The notes below the pieces were generated by a model. The model was not told where the DNA came from. It did no database searches and saw nothing but the letters and a program-made list of their open reading frames with translations. Both the position numbers and the translations under genes were made by a program. 34,457 nucleotides of DNA from a virus, in the IMG/VR virus record IMGVR_UViG_3300032289_001367, positions 1 through 34,457 of that record; one strand, given 5' to 3'. This document shows, piece by piece, positions 1 to 34,457 of this stretch (the stretch's first letter is position 1; the number at the start of each line of letters is the position of its first letter).

Positions 1-52
1 CTTCCTGATTTTACTTTACCTGAGTTTCGTGAAAACTTAGTAGGGGGGAAAA

Positions 53-700
53 ATGCCTAATTGGGTGTTTAATCATTTATCAGTAGATGGTTCTAAAGAA
101 GACATAGCAAAATTAAAAGAGCAGGTTGGCGCAAGCATTACAACTAGATATGAAAATAAGGAAGAAGTAGAGAAGAAACCTATTTTTTCTTTTATGAATA
201 TCCTTCCACCACCAGCAGACAAGTTAGATGAATACTATGGAACTCATGGGTTCGCTGATGGAAAAAAGCAAGGTGATAGTGAATACAACTGGTATAACTT
301 TAATAATCGTGAGTGGGGAACTAAGTGGGACGCCTGCGAGGTAGAACTTCTAGAAGAAGATGAAACATCTCTTCACTATAAGTTTGATACTGCGTGGTCT
401 TCACCAACTCAGGTCATACAAAAACTGGCACAACAAAATCCCAATGTGAACATGACTTTGGAGTTTCGTGAAGAACAGGGCTGGGGAGCAGAAATAAACT
501 TTCAGGGCTCAACGACCGAAATTATTAGAGAGTGGGATATTCCATCAACTCATAAAGAAGAGATGGAAGCAAATGACAACTACTGCTGGAGATGTGAAAA
601 CTTTGATGGCGATTACGAGGACCTTTATGACGATTGTCCTGAGAACCTGAAGCCAATAGAACTTTACGCCAAGCAGGATTTGGTCTTGACAAAGGAATAA
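53..700 (+). CDS. Api92-like phage protein with ferredoxin-like fold (215 aa)
   Basis: The start PNWVFNHLSVDG, the following F-x-NILPPP, the WGTKWD motif near residue 88 and the FDTAWSSP segment near residue 112 are the landmarks of the Api92-like family (DUF1281-type ferredoxin-like domain) of phages and plasmids. The molecular role of that family is not established. The C-terminal 40 residues are acidic and contain a CWRC pair and one more Cys, which may bind metal. ATG follows the strong ribosome site TAGGGGGG by 5 nt. It is first in a rightward run with the next three genes, and an 8-bp inverted repeat (705-722) follows its stop. Family call fairly sure, function unknown. Confidence 0.7.
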   Translation: MPNWVFNHLSVDGSKEDIAKLKEQVGASITTRYENKEEVEKKPIFSFMNILPPPADKLDEYYGTHGFADGKKQGDSEYNWYNFNNREWGTKWDACEVELLEEDETSLHYKFDTAWSSPTQVIQKLAQQNPNVNMTLEFREEQGWGAEINFQGSTTEIIREWDIPSTHKEEMEANDNYCWRCENFDGDYEDLYDDCPENLKPIELYAKQDLVLTKE

Positions 701-704
701 CAAT

Positions 705-722
705 TTGGTAGAGTTCTACCAA
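705..722 (+). other. Small intergenic inverted repeat
   Basis: TTGGTAGA and TCTACCAA are separated by GT just after the first stop codon. There is no T-tract, so it is more likely an mRNA-stabilising or processing hairpin than a terminator. Confidence 0.4.
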
Positions 723-745
723 GCCTAAAGAAAAGGGGAAACAAA

Positions 746-1144
746 ATGGGTGATCGTATGGTGATTGGGTTTCAGGCAAAACCTGCCGACCCAATAATTT
801 ACATCTACTCCCAATGGGGTGGAGAAGCACAAAAAGAAATCTTGGCTCATGCTTTACAAAAAGCAGAAAGTCGCTGGTCCGACTCTGACTACGCAACTCG
901 TATTTGTATCTCACAAATTGTGGGTGCTAGTTGGAACGATACTTTGGGACATGGTATTTCAGTAAATCATTTCTGCTCACCTGACTACGACACAATTCAG
1001 GTAGTTGAGTGGCACTCACGGAAAGTCTCTATTCGTGAAACCAATGACCCTGACAATGTTCTAGAGGAGATAAGTCTAGAAACCTTCTGCCAATCAGACA
1101 CGCTGGTAAAAGAGCGATTTGACAAAATAATCAAAAGTATGTAA
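746..1144 (+). CDS. Conserved phage protein of the MGDR...IYIYSQWGG type (132 aa)
   Basis: The opening MGDRMVIGF and the later IYIYSQWGG resemble a widespread uncharacterised phage family that starts MGDRxNxxF and has an IYLYSHWGG-like segment. The function of that family is unknown. The protein is soluble, mixed alpha/beta in composition, without membrane segments or an obvious catalytic motif. ATG is preceded by AAAAGGGG at 9 nt spacing. It lies 45 bp after the Api92-like gene and 47 bp before the next gene, with no promoter or terminator visible between, so co-transcription is likely. Confidence 0.65.
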   Translation: MGDRMVIGFQAKPADPIIYIYSQWGGEAQKEILAHALQKAESRWSDSDYATRICISQIVGASWNDTLGHGISVNHFCSPDYDTIQVVEWHSRKVSIRETNDPDNVLEEISLETFCQSDTLVKERFDKIIKSM

Positions 1145-1191
1145 TAATACTTATACCTAGCAAGAAACCTTAACCTAGAAAGGAAAAAGAA

Positions 1192-1647
1192 ATGCTGGAT
1201 AAAGAAAAGAAAGTGCAGGGAGTTGCGGTGTATGCCGAGTTCCGAAAGCCGGGACAAGTCATGCAGATACTTGTAACACCTGACGCATACAACACTTCGG
1301 GAAGTCTAGTTCCAATGTCTTTCCACCGAAGAGTGGTTACACCTGCTACACCTAAAAAACAATGGAGAACTACTTCCATTAACTCTAAAGAAGTAAAAGA
1401 TTTGATTGACAACAATCAACTTCTTCCTGATAGCGATAAAGATACCTTTACGGAAAATCGTATGCGCTATACAACTTCTTACTTTGACACTCTTATTTCC
1501 AATGGTTGGGCTATGGAGAAAACTCCTATCCTTACCGAAATATCTCGCCATGATGCTGATGATATTGGAAAGAGCAAAACACCTAACAAGGTAATTTATC
1601 GTATTCACATTTCTAGGAAAGCACTTGGCTTTCCTGAATTGGTATAA
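1192..1647 (+). CDS. Hypothetical protein (151 aa)
   Basis: Not recognised. It is a soluble protein with a basic first half (HRRVV, PKKQWR) and a C-terminal segment rich in His, Asp and Lys. AGAAAGG lies 9 nt upstream of ATG. It ends 18 nt before the AAA+ ATPase start, an operon-like spacing, so it may be expressed with and possibly work with the ATPase. This is context only. No domain supports a specific function. Confidence 0.6.
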   Translation: MLDKEKKVQGVAVYAEFRKPGQVMQILVTPDAYNTSGSLVPMSFHRRVVTPATPKKQWRTTSINSKEVKDLIDNNQLLPDSDKDTFTENRMRYTTSYFDTLISNGWAMEKTPILTEISRHDADDIGKSKTPNKVIYRIHISRKALGFPELV

Positions 1648-1665
1648 GGAAAAGGGGGATAAACT

Positions 1666-2718
1666 ATGAGTACTCTAAAAGAGAAATATAAAGAATTAAG
1701 TCCTAATCTTTCTCCGACCTACTGGGAAATGATTATAGATGTGGCAACGCAAGGAGTAAATGATAATGCGTCAAAGCAGTTGTCTACCAATGTGCTTCCA
1801 CAAGGTCGCTATGTTGAGAGAGCGATTGGCTCTGATAGAAAGTCACGCAAACCAAAGGCAGATGCTTTAATGAGTGTTGATGCCTTAGGTGGAGAAAGTG
1901 TCTACTTGCGTCCTAATGGTTCTGCCTACCATGCTCGCGTATGGGGTCAGAACAAAGATGTAGAAGTTCTACGCAAAGCAAGAGAAGCAACTAAGCAATC
2001 AGTTGTAACTGGTGTTGGACAACCAATGTTCGCCATGCTTTATGGAGTTCCCGGCACAGGTAAAACTGCGTTGATTGAGGCTTCTTTTGGTGAAGGTGTT
2101 CGCACACTACTTGGTAATGGTGATGTAGAAGTTGCCGACTTGATTGGTTCTTATGTCCAAACTCCTAGTGGAAACTTTGAGTGGGTGGACGGAGATTTAG
2201 TTAAGGCTGCGGAAAATGGCGAAGTTTATTTCATAGATGAGATTGGTTTGATTGACCCTAAGGTTCTTTCAGTTATTTACAATCTCATGGACGGAAAAAG
2301 AGAAATCACAATTACTGCTAATCCTGAAAGAGGAACAGTAAAATCTCACCCTGACTTCTATGTTGTCGCAGCGACAAATCCAAAGGCTCCGGGCGTAAGA
2401 CTTAGCGAAGCGTTACTATCTCGCTTTGTTGTCCAAGCAGAAATGACAACTGATTGGAACTTGGCTCGCACTTTAGGAGTTCCAACACAAATGGTTACTT
2501 GCGCACAAAACTTGTATCGCAAGGTTCTGAATAAAGAAAGAATAAGTTGGTCGCCACAGATGCGAGAACTTCTCGCCTTCCGTGACATAGCAACAACTTT
2601 CGGAACTGAGTTCGCTATCGCCAACTTAATCGCGTCAGCCCCAACTGACGATAGGGCAGTAGTCGCAGATGTTCTAACTCGCGCTTATGGGTTAGAAGCC
2701 AAGCCTGCCAAAATCTAA
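1666..2718 (+). CDS. MoxR/CobS-type AAA+ ATPase (350 aa)
   Basis: The Walker A motif GVPGTGKT is at residues 127-134, Walker B VYFIDEIG has D191/E192, sensor 1 is N238 in AATNP, and a candidate Arg finger lies in SEALLSRF (R253). This is the pattern of the MoxR/CobS/RavA branch, whose hexamers remodel partner proteins or drive metal insertion together with a VWA-domain partner. The 120 residues before the core are family-specific. ATG has AAAAGGGGG at 7 nt. The gene ends at a strong hairpin (2746-2776). The next gene, with its own promoter, encodes the expected VWA partner. ATPase assignment is secure; the client in infection is unknown. Confidence 0.93.
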   Translation: MSTLKEKYKELSPNLSPTYWEMIIDVATQGVNDNASKQLSTNVLPQGRYVERAIGSDRKSRKPKADALMSVDALGGESVYLRPNGSAYHARVWGQNKDVEVLRKAREATKQSVVTGVGQPMFAMLYGVPGTGKTALIEASFGEGVRTLLGNGDVEVADLIGSYVQTPSGNFEWVDGDLVKAAENGEVYFIDEIGLIDPKVLSVIYNLMDGKREITITANPERGTVKSHPDFYVVAATNPKAPGVRLSEALLSRFVVQAEMTTDWNLARTLGVPTQMVTCAQNLYRKVLNKERISWSPQMRELLAFRDIATTFGTEFAIANLIASAPTDDRAVVADVLTRAYGLEAKPAKI

Positions 2719-2745
2719 TTTATTAAATTAGATTGGCTGGGGGGT

Positions 2746-2776
2746 GGGGCGTATTTCTCTAGGTGAAATGCGCCCC
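2746..2776 (+). terminator. Terminator-like hairpin between ATPase and VWA genes
   Basis: A 12-bp stem GGGGCGTATTTC/GAAATGCGCCCC (one T.G pair) with a 7-nt loop is followed by CCTTATTAA. The T-tract is weak, but it sits directly before a promoter. Confidence 0.6.
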
Positions 2777-2786
2777 CCTTATTAAC

Positions 2787-2815
2787 TTGACAATGAATAC
2801 CTAGTATGCAATAAT
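2787..2815 (+). promoter_or_regulatory. Sigma-70-type promoter for the VWA gene
   Basis: TTGACA (2787-2792), 17 bp, then AATAAT (2810-2815). It lies between the hairpin and the ribosome site AAAGGGGG of the 2841 gene. Confidence 0.6.
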
Positions 2816-2840
2816 TAGATTAACAAAGGGGGTAGTAAAA

Positions 2841-4616
2841 ATGGCTCATATTAAAATGAGTGAAACTCGCGCCGAAGCCACACCTACAGAGTGGTTAGGA
2901 GTTGGTAGAGATATTGGTCAGTTAGCGAACAAGTGGTCACTTCGTGACGACCTTGTTGCCTATGTTGGACCTGGTGCTGGCGGTCCTGCGCCTGCTTGTT
3001 ACAACCCAAGCACCGCAGAAATAGAAGTAAATGTTGATGTGGCTTTCGGAAAAGGAATTAGTCCACTAGAGATTGGCGATATTTCTAATCGCGCTACTCA
3101 GTATGAGTTTCCTAAAGCAACTGGCGCAATTATTCACGAAGCGTTTCATGCTCGCTTCTCAGGTTGGTCTATGCCTAAGGCGTATGAAGAATTAGAAAAA
3201 GATGAATACAAAGCCTTAATTTTATTAGAAGAAAGTCGTATTGAGTATCAAGGAGTTATTTCTAATCCAAAGGCTCGTACCTTCCTTCGCTCTTGCGCTA
3301 TGGAAATTGTTATTGGCGATACAAAAGATATGGAAAATGAAACACAGACACAATCTTTAAGTAATCTTGTTGGTCTTGTTCATGCTCGCATTGACGCTGG
3401 CATCTTAAATGCACACGAAGTTAAAGATGTAACCACACTTGTTGAGAACCAACTTGGTGTTGATGTTGTTTCTAAGTTGAGAGAAGTAGTTCGCAAAGCA
3501 CAACTCCATGACAATCACAGAGATGCTACAGAACTTTATCCACTAGCAAAAGAGTGGGCGAAGATTGTTCGTGATACTGCTAAAGAGCGTGGAGATGAAA
3601 GTAATCAAGAAGGTGCGAATATACCTAAGGAACTTCTTAAAGCAATCTTAGGCGCACTTGGAGAAGCAAGTAGTTCAGTAGAACTAAATAACTTTGGTGA
3701 ACTTGCCGACCAAGAACAATCTGAAGATTGGAAAGAAGAAGTTAAGGCTAAGGCTTCTGAGGCTGAAGAGCAGAAAGAAAATGAAGAAGTTGCTAAGAAA
3801 GTATTTAGTAAAAGTTCAGGTCCTGCTAACTCAGGTACACGAAGTGTTTTAACTGAGAGTAGAGAACCTACCTTTGAGGAACTTCGTGCTTCTTTAATTA
3901 TTGGCGAAGCACTAGAAAAAGCCAAGTATCGCGAAAGAGATGAGATGCAGGTTTCTAGTATCGTGCCACCCGGAAGACTTCGCGCTCGCGCTATTGTCCA
4001 AAATACTGCCTATCGTGCAAGGGGACAAATGGCACAAGCAAAACCTTTCCGTAGAACAGTTCGTAAGCACACAGACGAGCCAACTCTTAATGTCGGTGTA
4101 ATGGTTGATATTTCAGGTTCTATGGGAAGTGCTATGAACCCAATGGCAACAACTGCGTGGGTAATGAGCGAAGCAGTAAATCGTATTCAGGGCAACTGCG
4201 CTATGGTTTATTACGGAAATGATGTGTTCCCAACTTTATCTATTGGACAAAGATTGGATAGAGTAAATGTTTATTCTGCTTCGGACGGCATGGAAAAGTT
4301 TAATAAAGCCTTCCAAGCGTTGGACGGCTCACTAAATCTACTTAATGGAAATGGCGCAAGACTTCTCGTAATTGTTTCGGACGGAGAATACACTCCTGAA
4401 GAAACTAAAAAAGCAAAAGAAATTATGGAGAAATGTAAAGCGTCAGGCGTTGCGGTTTTATGGTTGCCATTTGATAACGGCAGAGGCGCGAAAGATATTG
4501 GTGGAGATTATGCCGAGATTGTTTTAGATATAAATCAACCTGCGGAAACTGCCGAAGTTATTGGTAGGTCGGCGCAAGCGGTTATGACAAGAATTGGTGA
4601 GCGCGAAAGTGCTTAA
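2841..4616 (+). CDS. VWA-domain protein with HExxH motif, CobT-like (591 aa)
   Basis: The N-terminal half carries H99-E-A-F-H103 in AIIHEAFHARF, a zinc-peptidase-like HExxH. Residues about 255-340 are highly charged and probably disordered. The C-terminal third is a von Willebrand A domain with a complete MIDAS start DISGS (D423, S425, S427) and a later VSDGEY. VWA proteins of this kind partner with MoxR ATPases, as in CobT/CobS or RavA/ViaA. Here the ATPase is the gene just upstream. Whether HExxH is catalytic or structural cannot be told. ATG has AAAGGGGG 8-9 nt upstream. It is followed by a long hairpin at 4625-4664. Confidence 0.88.
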   Translation: MAHIKMSETRAEATPTEWLGVGRDIGQLANKWSLRDDLVAYVGPGAGGPAPACYNPSTAEIEVNVDVAFGKGISPLEIGDISNRATQYEFPKATGAIIHEAFHARFSGWSMPKAYEELEKDEYKALILLEESRIEYQGVISNPKARTFLRSCAMEIVIGDTKDMENETQTQSLSNLVGLVHARIDAGILNAHEVKDVTTLVENQLGVDVVSKLREVVRKAQLHDNHRDATELYPLAKEWAKIVRDTAKERGDESNQEGANIPKELLKAILGALGEASSSVELNNFGELADQEQSEDWKEEVKAKASEAEEQKENEEVAKKVFSKSSGPANSGTRSVLTESREPTFEELRASLIIGEALEKAKYRERDEMQVSSIVPPGRLRARAIVQNTAYRARGQMAQAKPFRRTVRKHTDEPTLNVGVMVDISGSMGSAMNPMATTAWVMSEAVNRIQGNCAMVYYGNDVFPTLSIGQRLDRVNVYSASDGMEKFNKAFQALDGSLNLLNGNGARLLVIVSDGEYTPEETKKAKEIMEKCKASGVAVLWLPFDNGRGAKDIGGDYAEIVLDINQPAETAEVIGRSAQAVMTRIGERESA

Positions 4617-4624
4617 CCAAAAAG

Positions 4625-4664
4625 AGCGAGTGGAACTCCTACCCCTTTGGAGTTCCACTTCGCT
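4625..4664 (+). other. Long intergenic hairpin
   Basis: A 15-bp stem interrupted by one bulged T pairs 4625-4639 with 4649-4664. The loop and the 3' flank both contain TACCCCTTTG. No T-tract follows, so RNA processing or transcript stabilisation fits better than intrinsic termination. Confidence 0.55.
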
Positions 4665-4686
4665 ACCCCTTTGCAGCAGCGGCGAA

Positions 4687-4701
4687 AGCAAAAAGTAAAA
4701 A
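4687..4701 (+). repeat. K repeat, solo copy overlapping a start codon
   Basis: Exact AGCAAAAAGTAAAAA. Its last A is the A of the ATG at 4701. Confidence 0.8.
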
Positions 4702-5138
4702 TGAAAAAATATCAGGTGCGGGACGAAAGTAACTTTGTTGTTAAATACGCACCCCATGTAGTGCCTTCCGTTGCCACAAGATTTGATGCTTGTTTTTATG
4801 CTGGTGAAGGTTTCATAGGTACAGTTTCTTATGAAGGCTTTGCCGTTGAGATTTTCTGTGACGGAGATACAAAGATACATAACCGAAAGACAGACGAGTA
4901 CTACACGGGTGGTTCGGATTTAATACGGGGTGGCTTTGATACGGACAGTAAGTTTAATGACGCGGTAGAGAACGAAACTTTAATTGTGGATATGAACTCT
5001 TGGTTTGACCTTTACTGCTACGGAGAACACCTTGATGCGGTAACCCACACTTTAGATGATGCTCTTTATGTGGCAAAAAATTATGTCTATAAGGAGTATT
5101 TTGATGCGGAGACGCTTGTTGATATGCTTGACAAATAA
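4701..5138 (+). CDS. Hypothetical protein (145 aa)
   Basis: Not recognised. Acidic soluble protein rich in Tyr, Phe and Asp, with several Cys. I chose ATG 4701 because an upstream TTG in frame (4647) would place the start inside the 4625-4664 hairpin. However, 4701 has no good ribosome site: the upstream bases are the K repeat. It ends 42 nt before the next gene. It could be translated by read-in from the VWA gene or by a weak start. Confidence 0.6.
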   Translation: MKKYQVRDESNFVVKYAPHVVPSVATRFDACFYAGEGFIGTVSYEGFAVEIFCDGDTKIHNRKTDEYYTGGSDLIRGGFDTDSKFNDAVENETLIVDMNSWFDLYCYGEHLDAVTHTLDDALYVAKNYVYKEYFDAETLVDMLDK

Positions 5139-5180
5139 AGATTATTCTGAAATAATATGTCTAAAGGGAAAGGGAAAATT

Positions 5181-5402
5181 ATGGCAAGCAACACAACAGT
5201 TTTAATGCGGACACCGACCTGCGTTATGTGCGGTAAGGGAGGCTTCGTAGAAGTTTCTTCTGAAGGATATATGGCACGCAAAAGGGGTGCGTTTGTACAA
5301 GACGCTTTTTCTGAACTGGATATGTCTTTAAGGGAACAGATTATTTCAGGAACTCATCCCAAATGCTGGGATAGTATGGTGGCAGGATTGGAGAACGAAT
5401 AA
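5181..5402 (+). CDS. Conserved phage zinc-knuckle protein (73 aa)
   Basis: The sequence has TPTCVMCGKGG near the start, then VQDAFSELDMSLREQIISGTH and a final KCWD. This resembles a small uncharacterised family common in actinobacterial phages (CxxC zinc knuckle followed by an IQDAFPxL..RE..ISGxxxxCW segment). It probably binds one metal ion through the CxxC and perhaps the later Cys. ATG 5181 is preferred to 5157 because AAAGGGAAAGGG precedes it. The stop overlaps the next start (TAATG), suggesting translational coupling. Confidence 0.65.
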   Translation: MASNTTVLMRTPTCVMCGKGGFVEVSSEGYMARKRGAFVQDAFSELDMSLREQIISGTHPKCWDSMVAGLENE

Positions 5403-5539
5403 TGGTAACTTGCAAAAGTTGCGGTTGGGGTATCACAGCCGACTTTGACTTGTGGGTAGACAACATGGGCGGTGCGGTTTGCTTCTGGGATAGAGGCGTA
5501 GAAAAACCACACTACCCACGAGTACTGGTATCGGCGTAA
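5402..5539 (+). CDS. Small CxxC protein (45 aa)
   Basis: It starts at the ATG of a TAATG overlap with the preceding gene. It begins MVTCKSCGWGI, one zinc-ribbon-like half-site, and contains a later single Cys and Trp/Asp-rich middle. Too short for a family call. The overlap with a conserved gene and the Cys pattern support it as real. A K repeat starts immediately after its stop. Confidence 0.5.
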   Translation: MVTCKSCGWGITADFDLWVDNMGGAVCFWDRGVEKPHYPRVLVSA

Positions 5540-5540
5540 A

Positions 5541-5555
5541 AGCAAAAAGTAAAAA
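5541..5555 (+). repeat. K repeat, solo intergenic copy
   Basis: Exact AGCAAAAAGTAAAAA one base after a stop codon and 22 bp upstream of the -35 of the DUF3846 promoter. Confidence 0.8.
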
Positions 5556-5576
5556 TTAAAGACTTGCGGTCAGTAC

Positions 5577-5605
5577 TTGACTTCTTTGTTTTTAGTTGTT
5601 ACTAT
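5577..5605 (+). promoter_or_regulatory. Promoter for the DUF3846 gene
   Basis: TTGACT (5577-5582), 17 bp, TACTAT (5600-5605), 29 nt before the ATG at 5634. Confidence 0.65.
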
Positions 5606-5633
5606 TGAGCCAACAACAAGTAAAGGGGGAAAA

Positions 5634-6008
5634 ATGGAAAAGCAAAAAGCAGTAATCATTACAACAGACGGAGACAAATCCGTCGTTGAGTTTGATTTTG
5701 GTAAGTCTTACCAACTACTAAGTGATGCCGTTGGTGGCATGATCGAGTGTGTTGGTTTAGAGGACGCAGATGTGTGGTGCAACGAAAACGGCATCGCTGA
5801 AGGTCTGCCCCTAAACATGATTGCTTCGGCTATCTACTCAGATGCCTTTAACGCTAGTAATCCAATTCTCGGTAATGTGATTATTACTGGTAGTTGTGAT
5901 GATGAGGGTGAGACTTTAGGTCTTACTGATGAGCAAGTTGCTTACTGGCTGAACTACGATAAAAAAGTTATACCTGCTTCTTTCCTACTGAGCGGTATGT
6001 ATATCTAA
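5634..6008 (+). CDS. DUF3846 family protein (124 aa)
   Basis: The run YQLLSDAVGGMIECV near residue 24, followed by a NENG..EGLPLN segment and a late NPILGNVIITG, matches the DUF3846 family found in phages and actinobacteria (function unknown). ATG 5634 has TAAAGGGGG at 4-5 nt. An upstream in-frame TTG (5577) is rejected because it overlaps the -35 box. The gene is monocistronic: it has its own promoter and a 12-bp terminator directly after it. Confidence 0.72.
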   Translation: MEKQKAVIITTDGDKSVVEFDFGKSYQLLSDAVGGMIECVGLEDADVWCNENGIAEGLPLNMIASAIYSDAFNASNPILGNVIITGSCDDEGETLGLTDEQVAYWLNYDKKVIPASFLLSGMYI

Positions 6009-6023
6009 AAACTTCCCGAAAAA

Positions 6024-6059
6024 AGAAGATCTGGCTAACGCTAGGTCTTCTTTTTTTTT
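6024..6059 (+). terminator. Intrinsic terminator after DUF3846 gene
   Basis: A 12-bp stem AGAAGATCTGGC/GCTAGGTCTTCT (including G.T pairs) with loop TAAC and nine T. Confidence 0.9.
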
Positions 6060-6061
6060 GT

Positions 6062-6140
6062 AAAAGTTGTTTGGAAGTCTGCGGCTCCAGGAAATCTGGC
6101 ATAGCAAAAAGTAAAAAAAGCACGGGGCTACCGCTGCGGG
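6062..6140 (+). repeat. Composite K-M2 intergenic module A
   Basis: M2 word AAAAGTTGTTTGG (6062-6074), 28 bp, K word (6103-6117, exact). Between them lies CCAG-GAAAT-CTGG, a 4-bp stem-loop. After K, CGG-GGCTA-CCG forms another small hairpin. There is no ORF between 6009 and 6254: the interval holds a terminator, this module, an inverted copy of the GTCAGGAAAGT word (6159-6169) and a promoter. Confidence 0.7.
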
Positions 6141-6177
6141 GGTATAAAAGTATTTTAGACTTTCCTGACTTTTAGAC

Positions 6178-6206
6178 TTGACTTCCCTGAAATAGTCGTG
6201 TATTGT
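6178..6206 (+). promoter_or_regulatory. Promoter for the 6255 gene
   Basis: TTGACT (6178-6183), 17 bp, TATTGT (6201-6206). ACTTTCCTGAC, the reverse complement of a word shared by three other promoters, lies 8 bp upstream of the -35. Confidence 0.6.
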
Positions 6207-6254
6207 CCGTTATGTAAGTGAGAAACTCTCTCTTACCGAAAGGAAAAGACACAA

Positions 6255-6659
6255 ATGACAAATACAGTCAAAGGTGTTGTAGATACAGTAGTCGCGGTTC
6301 GCACTACTACTACAACTATCAAGAACGATACGAAAGTAGTCGCTCTTGACCAAACTAACGCCAAAGAACTTTTAGAAAAGTTTGAGGCAAACAAGGCAGA
6401 TAAGGCAACCTTAGAAGCCCAATACAAGGCACTACAAGCCGAAATCTATTCACTTCTTGGATACAAGAAGGTTGGCGACAAGTGGATCGGTGTCGCAGAT
6501 GAAGGCACTATTGACGGAGTTTCCGTTGTTAAAGTAGGAACACAAACTCGTACAAACTTTGATAAAGAAAAGTTTTTACAGGAAAACCCTGAACTCCTAC
6601 CGCTAGTTGAGGCTTTCACTTCAGAAAGCACCAACACAGTACTAAAAACAACTCGGTAA
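6255..6659 (+). CDS. Hypothetical phage protein with central coiled coil (134 aa)
   Basis: The N-terminal 30 residues are rich in Thr and Val. Residues 33-70 are predicted helical (KELLEKFEANKADKATLEAQ and after), followed by a small domain with GYKKVGDKWIG. The end, RTNFDKEKFLQENPEL with a Thr-rich tail, resembles small proteins of unknown function in phages. ATG has GAAAGGAAAAG upstream. The gene has its own promoter and a GC-rich terminator 13 nt after the stop. No function assigned. Confidence 0.6.
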   Translation: MTNTVKGVVDTVVAVRTTTTTIKNDTKVVALDQTNAKELLEKFEANKADKATLEAQYKALQAEIYSLLGYKKVGDKWIGVADEGTIDGVSVVKVGTQTRTNFDKEKFLQENPELLPLVEAFTSESTNTVLKTTR

Positions 6660-6671
6660 TAATTAAAAAGG

Positions 6672-6702
6672 AAGCCCCCCGCACTCGGCGGGGGGTTTCT
6701 TA
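6672..6702 (+). terminator. GC-rich terminator
   Basis: An 11-bp stem around six C and six G, loop ACTCG, followed by TTTCTT. It also lies only 17 nt before the next ATG, so it must be partly read through or the next gene has a cryptic promoter. Confidence 0.75.
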
Positions 6703-6718
6703 AAACAAAGGGGCAAAA

Positions 6719-7183
6719 ATGAGTACAAAGACAATAACAATAGGTGAGGCAGTAAGATCTCTTAACTTTCTTGCTACTAACTTTATGGAAACAAAAGAGT
6801 TAGATAAAGAAGCGCTAGAAATATCTAGTAAAGCAATAAGTAAAAATCTACTTGTTCGCGATTATTTTCTAGGTATGCCACAAGACTTCGGATTAACTTT
6901 TATGATTTCTCTATGTAAGAAAATGATAGAGGAAGTTAATCAGTCCGAACTTGTTAATCTCTATGCGGTTCACTCTGCTTTTCTTTATGAGAGTGGGGAT
7001 AAGGAACTTTCTATCTACAACTTAAACAAAGCGCTAGAGATAGATAGCGAACACTCACTAACAAGACTTCTAGCCCGTGTCTACCAACACCAATGGGAGT
7101 CAGCAGGTTTCTTTGAGATGAGAAACGAACTACACAGTAAGGTAATTGTTCGCACAAAGGAAAACGCGGAAACAGAAATCTAA
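6719..7183 (+). CDS. Possible DUF4192/TPR-like protein (154 aa)
   Basis: All-helical composition. The segment ALEIDSEHSLTRLLARVY preceded by SGDKELSIYNLNK looks like one tetratricopeptide-type hairpin, or the C-terminal half of the actinobacterial DUF4192 family, which has a similar G..-A..AL..DP..RLA.LL pattern. The rest is not recognised. ATG follows AAAGGGG at 7 nt. A strong terminator follows the stop. The DUF4192 resemblance is an inference from a short segment and could be generic TPR similarity. Confidence 0.55.
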   Translation: MSTKTITIGEAVRSLNFLATNFMETKELDKEALEISSKAISKNLLVRDYFLGMPQDFGLTFMISLCKKMIEEVNQSELVNLYAVHSAFLYESGDKELSIYNLNKALEIDSEHSLTRLLARVYQHQWESAGFFEMRNELHSKVIVRTKENAETEI

Positions 7184-7200
7184 AAATAAAAAAAAAGAAG

Positions 7201-7227
7201 CCCTGCTCACAGAGCAGGGTTTTTTTT
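7201..7227 (+). terminator. Intrinsic terminator
   Basis: CCCTGCTC-ACA-GAGCAGGG followed by eight T. Confidence 0.95.
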
Positions 7228-7251
7228 ATGTCAACGCAGCGGCTAAGTTAA

Positions 7252-7346
7252 TTTTTACTTTTTGCTAATCTTCTGCCGCTGCGCGGCTAAGTAAAAACAA
7301 CTTGGGAAGTCAAACCCCAGAAAACCTTGACCAAAAAAATGTTAAG
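7252..7346 (-). repeat. Composite K-M2-M3 intergenic module B
   Basis: K word in reverse (7252-7266, exact), 25 bp, M2 in reverse (TAAAAACAACTT, 7292-7303), 29 bp, M3 AAAAAAATGTTAAG (7333-7346, forward). A GCCGC-TGC-GCGGC stem-loop lies between K and M2. M3 overlaps the spacer of the promoter at 7327-7355. The 7184-7446 interval has no ORF and holds terminator, module and leader. Confidence 0.75.
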
Positions 7347-7355
7347 TCTTATAGA
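7327..7355 (+). promoter_or_regulatory. Promoter for the 7447 gene
   Basis: TTGACC (7327-7332), 17 bp, TATAGA (7350-7355). The implied leader of about 85 nt contains a GGAGA/TCTCC hairpin (7408-7422). A second, less likely TTGACT lies at 7373. Confidence 0.5.
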
Positions 7356-7446
7356 GTGATATACATCTCATTGACTTTTACCCTGTTTTTTCGTTTACCT
7401 ATATAGAGGAGAAAATATCTCCTTTGTAAAAGAAAGCAGGAATATC

Positions 7447-7662
7447 ATGGAACTAAATGACTTAGAGGACTATCTACAAACCGCCCAAGCCCGTCCTATC
7501 GAGCCAGCAAAACCTTTGGAGGGTAGGGTCTATAAGAAAAGACTTGCTAAGCCTTCTCAGGTGTGTGGGTGCGGTCAGAAGTTATCCATAGCCAATACGG
7601 AGAAAACTTGCTTCTCGTGCCGTAGGTTGGGGGTAGTTGACTATAATCAGTTTTTTCGATAA
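7447..7662 (+). CDS. Zinc-ribbon miniprotein (71 aa)
   Basis: The C-terminal half has CGCGQ, then CFSCR after 13 residues, a CxC...CxxC zinc-ribbon arrangement. The N-terminal half is acidic, and a basic linker RVYKKRLAKP leads into the knuckle. Such small zinc proteins in phages often bind nucleic acid or host transcription proteins, but nothing here identifies the target. ATG has AAAGCAGGA at 7 nt. The leader contains a GGAG-sequestering hairpin upstream. Confidence 0.65.
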   Translation: MELNDLEDYLQTAQARPIEPAKPLEGRVYKKRLAKPSQVCGCGQKLSIANTEKTCFSCRRLGVVDYNQFFR

Positions 7663-7716
7663 GATCCACTTTGTAAGTGAATATCATTCTCCTACTAAAA
7701 GAAAAGAGGCAACACA

Positions 7717-7920
7717 ATGGCTGCTAACTTATACACAATAGAGGACTTGCTAATAGGCAAACTCTACCGCTCAGAAAACCGACACTTCTCAGGTAAGATC
7801 GTTTCCGTAGAGAAGTCAGATCTTTGGTACGGAGAAAACACTCAGGCGTATGTGGTCGCTATAAAAACTCCGAACATAAAATATAAATACGCAACAATTG
7901 CGGTAAAAACAGGAGAATAA
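7717..7920 (+). CDS. Hypothetical small protein (67 aa)
   Basis: Not recognised. It is beta-rich (GKIVSVEKS, AYVVAIKTP, YATIAVKTG), compatible with a small SH3-like barrel, and has no Cys. ATG follows GAAAAGAGG. It is separated from the zinc-ribbon gene by a small CACTT/AAGTG hairpin and followed at once by a terminator. Confidence 0.55.
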   Translation: MAANLYTIEDLLIGKLYRSENRHFSGKIVSVEKSDLWYGENTQAYVVAIKTPNIKYKYATIAVKTGE

Positions 7921-7925
7921 GAATG

Positions 7926-7952
7926 ACCCCCCGCAAGGGGGGTTATTTTTTT
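7926..7952 (+). terminator. Intrinsic terminator
   Basis: CCCCCC-GCAA-GGGGGG followed by TTATTTTTTT. Confidence 0.9.
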
Positions 7953-8056
7953 AAGGTCTTAGCAAAAAGTAAAAAAGCACCAAGATCGCTAGTGACTAGG
8001 TAAAACTACAAACAACTTTTGTACTTGCCCAAAAACCTTAGCAAAAAAAATGTCAG
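7951..8056 (+). repeat. Composite K-M2-M3 intergenic module C
   Basis: K word forward (7961-7975, exact), 30 bp, M2 in reverse (CTACAAACAACTTTT, 8006-8020), 22 bp, M3 AAAAAAAATGTCAG (8043-8056). CTAG-TGA-CTAG lies between K and M2, and TAAG-GT-CTTA lies just before K. There is no ORF between 7921 and 8170. Confidence 0.75.
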
Positions 8057-8114
8057 TTTTTTCGAGGAGTCGGGGGTGTGATATAGAACACATAAAGATT
8101 TTTCCTAAATAGAC

Positions 8115-8142
8115 TTGACAAACCTGCTCCAATCGCTATACT
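8115..8142 (+). promoter_or_regulatory. Promoter for the WGR-like gene
   Basis: TTGACA (8115-8120), 16 bp, TATACT (8137-8142), 28 nt before the ATG at 8171. Confidence 0.7.
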
Positions 8143-8170
8143 TAAACCAATACCAAACAAAGGGGAAAAA

Positions 8171-8410
8171 ATGAAAAAGTTTATCTTGGTAAAAAAGTCC
8201 GACGGAGAACGAGGACAAAACGGCAAGAAAAAGATTTACGAGATTGTACAAGAGGGAACTCGCGTTGTAATGATGTGGGGTAAGGCAGAAGAACTAAAGA
8301 AACAAGAAAGCACAAAGTTTTTCGCAACAGAGCGTCAGGCATATTGGTTCGCTCTAGAAAAGCAAATGGAAAAAGAAAACAAGGGCTACGAACTAATAGC
8401 GTCGCTCTAA
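8171..8410 (+). CDS. Stand-alone WGR-like domain protein (79 aa)
   Basis: KKIYEIVQEGTRVVMMWGKAEE, then a conserved-looking F-x-x-x-x-x-A pattern and the ending EKENKGYELI follow the WGR domain plan, with WGK in place of WGR. WGR domains occur in PARPs and MolR-like proteins and bind nucleic acid or activate a neighbouring domain. A stand-alone copy of 79 residues is nearly the bare domain. ATG follows AAAGGGG. It is monocistronic between a promoter and a hairpin terminator. Confidence 0.7.
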   Translation: MKKFILVKKSDGERGQNGKKKIYEIVQEGTRVVMMWGKAEELKKQESTKFFATERQAYWFALEKQMEKENKGYELIASL

Positions 8411-8415
8411 GATGT

Positions 8416-8448
8416 GGGGAAGCCCCACCGAAAGGTGGGGTTATCCCC
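8416..8448 (+). terminator. Terminator-like long hairpin
   Basis: CCCCACC-GAAA-GGTGGGG inside an outer GGGGA/TCCCC pairing. No T-tract, so efficiency is uncertain. Confidence 0.6.
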
Positions 8449-8473
8449 AAACAACTATTAACAAGGGGGAAAA

Positions 8474-8704
8474 ATGGATTCAGTAGAGTTTGATGAGTTT
8501 GGCAGGGTTTATATTCGCCCAACTCACTATGCGGGTGGTGTTGCGTTAGAGCCCGGTGCAAAAGCACCAAAGATAAATATAAAGATTCGTTTCTGCGTTA
8601 TCTGCGAAAAGCAACTTTCTATGTATAACAATGATAAAAACAATGTGTGTTATAGCACCGCTTGTGAAAAAAAGTTTCACGACTCAAAAAAGAATAAAAA
8701 ATAA
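8474..8704 (+). CDS. Zinc-finger-like small protein (76 aa)
   Basis: The C-terminal half has CVICEKQ, then CYSTACEKKFH, a possible four-Cys (or Cys3His) zinc site, and a Lys-rich tail. The N-terminal 40 residues are not recognised. ATG has AAGGGGG at 5 nt. It lies 63 nt after the WGR-like gene beyond a weak terminator and is followed at once by a new promoter. Confidence 0.6.
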   Translation: MDSVEFDEFGRVYIRPTHYAGGVALEPGAKAPKINIKIRFCVICEKQLSMYNNDKNNVCYSTACEKKFHDSKKNKK

Positions 8705-8707
8705 TAC

Positions 8708-8736
8708 TTGACTTTATTTTAATAAAATGTTATGAT
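8708..8736 (+). promoter_or_regulatory. Promoter for the 8769-9570 operon
   Basis: TTGACT (8708-8713), 17 bp, TATGAT (8731-8736), 33 nt before ATG 8769. Confidence 0.7.
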
Positions 8737-8768
8737 TACGACAACAACAAACTTAAAGGGGTAAATAA

Positions 8769-8897
8769 ATGTCCGACATGATTCTAAAAAACTTAGGCTT
8801 ATACGCTAATGGGAAAGTTGTACCTATTTGCGGAGAGTGCGAAAAAGCACTTACGCCGGATGAACTTGGGTATGGTCACGATTGCGAGGCTAAGTAA
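8769..8897 (+). CDS. Cys-rich miniprotein (42 aa)
   Basis: A 42-codon ORF with ATG preceded by AAAGGGG. It contains CGEC, and HDC near the end, so a Cys3His zinc knuckle is plausible. Its TAA overlaps the next ATG by one base (TAATG), a coupling seen repeatedly in this region. A promoter lies directly upstream. Too small for a family call. Confidence 0.55.
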   Translation: MSDMILKNLGLYANGKVVPICGECEKALTPDELGYGHDCEAK

Positions 8898-9190
8898 TGA
8901 ATAACTTAGAACTAATAAAAGAAAGAGTGAGCGAGGCTAAGGCTATCGCTTGGGACACCTGTCACAAGATTTATGTCCTAATGGACGATGAACAGGTAGA
9001 ACTAATGCGCGAGTACCAATACGACCCACTAATAACAAATGTGGAAGCAACACCGGAAGAAATGCTAGCCACCCTAGAGGAGTGGTTTGAGGATTCTTGC
9101 GGTCTTAGATTTATACAAGCAGTAAGCACTAATCATGAAAATCCTAATGACGGGTTTGAGCAACTTATAGAACAGGGGTCAGAGTGGTAG
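8897..9190 (+). CDS. Conserved hypothetical phage protein (97 aa)
   Basis: AIAWDTCHKIYVLMDDEQ near the N-terminus, an EEMLATLEEWFEDSCGLRFI segment and the ending GFEQLIEQG resemble a small uncharacterised family in actinobacterial phages. It is helical and acidic and has two Cys (C22, C75). It overlaps the upstream miniprotein gene by one base and the downstream gene by 7 bases, so translation is probably coupled through all three. Confidence 0.62.
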   Translation: MNNLELIKERVSEAKAIAWDTCHKIYVLMDDEQVELMREYQYDPLITNVEATPEEMLATLEEWFEDSCGLRFIQAVSTNHENPNDGFEQLIEQGSEW

Positions 9191-9570
9191 CAAAAAGTAA
9201 AAATCTACCGCGCTATCTTTATCATGCGAGTGCGGTCTGTAATCGAGAAAGCATAGATGAACGCGGACTTATCTCAAGTTTCGGAGAAGTCTACGCAAGC
9301 GAGAGCGAAGACGATTGCTTAACCTTTATGGGTTTCAGGTTGATGTCGCACTTTCATTTTGTTAAGGAGGGTGACGATCCCGTATATGTAGAGCATGATA
9401 GTTTGCTTGTGTATCAGATAGATACAAAAGTCACTGGTAAAACTAAGTGGGAAGTGGGAACAGATCACAACGCTAAGTTTTTTGGAAACGCAACTTCATG
9501 GGTTCATCTTGGCTCAATAGAACGAGAAGCGATTGTTCGCGTTGTTGAGTATGCGCCACAGGGTGCTTGA
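9184..9570 (+). CDS. Hypothetical protein, ART-like features (128 aa)
   Basis: It starts at GTG 9184, with AGGGG upstream. LYHASAVCNRESIDERGLI followed by VYASES resembles the beginning of small ADP-ribosyltransferase-fold proteins (LYHAT..N...I...GL....VYL). An Arg/Val-rich C-terminal strand with Glu (AIVRVVEY) could supply the last element of a H-Y-E-type triad. This is a fold-level inference, not a family match. The first residues VVAKSKN are encoded by an exact K repeat, so the native start may be later. The promoter of the next gene overlaps its stop. Confidence 0.5.
   Translation: MVAKSKNLPRYLYHASAVCNRESIDERGLISSFGEVYASESEDDCLTFMGFRLMSHFHFVKEGDDPVYVEHDSLLVYQIDTKVTGKTKWEVGTDHNAKFFGNATSWVHLGSIEREAIVRVVEYAPQGA
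9189..9203 (+). repeat. K repeat inside a gene start
   Basis: Exact AGCAAAAAGTAAAAA encoding AKSKN at codons 3-7 of the 9184 gene. Confidence 0.8.
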
Positions 9571-9595
9571 CAAAAAACAAATTGCATGAGATACT
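9567..9595 (+). promoter_or_regulatory. Promoter for the 9622-10449 operon
   Basis: TTGACA (9567-9572), 17 bp, GATACT (9590-9595). The -35 overlaps the upstream stop codon. Confidence 0.6.
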
Positions 9596-9621
9596 TATGT
9601 TAAGAAAAGGGGGTTACTCAA

Positions 9622-9876
9622 ATGAGTGACAAAGAAACAGTAATGTTAGAAGTAGACTCCGAAGAGGGTGCTTTCCTAAATATGGGATTGGCACTACTGC
9701 TGGAGATGTTGAGAGATGATATTGAGAAGTGGGAGAACAAGAAAGACTCTTCCGTGGACAAGTTATTTTTTCTTATGGACACGAAGGTCGGGGTCGCTAG
9801 TTTATGGCGCAAGGTGCTTATCTCAATGGGAGCAAATCCCGAAGATATTGCCGAACACCTAAAGGACGCGGACTAA
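9622..9876 (+). CDS. Hypothetical acidic protein (84 aa)
   Basis: Not recognised. Largely helical, acidic, with a hydrophobic stretch LNMGLALLLEML too short and interrupted for a membrane span. ATG follows AAAAGGGGG. It is the first of three tightly packed genes: the next ATG begins 3 nt after its stop. Confidence 0.55.
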   Translation: MSDKETVMLEVDSEEGAFLNMGLALLLEMLRDDIEKWENKKDSSVDKLFFLMDTKVGVASLWRKVLISMGANPEDIAEHLKDAD

Positions 9877-9878
9877 TA

Positions 9879-10109
9879 ATGGATAATATATTTCCAAGCC
9901 GAACAGTAATGTTCGTTGGTGACTATTTTACTCTAATGACTACAATAGTCTTAGATGAAAAACTCAGAGATGAGAACGAAGCAGATAACGATTTCGCGGT
10001 TCGTATCGCTTCTGTATTTATGAATGAATACTATGGATTTGATGTAGCGTCAGTTGCCAATAGTATCGGGGTTGTAGATGAAGACGGAATGGTAGAAGAA
10101 AATGATTAA
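9879..10109 (+). CDS. Hypothetical acidic protein (76 aa)
   Basis: Not recognised. ATG 9879 is chosen over the in-frame 9804 because 9804 lies deep in the preceding gene, whereas 9879 directly follows its stop. Acidic, with a hydrophobic start (TVMFVGDYFTLMTTIV) that could be a buried beta segment. It overlaps the next gene by 8 bp. No function assigned. Confidence 0.5.
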   Translation: MDNIFPSRTVMFVGDYFTLMTTIVLDEKLRDENEADNDFAVRIASVFMNEYYGFDVASVANSIGVVDEDGMVEEND

Positions 10110-10449
10110 GACTTCCATAGACTTGTTTGACGAAACTTGCAATGCTATTGCTGGTGGAGAACTGGATAGACAACTAATCCCACTTAAAAAACTTATAGAG
10201 GAAAGACTTAGCACTCTAAGAGTGGATGCGGATATTAAGGATTTCGTAGTCGGGGACAAGGTTGTCCTAAACGACAAGTGCGGAACAAAGTATTTGATAG
10301 GGGAAGAGGGAACTGTGGTTTCCATTAGGAGAAGTAAAATCAGTATTTCTTTTGATAAACCTAAGGGAAGATTTTCTAGAACAAACTCCAAAGGAGAGAT
10401 TTACTCTGCCAATGTGGTCGTCCCGGTGGCAATAGTTGATAAAATCTAA
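10102..10449 (+). CDS. Hypothetical protein with SH3-like C-terminal half (115 aa)
   Basis: The N-terminal 45 residues are helical. The C-terminal half, VVGDKVVLNDKC then GEEGTVVSIRRSKISISFD, has the GD.V......G..G.V......I.V.FD pattern of a KOW/SH3-like small barrel. Such barrels in phage proteins are generic and do not define function. It overlaps the preceding gene by 8 bp, so the three genes 9622-10449 form one operon. It is followed by a structured gene-free stretch. Confidence 0.55.
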   Translation: MIKTSIDLFDETCNAIAGGELDRQLIPLKKLIEERLSTLRVDADIKDFVVGDKVVLNDKCGTKYLIGEEGTVVSIRRSKISISFDKPKGRFSRTNSKGEIYSANVVVPVAIVDKI

Positions 10450-10462
10450 ACGCCTTTTGGGA

Positions 10463-10477
10463 AATAAAAAGTAAAAA
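10463..10477 (+). repeat. Degenerate K repeat
   Basis: AATAAAAAGTAAAAA, 13 of 15 bases match the K word, 13 nt after a stop codon. Confidence 0.5.
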
Positions 10478-10494
10478 ATCAGGCTAAACTAATT

Positions 10495-10539
10495 CTCACC
10501 TTGGGTAGCGGTTAATCCCCTTTTCCGCCCCAAGTTGAG
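10495..10539 (+). ncRNA. Stable intergenic stem-loop, possible RNA element
   Basis: Three stacked helices, CTCA/TGAG, CTTGGG/CCCAAG and GCGG/CCGC, give 14 bp with small bulges and a 12-nt loop TTAATCCCCTTT. It lies in the 194-bp gene-free stretch 10450-10643 and is followed by two further hairpins. No convincing -35 box is seen, although TAAACT at 10485 could be a -10. It may be a 3'-UTR element of the preceding operon. Confidence 0.4.
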
Positions 10540-10565
10540 AGCAGGGACTACCCCTTCATGCTCCG

Positions 10566-10594
10566 CCAACCCCCCACCGATCTGGGGGGTTTGG
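10566..10594 (+). terminator. GC-rich terminator-like hairpin
   Basis: CCAACCCCCC paired with GGGGGGTT(T)GG over an 8-nt loop. T-tract absent. Confidence 0.55.
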
Positions 10595-10613
10595 TGTTTA
10601 ATAAATAAAAATC

Positions 10614-10639
10614 ACCCTTCCGAGAGTAGGGTATTTTTT
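10614..10639 (+). terminator. Intrinsic terminator
   Basis: ACCCT/AGGGT with a 9-nt loop followed by ATTTTTT, ending 5 bp before the next ATG. Confidence 0.55.
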
Positions 10640-10643
10640 AACC

Positions 10644-10889
10644 ATGGAAATCGTAGATAAGTATTATCACGCCAATGGGTCAGCCGTCCCTTTTATTGCA
10701 GCCCTTGTTGATGATCCTGCCGATGGCGACACGAAAATTGTTATTATGTTTGATGAGAAGGACTTTACCGCCGTCCTTTCGCTAGACTCTCTACTTCGGG
10801 ATGAGGATGTTTCAGCGAGAAACAATGGATACCACGGAGATAAGTATGAAAAACTTAGAGAAGATTTGTGGGACGGCTTTCTAAACTAA
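10644..10889 (+). CDS. Conserved hypothetical protein (81 aa)
   Basis: The middle (FIAALVDDPADGDTKIVIMF) and the end (NNGYHGDKYEKLREDLWD) resemble short uncharacterised actinobacterial phage proteins. No catalytic motif. ATG 10644 has only a weak ribosome site (TAGGGT, which is also the terminator stem), so the start is uncertain. A K repeat directly overlaps its stop codon. Confidence 0.55.
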   Translation: MEIVDKYYHANGSAVPFIAALVDDPADGDTKIVIMFDEKDFTAVLSLDSLLRDEDVSARNNGYHGDKYEKLREDLWDGFLN

Positions 10890-10903
10890 GCAAAAAGTAA
10901 AAA
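10889..10903 (+). repeat. K repeat upstream of the Ntn hydrolase
   Basis: Exact AGCAAAAAGTAAAAA. The first A is the last base of the preceding stop codon. It ends 17 bp before the next ATG. Confidence 0.8.
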
Positions 10904-10919
10904 AAATTGGGGAAAAATC

Positions 10920-11492
10920 ATGACAACTATTGCAGCGATACAGGGGGAGAACTGGGCTGCCATAGGCTATGACTCAAGACTAACCGAGGACAACAGCAAG
11001 ATATATACGCTGCCTAAAGACAATGGCAAAGTAAATAAAAATGGTCCATACTTAATTGGCGCGGCTGGAGATATGCGTGCCATTAACATACTTACACATG
11101 TCTTTAAGCCACCTGCGGTAAATCCAAACCTTTATGGGGCAAAGTTAGACAAGTTTATCTCTTCAGTCTTTATTCAAGATATGAAGCGTTGCTTCGAGGA
11201 CAACTCCTATAGCAAAGACGGAGAGCATGACTCTCAAGTAATGGTTGCGGTTAATGGAACTGTCTACGAGATTGGTGATGACTTTTCTTGGGCACATGAC
11301 GAAACAGGCGTATACGCCATAGGCTCAGGTAGTGGATACGCTATGGGAGCGATGCTGGCAAGCCTAGATAACAAAAAGAAAACCTTAGGCACAGCCAAGA
11401 ATGTTATTAGACAAGCAATAACTATTGCAGCCAAGTTAGATCCAAGCACGGGGCTGCCGATTAACATCTCGGTGCAGCACTTCGGATCCTAA
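10920..11492 (+). CDS. Proteasome/HslV-like Ntn hydrolase (190 aa)
   Basis: After loss of Met the protein would start TTIAAIQG, the N-terminal Thr arrangement of HslV and 20S beta subunits. Counting that Thr as 1, the next landmark is D17 in GYDSR, exactly where HslV has its catalytic Asp. A Lys in NGKVNK (36) is close to the family's K33. GSGSGYAMGA near residue 140 matches the glycine-rich segment before the last helices. Expected role is peptide-bond hydrolysis by the N-terminal Thr, possibly as a ring. No unfoldase is adjacent, although the MoxR-type ATPase lies 8 kb upstream. GGGGAAAAATC precedes ATG. Confidence 0.82.
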   Translation: MTTIAAIQGENWAAIGYDSRLTEDNSKIYTLPKDNGKVNKNGPYLIGAAGDMRAINILTHVFKPPAVNPNLYGAKLDKFISSVFIQDMKRCFEDNSYSKDGEHDSQVMVAVNGTVYEIGDDFSWAHDETGVYAIGSGSGYAMGAMLASLDNKKKTLGTAKNVIRQAITIAAKLDPSTGLPINISVQHFGS

Positions 11493-11570
11493 AAAGTTGT
11501 TTGTAGTCGAGCCATCTGGCTGCTGAAGATATATTTTTTACTTTTTGCTAGTGCTGCTGTCGCTGCTTAC
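11491..11570 (+). repeat. Composite K-M2 intergenic module D
   Basis: M2 AAAAAGTTGTTTGTAG (11491-11506), 28 bp, K in reverse (11535-11549, exact). AGCC-ATCT-GGCT lies between them. A weak further M2-like word, AGTTGTTTATAAAT, starts at 11589. M2 begins inside the stop codon of the Ntn hydrolase gene. Confidence 0.75.
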
Positions 11571-11604
11571 TAAGAATCTTGGTAAATGAGTTGTTTATAA
11601 ATAC

Positions 11605-11633
11605 TTGACTTTCTTTTGGACAATTGCTATACT
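11605..11633 (+). promoter_or_regulatory. Strong promoter of the 11640 RNA
   Basis: TTGACT (11605-11610), 17 bp, TGC-TATACT (-10 at 11628-11633). One of the best promoters in the window. No coding sequence follows before the terminator. Confidence 0.8.
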
Positions 11634-11639
11634 AAAGTT

Positions 11640-11770
11640 ATTCGGTAGGGGGAAGTCGCTGGTCACCTGAACCACTTTAACTCTAGAGGGTGGGAAACAA
11701 TACGACTCCCTACCGAACTTAATTAAGTAAAACAAAAAACTCCTTGTCTTTATACGGCAGGGAGTTTTTT
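11640..11770 (+). ncRNA. Candidate stand-alone structured RNA, about 130 nt
   Basis: The predicted start (7 nt after the -10) coincides with the first base of a long helix. TTCGGTAGGG (11641-11650) pairs perfectly with CCCTACCGAA (11708-11717), then AGTCG (11654-11658) pairs with CGACT (11703-11707). Inside is a 7-bp hairpin, CCACTTT/AGGGTGG (11672-11693). The transcript ends at a terminator with an 8-bp stem and T6. It has no start codon with a ribosome site. It is not a canonical tRNA: no T-loop consensus and no CCA. Class unknown; it does not fit any riboswitch I recognise, and no gene follows it directly. Confidence 0.7.
11739..11770 (+). terminator. Terminator of the 11640 RNA
   Basis: ACTCCTTG/CAGGGAGT stem with an 11-nt loop, A-tract before and T6 after. 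Confidence 0.85.
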
Positions 11771-11781
11771 ATTGGAAAAAA

Positions 11782-11916
11782 CTTAACATTTTTTTCATCA
11801 AGGCGGAAGGCAGAACCAAAAGTTGTTTTTAGATCATGATCCTTTTCACCAGGGCCCGTAGCAAAAAGTAAAAAATTGCAGCAGCCTGGCTGTCTGGCTG
11901 CGTAAGTTGTTTGTAG
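11782..11916 (-). repeat. Composite M3-M2-K-M2 intergenic module E
   Basis: Read in reverse this repeats module B. M3 is CTTAACATTTTTTTC (11782-11796), M2 AAAAGTTGTTTTTAG (11818-11832) and K is exact (11860-11874). The palindrome GATCATGATC lies between M2 and K. A second M2 (AAGTTGTTTGTAG, 11904-11916) follows, and between it and K is a GC-rich GCAGC/GCTGC hairpin. Together with module D it brackets the 11640 RNA. The 11493-12051 stretch contains no protein gene. Confidence 0.75.
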
Positions 11917-11992
11917 ATTTCAAAGCGGGCTTAAAGTGAGCGTAGGAAGTCAGCGCTTTTTCTGAAGGCTAACTATGGAAATTGTTGCTTTC

Positions 11993-12021
11993 TTGACAAA
12001 AAGTCAGGAAAGTGCTATCCT
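11993..12021 (+). promoter_or_regulatory. Promoter with GTCAGGAAAGT spacer word (12052 gene)
   Basis: TTGACA (11993-11998), 17 bp, TATCCT (12016-12021). The word GTCAGGAAAGT occupies 12003-12013 of the spacer. Confidence 0.7.
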
Positions 12022-12051
12022 TATGGAACAAGGTAAGAAAAGGGGGATTAA

Positions 12052-12228
12052 ATGAAGGGGTTACCTGATAGTGCGGTACTAGGAACTTATGGTCGCATGA
12101 AGCACATGAAAAACAAAAAGCGTCGTAGTGCTAAAGACTACAAAGCAACTGCGGATTTCTTAAACAATATGATAAACAGGGCAATACAAAAACAACTAGA
12201 TAAGAAAAGTAATTTGACAAATGTTTAA
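12052..12228 (+). CDS. Small basic protein (58 aa)
   Basis: ATG 12052 has AAAAGGGGG at 5 nt and a good promoter 30 nt upstream. The product is strongly basic (MKNKKRRSAKDYK, then KKQ-type tail) and helical, without Cys, compatible with a nucleic-acid-binding peptide. Not recognised. Its 3' end contains the promoter of the phosphatase gene. Confidence 0.55.
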   Translation: MKGLPDSAVLGTYGRMKHMKNKKRRSAKDYKATADFLNNMINRAIQKQLDKKSNLTNV

Positions 12229-12242
12229 TTACTTACTAAAAT
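12214..12242 (+). promoter_or_regulatory. Promoter for the phosphatase gene
   Basis: TTGACA (12214-12219), 17 bp, TAAAAT (12237-12242), overlapping the end of the 12052 gene. Confidence 0.65.
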
Positions 12243-12265
12243 ACAAAAAGAGAGGGGGAAACCAA

Positions 12266-12799
12266 ATGACAATTTCCTCGCAAGACGAAGCATTAGAACT
12301 ATTAGAAACAAAAATAGCACCACGCTCTTACACCATTGACTATCCAAAAGACTTGTGGTCAGAGGTTCTTCCGGGCTTATGGCAGGGTGGAACTGATGAT
12401 AATGATGTTTTTGACCAACTAGAAAAGCCAATGATTACTAAGAAAGATTTTGACCTAGTGGTTACCGCTTACTCATTAGCAAACCCTGTTGATTGGTTTG
12501 TGAAAGAACTACGCTTTGGATTTTACGATAGCGATATGAGGGACTTTGACCCTAGTGACTTACAACCGATTGTTCGCATGGCACATGCCGAGTGGAAGCG
12601 CGGTCAGCGTGTCTTAATTCGTTGTCAAGCAGGTATGAACCGCTCAGGGCTGATTATGGCTTTGGTTCTTATTCGTGAGGGTTACACGGCTGAAGATGCC
12701 ATTAACTTGATTAGAGCCAAGAGAAGCAAGCACGCTTTGTTTAATGGTCGCTTTGAGAAGTGGCTTAAAGAGGCAAGCGTCGAGGCTTGGAGAAACTAA
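12266..12799 (+). CDS. Dual-specificity protein phosphatase-like enzyme (177 aa)
   Basis: RCQAGMNRSG carries the Cys-x5-Arg signature of the Cys-dependent phosphatase superfamily (C120, R126), followed by a helix LIMALVLIREGYTAEDAI and an AINLIRAKRS segment typical of DSP folds. The usual His before Cys is Arg here. A general-acid Asp is likely among DSDMRDFDPSD (residues about 90-100). Expected to remove phosphate from protein or another phosphoester in the host cytoplasm. ATG 12266 is preferred to 12221 because GAGGGGG precedes it and 12221 would start inside the promoter. TAATG couples it to the next gene. Confidence 0.85.
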   Translation: MTISSQDEALELLETKIAPRSYTIDYPKDLWSEVLPGLWQGGTDDNDVFDQLEKPMITKKDFDLVVTAYSLANPVDWFVKELRFGFYDSDMRDFDPSDLQPIVRMAHAEWKRGQRVLIRCQAGMNRSGLIMALVLIREGYTAEDAINLIRAKRSKHALFNGRFEKWLKEASVEAWRN

Positions 12800-12957
12800 T
12801 GCCTAGATACGAGATTATCTTGGAGAAGAACAAGATAAAAGTTATACGAGCATCTTCGCTGGAAATCGCTGAAGAAAGAGCGAGCAAAATGGAAGTAGAT
12901 GGTTGGGTAGTTAATCGTATATATGAGCAAAAGAGCGACACGCCGAAAGTCAGGTAA
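12799..12957 (+). CDS. Hypothetical small protein (52 aa)
   Basis: It begins at the ATG of a TAATG overlap with the phosphatase gene. Pattern MPRYEIILEKNKIKVIRASSLEIAEERA... VDGWVVNRIYE looks like one small alpha/beta unit and is rich in Lys/Glu. No Cys or membrane segment. The start coupling suggests a stoichiometric link with the phosphatase. The promoter of the next gene begins right after its stop. Confidence 0.55.
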   Translation: MPRYEIILEKNKIKVIRASSLEIAEERASKMEVDGWVVNRIYEQKSDTPKVR

Positions 12958-12958
12958 G

Positions 12959-12986
12959 TTGATTTTGTCAGGAAAGTCTGTATAAT
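12959..12986 (+). promoter_or_regulatory. Promoter with GTCAGGAAAGT spacer word (13029 operon)
   Basis: TTGATT (12959-12964), 16 bp, TATAAT (12981-12986). GTCAGGAAAGT at 12967-12977; a near-copy, GTCAGGTAAGT, lies at 12949-12959 just upstream. Confidence 0.7.
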
Positions 12987-13028
12987 TATATTATTGGCAA
13001 ATTGTCAATATGGTTAAAGGGGGACTAT

Positions 13029-13184
13029 ATGAAAACGAAGGCAAAGTATATTAGACGCAGAGTAGCAGTAGCACTTATTTTTCTTGGACTTGTTGCTTGG
13101 GCTAACAACGCGACAACACCTGCCGAGTGCAAAGTGCCAACAGAGCAGATGAACCAATTCTGCTTAGACTTGCTTTATCCATAA
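13029..13184 (+). CDS. Small membrane or exported protein (51 aa)
   Basis: Basic N-terminus (MKTKAKYIRRR), one hydrophobic segment VAVALIFLGLVAWA, then a short periplasm-side tail with two Cys. It could be a signal-anchored peptide, or a holin-accessory or spanin-like protein given its place ahead of the lysis cassette. ATG 13029 has AAAGGGGG. The in-frame TTG 13002 upstream is rejected. No family recognised. Confidence 0.55.
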   Translation: MKTKAKYIRRRVAVALIFLGLVAWANNATTPAECKVPTEQMNQFCLDLLYP

Positions 13185-13209
13185 AAACGAAAAAAGGGGG
13201 TAGTAAATA

Positions 13210-13461
13210 ATGTCAGGTTGGAGAACTAAAAAAGCAAATGCTTTAGCAAAAAAAGAAGGCTTTCTTATCAAAGACAGGCAGAGTATTGACATACCTCGCG
13301 CCGAGTTTCTGATTAAGTTTGCGTCTATGAGTGATGAACAGTTTGAGAAATGGTCTGAACTAAAAACAAGTGCTGAAGCAAAAGCATTTATGGAAGCGAT
13401 ACCAATGCCTCAGATGAGAACAAATGAAATGTTTATCAAACTGGAAAAACAGGAAAGGTAG
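13210..13461 (+). CDS. Hypothetical helical protein (83 aa)
   Basis: Charged, helical, no Cys. ATG follows AAAAAAGGGGG at 9 nt. The stop is followed by a near-copy of the K repeat leading into the next start. Not recognised; conserved only by its place in the operon running toward the lysis genes. Confidence 0.5.
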   Translation: MSGWRTKKANALAKKEGFLIKDRQSIDIPRAEFLIKFASMSDEQFEKWSELKTSAEAKAFMEAIPMPQMRTNEMFIKLEKQER

Positions 13462-13474
13462 GAAAAAGTAAAAA
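13460..13474 (+). repeat. K repeat variant before a start codon
   Basis: AGGAAAAAGTAAAAA (14 of 15), ending immediately before ATG 13475. Confidence 0.65.
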
Positions 13475-13642
13475 ATGGTTCTTGACACGGGAACACTTAT
13501 TGGAATTATGATTGCGCTCGCTGGCTCATGCTTTGTCATGGTGGTTGGTATTAGGGCTCAGGGTAAGTTACTGCAGGAAAACAACAGACTACGCAAGGAA
13601 CTGGCTGAACTTCATTACAACAAAGTAAAAGAGGGAATCTAA
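13475..13642 (+). CDS. Small membrane protein with coiled coil, holin/spanin candidate (55 aa)
   Basis: An N-terminal hydrophobic span (TLIGIMIALAGSCFVMVVGI) is followed by a charged helix LLQENNRLRKELAELH with heptad spacing. This one-span-plus-coiled-coil form is common for phage lysis accessory proteins, but also for unrelated small membrane proteins. ATG has AGGAAAGGTAGG upstream, then the K variant. The stop overlaps the next start (TAATG). Confidence 0.5.
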   Translation: MVLDTGTLIGIMIALAGSCFVMVVGIRAQGKLLQENNRLRKELAELHYNKVKEGI

Positions 13643-13824
13643 TGGAAGAAACCGAAATACTGATTGACTGTGATTTTGCTTGTAGGTTTGAGTGGATTGA
13701 GTTGTCTAGCAACTTTTTTGACATCTCCGTCTACACGCCTGCGGCGCTCGCGGTTTTGTTTGGAGTTTTAATTTACAGAGCCATTAAGAGAAAACAAGGT
13801 TCTGGACTCAATGGCAAAAAGTAA
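13642..13824 (+). CDS. Small single-span membrane protein, holin candidate (60 aa)
   Basis: An acidic N-terminal 30 residues with two Cys is followed by a hydrophobic span YTPAALAVLFGVLIYRAI and a basic tail KRKQGSGLNGKK. Topology is therefore probably N-out/C-in. It is coupled by TAATG to the previous gene and overlaps the next by 14 bp. With its neighbours at 13475 and 14005 it forms a cluster of tiny membrane proteins upstream of the transglycosylase, so a holin role is reasonable but unproven. Confidence 0.5.
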   Translation: MEETEILIDCDFACRFEWIELSSNFFDISVYTPAALAVLFGVLIYRAIKRKQGSGLNGKK

Positions 13825-14008
13825 AAAACTTGAGGGTCGGGCTGCAGAACTTTATACTTCTGGTCTGGCTATAGATAGTGTTGCGGTTGAACTGGGAGTT
13901 TGTTATAGAACTGCTAGGAAGGCTATCCGTAATGGTGGAGCGCAACTAAGAGATCCTTCTTCTCGCCTGAGGGGTAGGACTAAACCTAAAAAGAAAGGCA
14001 ACAAATGA
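13811..14008 (+). CDS. Helix-turn-helix protein (65 aa)
   Basis: AAELYTSGLAIDSVAVELGVCYRTARKAI is a resolvase/Hin-type helix-turn-helix, followed by a basic tail RLRGRTKPKKKGNK. Likely a DNA-binding regulator. The first residues MAKSKK come from a K repeat overlapping the start codon. It overlaps the upstream gene by 14 bp, and ATGA couples it to the next gene. Confidence 0.65.
   Translation: MAKSKKLEGRAAELYTSGLAIDSVAVELGVCYRTARKAIRNGGAQLRDPSSRLRGRTKPKKKGNK
13813..13827 (+). repeat. K repeat variant in a gene start
   Basis: GGCAAAAAGTAAAAA (14 of 15), beginning at the G of the ATG at 13811. Confidence 0.65.
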
Positions 14009-14157
14009 ATAACTTAAACATAGTCTGGACTGCTGTTGGAACTCTGGTACTAGGTTTTGCAACCCTAGTCTCGGCTTGGCAGGACAATATGGCTTATACG
14101 GTGGCGTTCGGTCTTACATCGATTGCCACGGCTACTTTGGCTAGTAGAGAGAAGTAA
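14005..14157 (+). CDS. Two-span mini-membrane protein, holin candidate (50 aa)
   Basis: TAVGTLVLGFATLVSA and AYTVAFGLTSIATATLA are two short hydrophobic spans with a WQDN turn between, then a REK tail. Length and layout are like small class II holins. It starts at an ATGA overlap and is followed by a strong terminator, ending the 13029-14157 operon. It lies 413 bp before the transglycosylase start. Confidence 0.55.
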   Translation: MNNLNIVWTAVGTLVLGFATLVSAWQDNMAYTVAFGLTSIATATLASREK

Positions 14158-14178
14158 GCCGAAAGGTTTGGCAAGAAG

Positions 14179-14213
14179 CCCCCTAAAGTTTGTTTGGGAC
14201 TAGGGGGTTTTTT
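14179..14213 (+). terminator. Intrinsic terminator
   Basis: CCCCCTA/TAGGGGG stem with a 15-nt loop followed by T6. Confidence 0.85.
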
Positions 14214-14230
14214 GCTGTCTCGGCGTGTCT

Positions 14231-14259
14231 TTGACTTTTTGTCAGGAAAGTGTTACTAT
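14231..14259 (+). promoter_or_regulatory. Promoter with GTCAGGAAAGT spacer word (14283 gene)
   Basis: TTGACT (14231-14236), 17 bp, TACTAT (14254-14259). GTCAGGAAAGT occupies 14241-14251. Confidence 0.7.
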
Positions 14260-14282
14260 TTAACCTAAAGGGGGGTATTTAG

Positions 14283-14393
14283 ATGAAAACCATCAAAAAA
14301 CAAATCATTTATATTTCTTGTTGGAAATGCGGTAAATCTATGGCTGTAGACGAGAGAGATTACAGAAATGGGCTTATTTGCGAGGATTGCTGA
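14283..14393 (+). CDS. Zinc-ribbon micropeptide (36 aa)
   Basis: 36 codons with AAAGGGGGG upstream and a good promoter. CWKCGK near residue 14 and a terminal CEDC form a complete four-Cys CxxC...CxxC zinc ribbon. One of several such miniproteins in this window (5181, 7447, 8474, 8769, 16229, 16502). Confidence 0.6.
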   Translation: MKTIKKQIIYISCWKCGKSMAVDERDYRNGLICEDC

Positions 14394-14569
14394 GCCAAAA
14401 CTCTACTTTCCTGCACTAATTGTGGTAACCTAGTACCAATGAACGACCAAATGACTTACGACTTAAGGACGCATTAGAAAGGTAGTTGTAATACCTGTCT
14501 CCCCAGAGCGGGTGGCACGGGTTGGCTAATTGAGCAACCTTGTCTCTGTCCCCTAACAAAGGAAAATCA
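14394..14569 (+). promoter_or_regulatory. Structured leader of the transglycosylase gene
   Basis: This 176-bp gene-free stretch contains stem-loops TGGTA/TACCA (14422-14437), AGGTA/TACCT and GGTTG/CAACC, and GC-rich blocks with little T-richness. Length and place suggest a regulatory 5' leader. The GCAC...GCTAA segment near the end faintly resembles the 3' core of c-di-AMP (ydaO-yuaA) riboswitches, which often precede cell-wall hydrolase genes in Actinobacteria. The match is too weak to assign. ACTTTCCTGCAC near its start is a partial reverse GTCAGGAAAGT word. Confidence 0.35.
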
Positions 14570-15172
14570 ATGCACAAATCAAACAATAGAGTTGTCGAAA
14601 AAATAGTAAGTGTCTTAATTGCGGTGGTATTCGTATCCGCTTTCTCTACATATATCCAAGCATCAAACGCACAACAGACAATGAAAAGTGAAGATGAAGT
14701 AAGAGCCCAGATTGAAGAAGAAATCGAGGCGCATAAAGTAAAAATTAGGAACCTAGAGTTGAAGAAGTTCTCTGAGCAGAAGACTCCTTTCACCGATGAA
14801 GAGTTAGCCAAGATGCTAAGCACCGTTGGGTTTGAAGGTAAGGCACTCAAAGTAGCGTGGGCAGTTGTGAAGAAAGAATCAAATGGACGCCCCCTAGCCT
14901 TTAATGGCAATGTTAAAACAGGAGACAACTCATACGGTATATTCCAAATCAACATGATTGGTGGGCTAGGCGTAGCACGGCGTGATAAGTACGAACTTAA
15001 CTCCAATAAAGACTTGTTCGACCCAGTTGTCAATGCCCAGATTGCCTATCACATGAGTAATGCAGGAAGCAATTGGTCGTCATGGGGTGTAGGCACATTC
15101 CCTTATAATGGTAATACCGAGCAAAGCAATTTTAATCTATGGATTACAAAGTTCCCAGAAAGGGGATTTTAA
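14570..15172 (+). CDS. Membrane-anchored lytic transglycosylase, SLT-like (200 aa)
   Basis: Residues about 10-30 form a signal anchor (VSVLIAVVFVSAFSTYI), followed by a charged coiled coil (40-70). The catalytic domain starts near 77: AWAVVKKESNGRP holds the family Glu (E103), then GDNSYGIFQINM and the ending NAQIAYHMSNAGSNWSSWG are classic Slt/lysozyme-like motifs. It would cleave murein glycan strands from outside the membrane. ATG 14570 has AAAGGA at 5 nt. The in-frame TTG 14540 is rejected. TAATG couples it to the next gene. It is likely the main lysin of this phage. Confidence 0.9.
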   Translation: MHKSNNRVVEKIVSVLIAVVFVSAFSTYIQASNAQQTMKSEDEVRAQIEEEIEAHKVKIRNLELKKFSEQKTPFTDEELAKMLSTVGFEGKALKVAWAVVKKESNGRPLAFNGNVKTGDNSYGIFQINMIGGLGVARRDKYELNSNKDLFDPVVNAQIAYHMSNAGSNWSSWGVGTFPYNGNTEQSNFNLWITKFPERGF

Positions 15173-15618
15173 TGAGCGATGAACTAAACCAAGAAGAACC
15201 AACTAGGTGGGAAATGCCGTCTGAGCCTGAAGCCCCTGCGGTTGAAGAAGTTGTTGATACTCCAGCAGAACCAGAACCAGAAGCAGAGCCAGTTGTTGAA
15301 GTTGTTTCTGCTCCAGCAGAACCTGCGGCTGAAGTAGCAAAAAGTAAAAAACCTGCAGCAGCACCAGATTACCAAGATGGAGAAGTTGTTGTGTTGTCTA
15401 AGCTAGTCCTGAGCAGCAATGAACGAAACTCTAGGTCAGTTGCTTTAGTTCAAGAACAATTAGTTGCTAAAGGGTATGCCGATGTTGACCTAGATAAACG
15501 AGGTTGGTACAAAGAGAATACTCACAAAGCACTGTTAGATTTCTGCGGTGATGAAGGTATTAACGAGTCCACAGTAAGAAAGTTGTTCGTTAATACAAAG
15601 GTTTCAATAGCCTACTAA
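15172..15618 (+). CDS. Peptidoglycan-binding-like protein with acidic linker (148 aa)
   Basis: Residues 8-65 are a low-complexity Glu/Pro/Val/Ala linker, ending in a segment AKSKKPAA encoded by an exact K repeat. The C-terminal 75 residues (SVALVQEQLVAKGYADVDLD, then a GWYKENTHKALLDFC core) match the peptidoglycan-binding domain 1 plan. Coupling to the transglycosylase suggests the two act together at the cell wall. There is no signal peptide, so export would need a holin. ATG 15172 has AAAGGGG at 6 nt. Terminator directly after. Confidence 0.78.
   Translation: MSDELNQEEPTRWEMPSEPEAPAVEEVVDTPAEPEPEAEPVVEVVSAPAEPAAEVAKSKKPAAAPDYQDGEVVVLSKLVLSSNERNSRSVALVQEQLVAKGYADVDLDKRGWYKENTHKALLDFCGDEGINESTVRKLFVNTKVSIAY
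15336..15350 (+). repeat. K repeat inside the peptidoglycan-binding gene
   Basis: Exact AGCAAAAAGTAAAAA encoding AKSKK in the linker. Confidence 0.8.
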
Positions 15619-15621
15619 AAC

Positions 15622-15652
15622 AAAAAAGCCCCCTTATGAGGGGGGCTTTTTT
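15622..15652. terminator. Bidirectional terminator
   Basis: AAAAAAGCCCCC/GGGGGCTTTTTT with a 7-nt loop between convergent genes. It can serve both strands. Confidence 0.9.
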
Positions 15653-15664
15653 ATAGAGCTTTAA

Positions 15665-15811
15665 TTACTTTCTAGCTTTCTTTACCTCAAAGGTTACGGG
15701 AACTAGTTCAAGGTTTAGAGTTGGTAGCACTGCGGTTCGTATTAAGTCCATTAAAGCAAACTCATTTAATTCGTAGCCTTCTACTTGGAAGCTGATTGAA
15801 TGTTTAGTCAT
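15665..15811 (-). CDS. Small leftward protein (48 aa)
   Basis: On the reverse strand. The start at 15811 (MTKHSISFQVEGYE...) has AAAAAAGGGG at 6 nt and is preferred to an upstream ATG at 15859. The product is a small alpha/beta unit ending in a basic KKARK. Not recognised. It has its own promoter and ends at the shared terminator. Confidence 0.55.
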   Translation of the reverse strand: MTKHSISFQVEGYELNEFALMDLIRTAVLPTLNLELVPVTFEVKKARK

Positions 15812-15859
15812 CTTATTCCCCTTTTTTATGCCCCGCCTCTTGCGGTGCTTATGAAACAT

Positions 15860-15889
15860 ATCTTACATCCATACTAAAGAGCTTGTCAA
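15860..15889 (-). promoter_or_regulatory. Leftward promoter for the 15811 gene
   Basis: Reverse strand TTGACA (15884-15889), 18 bp, TAAGAT (15860-15865). Confidence 0.65.
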
Positions 15890-15949
15890 GTATTTAATAT
15901 GTTATGTGTCTAGTTATGCGGTAGCTCGGTTCTATTAGCTGCAAAAGTT

Positions 15950-15964
15950 TTTTTACTTTTTGCT
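15950..15964 (-). repeat. K repeat, solo reverse copy
   Basis: Exact AGCAAAAAGTAAAAA on the reverse strand, upstream of the leftward promoter. No M2 word nearby. Confidence 0.8.
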
Positions 15965-15991
15965 AACCAGCTTCAGAGGACAAACTTAGAC

Positions 15992-16018
15992 AAAAAAGAA
16001 AGGCTACTTTCGTAGCCT
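15992..16018 (-). terminator. Leftward intrinsic terminator
   Basis: On the reverse strand AGGCTAC-GAAA-GTAGCCT is followed by TTCTTTTTT. It closes the 16390-16037 operon. Confidence 0.9.
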
Positions 16019-16036
16019 CTCTCTTGCCATAATTCT

Positions 16037-16228
16037 TTACACTAGGTTAGGGATAGACCTATGAAGTCTGCCCCATACGATTAGGGTAGATGTTTCATCA
16101 GTTAGAGTGCCGTCTAATCTTGCTTGGTCAATAATATCTTCTACGGTGCTAAGGAGCGGGTACTTAGCGATTAACTCTAGTGCCGTAGTGATTCCCTGCT
16201 CTTTAGTCGTAACTATTACTCTAGCCAT
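16037..16228 (-). CDS. Hypothetical leftward protein (63 aa)
   Basis: Reverse strand, ATG directly abutting the stop of the upstream gene (TAAATG). The sequence is mixed alpha/beta (ARVIVTTKEQGITTALELIA, later STLIVWGRLHR). Not recognised. Probably translated by coupling with the zinc-ribbon gene at 16390 and terminated at 15992-16018. Confidence 0.55.
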   Translation of the reverse strand: MARVIVTTKEQGITTALELIAKYPLLSTVEDIIDQARLDGTLTDETSTLIVWGRLHRSIPNLV

Positions 16229-16390
16229 TTAGTTGCCCTCCTCTAGTCCTAGCATCTTGCGGTGTAGCAACCCGCCCTCTGTATATACCTGCATTCCCCC
16301 TTGTGCTTGCTCTGTTGTTGCGTAGCAGTGGATGCATAGTCCTTGCGGTTGAACCGCTAACGGGTAAGTGTTGCATTGTGTGCACTTCAT
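16229..16390 (-). CDS. Leftward zinc-ribbon miniprotein (53 aa)
   Basis: Reverse strand, MKCTQCNTYPLAV then CIHCYAT: a CxxC...CxxC zinc ribbon in the first 24 residues, with a Gly/Glu/Leu-rich tail. ACAAGGGGGAAACTA precedes ATG. Its TAA abuts the next ATG. The promoter is part of a duplicated block. Confidence 0.62.
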   Translation of the reverse strand: MKCTQCNTYPLAVQPQGLCIHCYATTEQAQGGMQVYTEGGLLHRKMLGLEEGN

Positions 16391-16400
16391 TAGTTTCCCC

Positions 16401-16489
16401 CTTGTGCTTATGAGATAAGACTATAATACTTTTATAGGCTTGTCAAGTGCATAACACTTAGCATGCGGTGCTCTCTATCAAGTACCTAA
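16401..16489 (-). repeat. Duplicated leftward promoter block, copy 1
   Basis: Contains CTTGTGCTTATGAGATAA (16401-16418), the reverse -35 TGTCAA (16441-16446) and GTGCTCTCT..AAGTACCTAA (16468-16489). The same three blocks recur at 16671-16758 with spacing equal to within 1 bp. Confidence 0.8.
16418..16446 (-). promoter_or_regulatory. Leftward promoter for the 16390-16037 operon
   Basis: Reverse TTGACA (16441-16446) with TAGTCT at 17 bp or TATAGT at 15 bp. Start of the duplicated block. Confidence 0.6.
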
Positions 16490-16501
16490 CACAAGCCTTG
16501 T

Positions 16502-16639
16502 TTAGACTTGGCACTCTCTGTAAAGATCTTTCCCACACTCCATGCAAAAAACAAGAAAGCATTTACTTCCGTCTAGGTGTATGCAAGGCACAAAACCTTG
16601 CTCGTTACTAATACATTCTGTTTTCACTATTGCACTCAT
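16502..16639 (-). CDS. Leftward Cys-rich miniprotein (45 aa)
   Basis: Reverse strand. Five to six Cys within 45 residues, including CMECGK near residue 33 and a terminal ECQV, so a zinc or disulfide core is likely. AAAAAAGGGGAAAGAG lies upstream of ATG 16639. It has its own copy of the duplicated promoter. Not assigned to a family. Confidence 0.58.
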   Translation of the reverse strand: MSAIVKTECISNEQGFVPCIHLDGSKCFLVFCMECGKDLYRECQV

Positions 16640-16670
16640 GATGTTTCTCTTTCCCCTTTTTTAAGCACCC

Positions 16671-16758
16671 CTTGTGCTTATGAGATAACAATATACTAGG
16701 TACATAGACTTGTCAAGTGTGTAACCCCAGCGTGTCGTGCTCTCTGTTAAGTACCTAA
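16671..16758 (-). repeat. Duplicated leftward promoter block, copy 2
   Basis: Identical CTTGTGCTTATGAGATAA (16671-16688), reverse -35 at 16711-16716, and GTGCTCTCT..AAGTACCTAA (16737-16758). Confidence 0.8.
16688..16716 (-). promoter_or_regulatory. Leftward promoter for the 16639 gene
   Basis: Reverse TTGACA (16711-16716), 17 bp, TATTGT (16688-16693); TATATT at 15 bp is an alternative. Confidence 0.6.
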
Positions 16759-16801
16759 TAAAAGACTCTTTAATAAAGGATATTTATCCTAGATAGTCTA
16801 A

Positions 16802-16852
16802 TGAAACCTTACTCACTAGTAACTTAGTGAAACCTACTCACTAGTAACTTAG
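16802..16852 (+). repeat. Two tandem 25-26 bp repeats
   Basis: TGAAACCT(T)ACTCACTAGTAACTTAG occurs twice back to back (16802-16827, 16828-16852), differing by one T. It lies in the gene-free stretch 16760-17128 between the leftward island and the virion module. Confidence 0.85.
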
Positions 16853-16940
16853 CCAAAGAGGGGTATTAACCCATTGACTAGATACACCCTAACCAGCCAA
16901 GTAAGAGCGTGAGATAGTAATAATATAAGTAAGAAAGTAG

Positions 16941-16963
16941 ACTTGAGTCGAGGTGACTCAAGT
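16941..16963. repeat. Perfect inverted repeat
   Basis: ACTTGAGTC-GAGGT-GACTCAAGT, 9-bp arms with a 5-nt centre. It could be an operator or a hairpin. TTTATT follows, so a weak terminator is possible. Confidence 0.65.
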
Positions 16964-16974
16964 TTATTAAAAAA

Positions 16975-16986
16975 GTTTCCGGAAAC
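16975..16986. repeat. 12-bp palindrome
   Basis: GTTTCCGGAAAC, a perfect palindrome 11 bp after the 16941 inverted repeat. Possible dimeric regulator site. No gene is seen from 16760 to 17128. Confidence 0.55.
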
Positions 16987-17128
16987 GATTTAGAAAATGT
17001 CCGAAACCATACAGAGCCGTCTCACAGGCCAAAACCAAATAATGGAAACCTTCATGTTTTCTTTCTTTTCGTCCAATAATCAATCCCCTCTCCCTGTACG
17101 ACATCTCAAAACAATGTAAAATAAAGGA

Positions 17129-17629
17129 GTGAAAAACAAACCAAAACTACCTAAGGAAGAGATTAAGTTTTTGCTATCTCTTTCTCAGGGGGCATTTACT
17201 GCTCGCCTCCGCTCCCTCTGGGAAGCAGGCTGGTCACTTGGGATTATCGCTGAGTCCTTTACTCCGCCTAAACCAAAATCAACTATCCATTTCTGGGTCA
17301 AAAATGCCGCTCAACAAGAGCAAATAAAGCCTATTCCAGAAACTCCATCTAAGTCTTTAACAGTTCTATCCCCTATCTCTGACACTCCTAGGCTACGTTC
17401 TATATCCCTAGGCGTACCTCCAGAGCTAAAACCTCGTTTAAAACACCTCTCAAGCCTTTCTAGACGCTATAGAGCAAAGAGCGCAGCAAATAGCGAACTA
17501 GCCATAGCCAATAGCGAACTGACAGAACTTGCAAAGAGCCTTCACAGTAGAGGCGTCTCAACCGCTGCTATTGCTGAAGCCGCTGGAGTTACTTACAGAG
17601 CGATGGCTAGAAGAATAAGCAATGGCTAA
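17129..17629 (+). CDS. HTH-containing protein, possible small terminase-like (166 aa)
   Basis: It starts at GTG inside AAAGGAGTG, so the ribosome site is very close and the true start is uncertain. Residues about 18-60 (LRSLWEAGWSLGIIAESF... STIHFWVK) and the C-terminal ALHSRG-like segment with AIAEAAGVTYRAMARRI both look like helix-turn-helix units. A repeated ANSEL motif lies between. Its place as first gene of the virion module would fit a DNA-packaging recognition (small terminase) or regulatory protein. No large terminase follows, so this is inference only. Confidence 0.55.
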   Translation: MKNKPKLPKEEIKFLLSLSQGAFTARLRSLWEAGWSLGIIAESFTPPKPKSTIHFWVKNAAQQEQIKPIPETPSKSLTVLSPISDTPRLRSISLGVPPELKPRLKHLSSLSRRYRAKSAANSELAIANSELTELAKSLHSRGVSTAAIAEAAGVTYRAMARRISNG

Positions 17630-17969
17630 GACATATAAAAACTCTTCAGGAACATACTTAGAAAAAGACTTAGTTGTTGCCATCTGGCTAAACCCAGAAA
17701 AACAAGGTTCTAGACCAAACGCTAGACGCTTAGAAACAATTACTTCTAAAGAGTCTCCTCACCCAATCGCTTTTCCTATAGCACTTCTTAAGAAAAATAA
17801 AGTCTGGGCTTCTTTCCCTATAGCAGTAAAAACAGAAGACATAGATGTATGGTTGACCCCCAAAGGTGCTTCTAGAGAAAAACCTCTTCTAGTTCCTTTA
17901 ACAATTGCTAAATCATTTCTGGGCTGGGAAGATTTTTACATACCTTCCGAGTACAAGGGGGTCGTGTGA
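17622..17969 (+). CDS. Hypothetical protein (115 aa)
   Basis: Overlaps the HTH gene by 8 bp and the next gene by 4 bp. Beta-rich (VVAIWLNPE, WASFPIAVKTEDIDVWLTP, LLVPLTIAKSFL), soluble, no Cys. Not recognised. Tight overlaps imply co-translation in the virion operon; it may be a small structural or connector-associated protein. Confidence 0.55.
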   Translation: MAKTYKNSSGTYLEKDLVVAIWLNPEKQGSRPNARRLETITSKESPHPIAFPIALLKKNKVWASFPIAVKTEDIDVWLTPKGASREKPLLVPLTIAKSFLGWEDFYIPSEYKGVV

Positions 17970-18325
17970 AAGTAGTGGCAGACGTGTTCCCAGCAATGGT
18001 TGCCCTAGCCCTACCAGGCTCTTTAGAAGATATAAATGACCTTCTTCCTAAAGGTGCCTCTCCTGCAGGTACTAGGCACGTAGATAGATGTAGAGCAATT
18101 CTGCTCAACAACAAACTTGTAATTGCTGTAGACACCCCTACAGGCGCCAACGTGGTTTTTAACGAGACATATGTTTCTCATAGCAAGATAGATAGAATCC
18201 ACAGGGTTACCACCGAATCAGGAAAACTTATTGCATTCAGTAAAGACGACAACTGCGGTTGCGGTTCCAGATTGAGGTCTTGGAATCCCTACGGCTCAAT
18301 CATTACAGTTGGAGGGGAAGAGTAG
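17966..18325 (+). CDS. Conserved hypothetical protein with CGCGSR motif (119 aa)
   Basis: GTG start overlapping the upstream stop (GTGA). The C-terminal NCGCGSRLRSWNPYG and a central AILLNNKLVIAVDT resemble small proteins encoded just upstream of the portal in actinobacterial phages. Function unknown. Two close Cys may bind metal. The next ATG follows its stop directly. Confidence 0.58.
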   Translation: MKVVADVFPAMVALALPGSLEDINDLLPKGASPAGTRHVDRCRAILLNNKLVIAVDTPTGANVVFNETYVSHSKIDRIHRVTTESGKLIAFSKDDNCGCGSRLRSWNPYGSIITVGGEE

Positions 18326-18616
18326 ATGAATAACTTTTTTGAACTGTTGGTCGCAGGTCTTGCGACCTACAGAATCGCAAGGCTTGTAGTAGTAGATGAG
18401 ATTTTTTCTAGACCAAGAAATGCAATCTGGAAAAAGTTTCCTCCAGAGAGGTCAAAGTTTGGTTATCTGTTCACCTGCATGTGGTGTACATCAGTTTGGG
18501 TCGCATCACTACTTGAAATATCACGTATGATTATCCCTAATGTAGTACATCCAGTAGGGATTGTTTTAGCAATCTCTGCTATTGCTGGTTTGCTGGCTGC
18601 GTATGAGGAAAAATGA
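18326..18616 (+). CDS. DUF1360-like membrane protein (96 aa)
   Basis: ELLVAGLATYRIARLVVVDEIF at the N-terminus, the FTCMWCTSVWVASL centre and a final hydrophobic span (VGIVLAISAIAGLLAA) follow the DUF1360 family found in Actinobacteria, Firmicutes and their phages. Two or three membrane segments with a CxxC in the middle one. Family role unknown. The ribosome site is GGAGGGGAAG. It ends 40 nt before the chosen portal start. Confidence 0.72.
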   Translation: MNNFFELLVAGLATYRIARLVVVDEIFSRPRNAIWKKFPPERSKFGYLFTCMWCTSVWVASLLEISRMIIPNVVHPVGIVLAISAIAGLLAAYEEK

Positions 18617-18656
18617 AGACTCCTCTACTCCGCCACAGAGACGAGGAGTTAAAAGG

Positions 18657-20369
18657 GTGAGTGTTTTTAAACACCAAGAGCCGATAGAGCCTACCCCTAT
18701 TGTCCCTGCTGAAAATAAACCAAATAAAGTTAGAAAAAGAAAAAAATCTACTACTCGTTCTACTCAGGTAGTCAGAAACACTCGACAAAAAATTACAGGT
18801 CCTACTGGAATCTTTATTTCCTCTAACGCTCAATCAGCGTCTTACTCAACACCAAGAACTTTAACTGCTGCTGCAGTACAAATTAAAATTAATGACAAAG
18901 GCGAGTTTGAACAATTCAAACAACGTCGCTCTGCTGGTTCTAGCGCATGGCAATCTGAAGCATGGGAATACTATGATGCTATTGGAGAAATTAAATACGC
19001 ATTTAATTTAGTTGCTTCCGTTGTTTCTCGTATTCGTATCTACGCTGCCGCTGTAGACAATGCTGCAGAAGCTCCAGCACCAGTAGCACTATCTAATACT
19101 ATTGACCCACGTTTAGCAGCTGCTGCAGAGCGAGCACTTGCTCGTTTAGATTCTGCATATGGTGGACAAGCAGGGCTTCTTCGCGACGCTGCACTAAACA
19201 TTTCAGTTGCTGGTGAATGTTATTTAGTTCAAATGCCAGAACGTGTTGGTTCAGGAATTCCAGAGTCTTGGGATATTAAATCTGTAGACGAGATAATGAC
19301 TGACACTCGTGGTGGATTTAATGTTGTTGGTCGTAGGGAACAAAGTATTGGTGGAAATATGACATCCAACAATAAACTTTCTAAGAGTGCATTTGTAGGT
19401 CGTATCTGGCGTTCACACCCTCGTTATTCAGATGAAGCAGATTCATCACTACGTGGTCTTCTAGATCTTTGCGCAGAACTTCTACTTCTCAACAGAACAT
19501 TCCGTGCAACAGCACGCTCTCGCCTAAACGCTGGCGCACTTTATCTACCAGATGGTTTAGCAGTTGCAGCAGGTGGCGACCCAGATTATCCATATGACAC
19601 AGATACCGAAGCCAATCCAGGCTTTACTGCAGAAGAAGCAGAAGATGAGTTTGAAGAGCAACTTATCGATGCGATGACAACTCCGATTCGTGACGAAGAG
19701 TCCGCTTCCGCAGTTGTTCCGCTAATCATTCGTGGTCCTGCAGAACTTGGCGACAAGATTAAGCAGTTTAAGTTTGAACGTTCATTTGACCCAGCACTTG
19801 CTTCTCGTGCTGACAGAGTGTTAGAGCGAATTCTTCAAGGACTAGATGTTCCTAAGGATGTTGTTACTGGTTTAGCAAACGTTAAGTATTCAAACGCGCT
19901 TCAGATTGATGAGTCACTATATAAGGCACACATTGAGCCATTGATGTTACTTATCGCTGATGCTTTAACTGTTGTTTACTTACGTCCATACCTTAATGCA
20001 CAAGGTTTTAGCCCAGCAGAGGTAAGTAGAATTGTTGTTTGGTATGACCCATCAGCAGTTGCCACTAGAAATGATAAAGCAGCCGATGCTGATTCAGGAT
20101 TTGACCGCGGTGCTATTTCTTACGACTCATGGCGCCGTGCACATGGATTCTCATCTATGGATGCACCAACACCAAATGAACTTGCTATTCGTATGCTCTC
20201 TGAAAAGGGTTCAATTGGTCCAGAGTTAACAGAGGCAATGTTAAACACTGTTGCTCCAGAGATGATGGGTGCAGTTAGAAATGCGCAACAACAAAACTCT
20301 GTTGCTCCTTTGCCACCAGAAGTAGAGCAAGTATTACAACAAGCAGTTGATGGAACAGAAAATGTCTGA
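18657..20369 (+). CDS. Portal protein (570 aa)
   Basis: The portal forms the dodecameric DNA-entry ring of the head. WEYYDAIGEIKYAFNLVAS opens the core, NISVAGECYLV and a LLLLNRTFRATARSRL segment follow, and the crown-like region SNALQIDESLYKAHIEPL leads to the C-terminus. This matches portals of long-tailed actinobacterial phages in layout and length. GTG 18657 is chosen because GAGGAG lies 8 nt upstream; ATG 18603 would overlap the DUF1360 gene. The 80-residue N-terminal tail is basic and contains TLTAAA (18858-18875). The stop overlaps the next gene. Confidence 0.88.
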   Translation: MSVFKHQEPIEPTPIVPAENKPNKVRKRKKSTTRSTQVVRNTRQKITGPTGIFISSNAQSASYSTPRTLTAAAVQIKINDKGEFEQFKQRRSAGSSAWQSEAWEYYDAIGEIKYAFNLVASVVSRIRIYAAAVDNAAEAPAPVALSNTIDPRLAAAAERALARLDSAYGGQAGLLRDAALNISVAGECYLVQMPERVGSGIPESWDIKSVDEIMTDTRGGFNVVGRREQSIGGNMTSNNKLSKSAFVGRIWRSHPRYSDEADSSLRGLLDLCAELLLLNRTFRATARSRLNAGALYLPDGLAVAAGGDPDYPYDTDTEANPGFTAEEAEDEFEEQLIDAMTTPIRDEESASAVVPLIIRGPAELGDKIKQFKFERSFDPALASRADRVLERILQGLDVPKDVVTGLANVKYSNALQIDESLYKAHIEPLMLLIADALTVVYLRPYLNAQGFSPAEVSRIVVWYDPSAVATRNDKAADADSGFDRGAISYDSWRRAHGFSSMDAPTPNELAIRMLSEKGSIGPELTEAMLNTVAPEMMGAVRNAQQQNSVAPLPPEVEQVLQQAVDGTENV

Positions 20370-21489
20370 TACCTCGTTTGACAATGTAGTTACTTCACTT
20401 GTATCTGCAGGAGATCCTTGCTGGGATGGATATAAACAAGTCGGGATGAAAAAGGGTAAGGACGGCAAGATGGTTCCCAACTGCGTTCCTGTCGATGCAT
20501 CAGATGATTCAGAGTTTGCAGCAAAAAATAAAAGAACAATTTCTCAGACTCCTGCTCCTAGAAAAGACAGAATTAAAGGCTCTAGCAAAAACAAAAAAGG
20601 TTCTGCATCAGGTTCTCGTAAAGTTGTTTTCTCTAAAGCAGTAGAAAATTCTCTTAAAGAAAAAGTATCCAAGCACAATGAAAAAAGCCCTAAAGGAAGA
20701 AGGGCAACTTTAGGTATGTTAAAAGCAGTTTATCGCCGAGGTGCTGGAGCATTTTCTGTCTCACACCGTCCTGGTATGAACCGTAATCAGTGGGCAATGG
20801 CACGAGTAAATGCTTTTCTAAAACTACTTAAATCTGGTAGACCAACAAATGCTGCTTATAAGTCAGACAATGATTTGCTACCATCTTCTCACCCACGCAG
20901 TAGTAAAAAATCAAACTCTATTACTGCAGCAGGTTTAGTTCCTGAAGAACAAGATTTAGCAAATGCACTAATCGAGATATCACAGAAGTATGGAAAGTTT
21001 AATGAAGACGAAGAAGGAATCTGGGCAGGCTACACGCCCCCTGCGGAAAATGAAGTTGCTTCTATTGGTGTTACTTGCGCCAATTGCGTTTTATATGCTG
21101 GCGGTTCAAATTGTAAAATTATTGCTCTCCCCGTTGAGCCAACAGGAAAATGCAGATTTGCTGTAATTCCTGACGGAGTTGTTAAGGTAAAAGGAAGTAA
21201 AGATTTAACTGAAGTAAAAGATGAGTTAGACGAGTATGTAATAGACCAAGAATTAAATATTCTACTAAAAAACAAAGAAGATTATGAAACAGTAGAGGAT
21301 GCAATTTTTGCTATGACTGAGTATCTAGGTTATGGATATGAAGCAGAGCCTGCAATTAGAGCAAGTTGGTTAAGAGCAGTTAAGAATGGAGAAGACCCGT
21401 TCTTAAGAGCATCACTACTTGCTTCACTAGGAAAAGGCAGTTTAGACGGAGATTTACTTCCAGTTTTAGAAGAGGAGGATGAAGCATGA
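20362..21489 (+). CDS. Head-region protein with GYKQVGMKK and Cys motifs (375 aa)
   Basis: Residues 13-39 (DPCWDGYKQVGMKKGKDG... VPNCVP) are a motif common in phage head-module proteins. Residues about 90-160 (GMLKAVYRRGAGAF, NRNQWAMARVNAFLKLL) form a second recurrent helical phage domain. After DNDLLPSSHPRS and an ITAAG tetrad (20920-20931) comes a Cys-rich unit, TCANCVLYAGGSNC, which may bind Fe-S or zinc. The C-terminus is acidic. ATG 20362 overlaps the portal stop; 20350 is an alternative. Probably a virion or scaffold component; exact role unknown. Confidence 0.65.
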   Translation: MSDTSFDNVVTSLVSAGDPCWDGYKQVGMKKGKDGKMVPNCVPVDASDDSEFAAKNKRTISQTPAPRKDRIKGSSKNKKGSASGSRKVVFSKAVENSLKEKVSKHNEKSPKGRRATLGMLKAVYRRGAGAFSVSHRPGMNRNQWAMARVNAFLKLLKSGRPTNAAYKSDNDLLPSSHPRSSKKSNSITAAGLVPEEQDLANALIEISQKYGKFNEDEEGIWAGYTPPAENEVASIGVTCANCVLYAGGSNCKIIALPVEPTGKCRFAVIPDGVVKVKGSKDLTEVKDELDEYVIDQELNILLKNKEDYETVEDAIFAMTEYLGYGYEAEPAIRASWLRAVKNGEDPFLRASLLASLGKGSLDGDLLPVLEEEDEA

Positions 21490-24400
21490 GCAGAATAAGA
21501 AGAATCAGTTATGCCATCACTCCTGAAGGCCATCGCGCTAATGCTATTAAACAAGCAGCAAACTTAAGAGATAAAGTTTTATCAGTTGTAGACGACGCTA
21601 ACTTTTCGACATCTACTGCAAGAAAGATTACTAAAAAGGCGGCCTTCTCTGTAGTTATGCGCTCTCTAGAGGAGAGTAAAGGTTTACCGCTATCTTTGCG
21701 TGAGCATTTAGCAATGAAGGAACTTAATAAATACATATCACTTGCTAAACACAATAAGAGTGATTTCTTCTATGCAACTAATACAGATTTACTACCAATT
21801 TCTCACCCACGTTCAACTCGTGAACACTCTATGACTGCAAGTGCGTTAAGAATCTCGCGCTCTCGTTGGTTTGCTGCTGACCCAAGAATTACAGATGAAA
21901 GAGCAAAAGCAGTTCTTGCTTCAGCATTCGAGGCTGTACCAGGATCCGTAGAACATCTTTACTACACTTCAATATTGCTTTCACTTCCTCAGGGGATGAT
22001 TCCTGGCGATGCTTTGATTGCAGCAACTGATGGAAACTCTTCAGAGTCCCGCAGTGAGCGTGCTAGACGGCAACGTCGTGACCGTAAAGGAAGATTTGCT
22101 TATGAAGGTGGCGGCATTCGCGCTCTTATTCGTCGTCTCAACGGAGACGTATTTGGTATTAGTGGAAGAGTAGTTGCTAACGCTAAAAATAGTAGAGATG
22201 TAGAAGTAGAGTTTCCAGACGGGAAAATCGCTGAGATTGACCCTGCTAAAGGCGAGTATGTAAAAGCCGTTCTACCTACTCCAGATGGTTACTCTCCTGA
22301 ACCAATAATTCCAAGCGTAACTGATGAAGTTATAGACGAAAAAGATTTAGTTTTTGTTGACGCCCCTAACGGCTGGATAAAAGATGAAAATTACAACGAG
22401 TTGGGCGATAACGTAGAAAAATATGTAGATTCTGCTAATGAGTTTGCAGTTTATTTATCCAAACAAGATGACGGGTCAAGAGAATATAGAATTGTAAATG
22501 CTGCCTCTGATGAAGAAATTGATTTAGTCAAAACTTGGGCAGATGTTCAAGACAAACTAGAAGGAAATGAAGATCAACTTCTTAATCCACAAGCAGAGCT
22601 TCCACTCAGAGATGGATTTTTTCCTTATCAAGATAAGAAAGCACCGAATGCTTATGAAAAACTTATGGCCGAGAAAAAAGAAAAAGAAGAGGCTATTGCA
22701 AATCGTGAGGCAGAACTAAAGAAAAATGCTGACGATAGGGTAGATGCTTTAGACCGTAATGTTCCTGAAGGCTGGGAGATTAAACAAAAAAATAATGCTC
22801 TCATGCTACGTAGACAAACAGAGCCAGCAGATTTAGAAAACGTATATAACCAAAACAATTTTGTAGCAAGAGTTATAGAGCAAGGCGAGATTTCAGTAAA
22901 AGATGTCAATGGTCTTTTAGAAGAGAAGATGTATGAAAACTGGGCTTCTGTAGAAAAAGATAAAGACGCACGAGCAACTGAGTACGCTCAAAAGGCTCGC
23001 GAAGCAATTAAAAAATTCGCTGCTCCTTATGGGTACACAGAAGAAGATTTAAACAAGATTGATTCAATGTCTGCTGAAGAGATTTCTAGTTTCTTCTTAG
23101 ATGAAAAACTTCAGCCAGAAGGATTTGCTGATGCATTAGATGACTATATGAATTCAGATATGGTCGATTTACCATCACCAAGACAAAAAGAAAAGTGGAA
23201 AAGTTTTGGTGAAAACTTAAAGGTTATAAACGATGCTGGAGATTTTCCAGGTACCGATGCTCCAGTTGCAGAATTACCTACAAAACCTCAACAGCCAGAT
23301 GCTCCAGTTGCAACTGAGGGTGGCTTTGAATACAACTATCCTGATGGCGCATACAAAATTAATCAAGCCTCTGAATATGATATTCAAGGACGCGTAGATG
23401 AAGAGAGCCCAGATTTCACAGATGACCCTGTTGAACTTGCCCAGAAGCAAGATGAAAGAGACATGCTTGCTGCATTAGAGCAAGCAGTTTCTCCAGGAGA
23501 AAATGGGGAGAATGCTTTAGGAGTAGGAGCCCTTCCTTTTAATAGAGGAGATGAATTCGTTCCTGCTGAAGCAATTTTCTTTGCTCTGCAAGAAGCAGGT
23601 GCAGATGCTCCTATGGAGTTAGCAAAAATTTATGATAAAAAACTCGGCAATGATAGTAATGAAAAAGCATTAAATGATTTTAGAAAGAAAGCAGAGATTG
23701 TTTCTGGAAATATCCCGGAACTTGCTGAGTCATTTAAAAAAGTTACAGAACAGAATCCTGATTTAGAACTTCCTACCGAGGCACCAAAGTTTGATGCTGA
23801 AGCAGTAGAACTAATACCGCTTCCTCCACTATTAGATGGTCTTAGCCAAAAAGAACTAGACCAGTTTATGGAAACAAAAGATCATATTCCATACTTGCCT
23901 GAAAATGAAGATATTGAAATGCCAGAAGGCTATAACCCTCTTAGCCCAGAACCATTTGCTGCATGGAAAGAAGTAACTGCAGAGAACCCTGATGCAGTTC
24001 TTCCTGAAGGTTTTTCAGATAACCCTGTTTACTTGGCACAAGAGATTCCTACAAATAATTTATTAAAAGAGCTACGTCGCTCTGTAGAGCCAGGTAATGA
24101 AGTTCCAGGCGCTGCTGTAGTTGCATTTCCTACAGATGATGGCGAAGACTTCGTTGCTAACGTTCCAGGAGAAGCAGTTCGTGATGCACTTCAACTTCAG
24201 GGTGTAGACACTAACGCTGAGTTAAGAAAGATTGTTGAGGAAGGATTAGTTGGTCAAGTAGAGGATGTAGCCGACGTAGATATTCCTGCTGAAGATGCTG
24301 TACGTCTTATTGTTGATGGAGATGTTCCACTAGAAAAACAAATTAGAGACGCGATTGCTGCTAAAAAGAGAATTGCATTCCTTTACAACGATACCGAGCG

Positions 24401-27400
24401 TGTAGTTCTTCCTGTAGAAATATTTGAAAACCCTAGAAACTCTAATGTAAATGTAAGAGCAATTGATGCAAACGGGGGTAGAAAAACATTTACTCTCAGC
24501 AAGATTGAAAACAGTAGAGAAGTCGATGGAGAGAATCAAGAAGTAAATCCAGAAGCATTTGTTGGAGACTACAAACCAACTGCTGACCAAATAGATAAGA
24601 TTCAAAAAGGTGTTGCAGAACTTGATTGGCTAGATGACGGAATTATGTTCCTCAAGCCAGATGATGGTGGTCCTCGTGAAGAAGCACCTATTGAAATTTA
24701 TGACGACAATGGTCTACCAGAAGACGGTCCATTTGCAAAGATTGACGTAAATGGTAACTTTGAGTGGAAAGATGAAGCAGCCTATAATAAATATGCTGAC
24801 CGCTTAAAAGAGATTATTGATGCTGATTTAGTAGGTATTGACAATAATCAACTCGAGCAAGCACCGCAAGAAATTGATAACGTTCGTGTTGAACAAGAAA
24901 AACTTGACGATGATAAACCAGCAGAAGAAAAAACATATGTAGAAGAAAACCCAGAAGTAATTAAGGTAAATGCTTTTGTTGAAGCAAATGCTGGACGTCT
25001 AGCTCCTACCAAAGCAAGAGATGTAAAACGTGGTGATTTCTTGTGGAATAACTTCAACAAGGTTTACGAAGAAATTCTCGATATCCAACCAGCAGCCTTT
25101 GGTCGAGTTAGATTTTTAATTAAAGACCCAAGAAATCAGAAAGAATATTTCCGCTTCTTTGATCGTCGTTCTCCTATCCGCAATATGCGTCGCCTCGGTA
25201 CTGGTGAAGTCTCTGAAGGATTTAGAGTTGCCCCAGAAGAGAACAAGGGTGATGGACCAAAGCGTGGTCGCGCTCTAAGACAACCATTAGAACAAAGAGT
25301 TGAAGTAGTTGCTGGTCGCGATGTAGGCGGATTTGCATACAAGGAAGGCTTCTATAAAGATAAAAATGGAGTTGTTCTAAAGCCTGGCGACAAAGTTCGT
25401 CACGGAAACGCAAAGAAGAATGAGATGTACGGCGAAGGCGTAGTTCTTGTTCGTGCTGGAGACCAAATTGATGAAGCCAAAAAAGTTGGTGGAATTGGTC
25501 GTGGCGGAAAAGTTTATAAAGATTATGTTTGGGTACAGATTCCAGGCGAGGCTGGTCCACGTTTGTGGAAAGCAAGAATGATTGTTAAACAAGAGGATAA
25601 TGCGGGTCCTGCCCAAGAAGCGCCAGCAGTAGAAGAAATTGCAAACGATAAATTTGCAGTTCCTTTAATGGAGCCTCTAGGAAGAAAAGATAAAAGCAAG
25701 GAAAAAGATTTAGAGAATCAGATACGACGTGCCATCGACGCTGGTGACGAAATATCTTTTAACTACAATGGAAAAACTAGATATGTAAAGCCCGTTAAGG
25801 TCTGGGAAAACCCGCAAAACGGAAATATAAACATTACTGCTATTGAAAATGGAGAAATAAAGAACTTCACCATCGGCAAAATGGACTACATAGCAGATCC
25901 TGAAGGTGCTGCAATAGAGCGCCCTAAAGAAGAAAAATTTGAACCACTTAATGTTGTTTTTGAGTTAGATAATGACAATATTAAAAATGGTTTAGAAGAA
26001 GTTCGCAAGGGAATTAAGAAACTCAACAAGGGTGGAAAAAATACTACCCTAAAGAACGCTGAAGCAGCCATTAATAACTTTGTAGAAAAACTTGATGTAA
26101 AAGACCATCGAGGAATGGACATCACCGAGTTAGATGCCTTACTACGTCGTCTTGGAAGAACAGATAGAGCTGATGACCTAATTGCTGCTGTTGAACAGTT
26201 AAAAAATATTGTTGAACCAGAAAAACAAAGACTTCAAATAGAATTTGAAAGAAAAATGTTTGATGAAATCAACAATCCTTTAGAGGCTGTTGTTGCTGAC
26301 GCTAAAACAATCAATGCTGCTAATGTAAAAGAAGTTGTTGATGAGATTGCTAAGAGACTTCCAGATAATGCAAGAGACGGTGCTGGTTATAGGTTAGGTA
26401 TTGCCCGTAGACACTTACTGCTATACGTAAAAAATATCAAAACTGACGATGATATTATTTATGCAGATATTAAGAGTCTTTCAGAAGCTATTGATTATTT
26501 AGAGGGAATGCCTGTAGATGTTTCTGATATTAAGAAACAATTAGAAGAACTTAAAAAATCTGTAAAAGGTTATGCTAAAAACAATAAGAAGCCTTTTGGT
26601 AAAGCAAATATGCCATTTATCGACCCTATTGCTCTTCAAGAGAAAAGAGTCGCTGACGGAGTAAACAAGTTTGATTTAGCGAATGCTCAGAACTTAAAAG
26701 CATTAGTTGCCGATGACCAGTTCTTTGTCGACAATGCTTTTGCTGCTCCATACAAAGATGACTTGCAAAACTTCTTTGCACAAGATGGTGAAGTACCACT
26801 AGCATCACTAAGCGTAGATGCTCGTCAAGCTCTTTCTCAGATTATTAGTTCAGAGATTAGAAATCTTGGTGCTGGTGGCGCTGAGGCTAAGAAGGTTCGT
26901 GCCAACGAATACGCAAGAATGGCAATGGGGCTTCATGAAGAAAAACTTGCTTTCAACCCTAATCGTGATGATTTAGGACCTGTAGGAGAGCAATTAAAGG
27001 ATATTGACTTTGCTGCAGTTTTCAATGCTGGTCAAAACCTTGGAAATGATAAACCGACAGATCTTGAAATTAATGGGCAACCTACTGGATTTAAAATTCA
27101 AAGAGTTGGCGATGGAATTAATGCTAACTACAACTATCGTTTGATTGATAAAGCAAGTGGTCAGATTTTCTATTTCAAGCGCGAGCGCACTTTAGATACT
27201 GCTGACTCCGAGTACGCATCTAATCAACTAGCCCGCGCTCTAAAAATTTCAGGTGTTCCAGTAGTTGTCAAGCACAATAACGACGCTCAAGTTTTGATTA
27301 TGACAAATGCTGGCGACTCTCTTGATTTTGAAAAAGACCCTAAGATTGCTGGAAATGCAGGTCAGGACTACTTAGACGTAGCAGCACGAGCAGCAATCGC

Positions 27401-27839
27401 TGATTTAATTGCTTTTGGAGTTCTTGATGCAGTTATCCTCAATACAGACCGACATACCCATAACTTCTTATTAGGTGGAATTGATAGAGGAAATGTTGAT
27501 GGAAATGGTCGTGAAGAGATTCAAATTCTTCCAATTGACCATGGCTTTGCTCAACTATTCCAAAATAACTACAGAATTAATGACCCACTTGCTTATATGA
27601 CTGGTGGAGATGGTCGTGATGGTGGGCGAATCAATAAGGCTTTTGCTAAAGATATTGGCGCTACAGCGTATAAAGAACTTATCGATATGACTGTCCTGCA
27701 AGCAATTCAAGCAATTGAACGTGGGGACTATCTATCAGACGTCAAACCAGCCAATAGGCAAGCAATTATCGATAGACTTCTTGTTCTCAAGGGAATCGAT
27801 GTTGATAAGTGGAAATCAAACTTAGCGAAGAAATTATAA
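21486..27839 (+). CDS. Giant multidomain virion-module protein with C-terminal PI3/4-kinase-like domain (2117 aa)
   Basis: Domain order: helical N-terminus ending DLLPISHPRS and MTAS (residue 118); a RDRKGRFA motif plus SH3-like barrel (about 195-255); long acidic repeats, including two copies of an ALEQAV/ELRRSV unit (about 655-720, 853-918); two WYL-like modules (about 948-1008, 1408-1468); helical stalk; C-terminal kinase-like domain from about 1850. The last has K1898 in YFKRE, E1909, D1988-R-H-x-x-N1993 and D2018-H-G, the ATP-grasping and catalytic pattern of PI3/4-kinase and HipA-type enzymes. GAGGAGG precedes ATG. Likely packaged or injected; target unknown. Confidence 0.75.
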   Translation: MSRIRRISYAITPEGHRANAIKQAANLRDKVLSVVDDANFSTSTARKITKKAAFSVVMRSLEESKGLPLSLREHLAMKELNKYISLAKHNKSDFFYATNTDLLPISHPRSTREHSMTASALRISRSRWFAADPRITDERAKAVLASAFEAVPGSVEHLYYTSILLSLPQGMIPGDALIAATDGNSSESRSERARRQRRDRKGRFAYEGGGIRALIRRLNGDVFGISGRVVANAKNSRDVEVEFPDGKIAEIDPAKGEYVKAVLPTPDGYSPEPIIPSVTDEVIDEKDLVFVDAPNGWIKDENYNELGDNVEKYVDSANEFAVYLSKQDDGSREYRIVNAASDEEIDLVKTWADVQDKLEGNEDQLLNPQAELPLRDGFFPYQDKKAPNAYEKLMAEKKEKEEAIANREAELKKNADDRVDALDRNVPEGWEIKQKNNALMLRRQTEPADLENVYNQNNFVARVIEQGEISVKDVNGLLEEKMYENWASVEKDKDARATEYAQKAREAIKKFAAPYGYTEEDLNKIDSMSAEEISSFFLDEKLQPEGFADALDDYMNSDMVDLPSPRQKEKWKSFGENLKVINDAGDFPGTDAPVAELPTKPQQPDAPVATEGGFEYNYPDGAYKINQASEYDIQGRVDEESPDFTDDPVELAQKQDERDMLAALEQAVSPGENGENALGVGALPFNRGDEFVPAEAIFFALQEAGADAPMELAKIYDKKLGNDSNEKALNDFRKKAEIVSGNIPELAESFKKVTEQNPDLELPTEAPKFDAEAVELIPLPPLLDGLSQKELDQFMETKDHIPYLPENEDIEMPEGYNPLSPEPFAAWKEVTAENPDAVLPEGFSDNPVYLAQEIPTNNLLKELRRSVEPGNEVPGAAVVAFPTDDGEDFVANVPGEAVRDALQLQGVDTNAELRKIVEEGLVGQVEDVADVDIPAEDAVRLIVDGDVPLEKQIRDAIAAKKRIAFLYNDTERVVLPVEIFENPRNSNVNVRAIDANGGRKTFTLSKIENSREVDGENQEVNPEAFVGDYKPTADQIDKIQKGVAELDWLDDGIMFLKPDDGGPREEAPIEIYDDNGLPEDGPFAKIDVNGNFEWKDEAAYNKYADRLKEIIDADLVGIDNNQLEQAPQEIDNVRVEQEKLDDDKPAEEKTYVEENPEVIKVNAFVEANAGRLAPTKARDVKRGDFLWNNFNKVYEEILDIQPAAFGRVRFLIKDPRNQKEYFRFFDRRSPIRNMRRLGTGEVSEGFRVAPEENKGDGPKRGRALRQPLEQRVEVVAGRDVGGFAYKEGFYKDKNGVVLKPGDKVRHGNAKKNEMYGEGVVLVRAGDQIDEAKKVGGIGRGGKVYKDYVWVQIPGEAGPRLWKARMIVKQEDNAGPAQEAPAVEEIANDKFAVPLMEPLGRKDKSKEKDLENQIRRAIDAGDEISFNYNGKTRYVKPVKVWENPQNGNINITAIENGEIKNFTIGKMDYIADPEGAAIERPKEEKFEPLNVVFELDNDNIKNGLEEVRKGIKKLNKGGKNTTLKNAEAAINNFVEKLDVKDHRGMDITELDALLRRLGRTDRADDLIAAVEQLKNIVEPEKQRLQIEFERKMFDEINNPLEAVVADAKTINAANVKEVVDEIAKRLPDNARDGAGYRLGIARRHLLLYVKNIKTDDDIIYADIKSLSEAIDYLEGMPVDVSDIKKQLEELKKSVKGYAKNNKKPFGKANMPFIDPIALQEKRVADGVNKFDLANAQNLKALVADDQFFVDNAFAAPYKDDLQNFFAQDGEVPLASLSVDARQALSQIISSEIRNLGAGGAEAKKVRANEYARMAMGLHEEKLAFNPNRDDLGPVGEQLKDIDFAAVFNAGQNLGNDKPTDLEINGQPTGFKIQRVGDGINANYNYRLIDKASGQIFYFKRERTLDTADSEYASNQLARALKISGVPVVVKHNNDAQVLIMTNAGDSLDFEKDPKIAGNAGQDYLDVAARAAIADLIAFGVLDAVILNTDRHTHNFLLGGIDRGNVDGNGREEIQILPIDHGFAQLFQNNYRINDPLAYMTGGDGRDGGRINKAFAKDIGATAYKELIDMTVLQAIQAIERGDYLSDVKPANRQAIIDRLLVLKGIDVDKWKSNLAKKL

Positions 27840-27851
27840 GGAGACAACGAC

Positions 27852-28613
27852 ATGGCAATAAACGTATATAGAGTCTACAACGTAAATAACGTTTTCTCTG
27901 AAGATGCTGCTCATTTGTTTTCTATAGTTACAACAGAGAATAGTGCTGCTTATGCAGTTCCACAGAATCCAGATATTACCGAGTTCGAAGGGTTTGATGA
28001 TAAGAGAATAGAGCTTTTCTTATCTCGTGAAGAACAACCGCCAACAACACCAGAAGAGTGGGCGCTACTTGCTTCACAAAACATGTCAATGCTTGATGTA
28101 GTTCCTCTTACAGATGCTGTCTATGAAACACTAGAAGAGGCAATTGCTGAAGAAGGGTATTCAGCGGAAGATGCTTGGTATTTTAGAAATCCAGATATTA
28201 CTAAGGCTGTTACAGCAGCAGCTTCTGAGTCTTGCCCACCTGCAACTCAAGATATTGGTTTAAACCTAAAGAACCGTAAAAATGCTATTGATACCGCTAT
28301 GTATGGTCCGCTAAACCCAGATGAGCCAAACGATGAATATTGGCAAGCACTGGCATCAGAGTGGAGCGTAGATGTACAAACTGCAAAGCAACAACGCTGC
28401 GGTAATTGCGCTGTCTTTGTAATCACATCATCAATGAAGAATTGCATATCTCAGGGGCTGACTGGAAAAGATCAGTCTGATGAGTTTGATGCAATAGACG
28501 AAGCTGGAGAACTTGGTTACTGCGAAGCATTCGATTTCAAATGTGCGTCTGCTAGAACCTGCCGTGCATGGGTTTCGGGAGGTCCGATTGATGACTCTAA
28601 GGTAAAGGAGTAG
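27852..28613 (+). CDS. Cys-rich virion-module protein, HiPIP-like C-terminus (253 aa)
   Basis: The first 115 residues are acidic and not recognised. After VTAAA (28209-28223) a compact C-terminal domain has CPPATQDIGLNLKNR, YGPLNPDEPN, RCGNCAVF, then GYCEAFDFKCASARTCRAW. The Cys spacing and the NRKNAI...YGPLNP block resemble high-potential iron-sulfur-like proteins found in the head modules of environmental phages. It may hold an Fe-S cluster or zinc in the virion. ATG has AAGGAG at 8 nt. The next gene starts 3 nt after its stop. Confidence 0.68.
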   Translation: MAINVYRVYNVNNVFSEDAAHLFSIVTTENSAAYAVPQNPDITEFEGFDDKRIELFLSREEQPPTTPEEWALLASQNMSMLDVVPLTDAVYETLEEAIAEEGYSAEDAWYFRNPDITKAVTAAASESCPPATQDIGLNLKNRKNAIDTAMYGPLNPDEPNDEYWQALASEWSVDVQTAKQQRCGNCAVFVITSSMKNCISQGLTGKDQSDEFDAIDEAGELGYCEAFDFKCASARTCRAWVSGGPIDDSKVKE

Positions 28614-28615
28614 TT

Positions 28616-28900
28616 ATGGCTTTTACACCAGATAAACCAGAAAACATTGAAGATTTGTATGCACTCATTGATACAGAATTTGATGAAGTAACAGTAATAA
28701 TTTATGAATCAGATGAGGGCACTTTCTATAGACGCAATGGCGACTGGATGGAGCTATCTGACGAGGATGACCTATTTGATTTTGATGGTTTAATGGTCAT
28801 ATATGTTGACTCCGCCTTTATAGCCGTATATGACGAAGCCGAAGGTTCTAGCGAGGCTATCGGAATGGACGAGCTAAAAAAGTACGAGTCAAAGAAGTAA
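28616..28900 (+). CDS. Acidic hypothetical protein (94 aa)
   Basis: Very acidic beta-rich protein (VTVIIYESDEGTFYRRNGDW, then DEDDLFDFDGLMVIYVDSAF). No Cys. AAAGGAG precedes ATG. Between the Cys-rich protein and the protease fusion, so possibly a head decoration or assembly factor; nothing in the sequence proves this. Confidence 0.6.
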   Translation: MAFTPDKPENIEDLYALIDTEFDEVTVIIYESDEGTFYRRNGDWMELSDEDDLFDFDGLMVIYVDSAFIAVYDEAEGSSEAIGMDELKKYESKK

Positions 28901-28917
28901 AAGAGACGGAGTTTAAG

Positions 28918-31900
28918 TTGCAATTTATAGGTCGCAGTGGAAATAACGCCTTATTTGTGCTTGAAAACAAGGCTGTAGTTGTCGATGAAAAAAGAAATCT
29001 AGTTTCATCTATTGATTATGCAGATTCTCTTATTGCCTCTTTTACTCCTGATGACAATCAAAAAAATCCATCTTCTGTAACCTACGAACTAGCAAATGCT
29101 GCAATATCAGATTTAGATATAAAAATTTTTTCAAATAATGACCGTTTATATACGATTCCAAAATCAGTTCAATCTGAGGCAAAACGTGCTTTAGAGTGGC
29201 GTAAAAAGCATGACCGTGGTGGTACATCTGTAGGTTTAAATACTGCCAGAACTCTTGCTCGCGGTGGTCAAATTGGTATTAGAAAAATTCGTCACATTGC
29301 TAAGTATTTCCCACGTCATCAAGTAGATAAAAAGGGAAAAGGTTACGAACCTTCAGAACCTGGCTATCCTTCAAACGGACGCATCGCTTGGGCACTCTGG
29401 GGTGGAGATGCTGCTGAACGCTGGGCTAGCGCAATAGTTGCTCGTGAAAATAAAAAGGCTCAGGCTAACTCAATTACTGCTTCATATAAATTTGTTATGT
29501 CTGATTACGAGTCTCCAGAAAAAGTAGAACTTAATTCTTTTATTGAATCAGAGATGTTGCCAGAAGATATGGCTCCTCAATTCTTTATTCGTATTCGTTT
29601 AGATGGAACTGGAATTGATCGTTTATACAAAGTAAATCCAGACGGTTTAGTTTTTGTTTGGGATGACGCAATGTGGGAAGACCTTGGAAATATTAACTAT
29701 GATTTCCACACTTACGATAAGAGTCTTGATGACCCGTATGACATGGTTGAGAAAATACATGTTCCTGTAGACACAGAGACTGCAATTATTGTTTCAGGAA
29801 ATATAGATTCTAATCCTATGAAATCAATTTCTATATCTCAAGTAAATCAAGAAGAGTCTCAAATATTTGTAGATGAGATGGATGGAATTGATTGGCAGTT
29901 AATTGATGAAATTTCTTACGACGATCATGTCTATGGTGCATACGAAGAGTTCTCTGACTCTTCTATTACTGCGGCGGGAGAGGGTGGTCTAGGAACACCT
30001 GTAACAAATCAAGATGGAAATTACACCCCAGAAGAGCGTTCCAAAAAAGCGAGTTCTCAAGTACGAGATGCTACAGGCAAGTTTGCTAAGTCTGGTGGAA
30101 GAGTTGTTATTGGAAAAAATCAAGATTACTCAGGAACAATTCAATCTATTAATCCTGCTACTCAAAGCGTAAAGGTTAAGTTAGATAACGGTAACTTTGT
30201 AGATGTACCTGCAAACACAACGGAGTCAGCAGACACATTTAAACCGCTTCCCCAAGAAAAGTCTTTAACATCTACTAAAAAACTCACCACTGGAATTCTA
30301 GGAGAACCTAGAGTTCCTATTGACTCACCTTACGCTTCTCTTCCTGGAAAACTTCCTCAGTTAAGTACTGGTCAAGTAAAAACAATATTAAATGATCTTC
30401 CATCGTGGAGTGCTGATAAAAGAACTGAAGTAGCATCTGACTCTAATACACCAACAAAAACTCCTAATGCTTATAACGACCCAAGTTTAAGAAAATTCTT
30501 AGAGAAAAAAGTTATAGTAAACGGAGAAACTACATATCCGAATTCAATTTGGTATCGACCAAATGTAGATCCTTCTTCTATAGAAAGCTACAAACCAACT
30601 AAAGATTTAACCCCTTCTCCTGGACTAAAAGTTCCACCTGCTTATCAACAACCTGTTCCAGGAATTAGTGGACCTGCAAAGACTTCACCAACTACTAACA
30701 CTACACCTGCGAAAAGCACGTCTTCTGGTACAGCAGTTACTAAAGGCGGAACAAGTACAACACCTTCAAAAGGAAAATACGTTAACGTCCCTCCTACAGG
30801 ATACTCGACTGAAGGAAGTACACCTACAACAATTTATCCTGGAGAATCTGTTGACTCGATTAACGATAAGGGAGAAGTCGGCTCTGTTGTTAAAAAGTTC
30901 ACTGATGGGTCAGGAAAAGAAATTGTTGAATATAAAGGAGCCAGCGGTAATAGCTGGTTTGGTCAAAGAGGAAAAGTTGTTCCTAAAGGATTTACACTTT
31001 ATGAAGATGGTTCTATTGGACTTAAAGACCCTAATAACCCACCTAAGGGCTCATACGACAGTTCGAAGACTGGACCAAATGGTCAAACTGGTAAGGCTTT
31101 AGAAACATTTACTGACAAAGTTGATGGTTCTGTTCGCACAAAGTATTCAGATGGAAAAACAACTTGGTACGGAGAAAAAAATAAAGTAGTTGCTCCAGGA
31201 TTTGTAATGCAAGAAGACGGATCCTGGGCAAGAGTTAAGAAGCCAACTATCCAGGCTTCAGGATTTATTGCAGCAGCAGATGCTGAAGTAGAGCTTACTC
31301 CAGACACTTCAGATGTTCCTCCAATTTACATGGCAATTGTTTCACCAGATGACCCTCAGGCAGTTATGGATTTAGTTTCTTTAATTCCAGAGAGCAAAGA
31401 CTCTGTTGCAACTTCAACATGGAAGCGTAAGCCAGGGGCTTGGGTAAAAGATGAAGCAATTCTTTTTGATTTAAAGAGCCCTACTCCACCACCTGTTGTT
31501 GTATTAGACGATGACACTTTAAAAATAGTTTTAGAGCAAATAGATTCTGCTGCTAAAACTGCATCTGCCTACATTACAGATTCAATAATTTCTTCTTTAA
31601 TTGCTGCTGGAGGAGTTGACCGAAATAAAGGTAACGCCGAGAACCTTCGTCGCTATTGGTTATATGGAAAAGGCGCAGCAAAAATTCGTTGGAACACCAA
31701 AGGTGATTGGACCCGCTGCGTTCGCCAACTCTCTAAATACATGGGTCCTCGAGCAAAAGGTTACTGCGCGTTGCGTCATAAAGAAGCAACTGGCATGTGG
31801 ACTGGAGATAAGGAGCATCGTCAACTTTATGGAAAAAAAGGGATTAGAGCAGACGCGTTTAGCACAGATTTTATACTTCCTTCTGAAGCCATACTCGAAG

Positions 31901-34251
31901 CAACTTCTCTTAAAACAAGAGCAGCAAATGCAAGAAGCAGAGTTGTCTTAGCAGGAGCAGAAGTAGAAGAAACTAGAGGATCAGAGTTTGTTATTCCTTT
32001 AGTAATTCCAGAAGACATCGAATCTGGAGATGGTCGTAAATTTGAAAAAGGCGCTATCACTATGCGTGAACTTCCTCTTCCATTTTTGTGGCAAATTAAG
32101 ACTGGCGAAGGTCATTCTGGATCAGTTGTAATTGGAACAATTCTTTCAATGGAAAGAGTAGACCAAGGTATTGGAAATGCCAGAGGGTATTTTGATACTG
32201 GAGAGTACGGAAAAGAAGCGGAAAGACTAGTTCGTGGTGGCTTCATTCGTGGAGTTTCTGCTGATATGGACATGTTTGAAGCAGATGAAGAAGATGAAAA
32301 TGCTGAAAATGACTCTAACAAAAAAGTTGGAGCAGGTAAAATGAATATAACTAAGGCAAGAGTTATGGCTGTAACTCTCGTCCCTAAGCCCGCTTTTCAA
32401 GAGTGTCGAGTAGAACTCGCAGATCAAAGCGGAGAAAAGCAGGAGGAAGAAGTGATCTCTGATGGAGTCTATGTCGAAGGATTAAATCCTCTCGACGCAT
32501 CAGCGTTAGTGGCTTGTGGAATTGTGGCTGGAATGATTCCAGTTACTCCACCAAAAGATTGGTTTAATAATCCAAAATTAAAAAAACCAACTGCGCTAAC
32601 TGTGACTGATGAAGGTCAGGTGTATGGACACATTGCTGCATGGCATGTAGACCATATCGGAATGTCTTACGGAACTCGTCCGCCACGGAGCAAGAGTAAT
32701 TATGCATACTTCCATACTGGTGCTGTACGTACTGAAGACGGAACAGATGTTCCAGTCGGACAATTAACTTTAGCTGGAGGACACGCTTCTCTTGAAGCCA
32801 GTGCTTCAGAAGCAGTTCGTCATTATGATGACACAGCGTCTGCAATTGCAGATGTACATGCTGGAGAAGATGCTTATGGCATCTGGGTTTCAGGAGCACT
32901 TCGCCCTGGAACAACTCCAGAACAAATTCGTGCTTTACGTGCCTCTGCTCCGTCAGGAGATTGGAGACCAATTAAGGGTTCTCTAGAACTTGTAGCAATC
33001 TGTCAGGTAAATGTTCCTGGCTTCCCAATTGCCCGTGCTCGTGTTGCATCAGGTCAAATTATGGCTCTTGTTGCTGCTGGTGCAAGTGTTCTTGCTCAGT
33101 TAAAGCATGACCCTCTAGCAGAACTAAATACTCGAATTGATAAATTAGAAGCACCACTAATTGCCGCTAGCAATAGTGCTAAAGATAGAATGAGAGCAAT
33201 GACTGCTGCTATTAAAGCAGCTGAGCTATCTACTAGAGTAAATAAGATGAAGGAAGAGTCTTCTTCTTACATGCTTCAGACTCTTGATAACTCAGAAGCA
33301 GAGTTAGCAGTTATTACTCGTAAAAAACGTATGGAACTAGCAAAAGATAAAAAAGCACTTCCAGATGGCTCATTCCCTATTAGAAATGTCTCTGATTTAA
33401 AGAATGCTGTTCAAGCATATGGACGTTCTAAGCCAGGAAAACGTGGTTTAGTTCGCCGTCATATTGTGAAGATGGCTCGTCAACTAGATCGTAAAGACCT
33501 AATTCCAGAGAACTGGAAAGAAGCATCTATAGAGGATGTAGATAGCATTTCTGCTAGTTTACGAGCAAGAATCTCTATTGTTGAATCAGTTGTTGCTGGT
33601 GCCGCTACGGTCAATAACGTTAAAGATGATGCTATTACCACACCTGATTTAACAAAAGAAGACCTAGAAGGTCTTACAGATGAAGAAACAGATATACTAA
33701 AAAAAGAAGTTAAGAGTAAGCAAGACGCGGAAGATTCCAGATCTAAATACACACCTAAAACCCAACCTCGTGATGCCACGGGGAAGTTTCGACAAGTGCT
33801 TGCTCGGTTGAAATTGAACTTAGGTGATGCTGGGTCAGACGCTGTACTAAAGAAGATTGAAGAAGTTGACAATCTAGATAATACTGGTGACTATGCTGGA
33901 GCAGCCAAGGCTGCTGGCGATTTGCTAGATATTGTAGATAGATTAGATACAGGAGCGCTTAACGCTGAGGCTATAGGCAATGTTAGAGAGAGTGCTGGAG
34001 AGTTAGGCAAGGTTATTGCTAATCTGCCTTTTGCCTTCGGCGAGGATGCTCAAAAGATTCGATTTAGCGATGTACCCCCTGCCCTACAGGATCTTATGGA
34101 AAAGATGATTACTAGGGTTGAGGACAAAATTGGTAAAAAGGACGCGGATATTGCCACCCAGGAGATAAAGAGTTTTATTTCAGGCCAAGAGGTATACAGC
34201 CAGAGTGAGATATCTAGTCAAATGTCTAAGTTACTTAGGTTGCTTACCTGA
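28918..34251 (+). CDS. Giant capsid-maturation protease fusion (1777 aa)
   Basis: TTG start after GACGGAG. Order: helical domain ALEWRKKHDRGGT...ALWGGDAAERW (about 90-170); ITAS (186) and ITAAG (350); RDATGKFA plus SH3-like barrel (380-440); Pro/Thr linker; two copies of a DGSG/YKG-GxxW-F/YG unit (about 651-708, 721-775); GNAENLRRYWLYGKG domain (about 898-974); prohead protease (about 1020-1180) with H1066 in GEGHSG and S1114 in GVSADMD; a PTALTV...GHIAAWH domain (1215-1380); DUF6582-like (1475-1531); a second RDATGKF and helical tail. It should cleave head proteins during maturation. About three times the usual size. Confidence 0.82.
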   Translation: MQFIGRSGNNALFVLENKAVVVDEKRNLVSSIDYADSLIASFTPDDNQKNPSSVTYELANAAISDLDIKIFSNNDRLYTIPKSVQSEAKRALEWRKKHDRGGTSVGLNTARTLARGGQIGIRKIRHIAKYFPRHQVDKKGKGYEPSEPGYPSNGRIAWALWGGDAAERWASAIVARENKKAQANSITASYKFVMSDYESPEKVELNSFIESEMLPEDMAPQFFIRIRLDGTGIDRLYKVNPDGLVFVWDDAMWEDLGNINYDFHTYDKSLDDPYDMVEKIHVPVDTETAIIVSGNIDSNPMKSISISQVNQEESQIFVDEMDGIDWQLIDEISYDDHVYGAYEEFSDSSITAAGEGGLGTPVTNQDGNYTPEERSKKASSQVRDATGKFAKSGGRVVIGKNQDYSGTIQSINPATQSVKVKLDNGNFVDVPANTTESADTFKPLPQEKSLTSTKKLTTGILGEPRVPIDSPYASLPGKLPQLSTGQVKTILNDLPSWSADKRTEVASDSNTPTKTPNAYNDPSLRKFLEKKVIVNGETTYPNSIWYRPNVDPSSIESYKPTKDLTPSPGLKVPPAYQQPVPGISGPAKTSPTTNTTPAKSTSSGTAVTKGGTSTTPSKGKYVNVPPTGYSTEGSTPTTIYPGESVDSINDKGEVGSVVKKFTDGSGKEIVEYKGASGNSWFGQRGKVVPKGFTLYEDGSIGLKDPNNPPKGSYDSSKTGPNGQTGKALETFTDKVDGSVRTKYSDGKTTWYGEKNKVVAPGFVMQEDGSWARVKKPTIQASGFIAAADAEVELTPDTSDVPPIYMAIVSPDDPQAVMDLVSLIPESKDSVATSTWKRKPGAWVKDEAILFDLKSPTPPPVVVLDDDTLKIVLEQIDSAAKTASAYITDSIISSLIAAGGVDRNKGNAENLRRYWLYGKGAAKIRWNTKGDWTRCVRQLSKYMGPRAKGYCALRHKEATGMWTGDKEHRQLYGKKGIRADAFSTDFILPSEAILEATSLKTRAANARSRVVLAGAEVEETRGSEFVIPLVIPEDIESGDGRKFEKGAITMRELPLPFLWQIKTGEGHSGSVVIGTILSMERVDQGIGNARGYFDTGEYGKEAERLVRGGFIRGVSADMDMFEADEEDENAENDSNKKVGAGKMNITKARVMAVTLVPKPAFQECRVELADQSGEKQEEEVISDGVYVEGLNPLDASALVACGIVAGMIPVTPPKDWFNNPKLKKPTALTVTDEGQVYGHIAAWHVDHIGMSYGTRPPRSKSNYAYFHTGAVRTEDGTDVPVGQLTLAGGHASLEASASEAVRHYDDTASAIADVHAGEDAYGIWVSGALRPGTTPEQIRALRASAPSGDWRPIKGSLELVAICQVNVPGFPIARARVASGQIMALVAAGASVLAQLKHDPLAELNTRIDKLEAPLIAASNSAKDRMRAMTAAIKAAELSTRVNKMKEESSSYMLQTLDNSEAELAVITRKKRMELAKDKKALPDGSFPIRNVSDLKNAVQAYGRSKPGKRGLVRRHIVKMARQLDRKDLIPENWKEASIEDVDSISASLRARISIVESVVAGAATVNNVKDDAITTPDLTKEDLEGLTDEETDILKKEVKSKQDAEDSRSKYTPKTQPRDATGKFRQVLARLKLNLGDAGSDAVLKKIEEVDNLDNTGDYAGAAKAAGDLLDIVDRLDTGALNAEAIGNVRESAGELGKVIANLPFAFGEDAQKIRFSDVPPALQDLMEKMITRVEDKIGKKDADIATQEIKSFISGQEVYSQSEISSQMSKLLRLLT

Positions 34252-34419
34252 TGCATAAAAATAGTGTAAAAAAGAAAATCACACTATAAGAACTAATGTA
34301 GTATTCAGTATTAGGTGGAGTGCCTCCACGCATTTATTGCGTACGCGAGTCCCTCAGCCTCGACTGATCAGCGAGATGGGGAAAAGCCCTATCCTAACTG
34401 ACCCTAAGGAGGGACAGTA
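34252..34419 (+). promoter_or_regulatory. Structured leader before the next gene
   Basis: This 168-bp stretch has no ORF. It contains successive hairpins: ATAGTGT/ACACTAT (34261-34287), GTGGAG-TGC-CTCCAC, ACGCA-TTTAT-TGCGT, CTCG/CGAG and GGG-GAAAA-CCC, then the strong ribosome site AAGGAGGGA. Likely a stable or regulated 5'-UTR of a highly expressed virion gene. No convincing promoter boxes seen. Confidence 0.45.
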
Positions 34420-34457
34420 GTGGACCAAATCAAACAAATGATGGATCAGTTGTCTGA
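34420..34457 (+). CDS. Start of next virion gene, truncated by the window
   Basis: GTG 34420, 5 nt after AAGGAGGGA, then VDQIKQMMDQLS to the end of the window. Too short to identify. By position after the maturation protease, the major capsid protein is the expectation. Confidence 0.45.
   Translation, partial: MDQIKQMMDQLS

Follow-up and report, generated by a model that had tools for sequence, protein, structure and literature searches.

Paired short words at constrained spacing in a small-gene block of large lake actinophages: a putative operator system

The viruses described here are an uncultured family of large lake actinophages that infect Actinobacteria, and within a single block of small genes they carry two short dispersed words, K and M2, which stand at a constrained distance from each other between terminators and promoters. 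K, M2 and, less surely, a third word (M3) are on balance probably asymmetric protein-binding sites controlling the block, that is, putative operators of a phage regulator, as judged from their sequence and placement. The K/M2 words constitute a variant, not previously described, among the actinophage dispersed-repeat control systems (stoperators, SAS/ESAS and Cluster O repeats). An earlier note on the same DNA had proposed an undescribed, dispersed composite element with constant spacing, and this proposal was borne out, the K-M2 spacing in relatives being not random. A BLASTN search of named phages with the region gave no match, and the K word has no description in the open-access literature among the matches listed (five of 15).

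The words and their positions

In the window (the whole stretch of DNA that was analysed, 34,457 nt), K (AGCAAAAAGTAAAAA) is present in 11 exact copies, eight on the plus and three on the minus strand, while the reversed word used as a control has none. At up to three mismatches, 27 matches to K (6.2 expected) and 10 matches to M2 (2.9 expected) are found in the window, and for neither word did any of 100 shuffles score as high. K is made of two 7-bp direct repeats, AG(C/T)AAAA-AGTAAAA, and neither K nor M2 is a dyad. The five places said to carry both words do so, with K and M2 24–30 bp apart edge to edge, and the suspicion that K may be flipped is correct for modules C and D, in which it is inverted relative to M2. 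The modules and the six K copies beyond them are as follows.

6062–6117, plus strand: module A; M2 6062–6076 (+), GC-rich spacer, K 6103–6117 (+); terminator at about 6024–6060 directly before, promoter TTGACT-17-TATTGT (6178) 61 bp downstream
7252–7346, minus strand: module B; K 7252–7266 (-), M2 7291–7304 (-), M3 7333–7346 (+); preceded by terminator 7200–7228, followed by promoter TTGACT-19-TACCTA at 7371
7961–8056, plus strand: module C; K 7961–7975 (+), M2 8006–8020 (-), degenerate M3 8044–8056 (+); preceded by terminator 7926–7950, promoter TTGACA-16-TATACT (8115) 95 bp downstream
11492–11549, plus strand: module D; M2 11492–11506 (+), K 11535–11549 (-), weak second M2 at 11587; leader-RNA promoter TTGACT-17-TATACT (11605) 56 bp downstream
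11782–11916, plus strand: module E; M3 11782–11795 (-), M2 11818–11832 (+), K 11860–11874 (+), second M2 11902–11916 (+); preceded by a terminator at about 11733–11771, promoter TTGACA-17-TATCCT (11993) 77 bp downstream
4687–4701, plus strand: K copy abutting an ATG start codon
5541–5555, plus strand: K copy without M2; promoter TTGACT-17-TACTAT (5577) 22 bp downstream
9189–9203, plus strand: K copy overlapping the TAG stop of ORF 8897–9190 and the start of ORF 9184–9570
10889–10903, plus strand: K copy overlapping the TAA stop of ORF 10644–10889, just upstream of an HslV-like gene; kept in 70% identical phages
15336–15350, plus strand: K copy in frame within ORF 15139–15618; centre-to-centre distance 38.5 bp to the M2-like word upstream and 45.5 bp to the one downstream
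15950–15964, minus strand: inverted K, 61 bp upstream of a leftward promoter (TTGACA, 15889) and the leftward ORF 15665–15859

The order terminator, words, sigma70-type promoter is the usual one, and both a terminator and a promoter flank most modules. A consensus promoter is located 12–186 bp downstream in most of the 20 module and K sites tested in the window, G1 and G4; modules B and D are inverted ahead of rightward promoters. In the window, 46% of the K sites are intergenic and 38% touch a stop codon; for random positions the figures are 7% and 4%. K also overlaps start codons. M3 had been claimed for three modules, 21–29 bp beyond M2, and it is indeed present at that spacing in B, C and E, but its plain count in the window is not unusual (four matches, 1.7 expected, with 12 of 100 shuffles as high). 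M3 draws its support from the relatives: of the 16 distinct A7-TG sites there, 11 are no more than 80 bp from an M2, eight at 36.5–42.5 bp (seven of these on the other strand) and three at 24.5 bp.

Spacing, confinement and conservation

All six strong M2 sites in the window (PWM score of at least 14 bits) are found 38.5–44.5 bp from K, centre to centre, against a null mean of 0.10. Of 93 non-redundant K-M2 pairs, 47 are 38–45 bp apart and none is closer than 33 bp. An unbiased histogram (25 pairs) leaves out the distances at loci that had been fetched by a spacing pattern. Both words are confined to one 20–30 kb block of small genes within contigs of 60–133 kb. The first 20 kb of the 133-kb relative G001 contain all 10 of its exact K copies and 11 of its 14 strong M2 sites, and comparable blocks are present in G004, G014, G018, G019 and G020. 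The orientation of K in G001–G007 is mostly 9–11 to 1. This confinement, together with the denser K/M2 arrays at the left end of the block in G1 and G4, would suit a dispersed origin or centromere, the block serving in replication, partition or packaging. Such a role is highly improbable: GC skew changes track gene orientation and not the block, the sites track gene junctions and promoters, and two site types at fixed spacing before separate promoters would be unusual for iterons.

In relatives 70–95% identical, the words are nearly invariant while the intervening DNA has changed. The invariant columns amount to 31 of 31 in the words and 20 of 31 elsewhere in module A, 27 of 29 and 14 of 32 in module D, and 39 of 42 and 34 of 60 in module E. 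Across lineages the core of K (AAAAAGTAAAA) is constant and its flank drifts, with AGCAAAAA, AGCCAAAAA and AGTAAAAA among the variants, a pattern expected if an operator and its reader co-evolve. A search of 257 Gb of sequence (84,980 bacterial and archaeal genomes) for the M2-K pattern returned a single match, in an unrelated Lachnospiraceae MAG, and none in actinobacterial genomes. The near absence of the composite from bacterial and archaeal genomes points to a phage-specific system.

Synteny breaks between the window and its relatives are located at module edges 7228, 7939, 11550, 11566 and 11860, and 6 of 19 breaks fall within 25 bp of a word, which is nearer than any-position controls (p 0.011) but not nearer than other intergenic positions (p 0.22). 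As the enrichment is lost against the intergenic null, a role in shuffling is unproven. It is quite unlikely that the words are mainly recombination hot spots, serving as short homology or as a recombinase target for the gain and loss of small-gene cassettes. Three relatives do encode a serine resolvase, but the K-less relative DSL-LC01 is also annotated with a recombinase-family protein, at least one junction resembles recombination near terminators rather than at words, and neither the constant spacing nor the presence of K at codons would be explained.

Stem-loops in the modules and a structured leader RNA

The earlier note had taken short stems with changing but paired arms between K and M2, at constant spacing, as a hint of selection on structure. 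Short self-complementary stretches do exist, but the arms of orthologous modules change without consistent compensation. Single modules do not fold better than shuffles (z-scores +0.65, -1.45, -0.98, -0.31 and +2.0). Examination of more copies of modules A, D and E revealed no convincing covariation, which argues against structure: module A has no pair with a two-sided change across orthologues, and modules D and E have one pair each, with 64% and 79% of the cells paired and many broken. Rfam scans gave no match to the modules; a BSnc120 match at 5984–6069 was rejected, as it is far below the gathering score and covers the terminator. With modules in either orientation, upstream of promoters and without conserved stems, selection on their RNA or stem-loop structure is not upheld. 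A nut-site (boxA/boxB) reading was dropped because the modules flip and precede promoters.

For T4-like phages, composite promoter-terminator motifs known as PeSL (Arbiol 2010, Comeau 2014) are cited in PMC4503421. As in PeSL, a terminator and an early-type promoter lie between genes of fast-changing small-gene blocks here, and the layout of terminator, words and promoter resembles that of the motifs; the stem between K and M2 is not conserved. Unlike in PeSL, the conserved part consists of two words resembling protein sites and not of a stem-loop. As to shuffling, the breaks are no closer to the words than other intergenic positions are. A PeSL-like cassette, in which a spacer hairpin formed in the transcript or in extruded DNA would be selected for termination or shuffling, is very unlikely. 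It would draw on its similar layout, on good hairpins in some spacers (B, z -3.5; E2, z -3.4; G1_L1, z -2.4), on an excess of the palindromic GC-rich words CAGCTG, GCCGGC and GCAGC, and on the slight dyad tendency that is the most the folded sets of 36 and 93 spacers display (mean z -0.34, SE 0.12, for the 93 non-redundant ones). Against it are the near-zero module z-scores, the missing or single covarying pairs amid broken cells, the orientation flips, and the position after terminators and before promoters, owing to which the modules would often escape transcription.

Selection on structure does exist near the modules, in a leader RNA located between modules D and E in the same block.

11637–11723, plus strand: structured leader RNA, 87 nt; P1 of 10 bp, 5 bp past a bulge, a conserved internal loop and the 4-bp base of hairpin P2

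When 20 distinct copies are aligned, every one of the 380 pair cells is paired and compensatory changes occur in seven pairs. The RNA is present once per genome and is promoter-linked. An intrinsic terminator follows it in the window phage; what usually comes next in relatives is a ribosome-binding site, which belongs to one or another of several different small genes. No Rfam match was found at E <= 1 for the window copy or at E <= 0.1 for three relatives. The leader RNA is a strong candidate for a new RNA family.

Known repeat systems, a candidate reader and the operator model

The stoperators of Cluster A mycobacteriophages (L5, TipsytheTRex repressor) are short asymmetric 13-mers, dispersed in many copies over promoter regions and the short gaps between genes; most of them point the way transcription runs, and they are read by a monomer with two HTH-like domains (PMC9283540). 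K, too, is short and asymmetric and lies scattered through promoter regions and between genes, and its candidate reader, the family A9, has two HTH domains. On the other hand, K is an A/T-rich 15-mer, is paired with a second word at fixed spacing and is confined to one block. Its orientation is also not strict: of the three minus copies in the window, the one at 15950 precedes a leftward gene and those of modules B and D stand before rightward promoters. The mixed orientation of K is unlike that of stoperators and counts against the operator model. As regards the temperate lifestyle with immunity of stoperator phages, no tyrosine integrase was found in the five relatives tested, a serine resolvase is encoded in three, and the M2-K composite was not found in actinobacterial genomes.

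The SAS of Cluster K mycobacteriophages are repeated non-palindromic 13-mers beside start codons, and at about half of them an ESAS, made of imperfect inverted repeats of 17 bp that flank a variable spacer, is located upstream (PMC3203893). The K-M2 pair shares this two-part design, but M2 is not an inverted-repeat pair, and most intergenic modules are far upstream of a start, ahead of a promoter. The SAS reading of K was rejected: only a minority of K sites touch a start codon (23% in the window, 0–45% depending on the genome), whereas in SAS nearly all copies would stand a few bp upstream of one. The 17-bp repeats of Cluster O mycobacteriophages are present genome-wide in more than 30 dispersed copies, both intergenic and intragenic, form dyads of 7+3+7 and have no known function; some gene gain and loss has occurred between copies (PMC4351075). 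K is similarly dispersed between and within genes, but it is asymmetric, lacks the 7+3+7 dyad, has M2 as a partner and stays within one block.

The two-HTH family A9 has strong matches in nine K-bearing contigs of at least 60 kb (G001, G004, G005, G014 and G017–G021) and no strong match in the four K-less contigs G012, G013, G015 and G016. Two incomplete K-bearing contigs, G002 (103 kb) and G006 (63 kb), have weak matches only. Ten ORFs share this presence/absence profile, and A9 is the sole one with an evident DNA-binding domain; the co-occurrence may partly reflect the common ancestry of the K-bearing clade. Copies of A9 at the K block are near its end, often the downstream one, on the opposite strand. 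K is located 87–142 bp upstream of the A9 start in L120, L127, L060 and L021, and in the last three M2 is close by as well and K is followed by a TTGACA-17 promoter; 6 of 10 inspected copies have no K just upstream. In a Foldseek search of the PDB with the predicted A9 fold, no match reached E <= 0.001, and the 50 matches listed include no mycobacteriophage repressor; the significant viral matches are uncharacterised phage proteins only. At the sensitivity used, the overall fold of A9 is not similar to that of the Cluster A repressor (HTH plus stoperator domain). Two proteins of the window are relevant here.

17129–17629, plus strand: two-HTH protein, 166 aa; distant A9 relative (hhalign probability 88%, E 3e-6), the sole A9 relative in the window and also present in K-less phages
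13811–14008, plus strand: small HTH_23-like protein, 65 aa (weak match); start codon overlapped by a K-like word

It appears unlikely that the reader is instead of host origin (a nucleoid protein, regulator or initiator) or the phage WhiB-like regulator. The A/T-rich words adjoin sigma70-type promoters, host regulators can be used by phages, and a WhiB-like ORF, as read from sequence, is near the left K sites of G1. However, WhiB is also encoded by K-less relatives such as DSL-LC01, and the M2-K composite is essentially absent from the bacterial and archaeal genomes searched, among which the hosts are poorly sampled.

In the operator model, the words of the intergenic modules would act where one transcription unit has ended and ahead of the sigma70-type promoter of the next, with K and M2 about four helical turns apart. 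Proteins bound at the two words may touch each other or bend the intervening DNA, so that the promoter is repressed or timed. Solitary K copies at gene starts and stops could be roadblocks or local operators, resembling stoperators. The most likely reader of K, or of K and M2 together, would be A9, and the same words ahead of its gene in several lineages suggest autoregulation. We infer the binding itself, the assignment of words to a protein and the sign of regulation from these sequence patterns. A bolder proposal, which we hold tentatively, is an independently arisen stoperator-like system, in which a monomeric two-HTH protein would read K at gene ends and K-M2 pairs before promoters, switching the whole 25-kb block that bears the new leader RNA.

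Small, unknown and fast-changing genes make up most of large environmental phage genomes, and the regulation of such blocks is largely open. Here a block is marked by a readable two-word code at fixed spacing, and a candidate reader tracks the code across the family. Purified protein and synthetic DNA would thus allow a direct test of regulation in an uncultured phage group.

The words and their spacing

K, an asymmetric A/T-rich 15-bp word, is present in 11 exact copies in the window (8 forward and 3 reverse), and the reversed word, used as a control, has 0 copies there. With up to 3 mismatches allowed, 27 copies of K are observed against 6.2 expected, and its partner word M2 has 10 matches against 2.9 expected. 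The distance from strong M2 to K is 38.5–44.5 bp at 6 of 6 sites (expected 0.10). These counts confirm K and M2 as real words, as the earlier note had proposed; its third word, M3, is weaker by plain count but gains support from its recurrence near M2 in relatives. On one related contig (G017, loci L168–L174), K reads AGTAAAAAGTAAAAAC, in which the 7-bp unit AGTAAAA is repeated perfectly in tandem, suggesting from sequence that K may be a direct repeat of two half-sites.

K–M2 pairs were collected from two separate sources: relatives identified through protein homology, and contigs fetched by pattern. There were 118 non-redundant pairs at most 120 bp apart, of which 25 were dropped because the fetch pattern itself had selected them. 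Among the remaining 93, the words are 38–45 bp apart in 47 pairs, 47–55 bp in 24, and farther in 21, while none are closer than 33 bp. The spacing is therefore not random in relatives and is constrained throughout the phage family. All four relative orientations are found, and several K sites are flanked by M2 on either side. An ORF at 15139–15618 (EVV...AKSKK region) carries an intragenic K and M2 at the usual spacing in several lineages.

Module anatomy and RNA structure

An intrinsic terminator precedes modules A, B, C, and E of the five gene-free K and M2 places in the window, module D comes after the stop codon of an HslV-like gene, and a sigma70-type promoter lies downstream of every module (with a 19-bp spacer in B). 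Solitary K sites are often in contact with stop or start codons, which fits a DNA site tolerated under weak coding constraint; the sense-strand bias of intragenic K may be a mere coding effect. Across orthologous modules the words stay almost constant, and the K–M2 spacer varies. The spacer GC content is 54% vs. about 42%, and its enriched words (CAGC, CCAGG, CAGCTG, and GCCGGC) may represent a third, degenerate site.

The earlier note took the changing but paired arms of the stem-loops between K and M2 as suggesting selection on structure. Single modules fold no better than shuffled sequence. Module A shows two-sided change in 0 pairs and its 95% paired cells rely on G-U wobbles, the module D stem pairs in only 64% of cells, and the module E stem has two-sided change in one pair with other pairs broken. 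The folding and the pair analysis of A, D, and E thus speak against a covarying RNA, and the most fitting reading of the window's five different stems is that of ordinary dyads in GC-rich DNA.

If selection on structure is at work anywhere here, it is in a leader RNA just downstream of the 11605 promoter:

11637–11723, + strand: structured RNA of 87 nt between modules D and E

Its covariance model recovers 29 copies, 20 of them distinct, and 12 of 14 contigs carry it once per genome. Every one of the 380 pair cells is standard, two-sided change occurs in seven pairs, and none of 500 shuffles does as well; the alignment was fitted to its own model, a favourable bias, and slid controls are only 20–45% paired. 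In relatives, the leader usually lies between a promoter and the RBS of a small gene, which is one of several different ones; the window copy is followed by a terminator. No match was found in Rfam, nor by BLAST in named phages. This is a new structured leader with covariation support, outside Rfam.

A candidate reader protein

ORFs of the relative G001 were screened for presence or absence in two genomes with K and three without it. Ten ORFs were left, only one with an evident DNA-binding domain: a protein of roughly 210 aa with two HTH domains, a candidate reader of the words. Its profile matches strongly in nine K-bearing contigs of at least 60 kb, only weakly in two incomplete K-bearing contigs (G002 and G006), and without a strong match in four K-less contigs (0/4). 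This phylogenetic correlation involves few independent lineages and is suggestive only. In many lineages a second paralogue is encoded on the opposite strand, close to where the K block ends. At four loci (L120, L127, L060, and L021), the two-HTH start codon has a K core 87–142 bp upstream, and at the last three of these both M2 and a TTGACA-17 promoter accompany it. The AlphaFold2 prediction (mean pLDDT 74) has two confident HTH regions and matches nothing in the PDB at E ≤ 0.001. The window has a distant relative, which K-less phages have too:

17129–17629: shorter distant relative of the two-HTH protein

The nearest mechanistic precedent would, by analogy, be the TipsytheTRex/L5 repressor, which is monomeric, has two HTH-like domains, and reads an asymmetric site (PMC9283540). 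Membership of K/M2 and the two-HTH protein in a stoperator system failed where tested.

Source virus and confinement to one block

The window is an IMG/VR virus record of 34,457 bases. Its portal protein shares 77% identity, over 85% of its length, with that of Actinomycetia phage DSL-LC01, a 129-kb lake phage assembled from a metagenome (PMC10611076); the next-closest portal relatives are from Microbacterium and Arthrobacter phages. IMG/VR relatives reach 133 kb. The host is likely an actinobacterium, because a WhiB-like protein is encoded near the left K sites of one relative (G1; read from sequence) and two are encoded in DSL-LC01. The window also has two very large ORFs:

21486–27839: ORF of 2117 aa, almost without family match
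28918–34251: ORF of 1777 aa, portal and head-maturation family matches in its interior

The K/M2 elements of the window lie within a rightward small-gene block. Leftward small genes occupy 15665–16639, including a Zn-finger-like one (MKCTQCNTYPL...), where GC skew goes negative, and they come with a duplicated 58-nt promoter/leader repeat (16398–16455 and 16668–16725). The corresponding block of the K-less DSL-LC01 (L139, 18–46 kb) has its own dispersed repeats, about 16 copies of the promoter-like TCTAAAGATGTTATAAT and the RBS-like ACGACGAAAGGACAA.

Four wider-family contigs of 105–135 kb contain zero copies of CAAAAAGTAAAA, and a search of 257 Gb of bacterial and archaeal genomes gave a single match for the M2–K composite, from an unrelated genome. 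In G001 (133 kb), the first 20 kb contain every exact K copy and 11 of the 14 strong M2 sites, and comparable blocks in other relatives span about 22–28 kb; the contigs compared are incomplete, and the relatives' gene calls mechanical. The K/M2 system marks a single block of the genome. Dense K and M2 arrays with GC-rich spacers are seen at its left end in two relatives, at 1500–2100 in G1 (L036), upstream of the WhiB-like gene, and at 4300–5700 in G4 (oriented). Such arrays might represent an origin or a region of master control.
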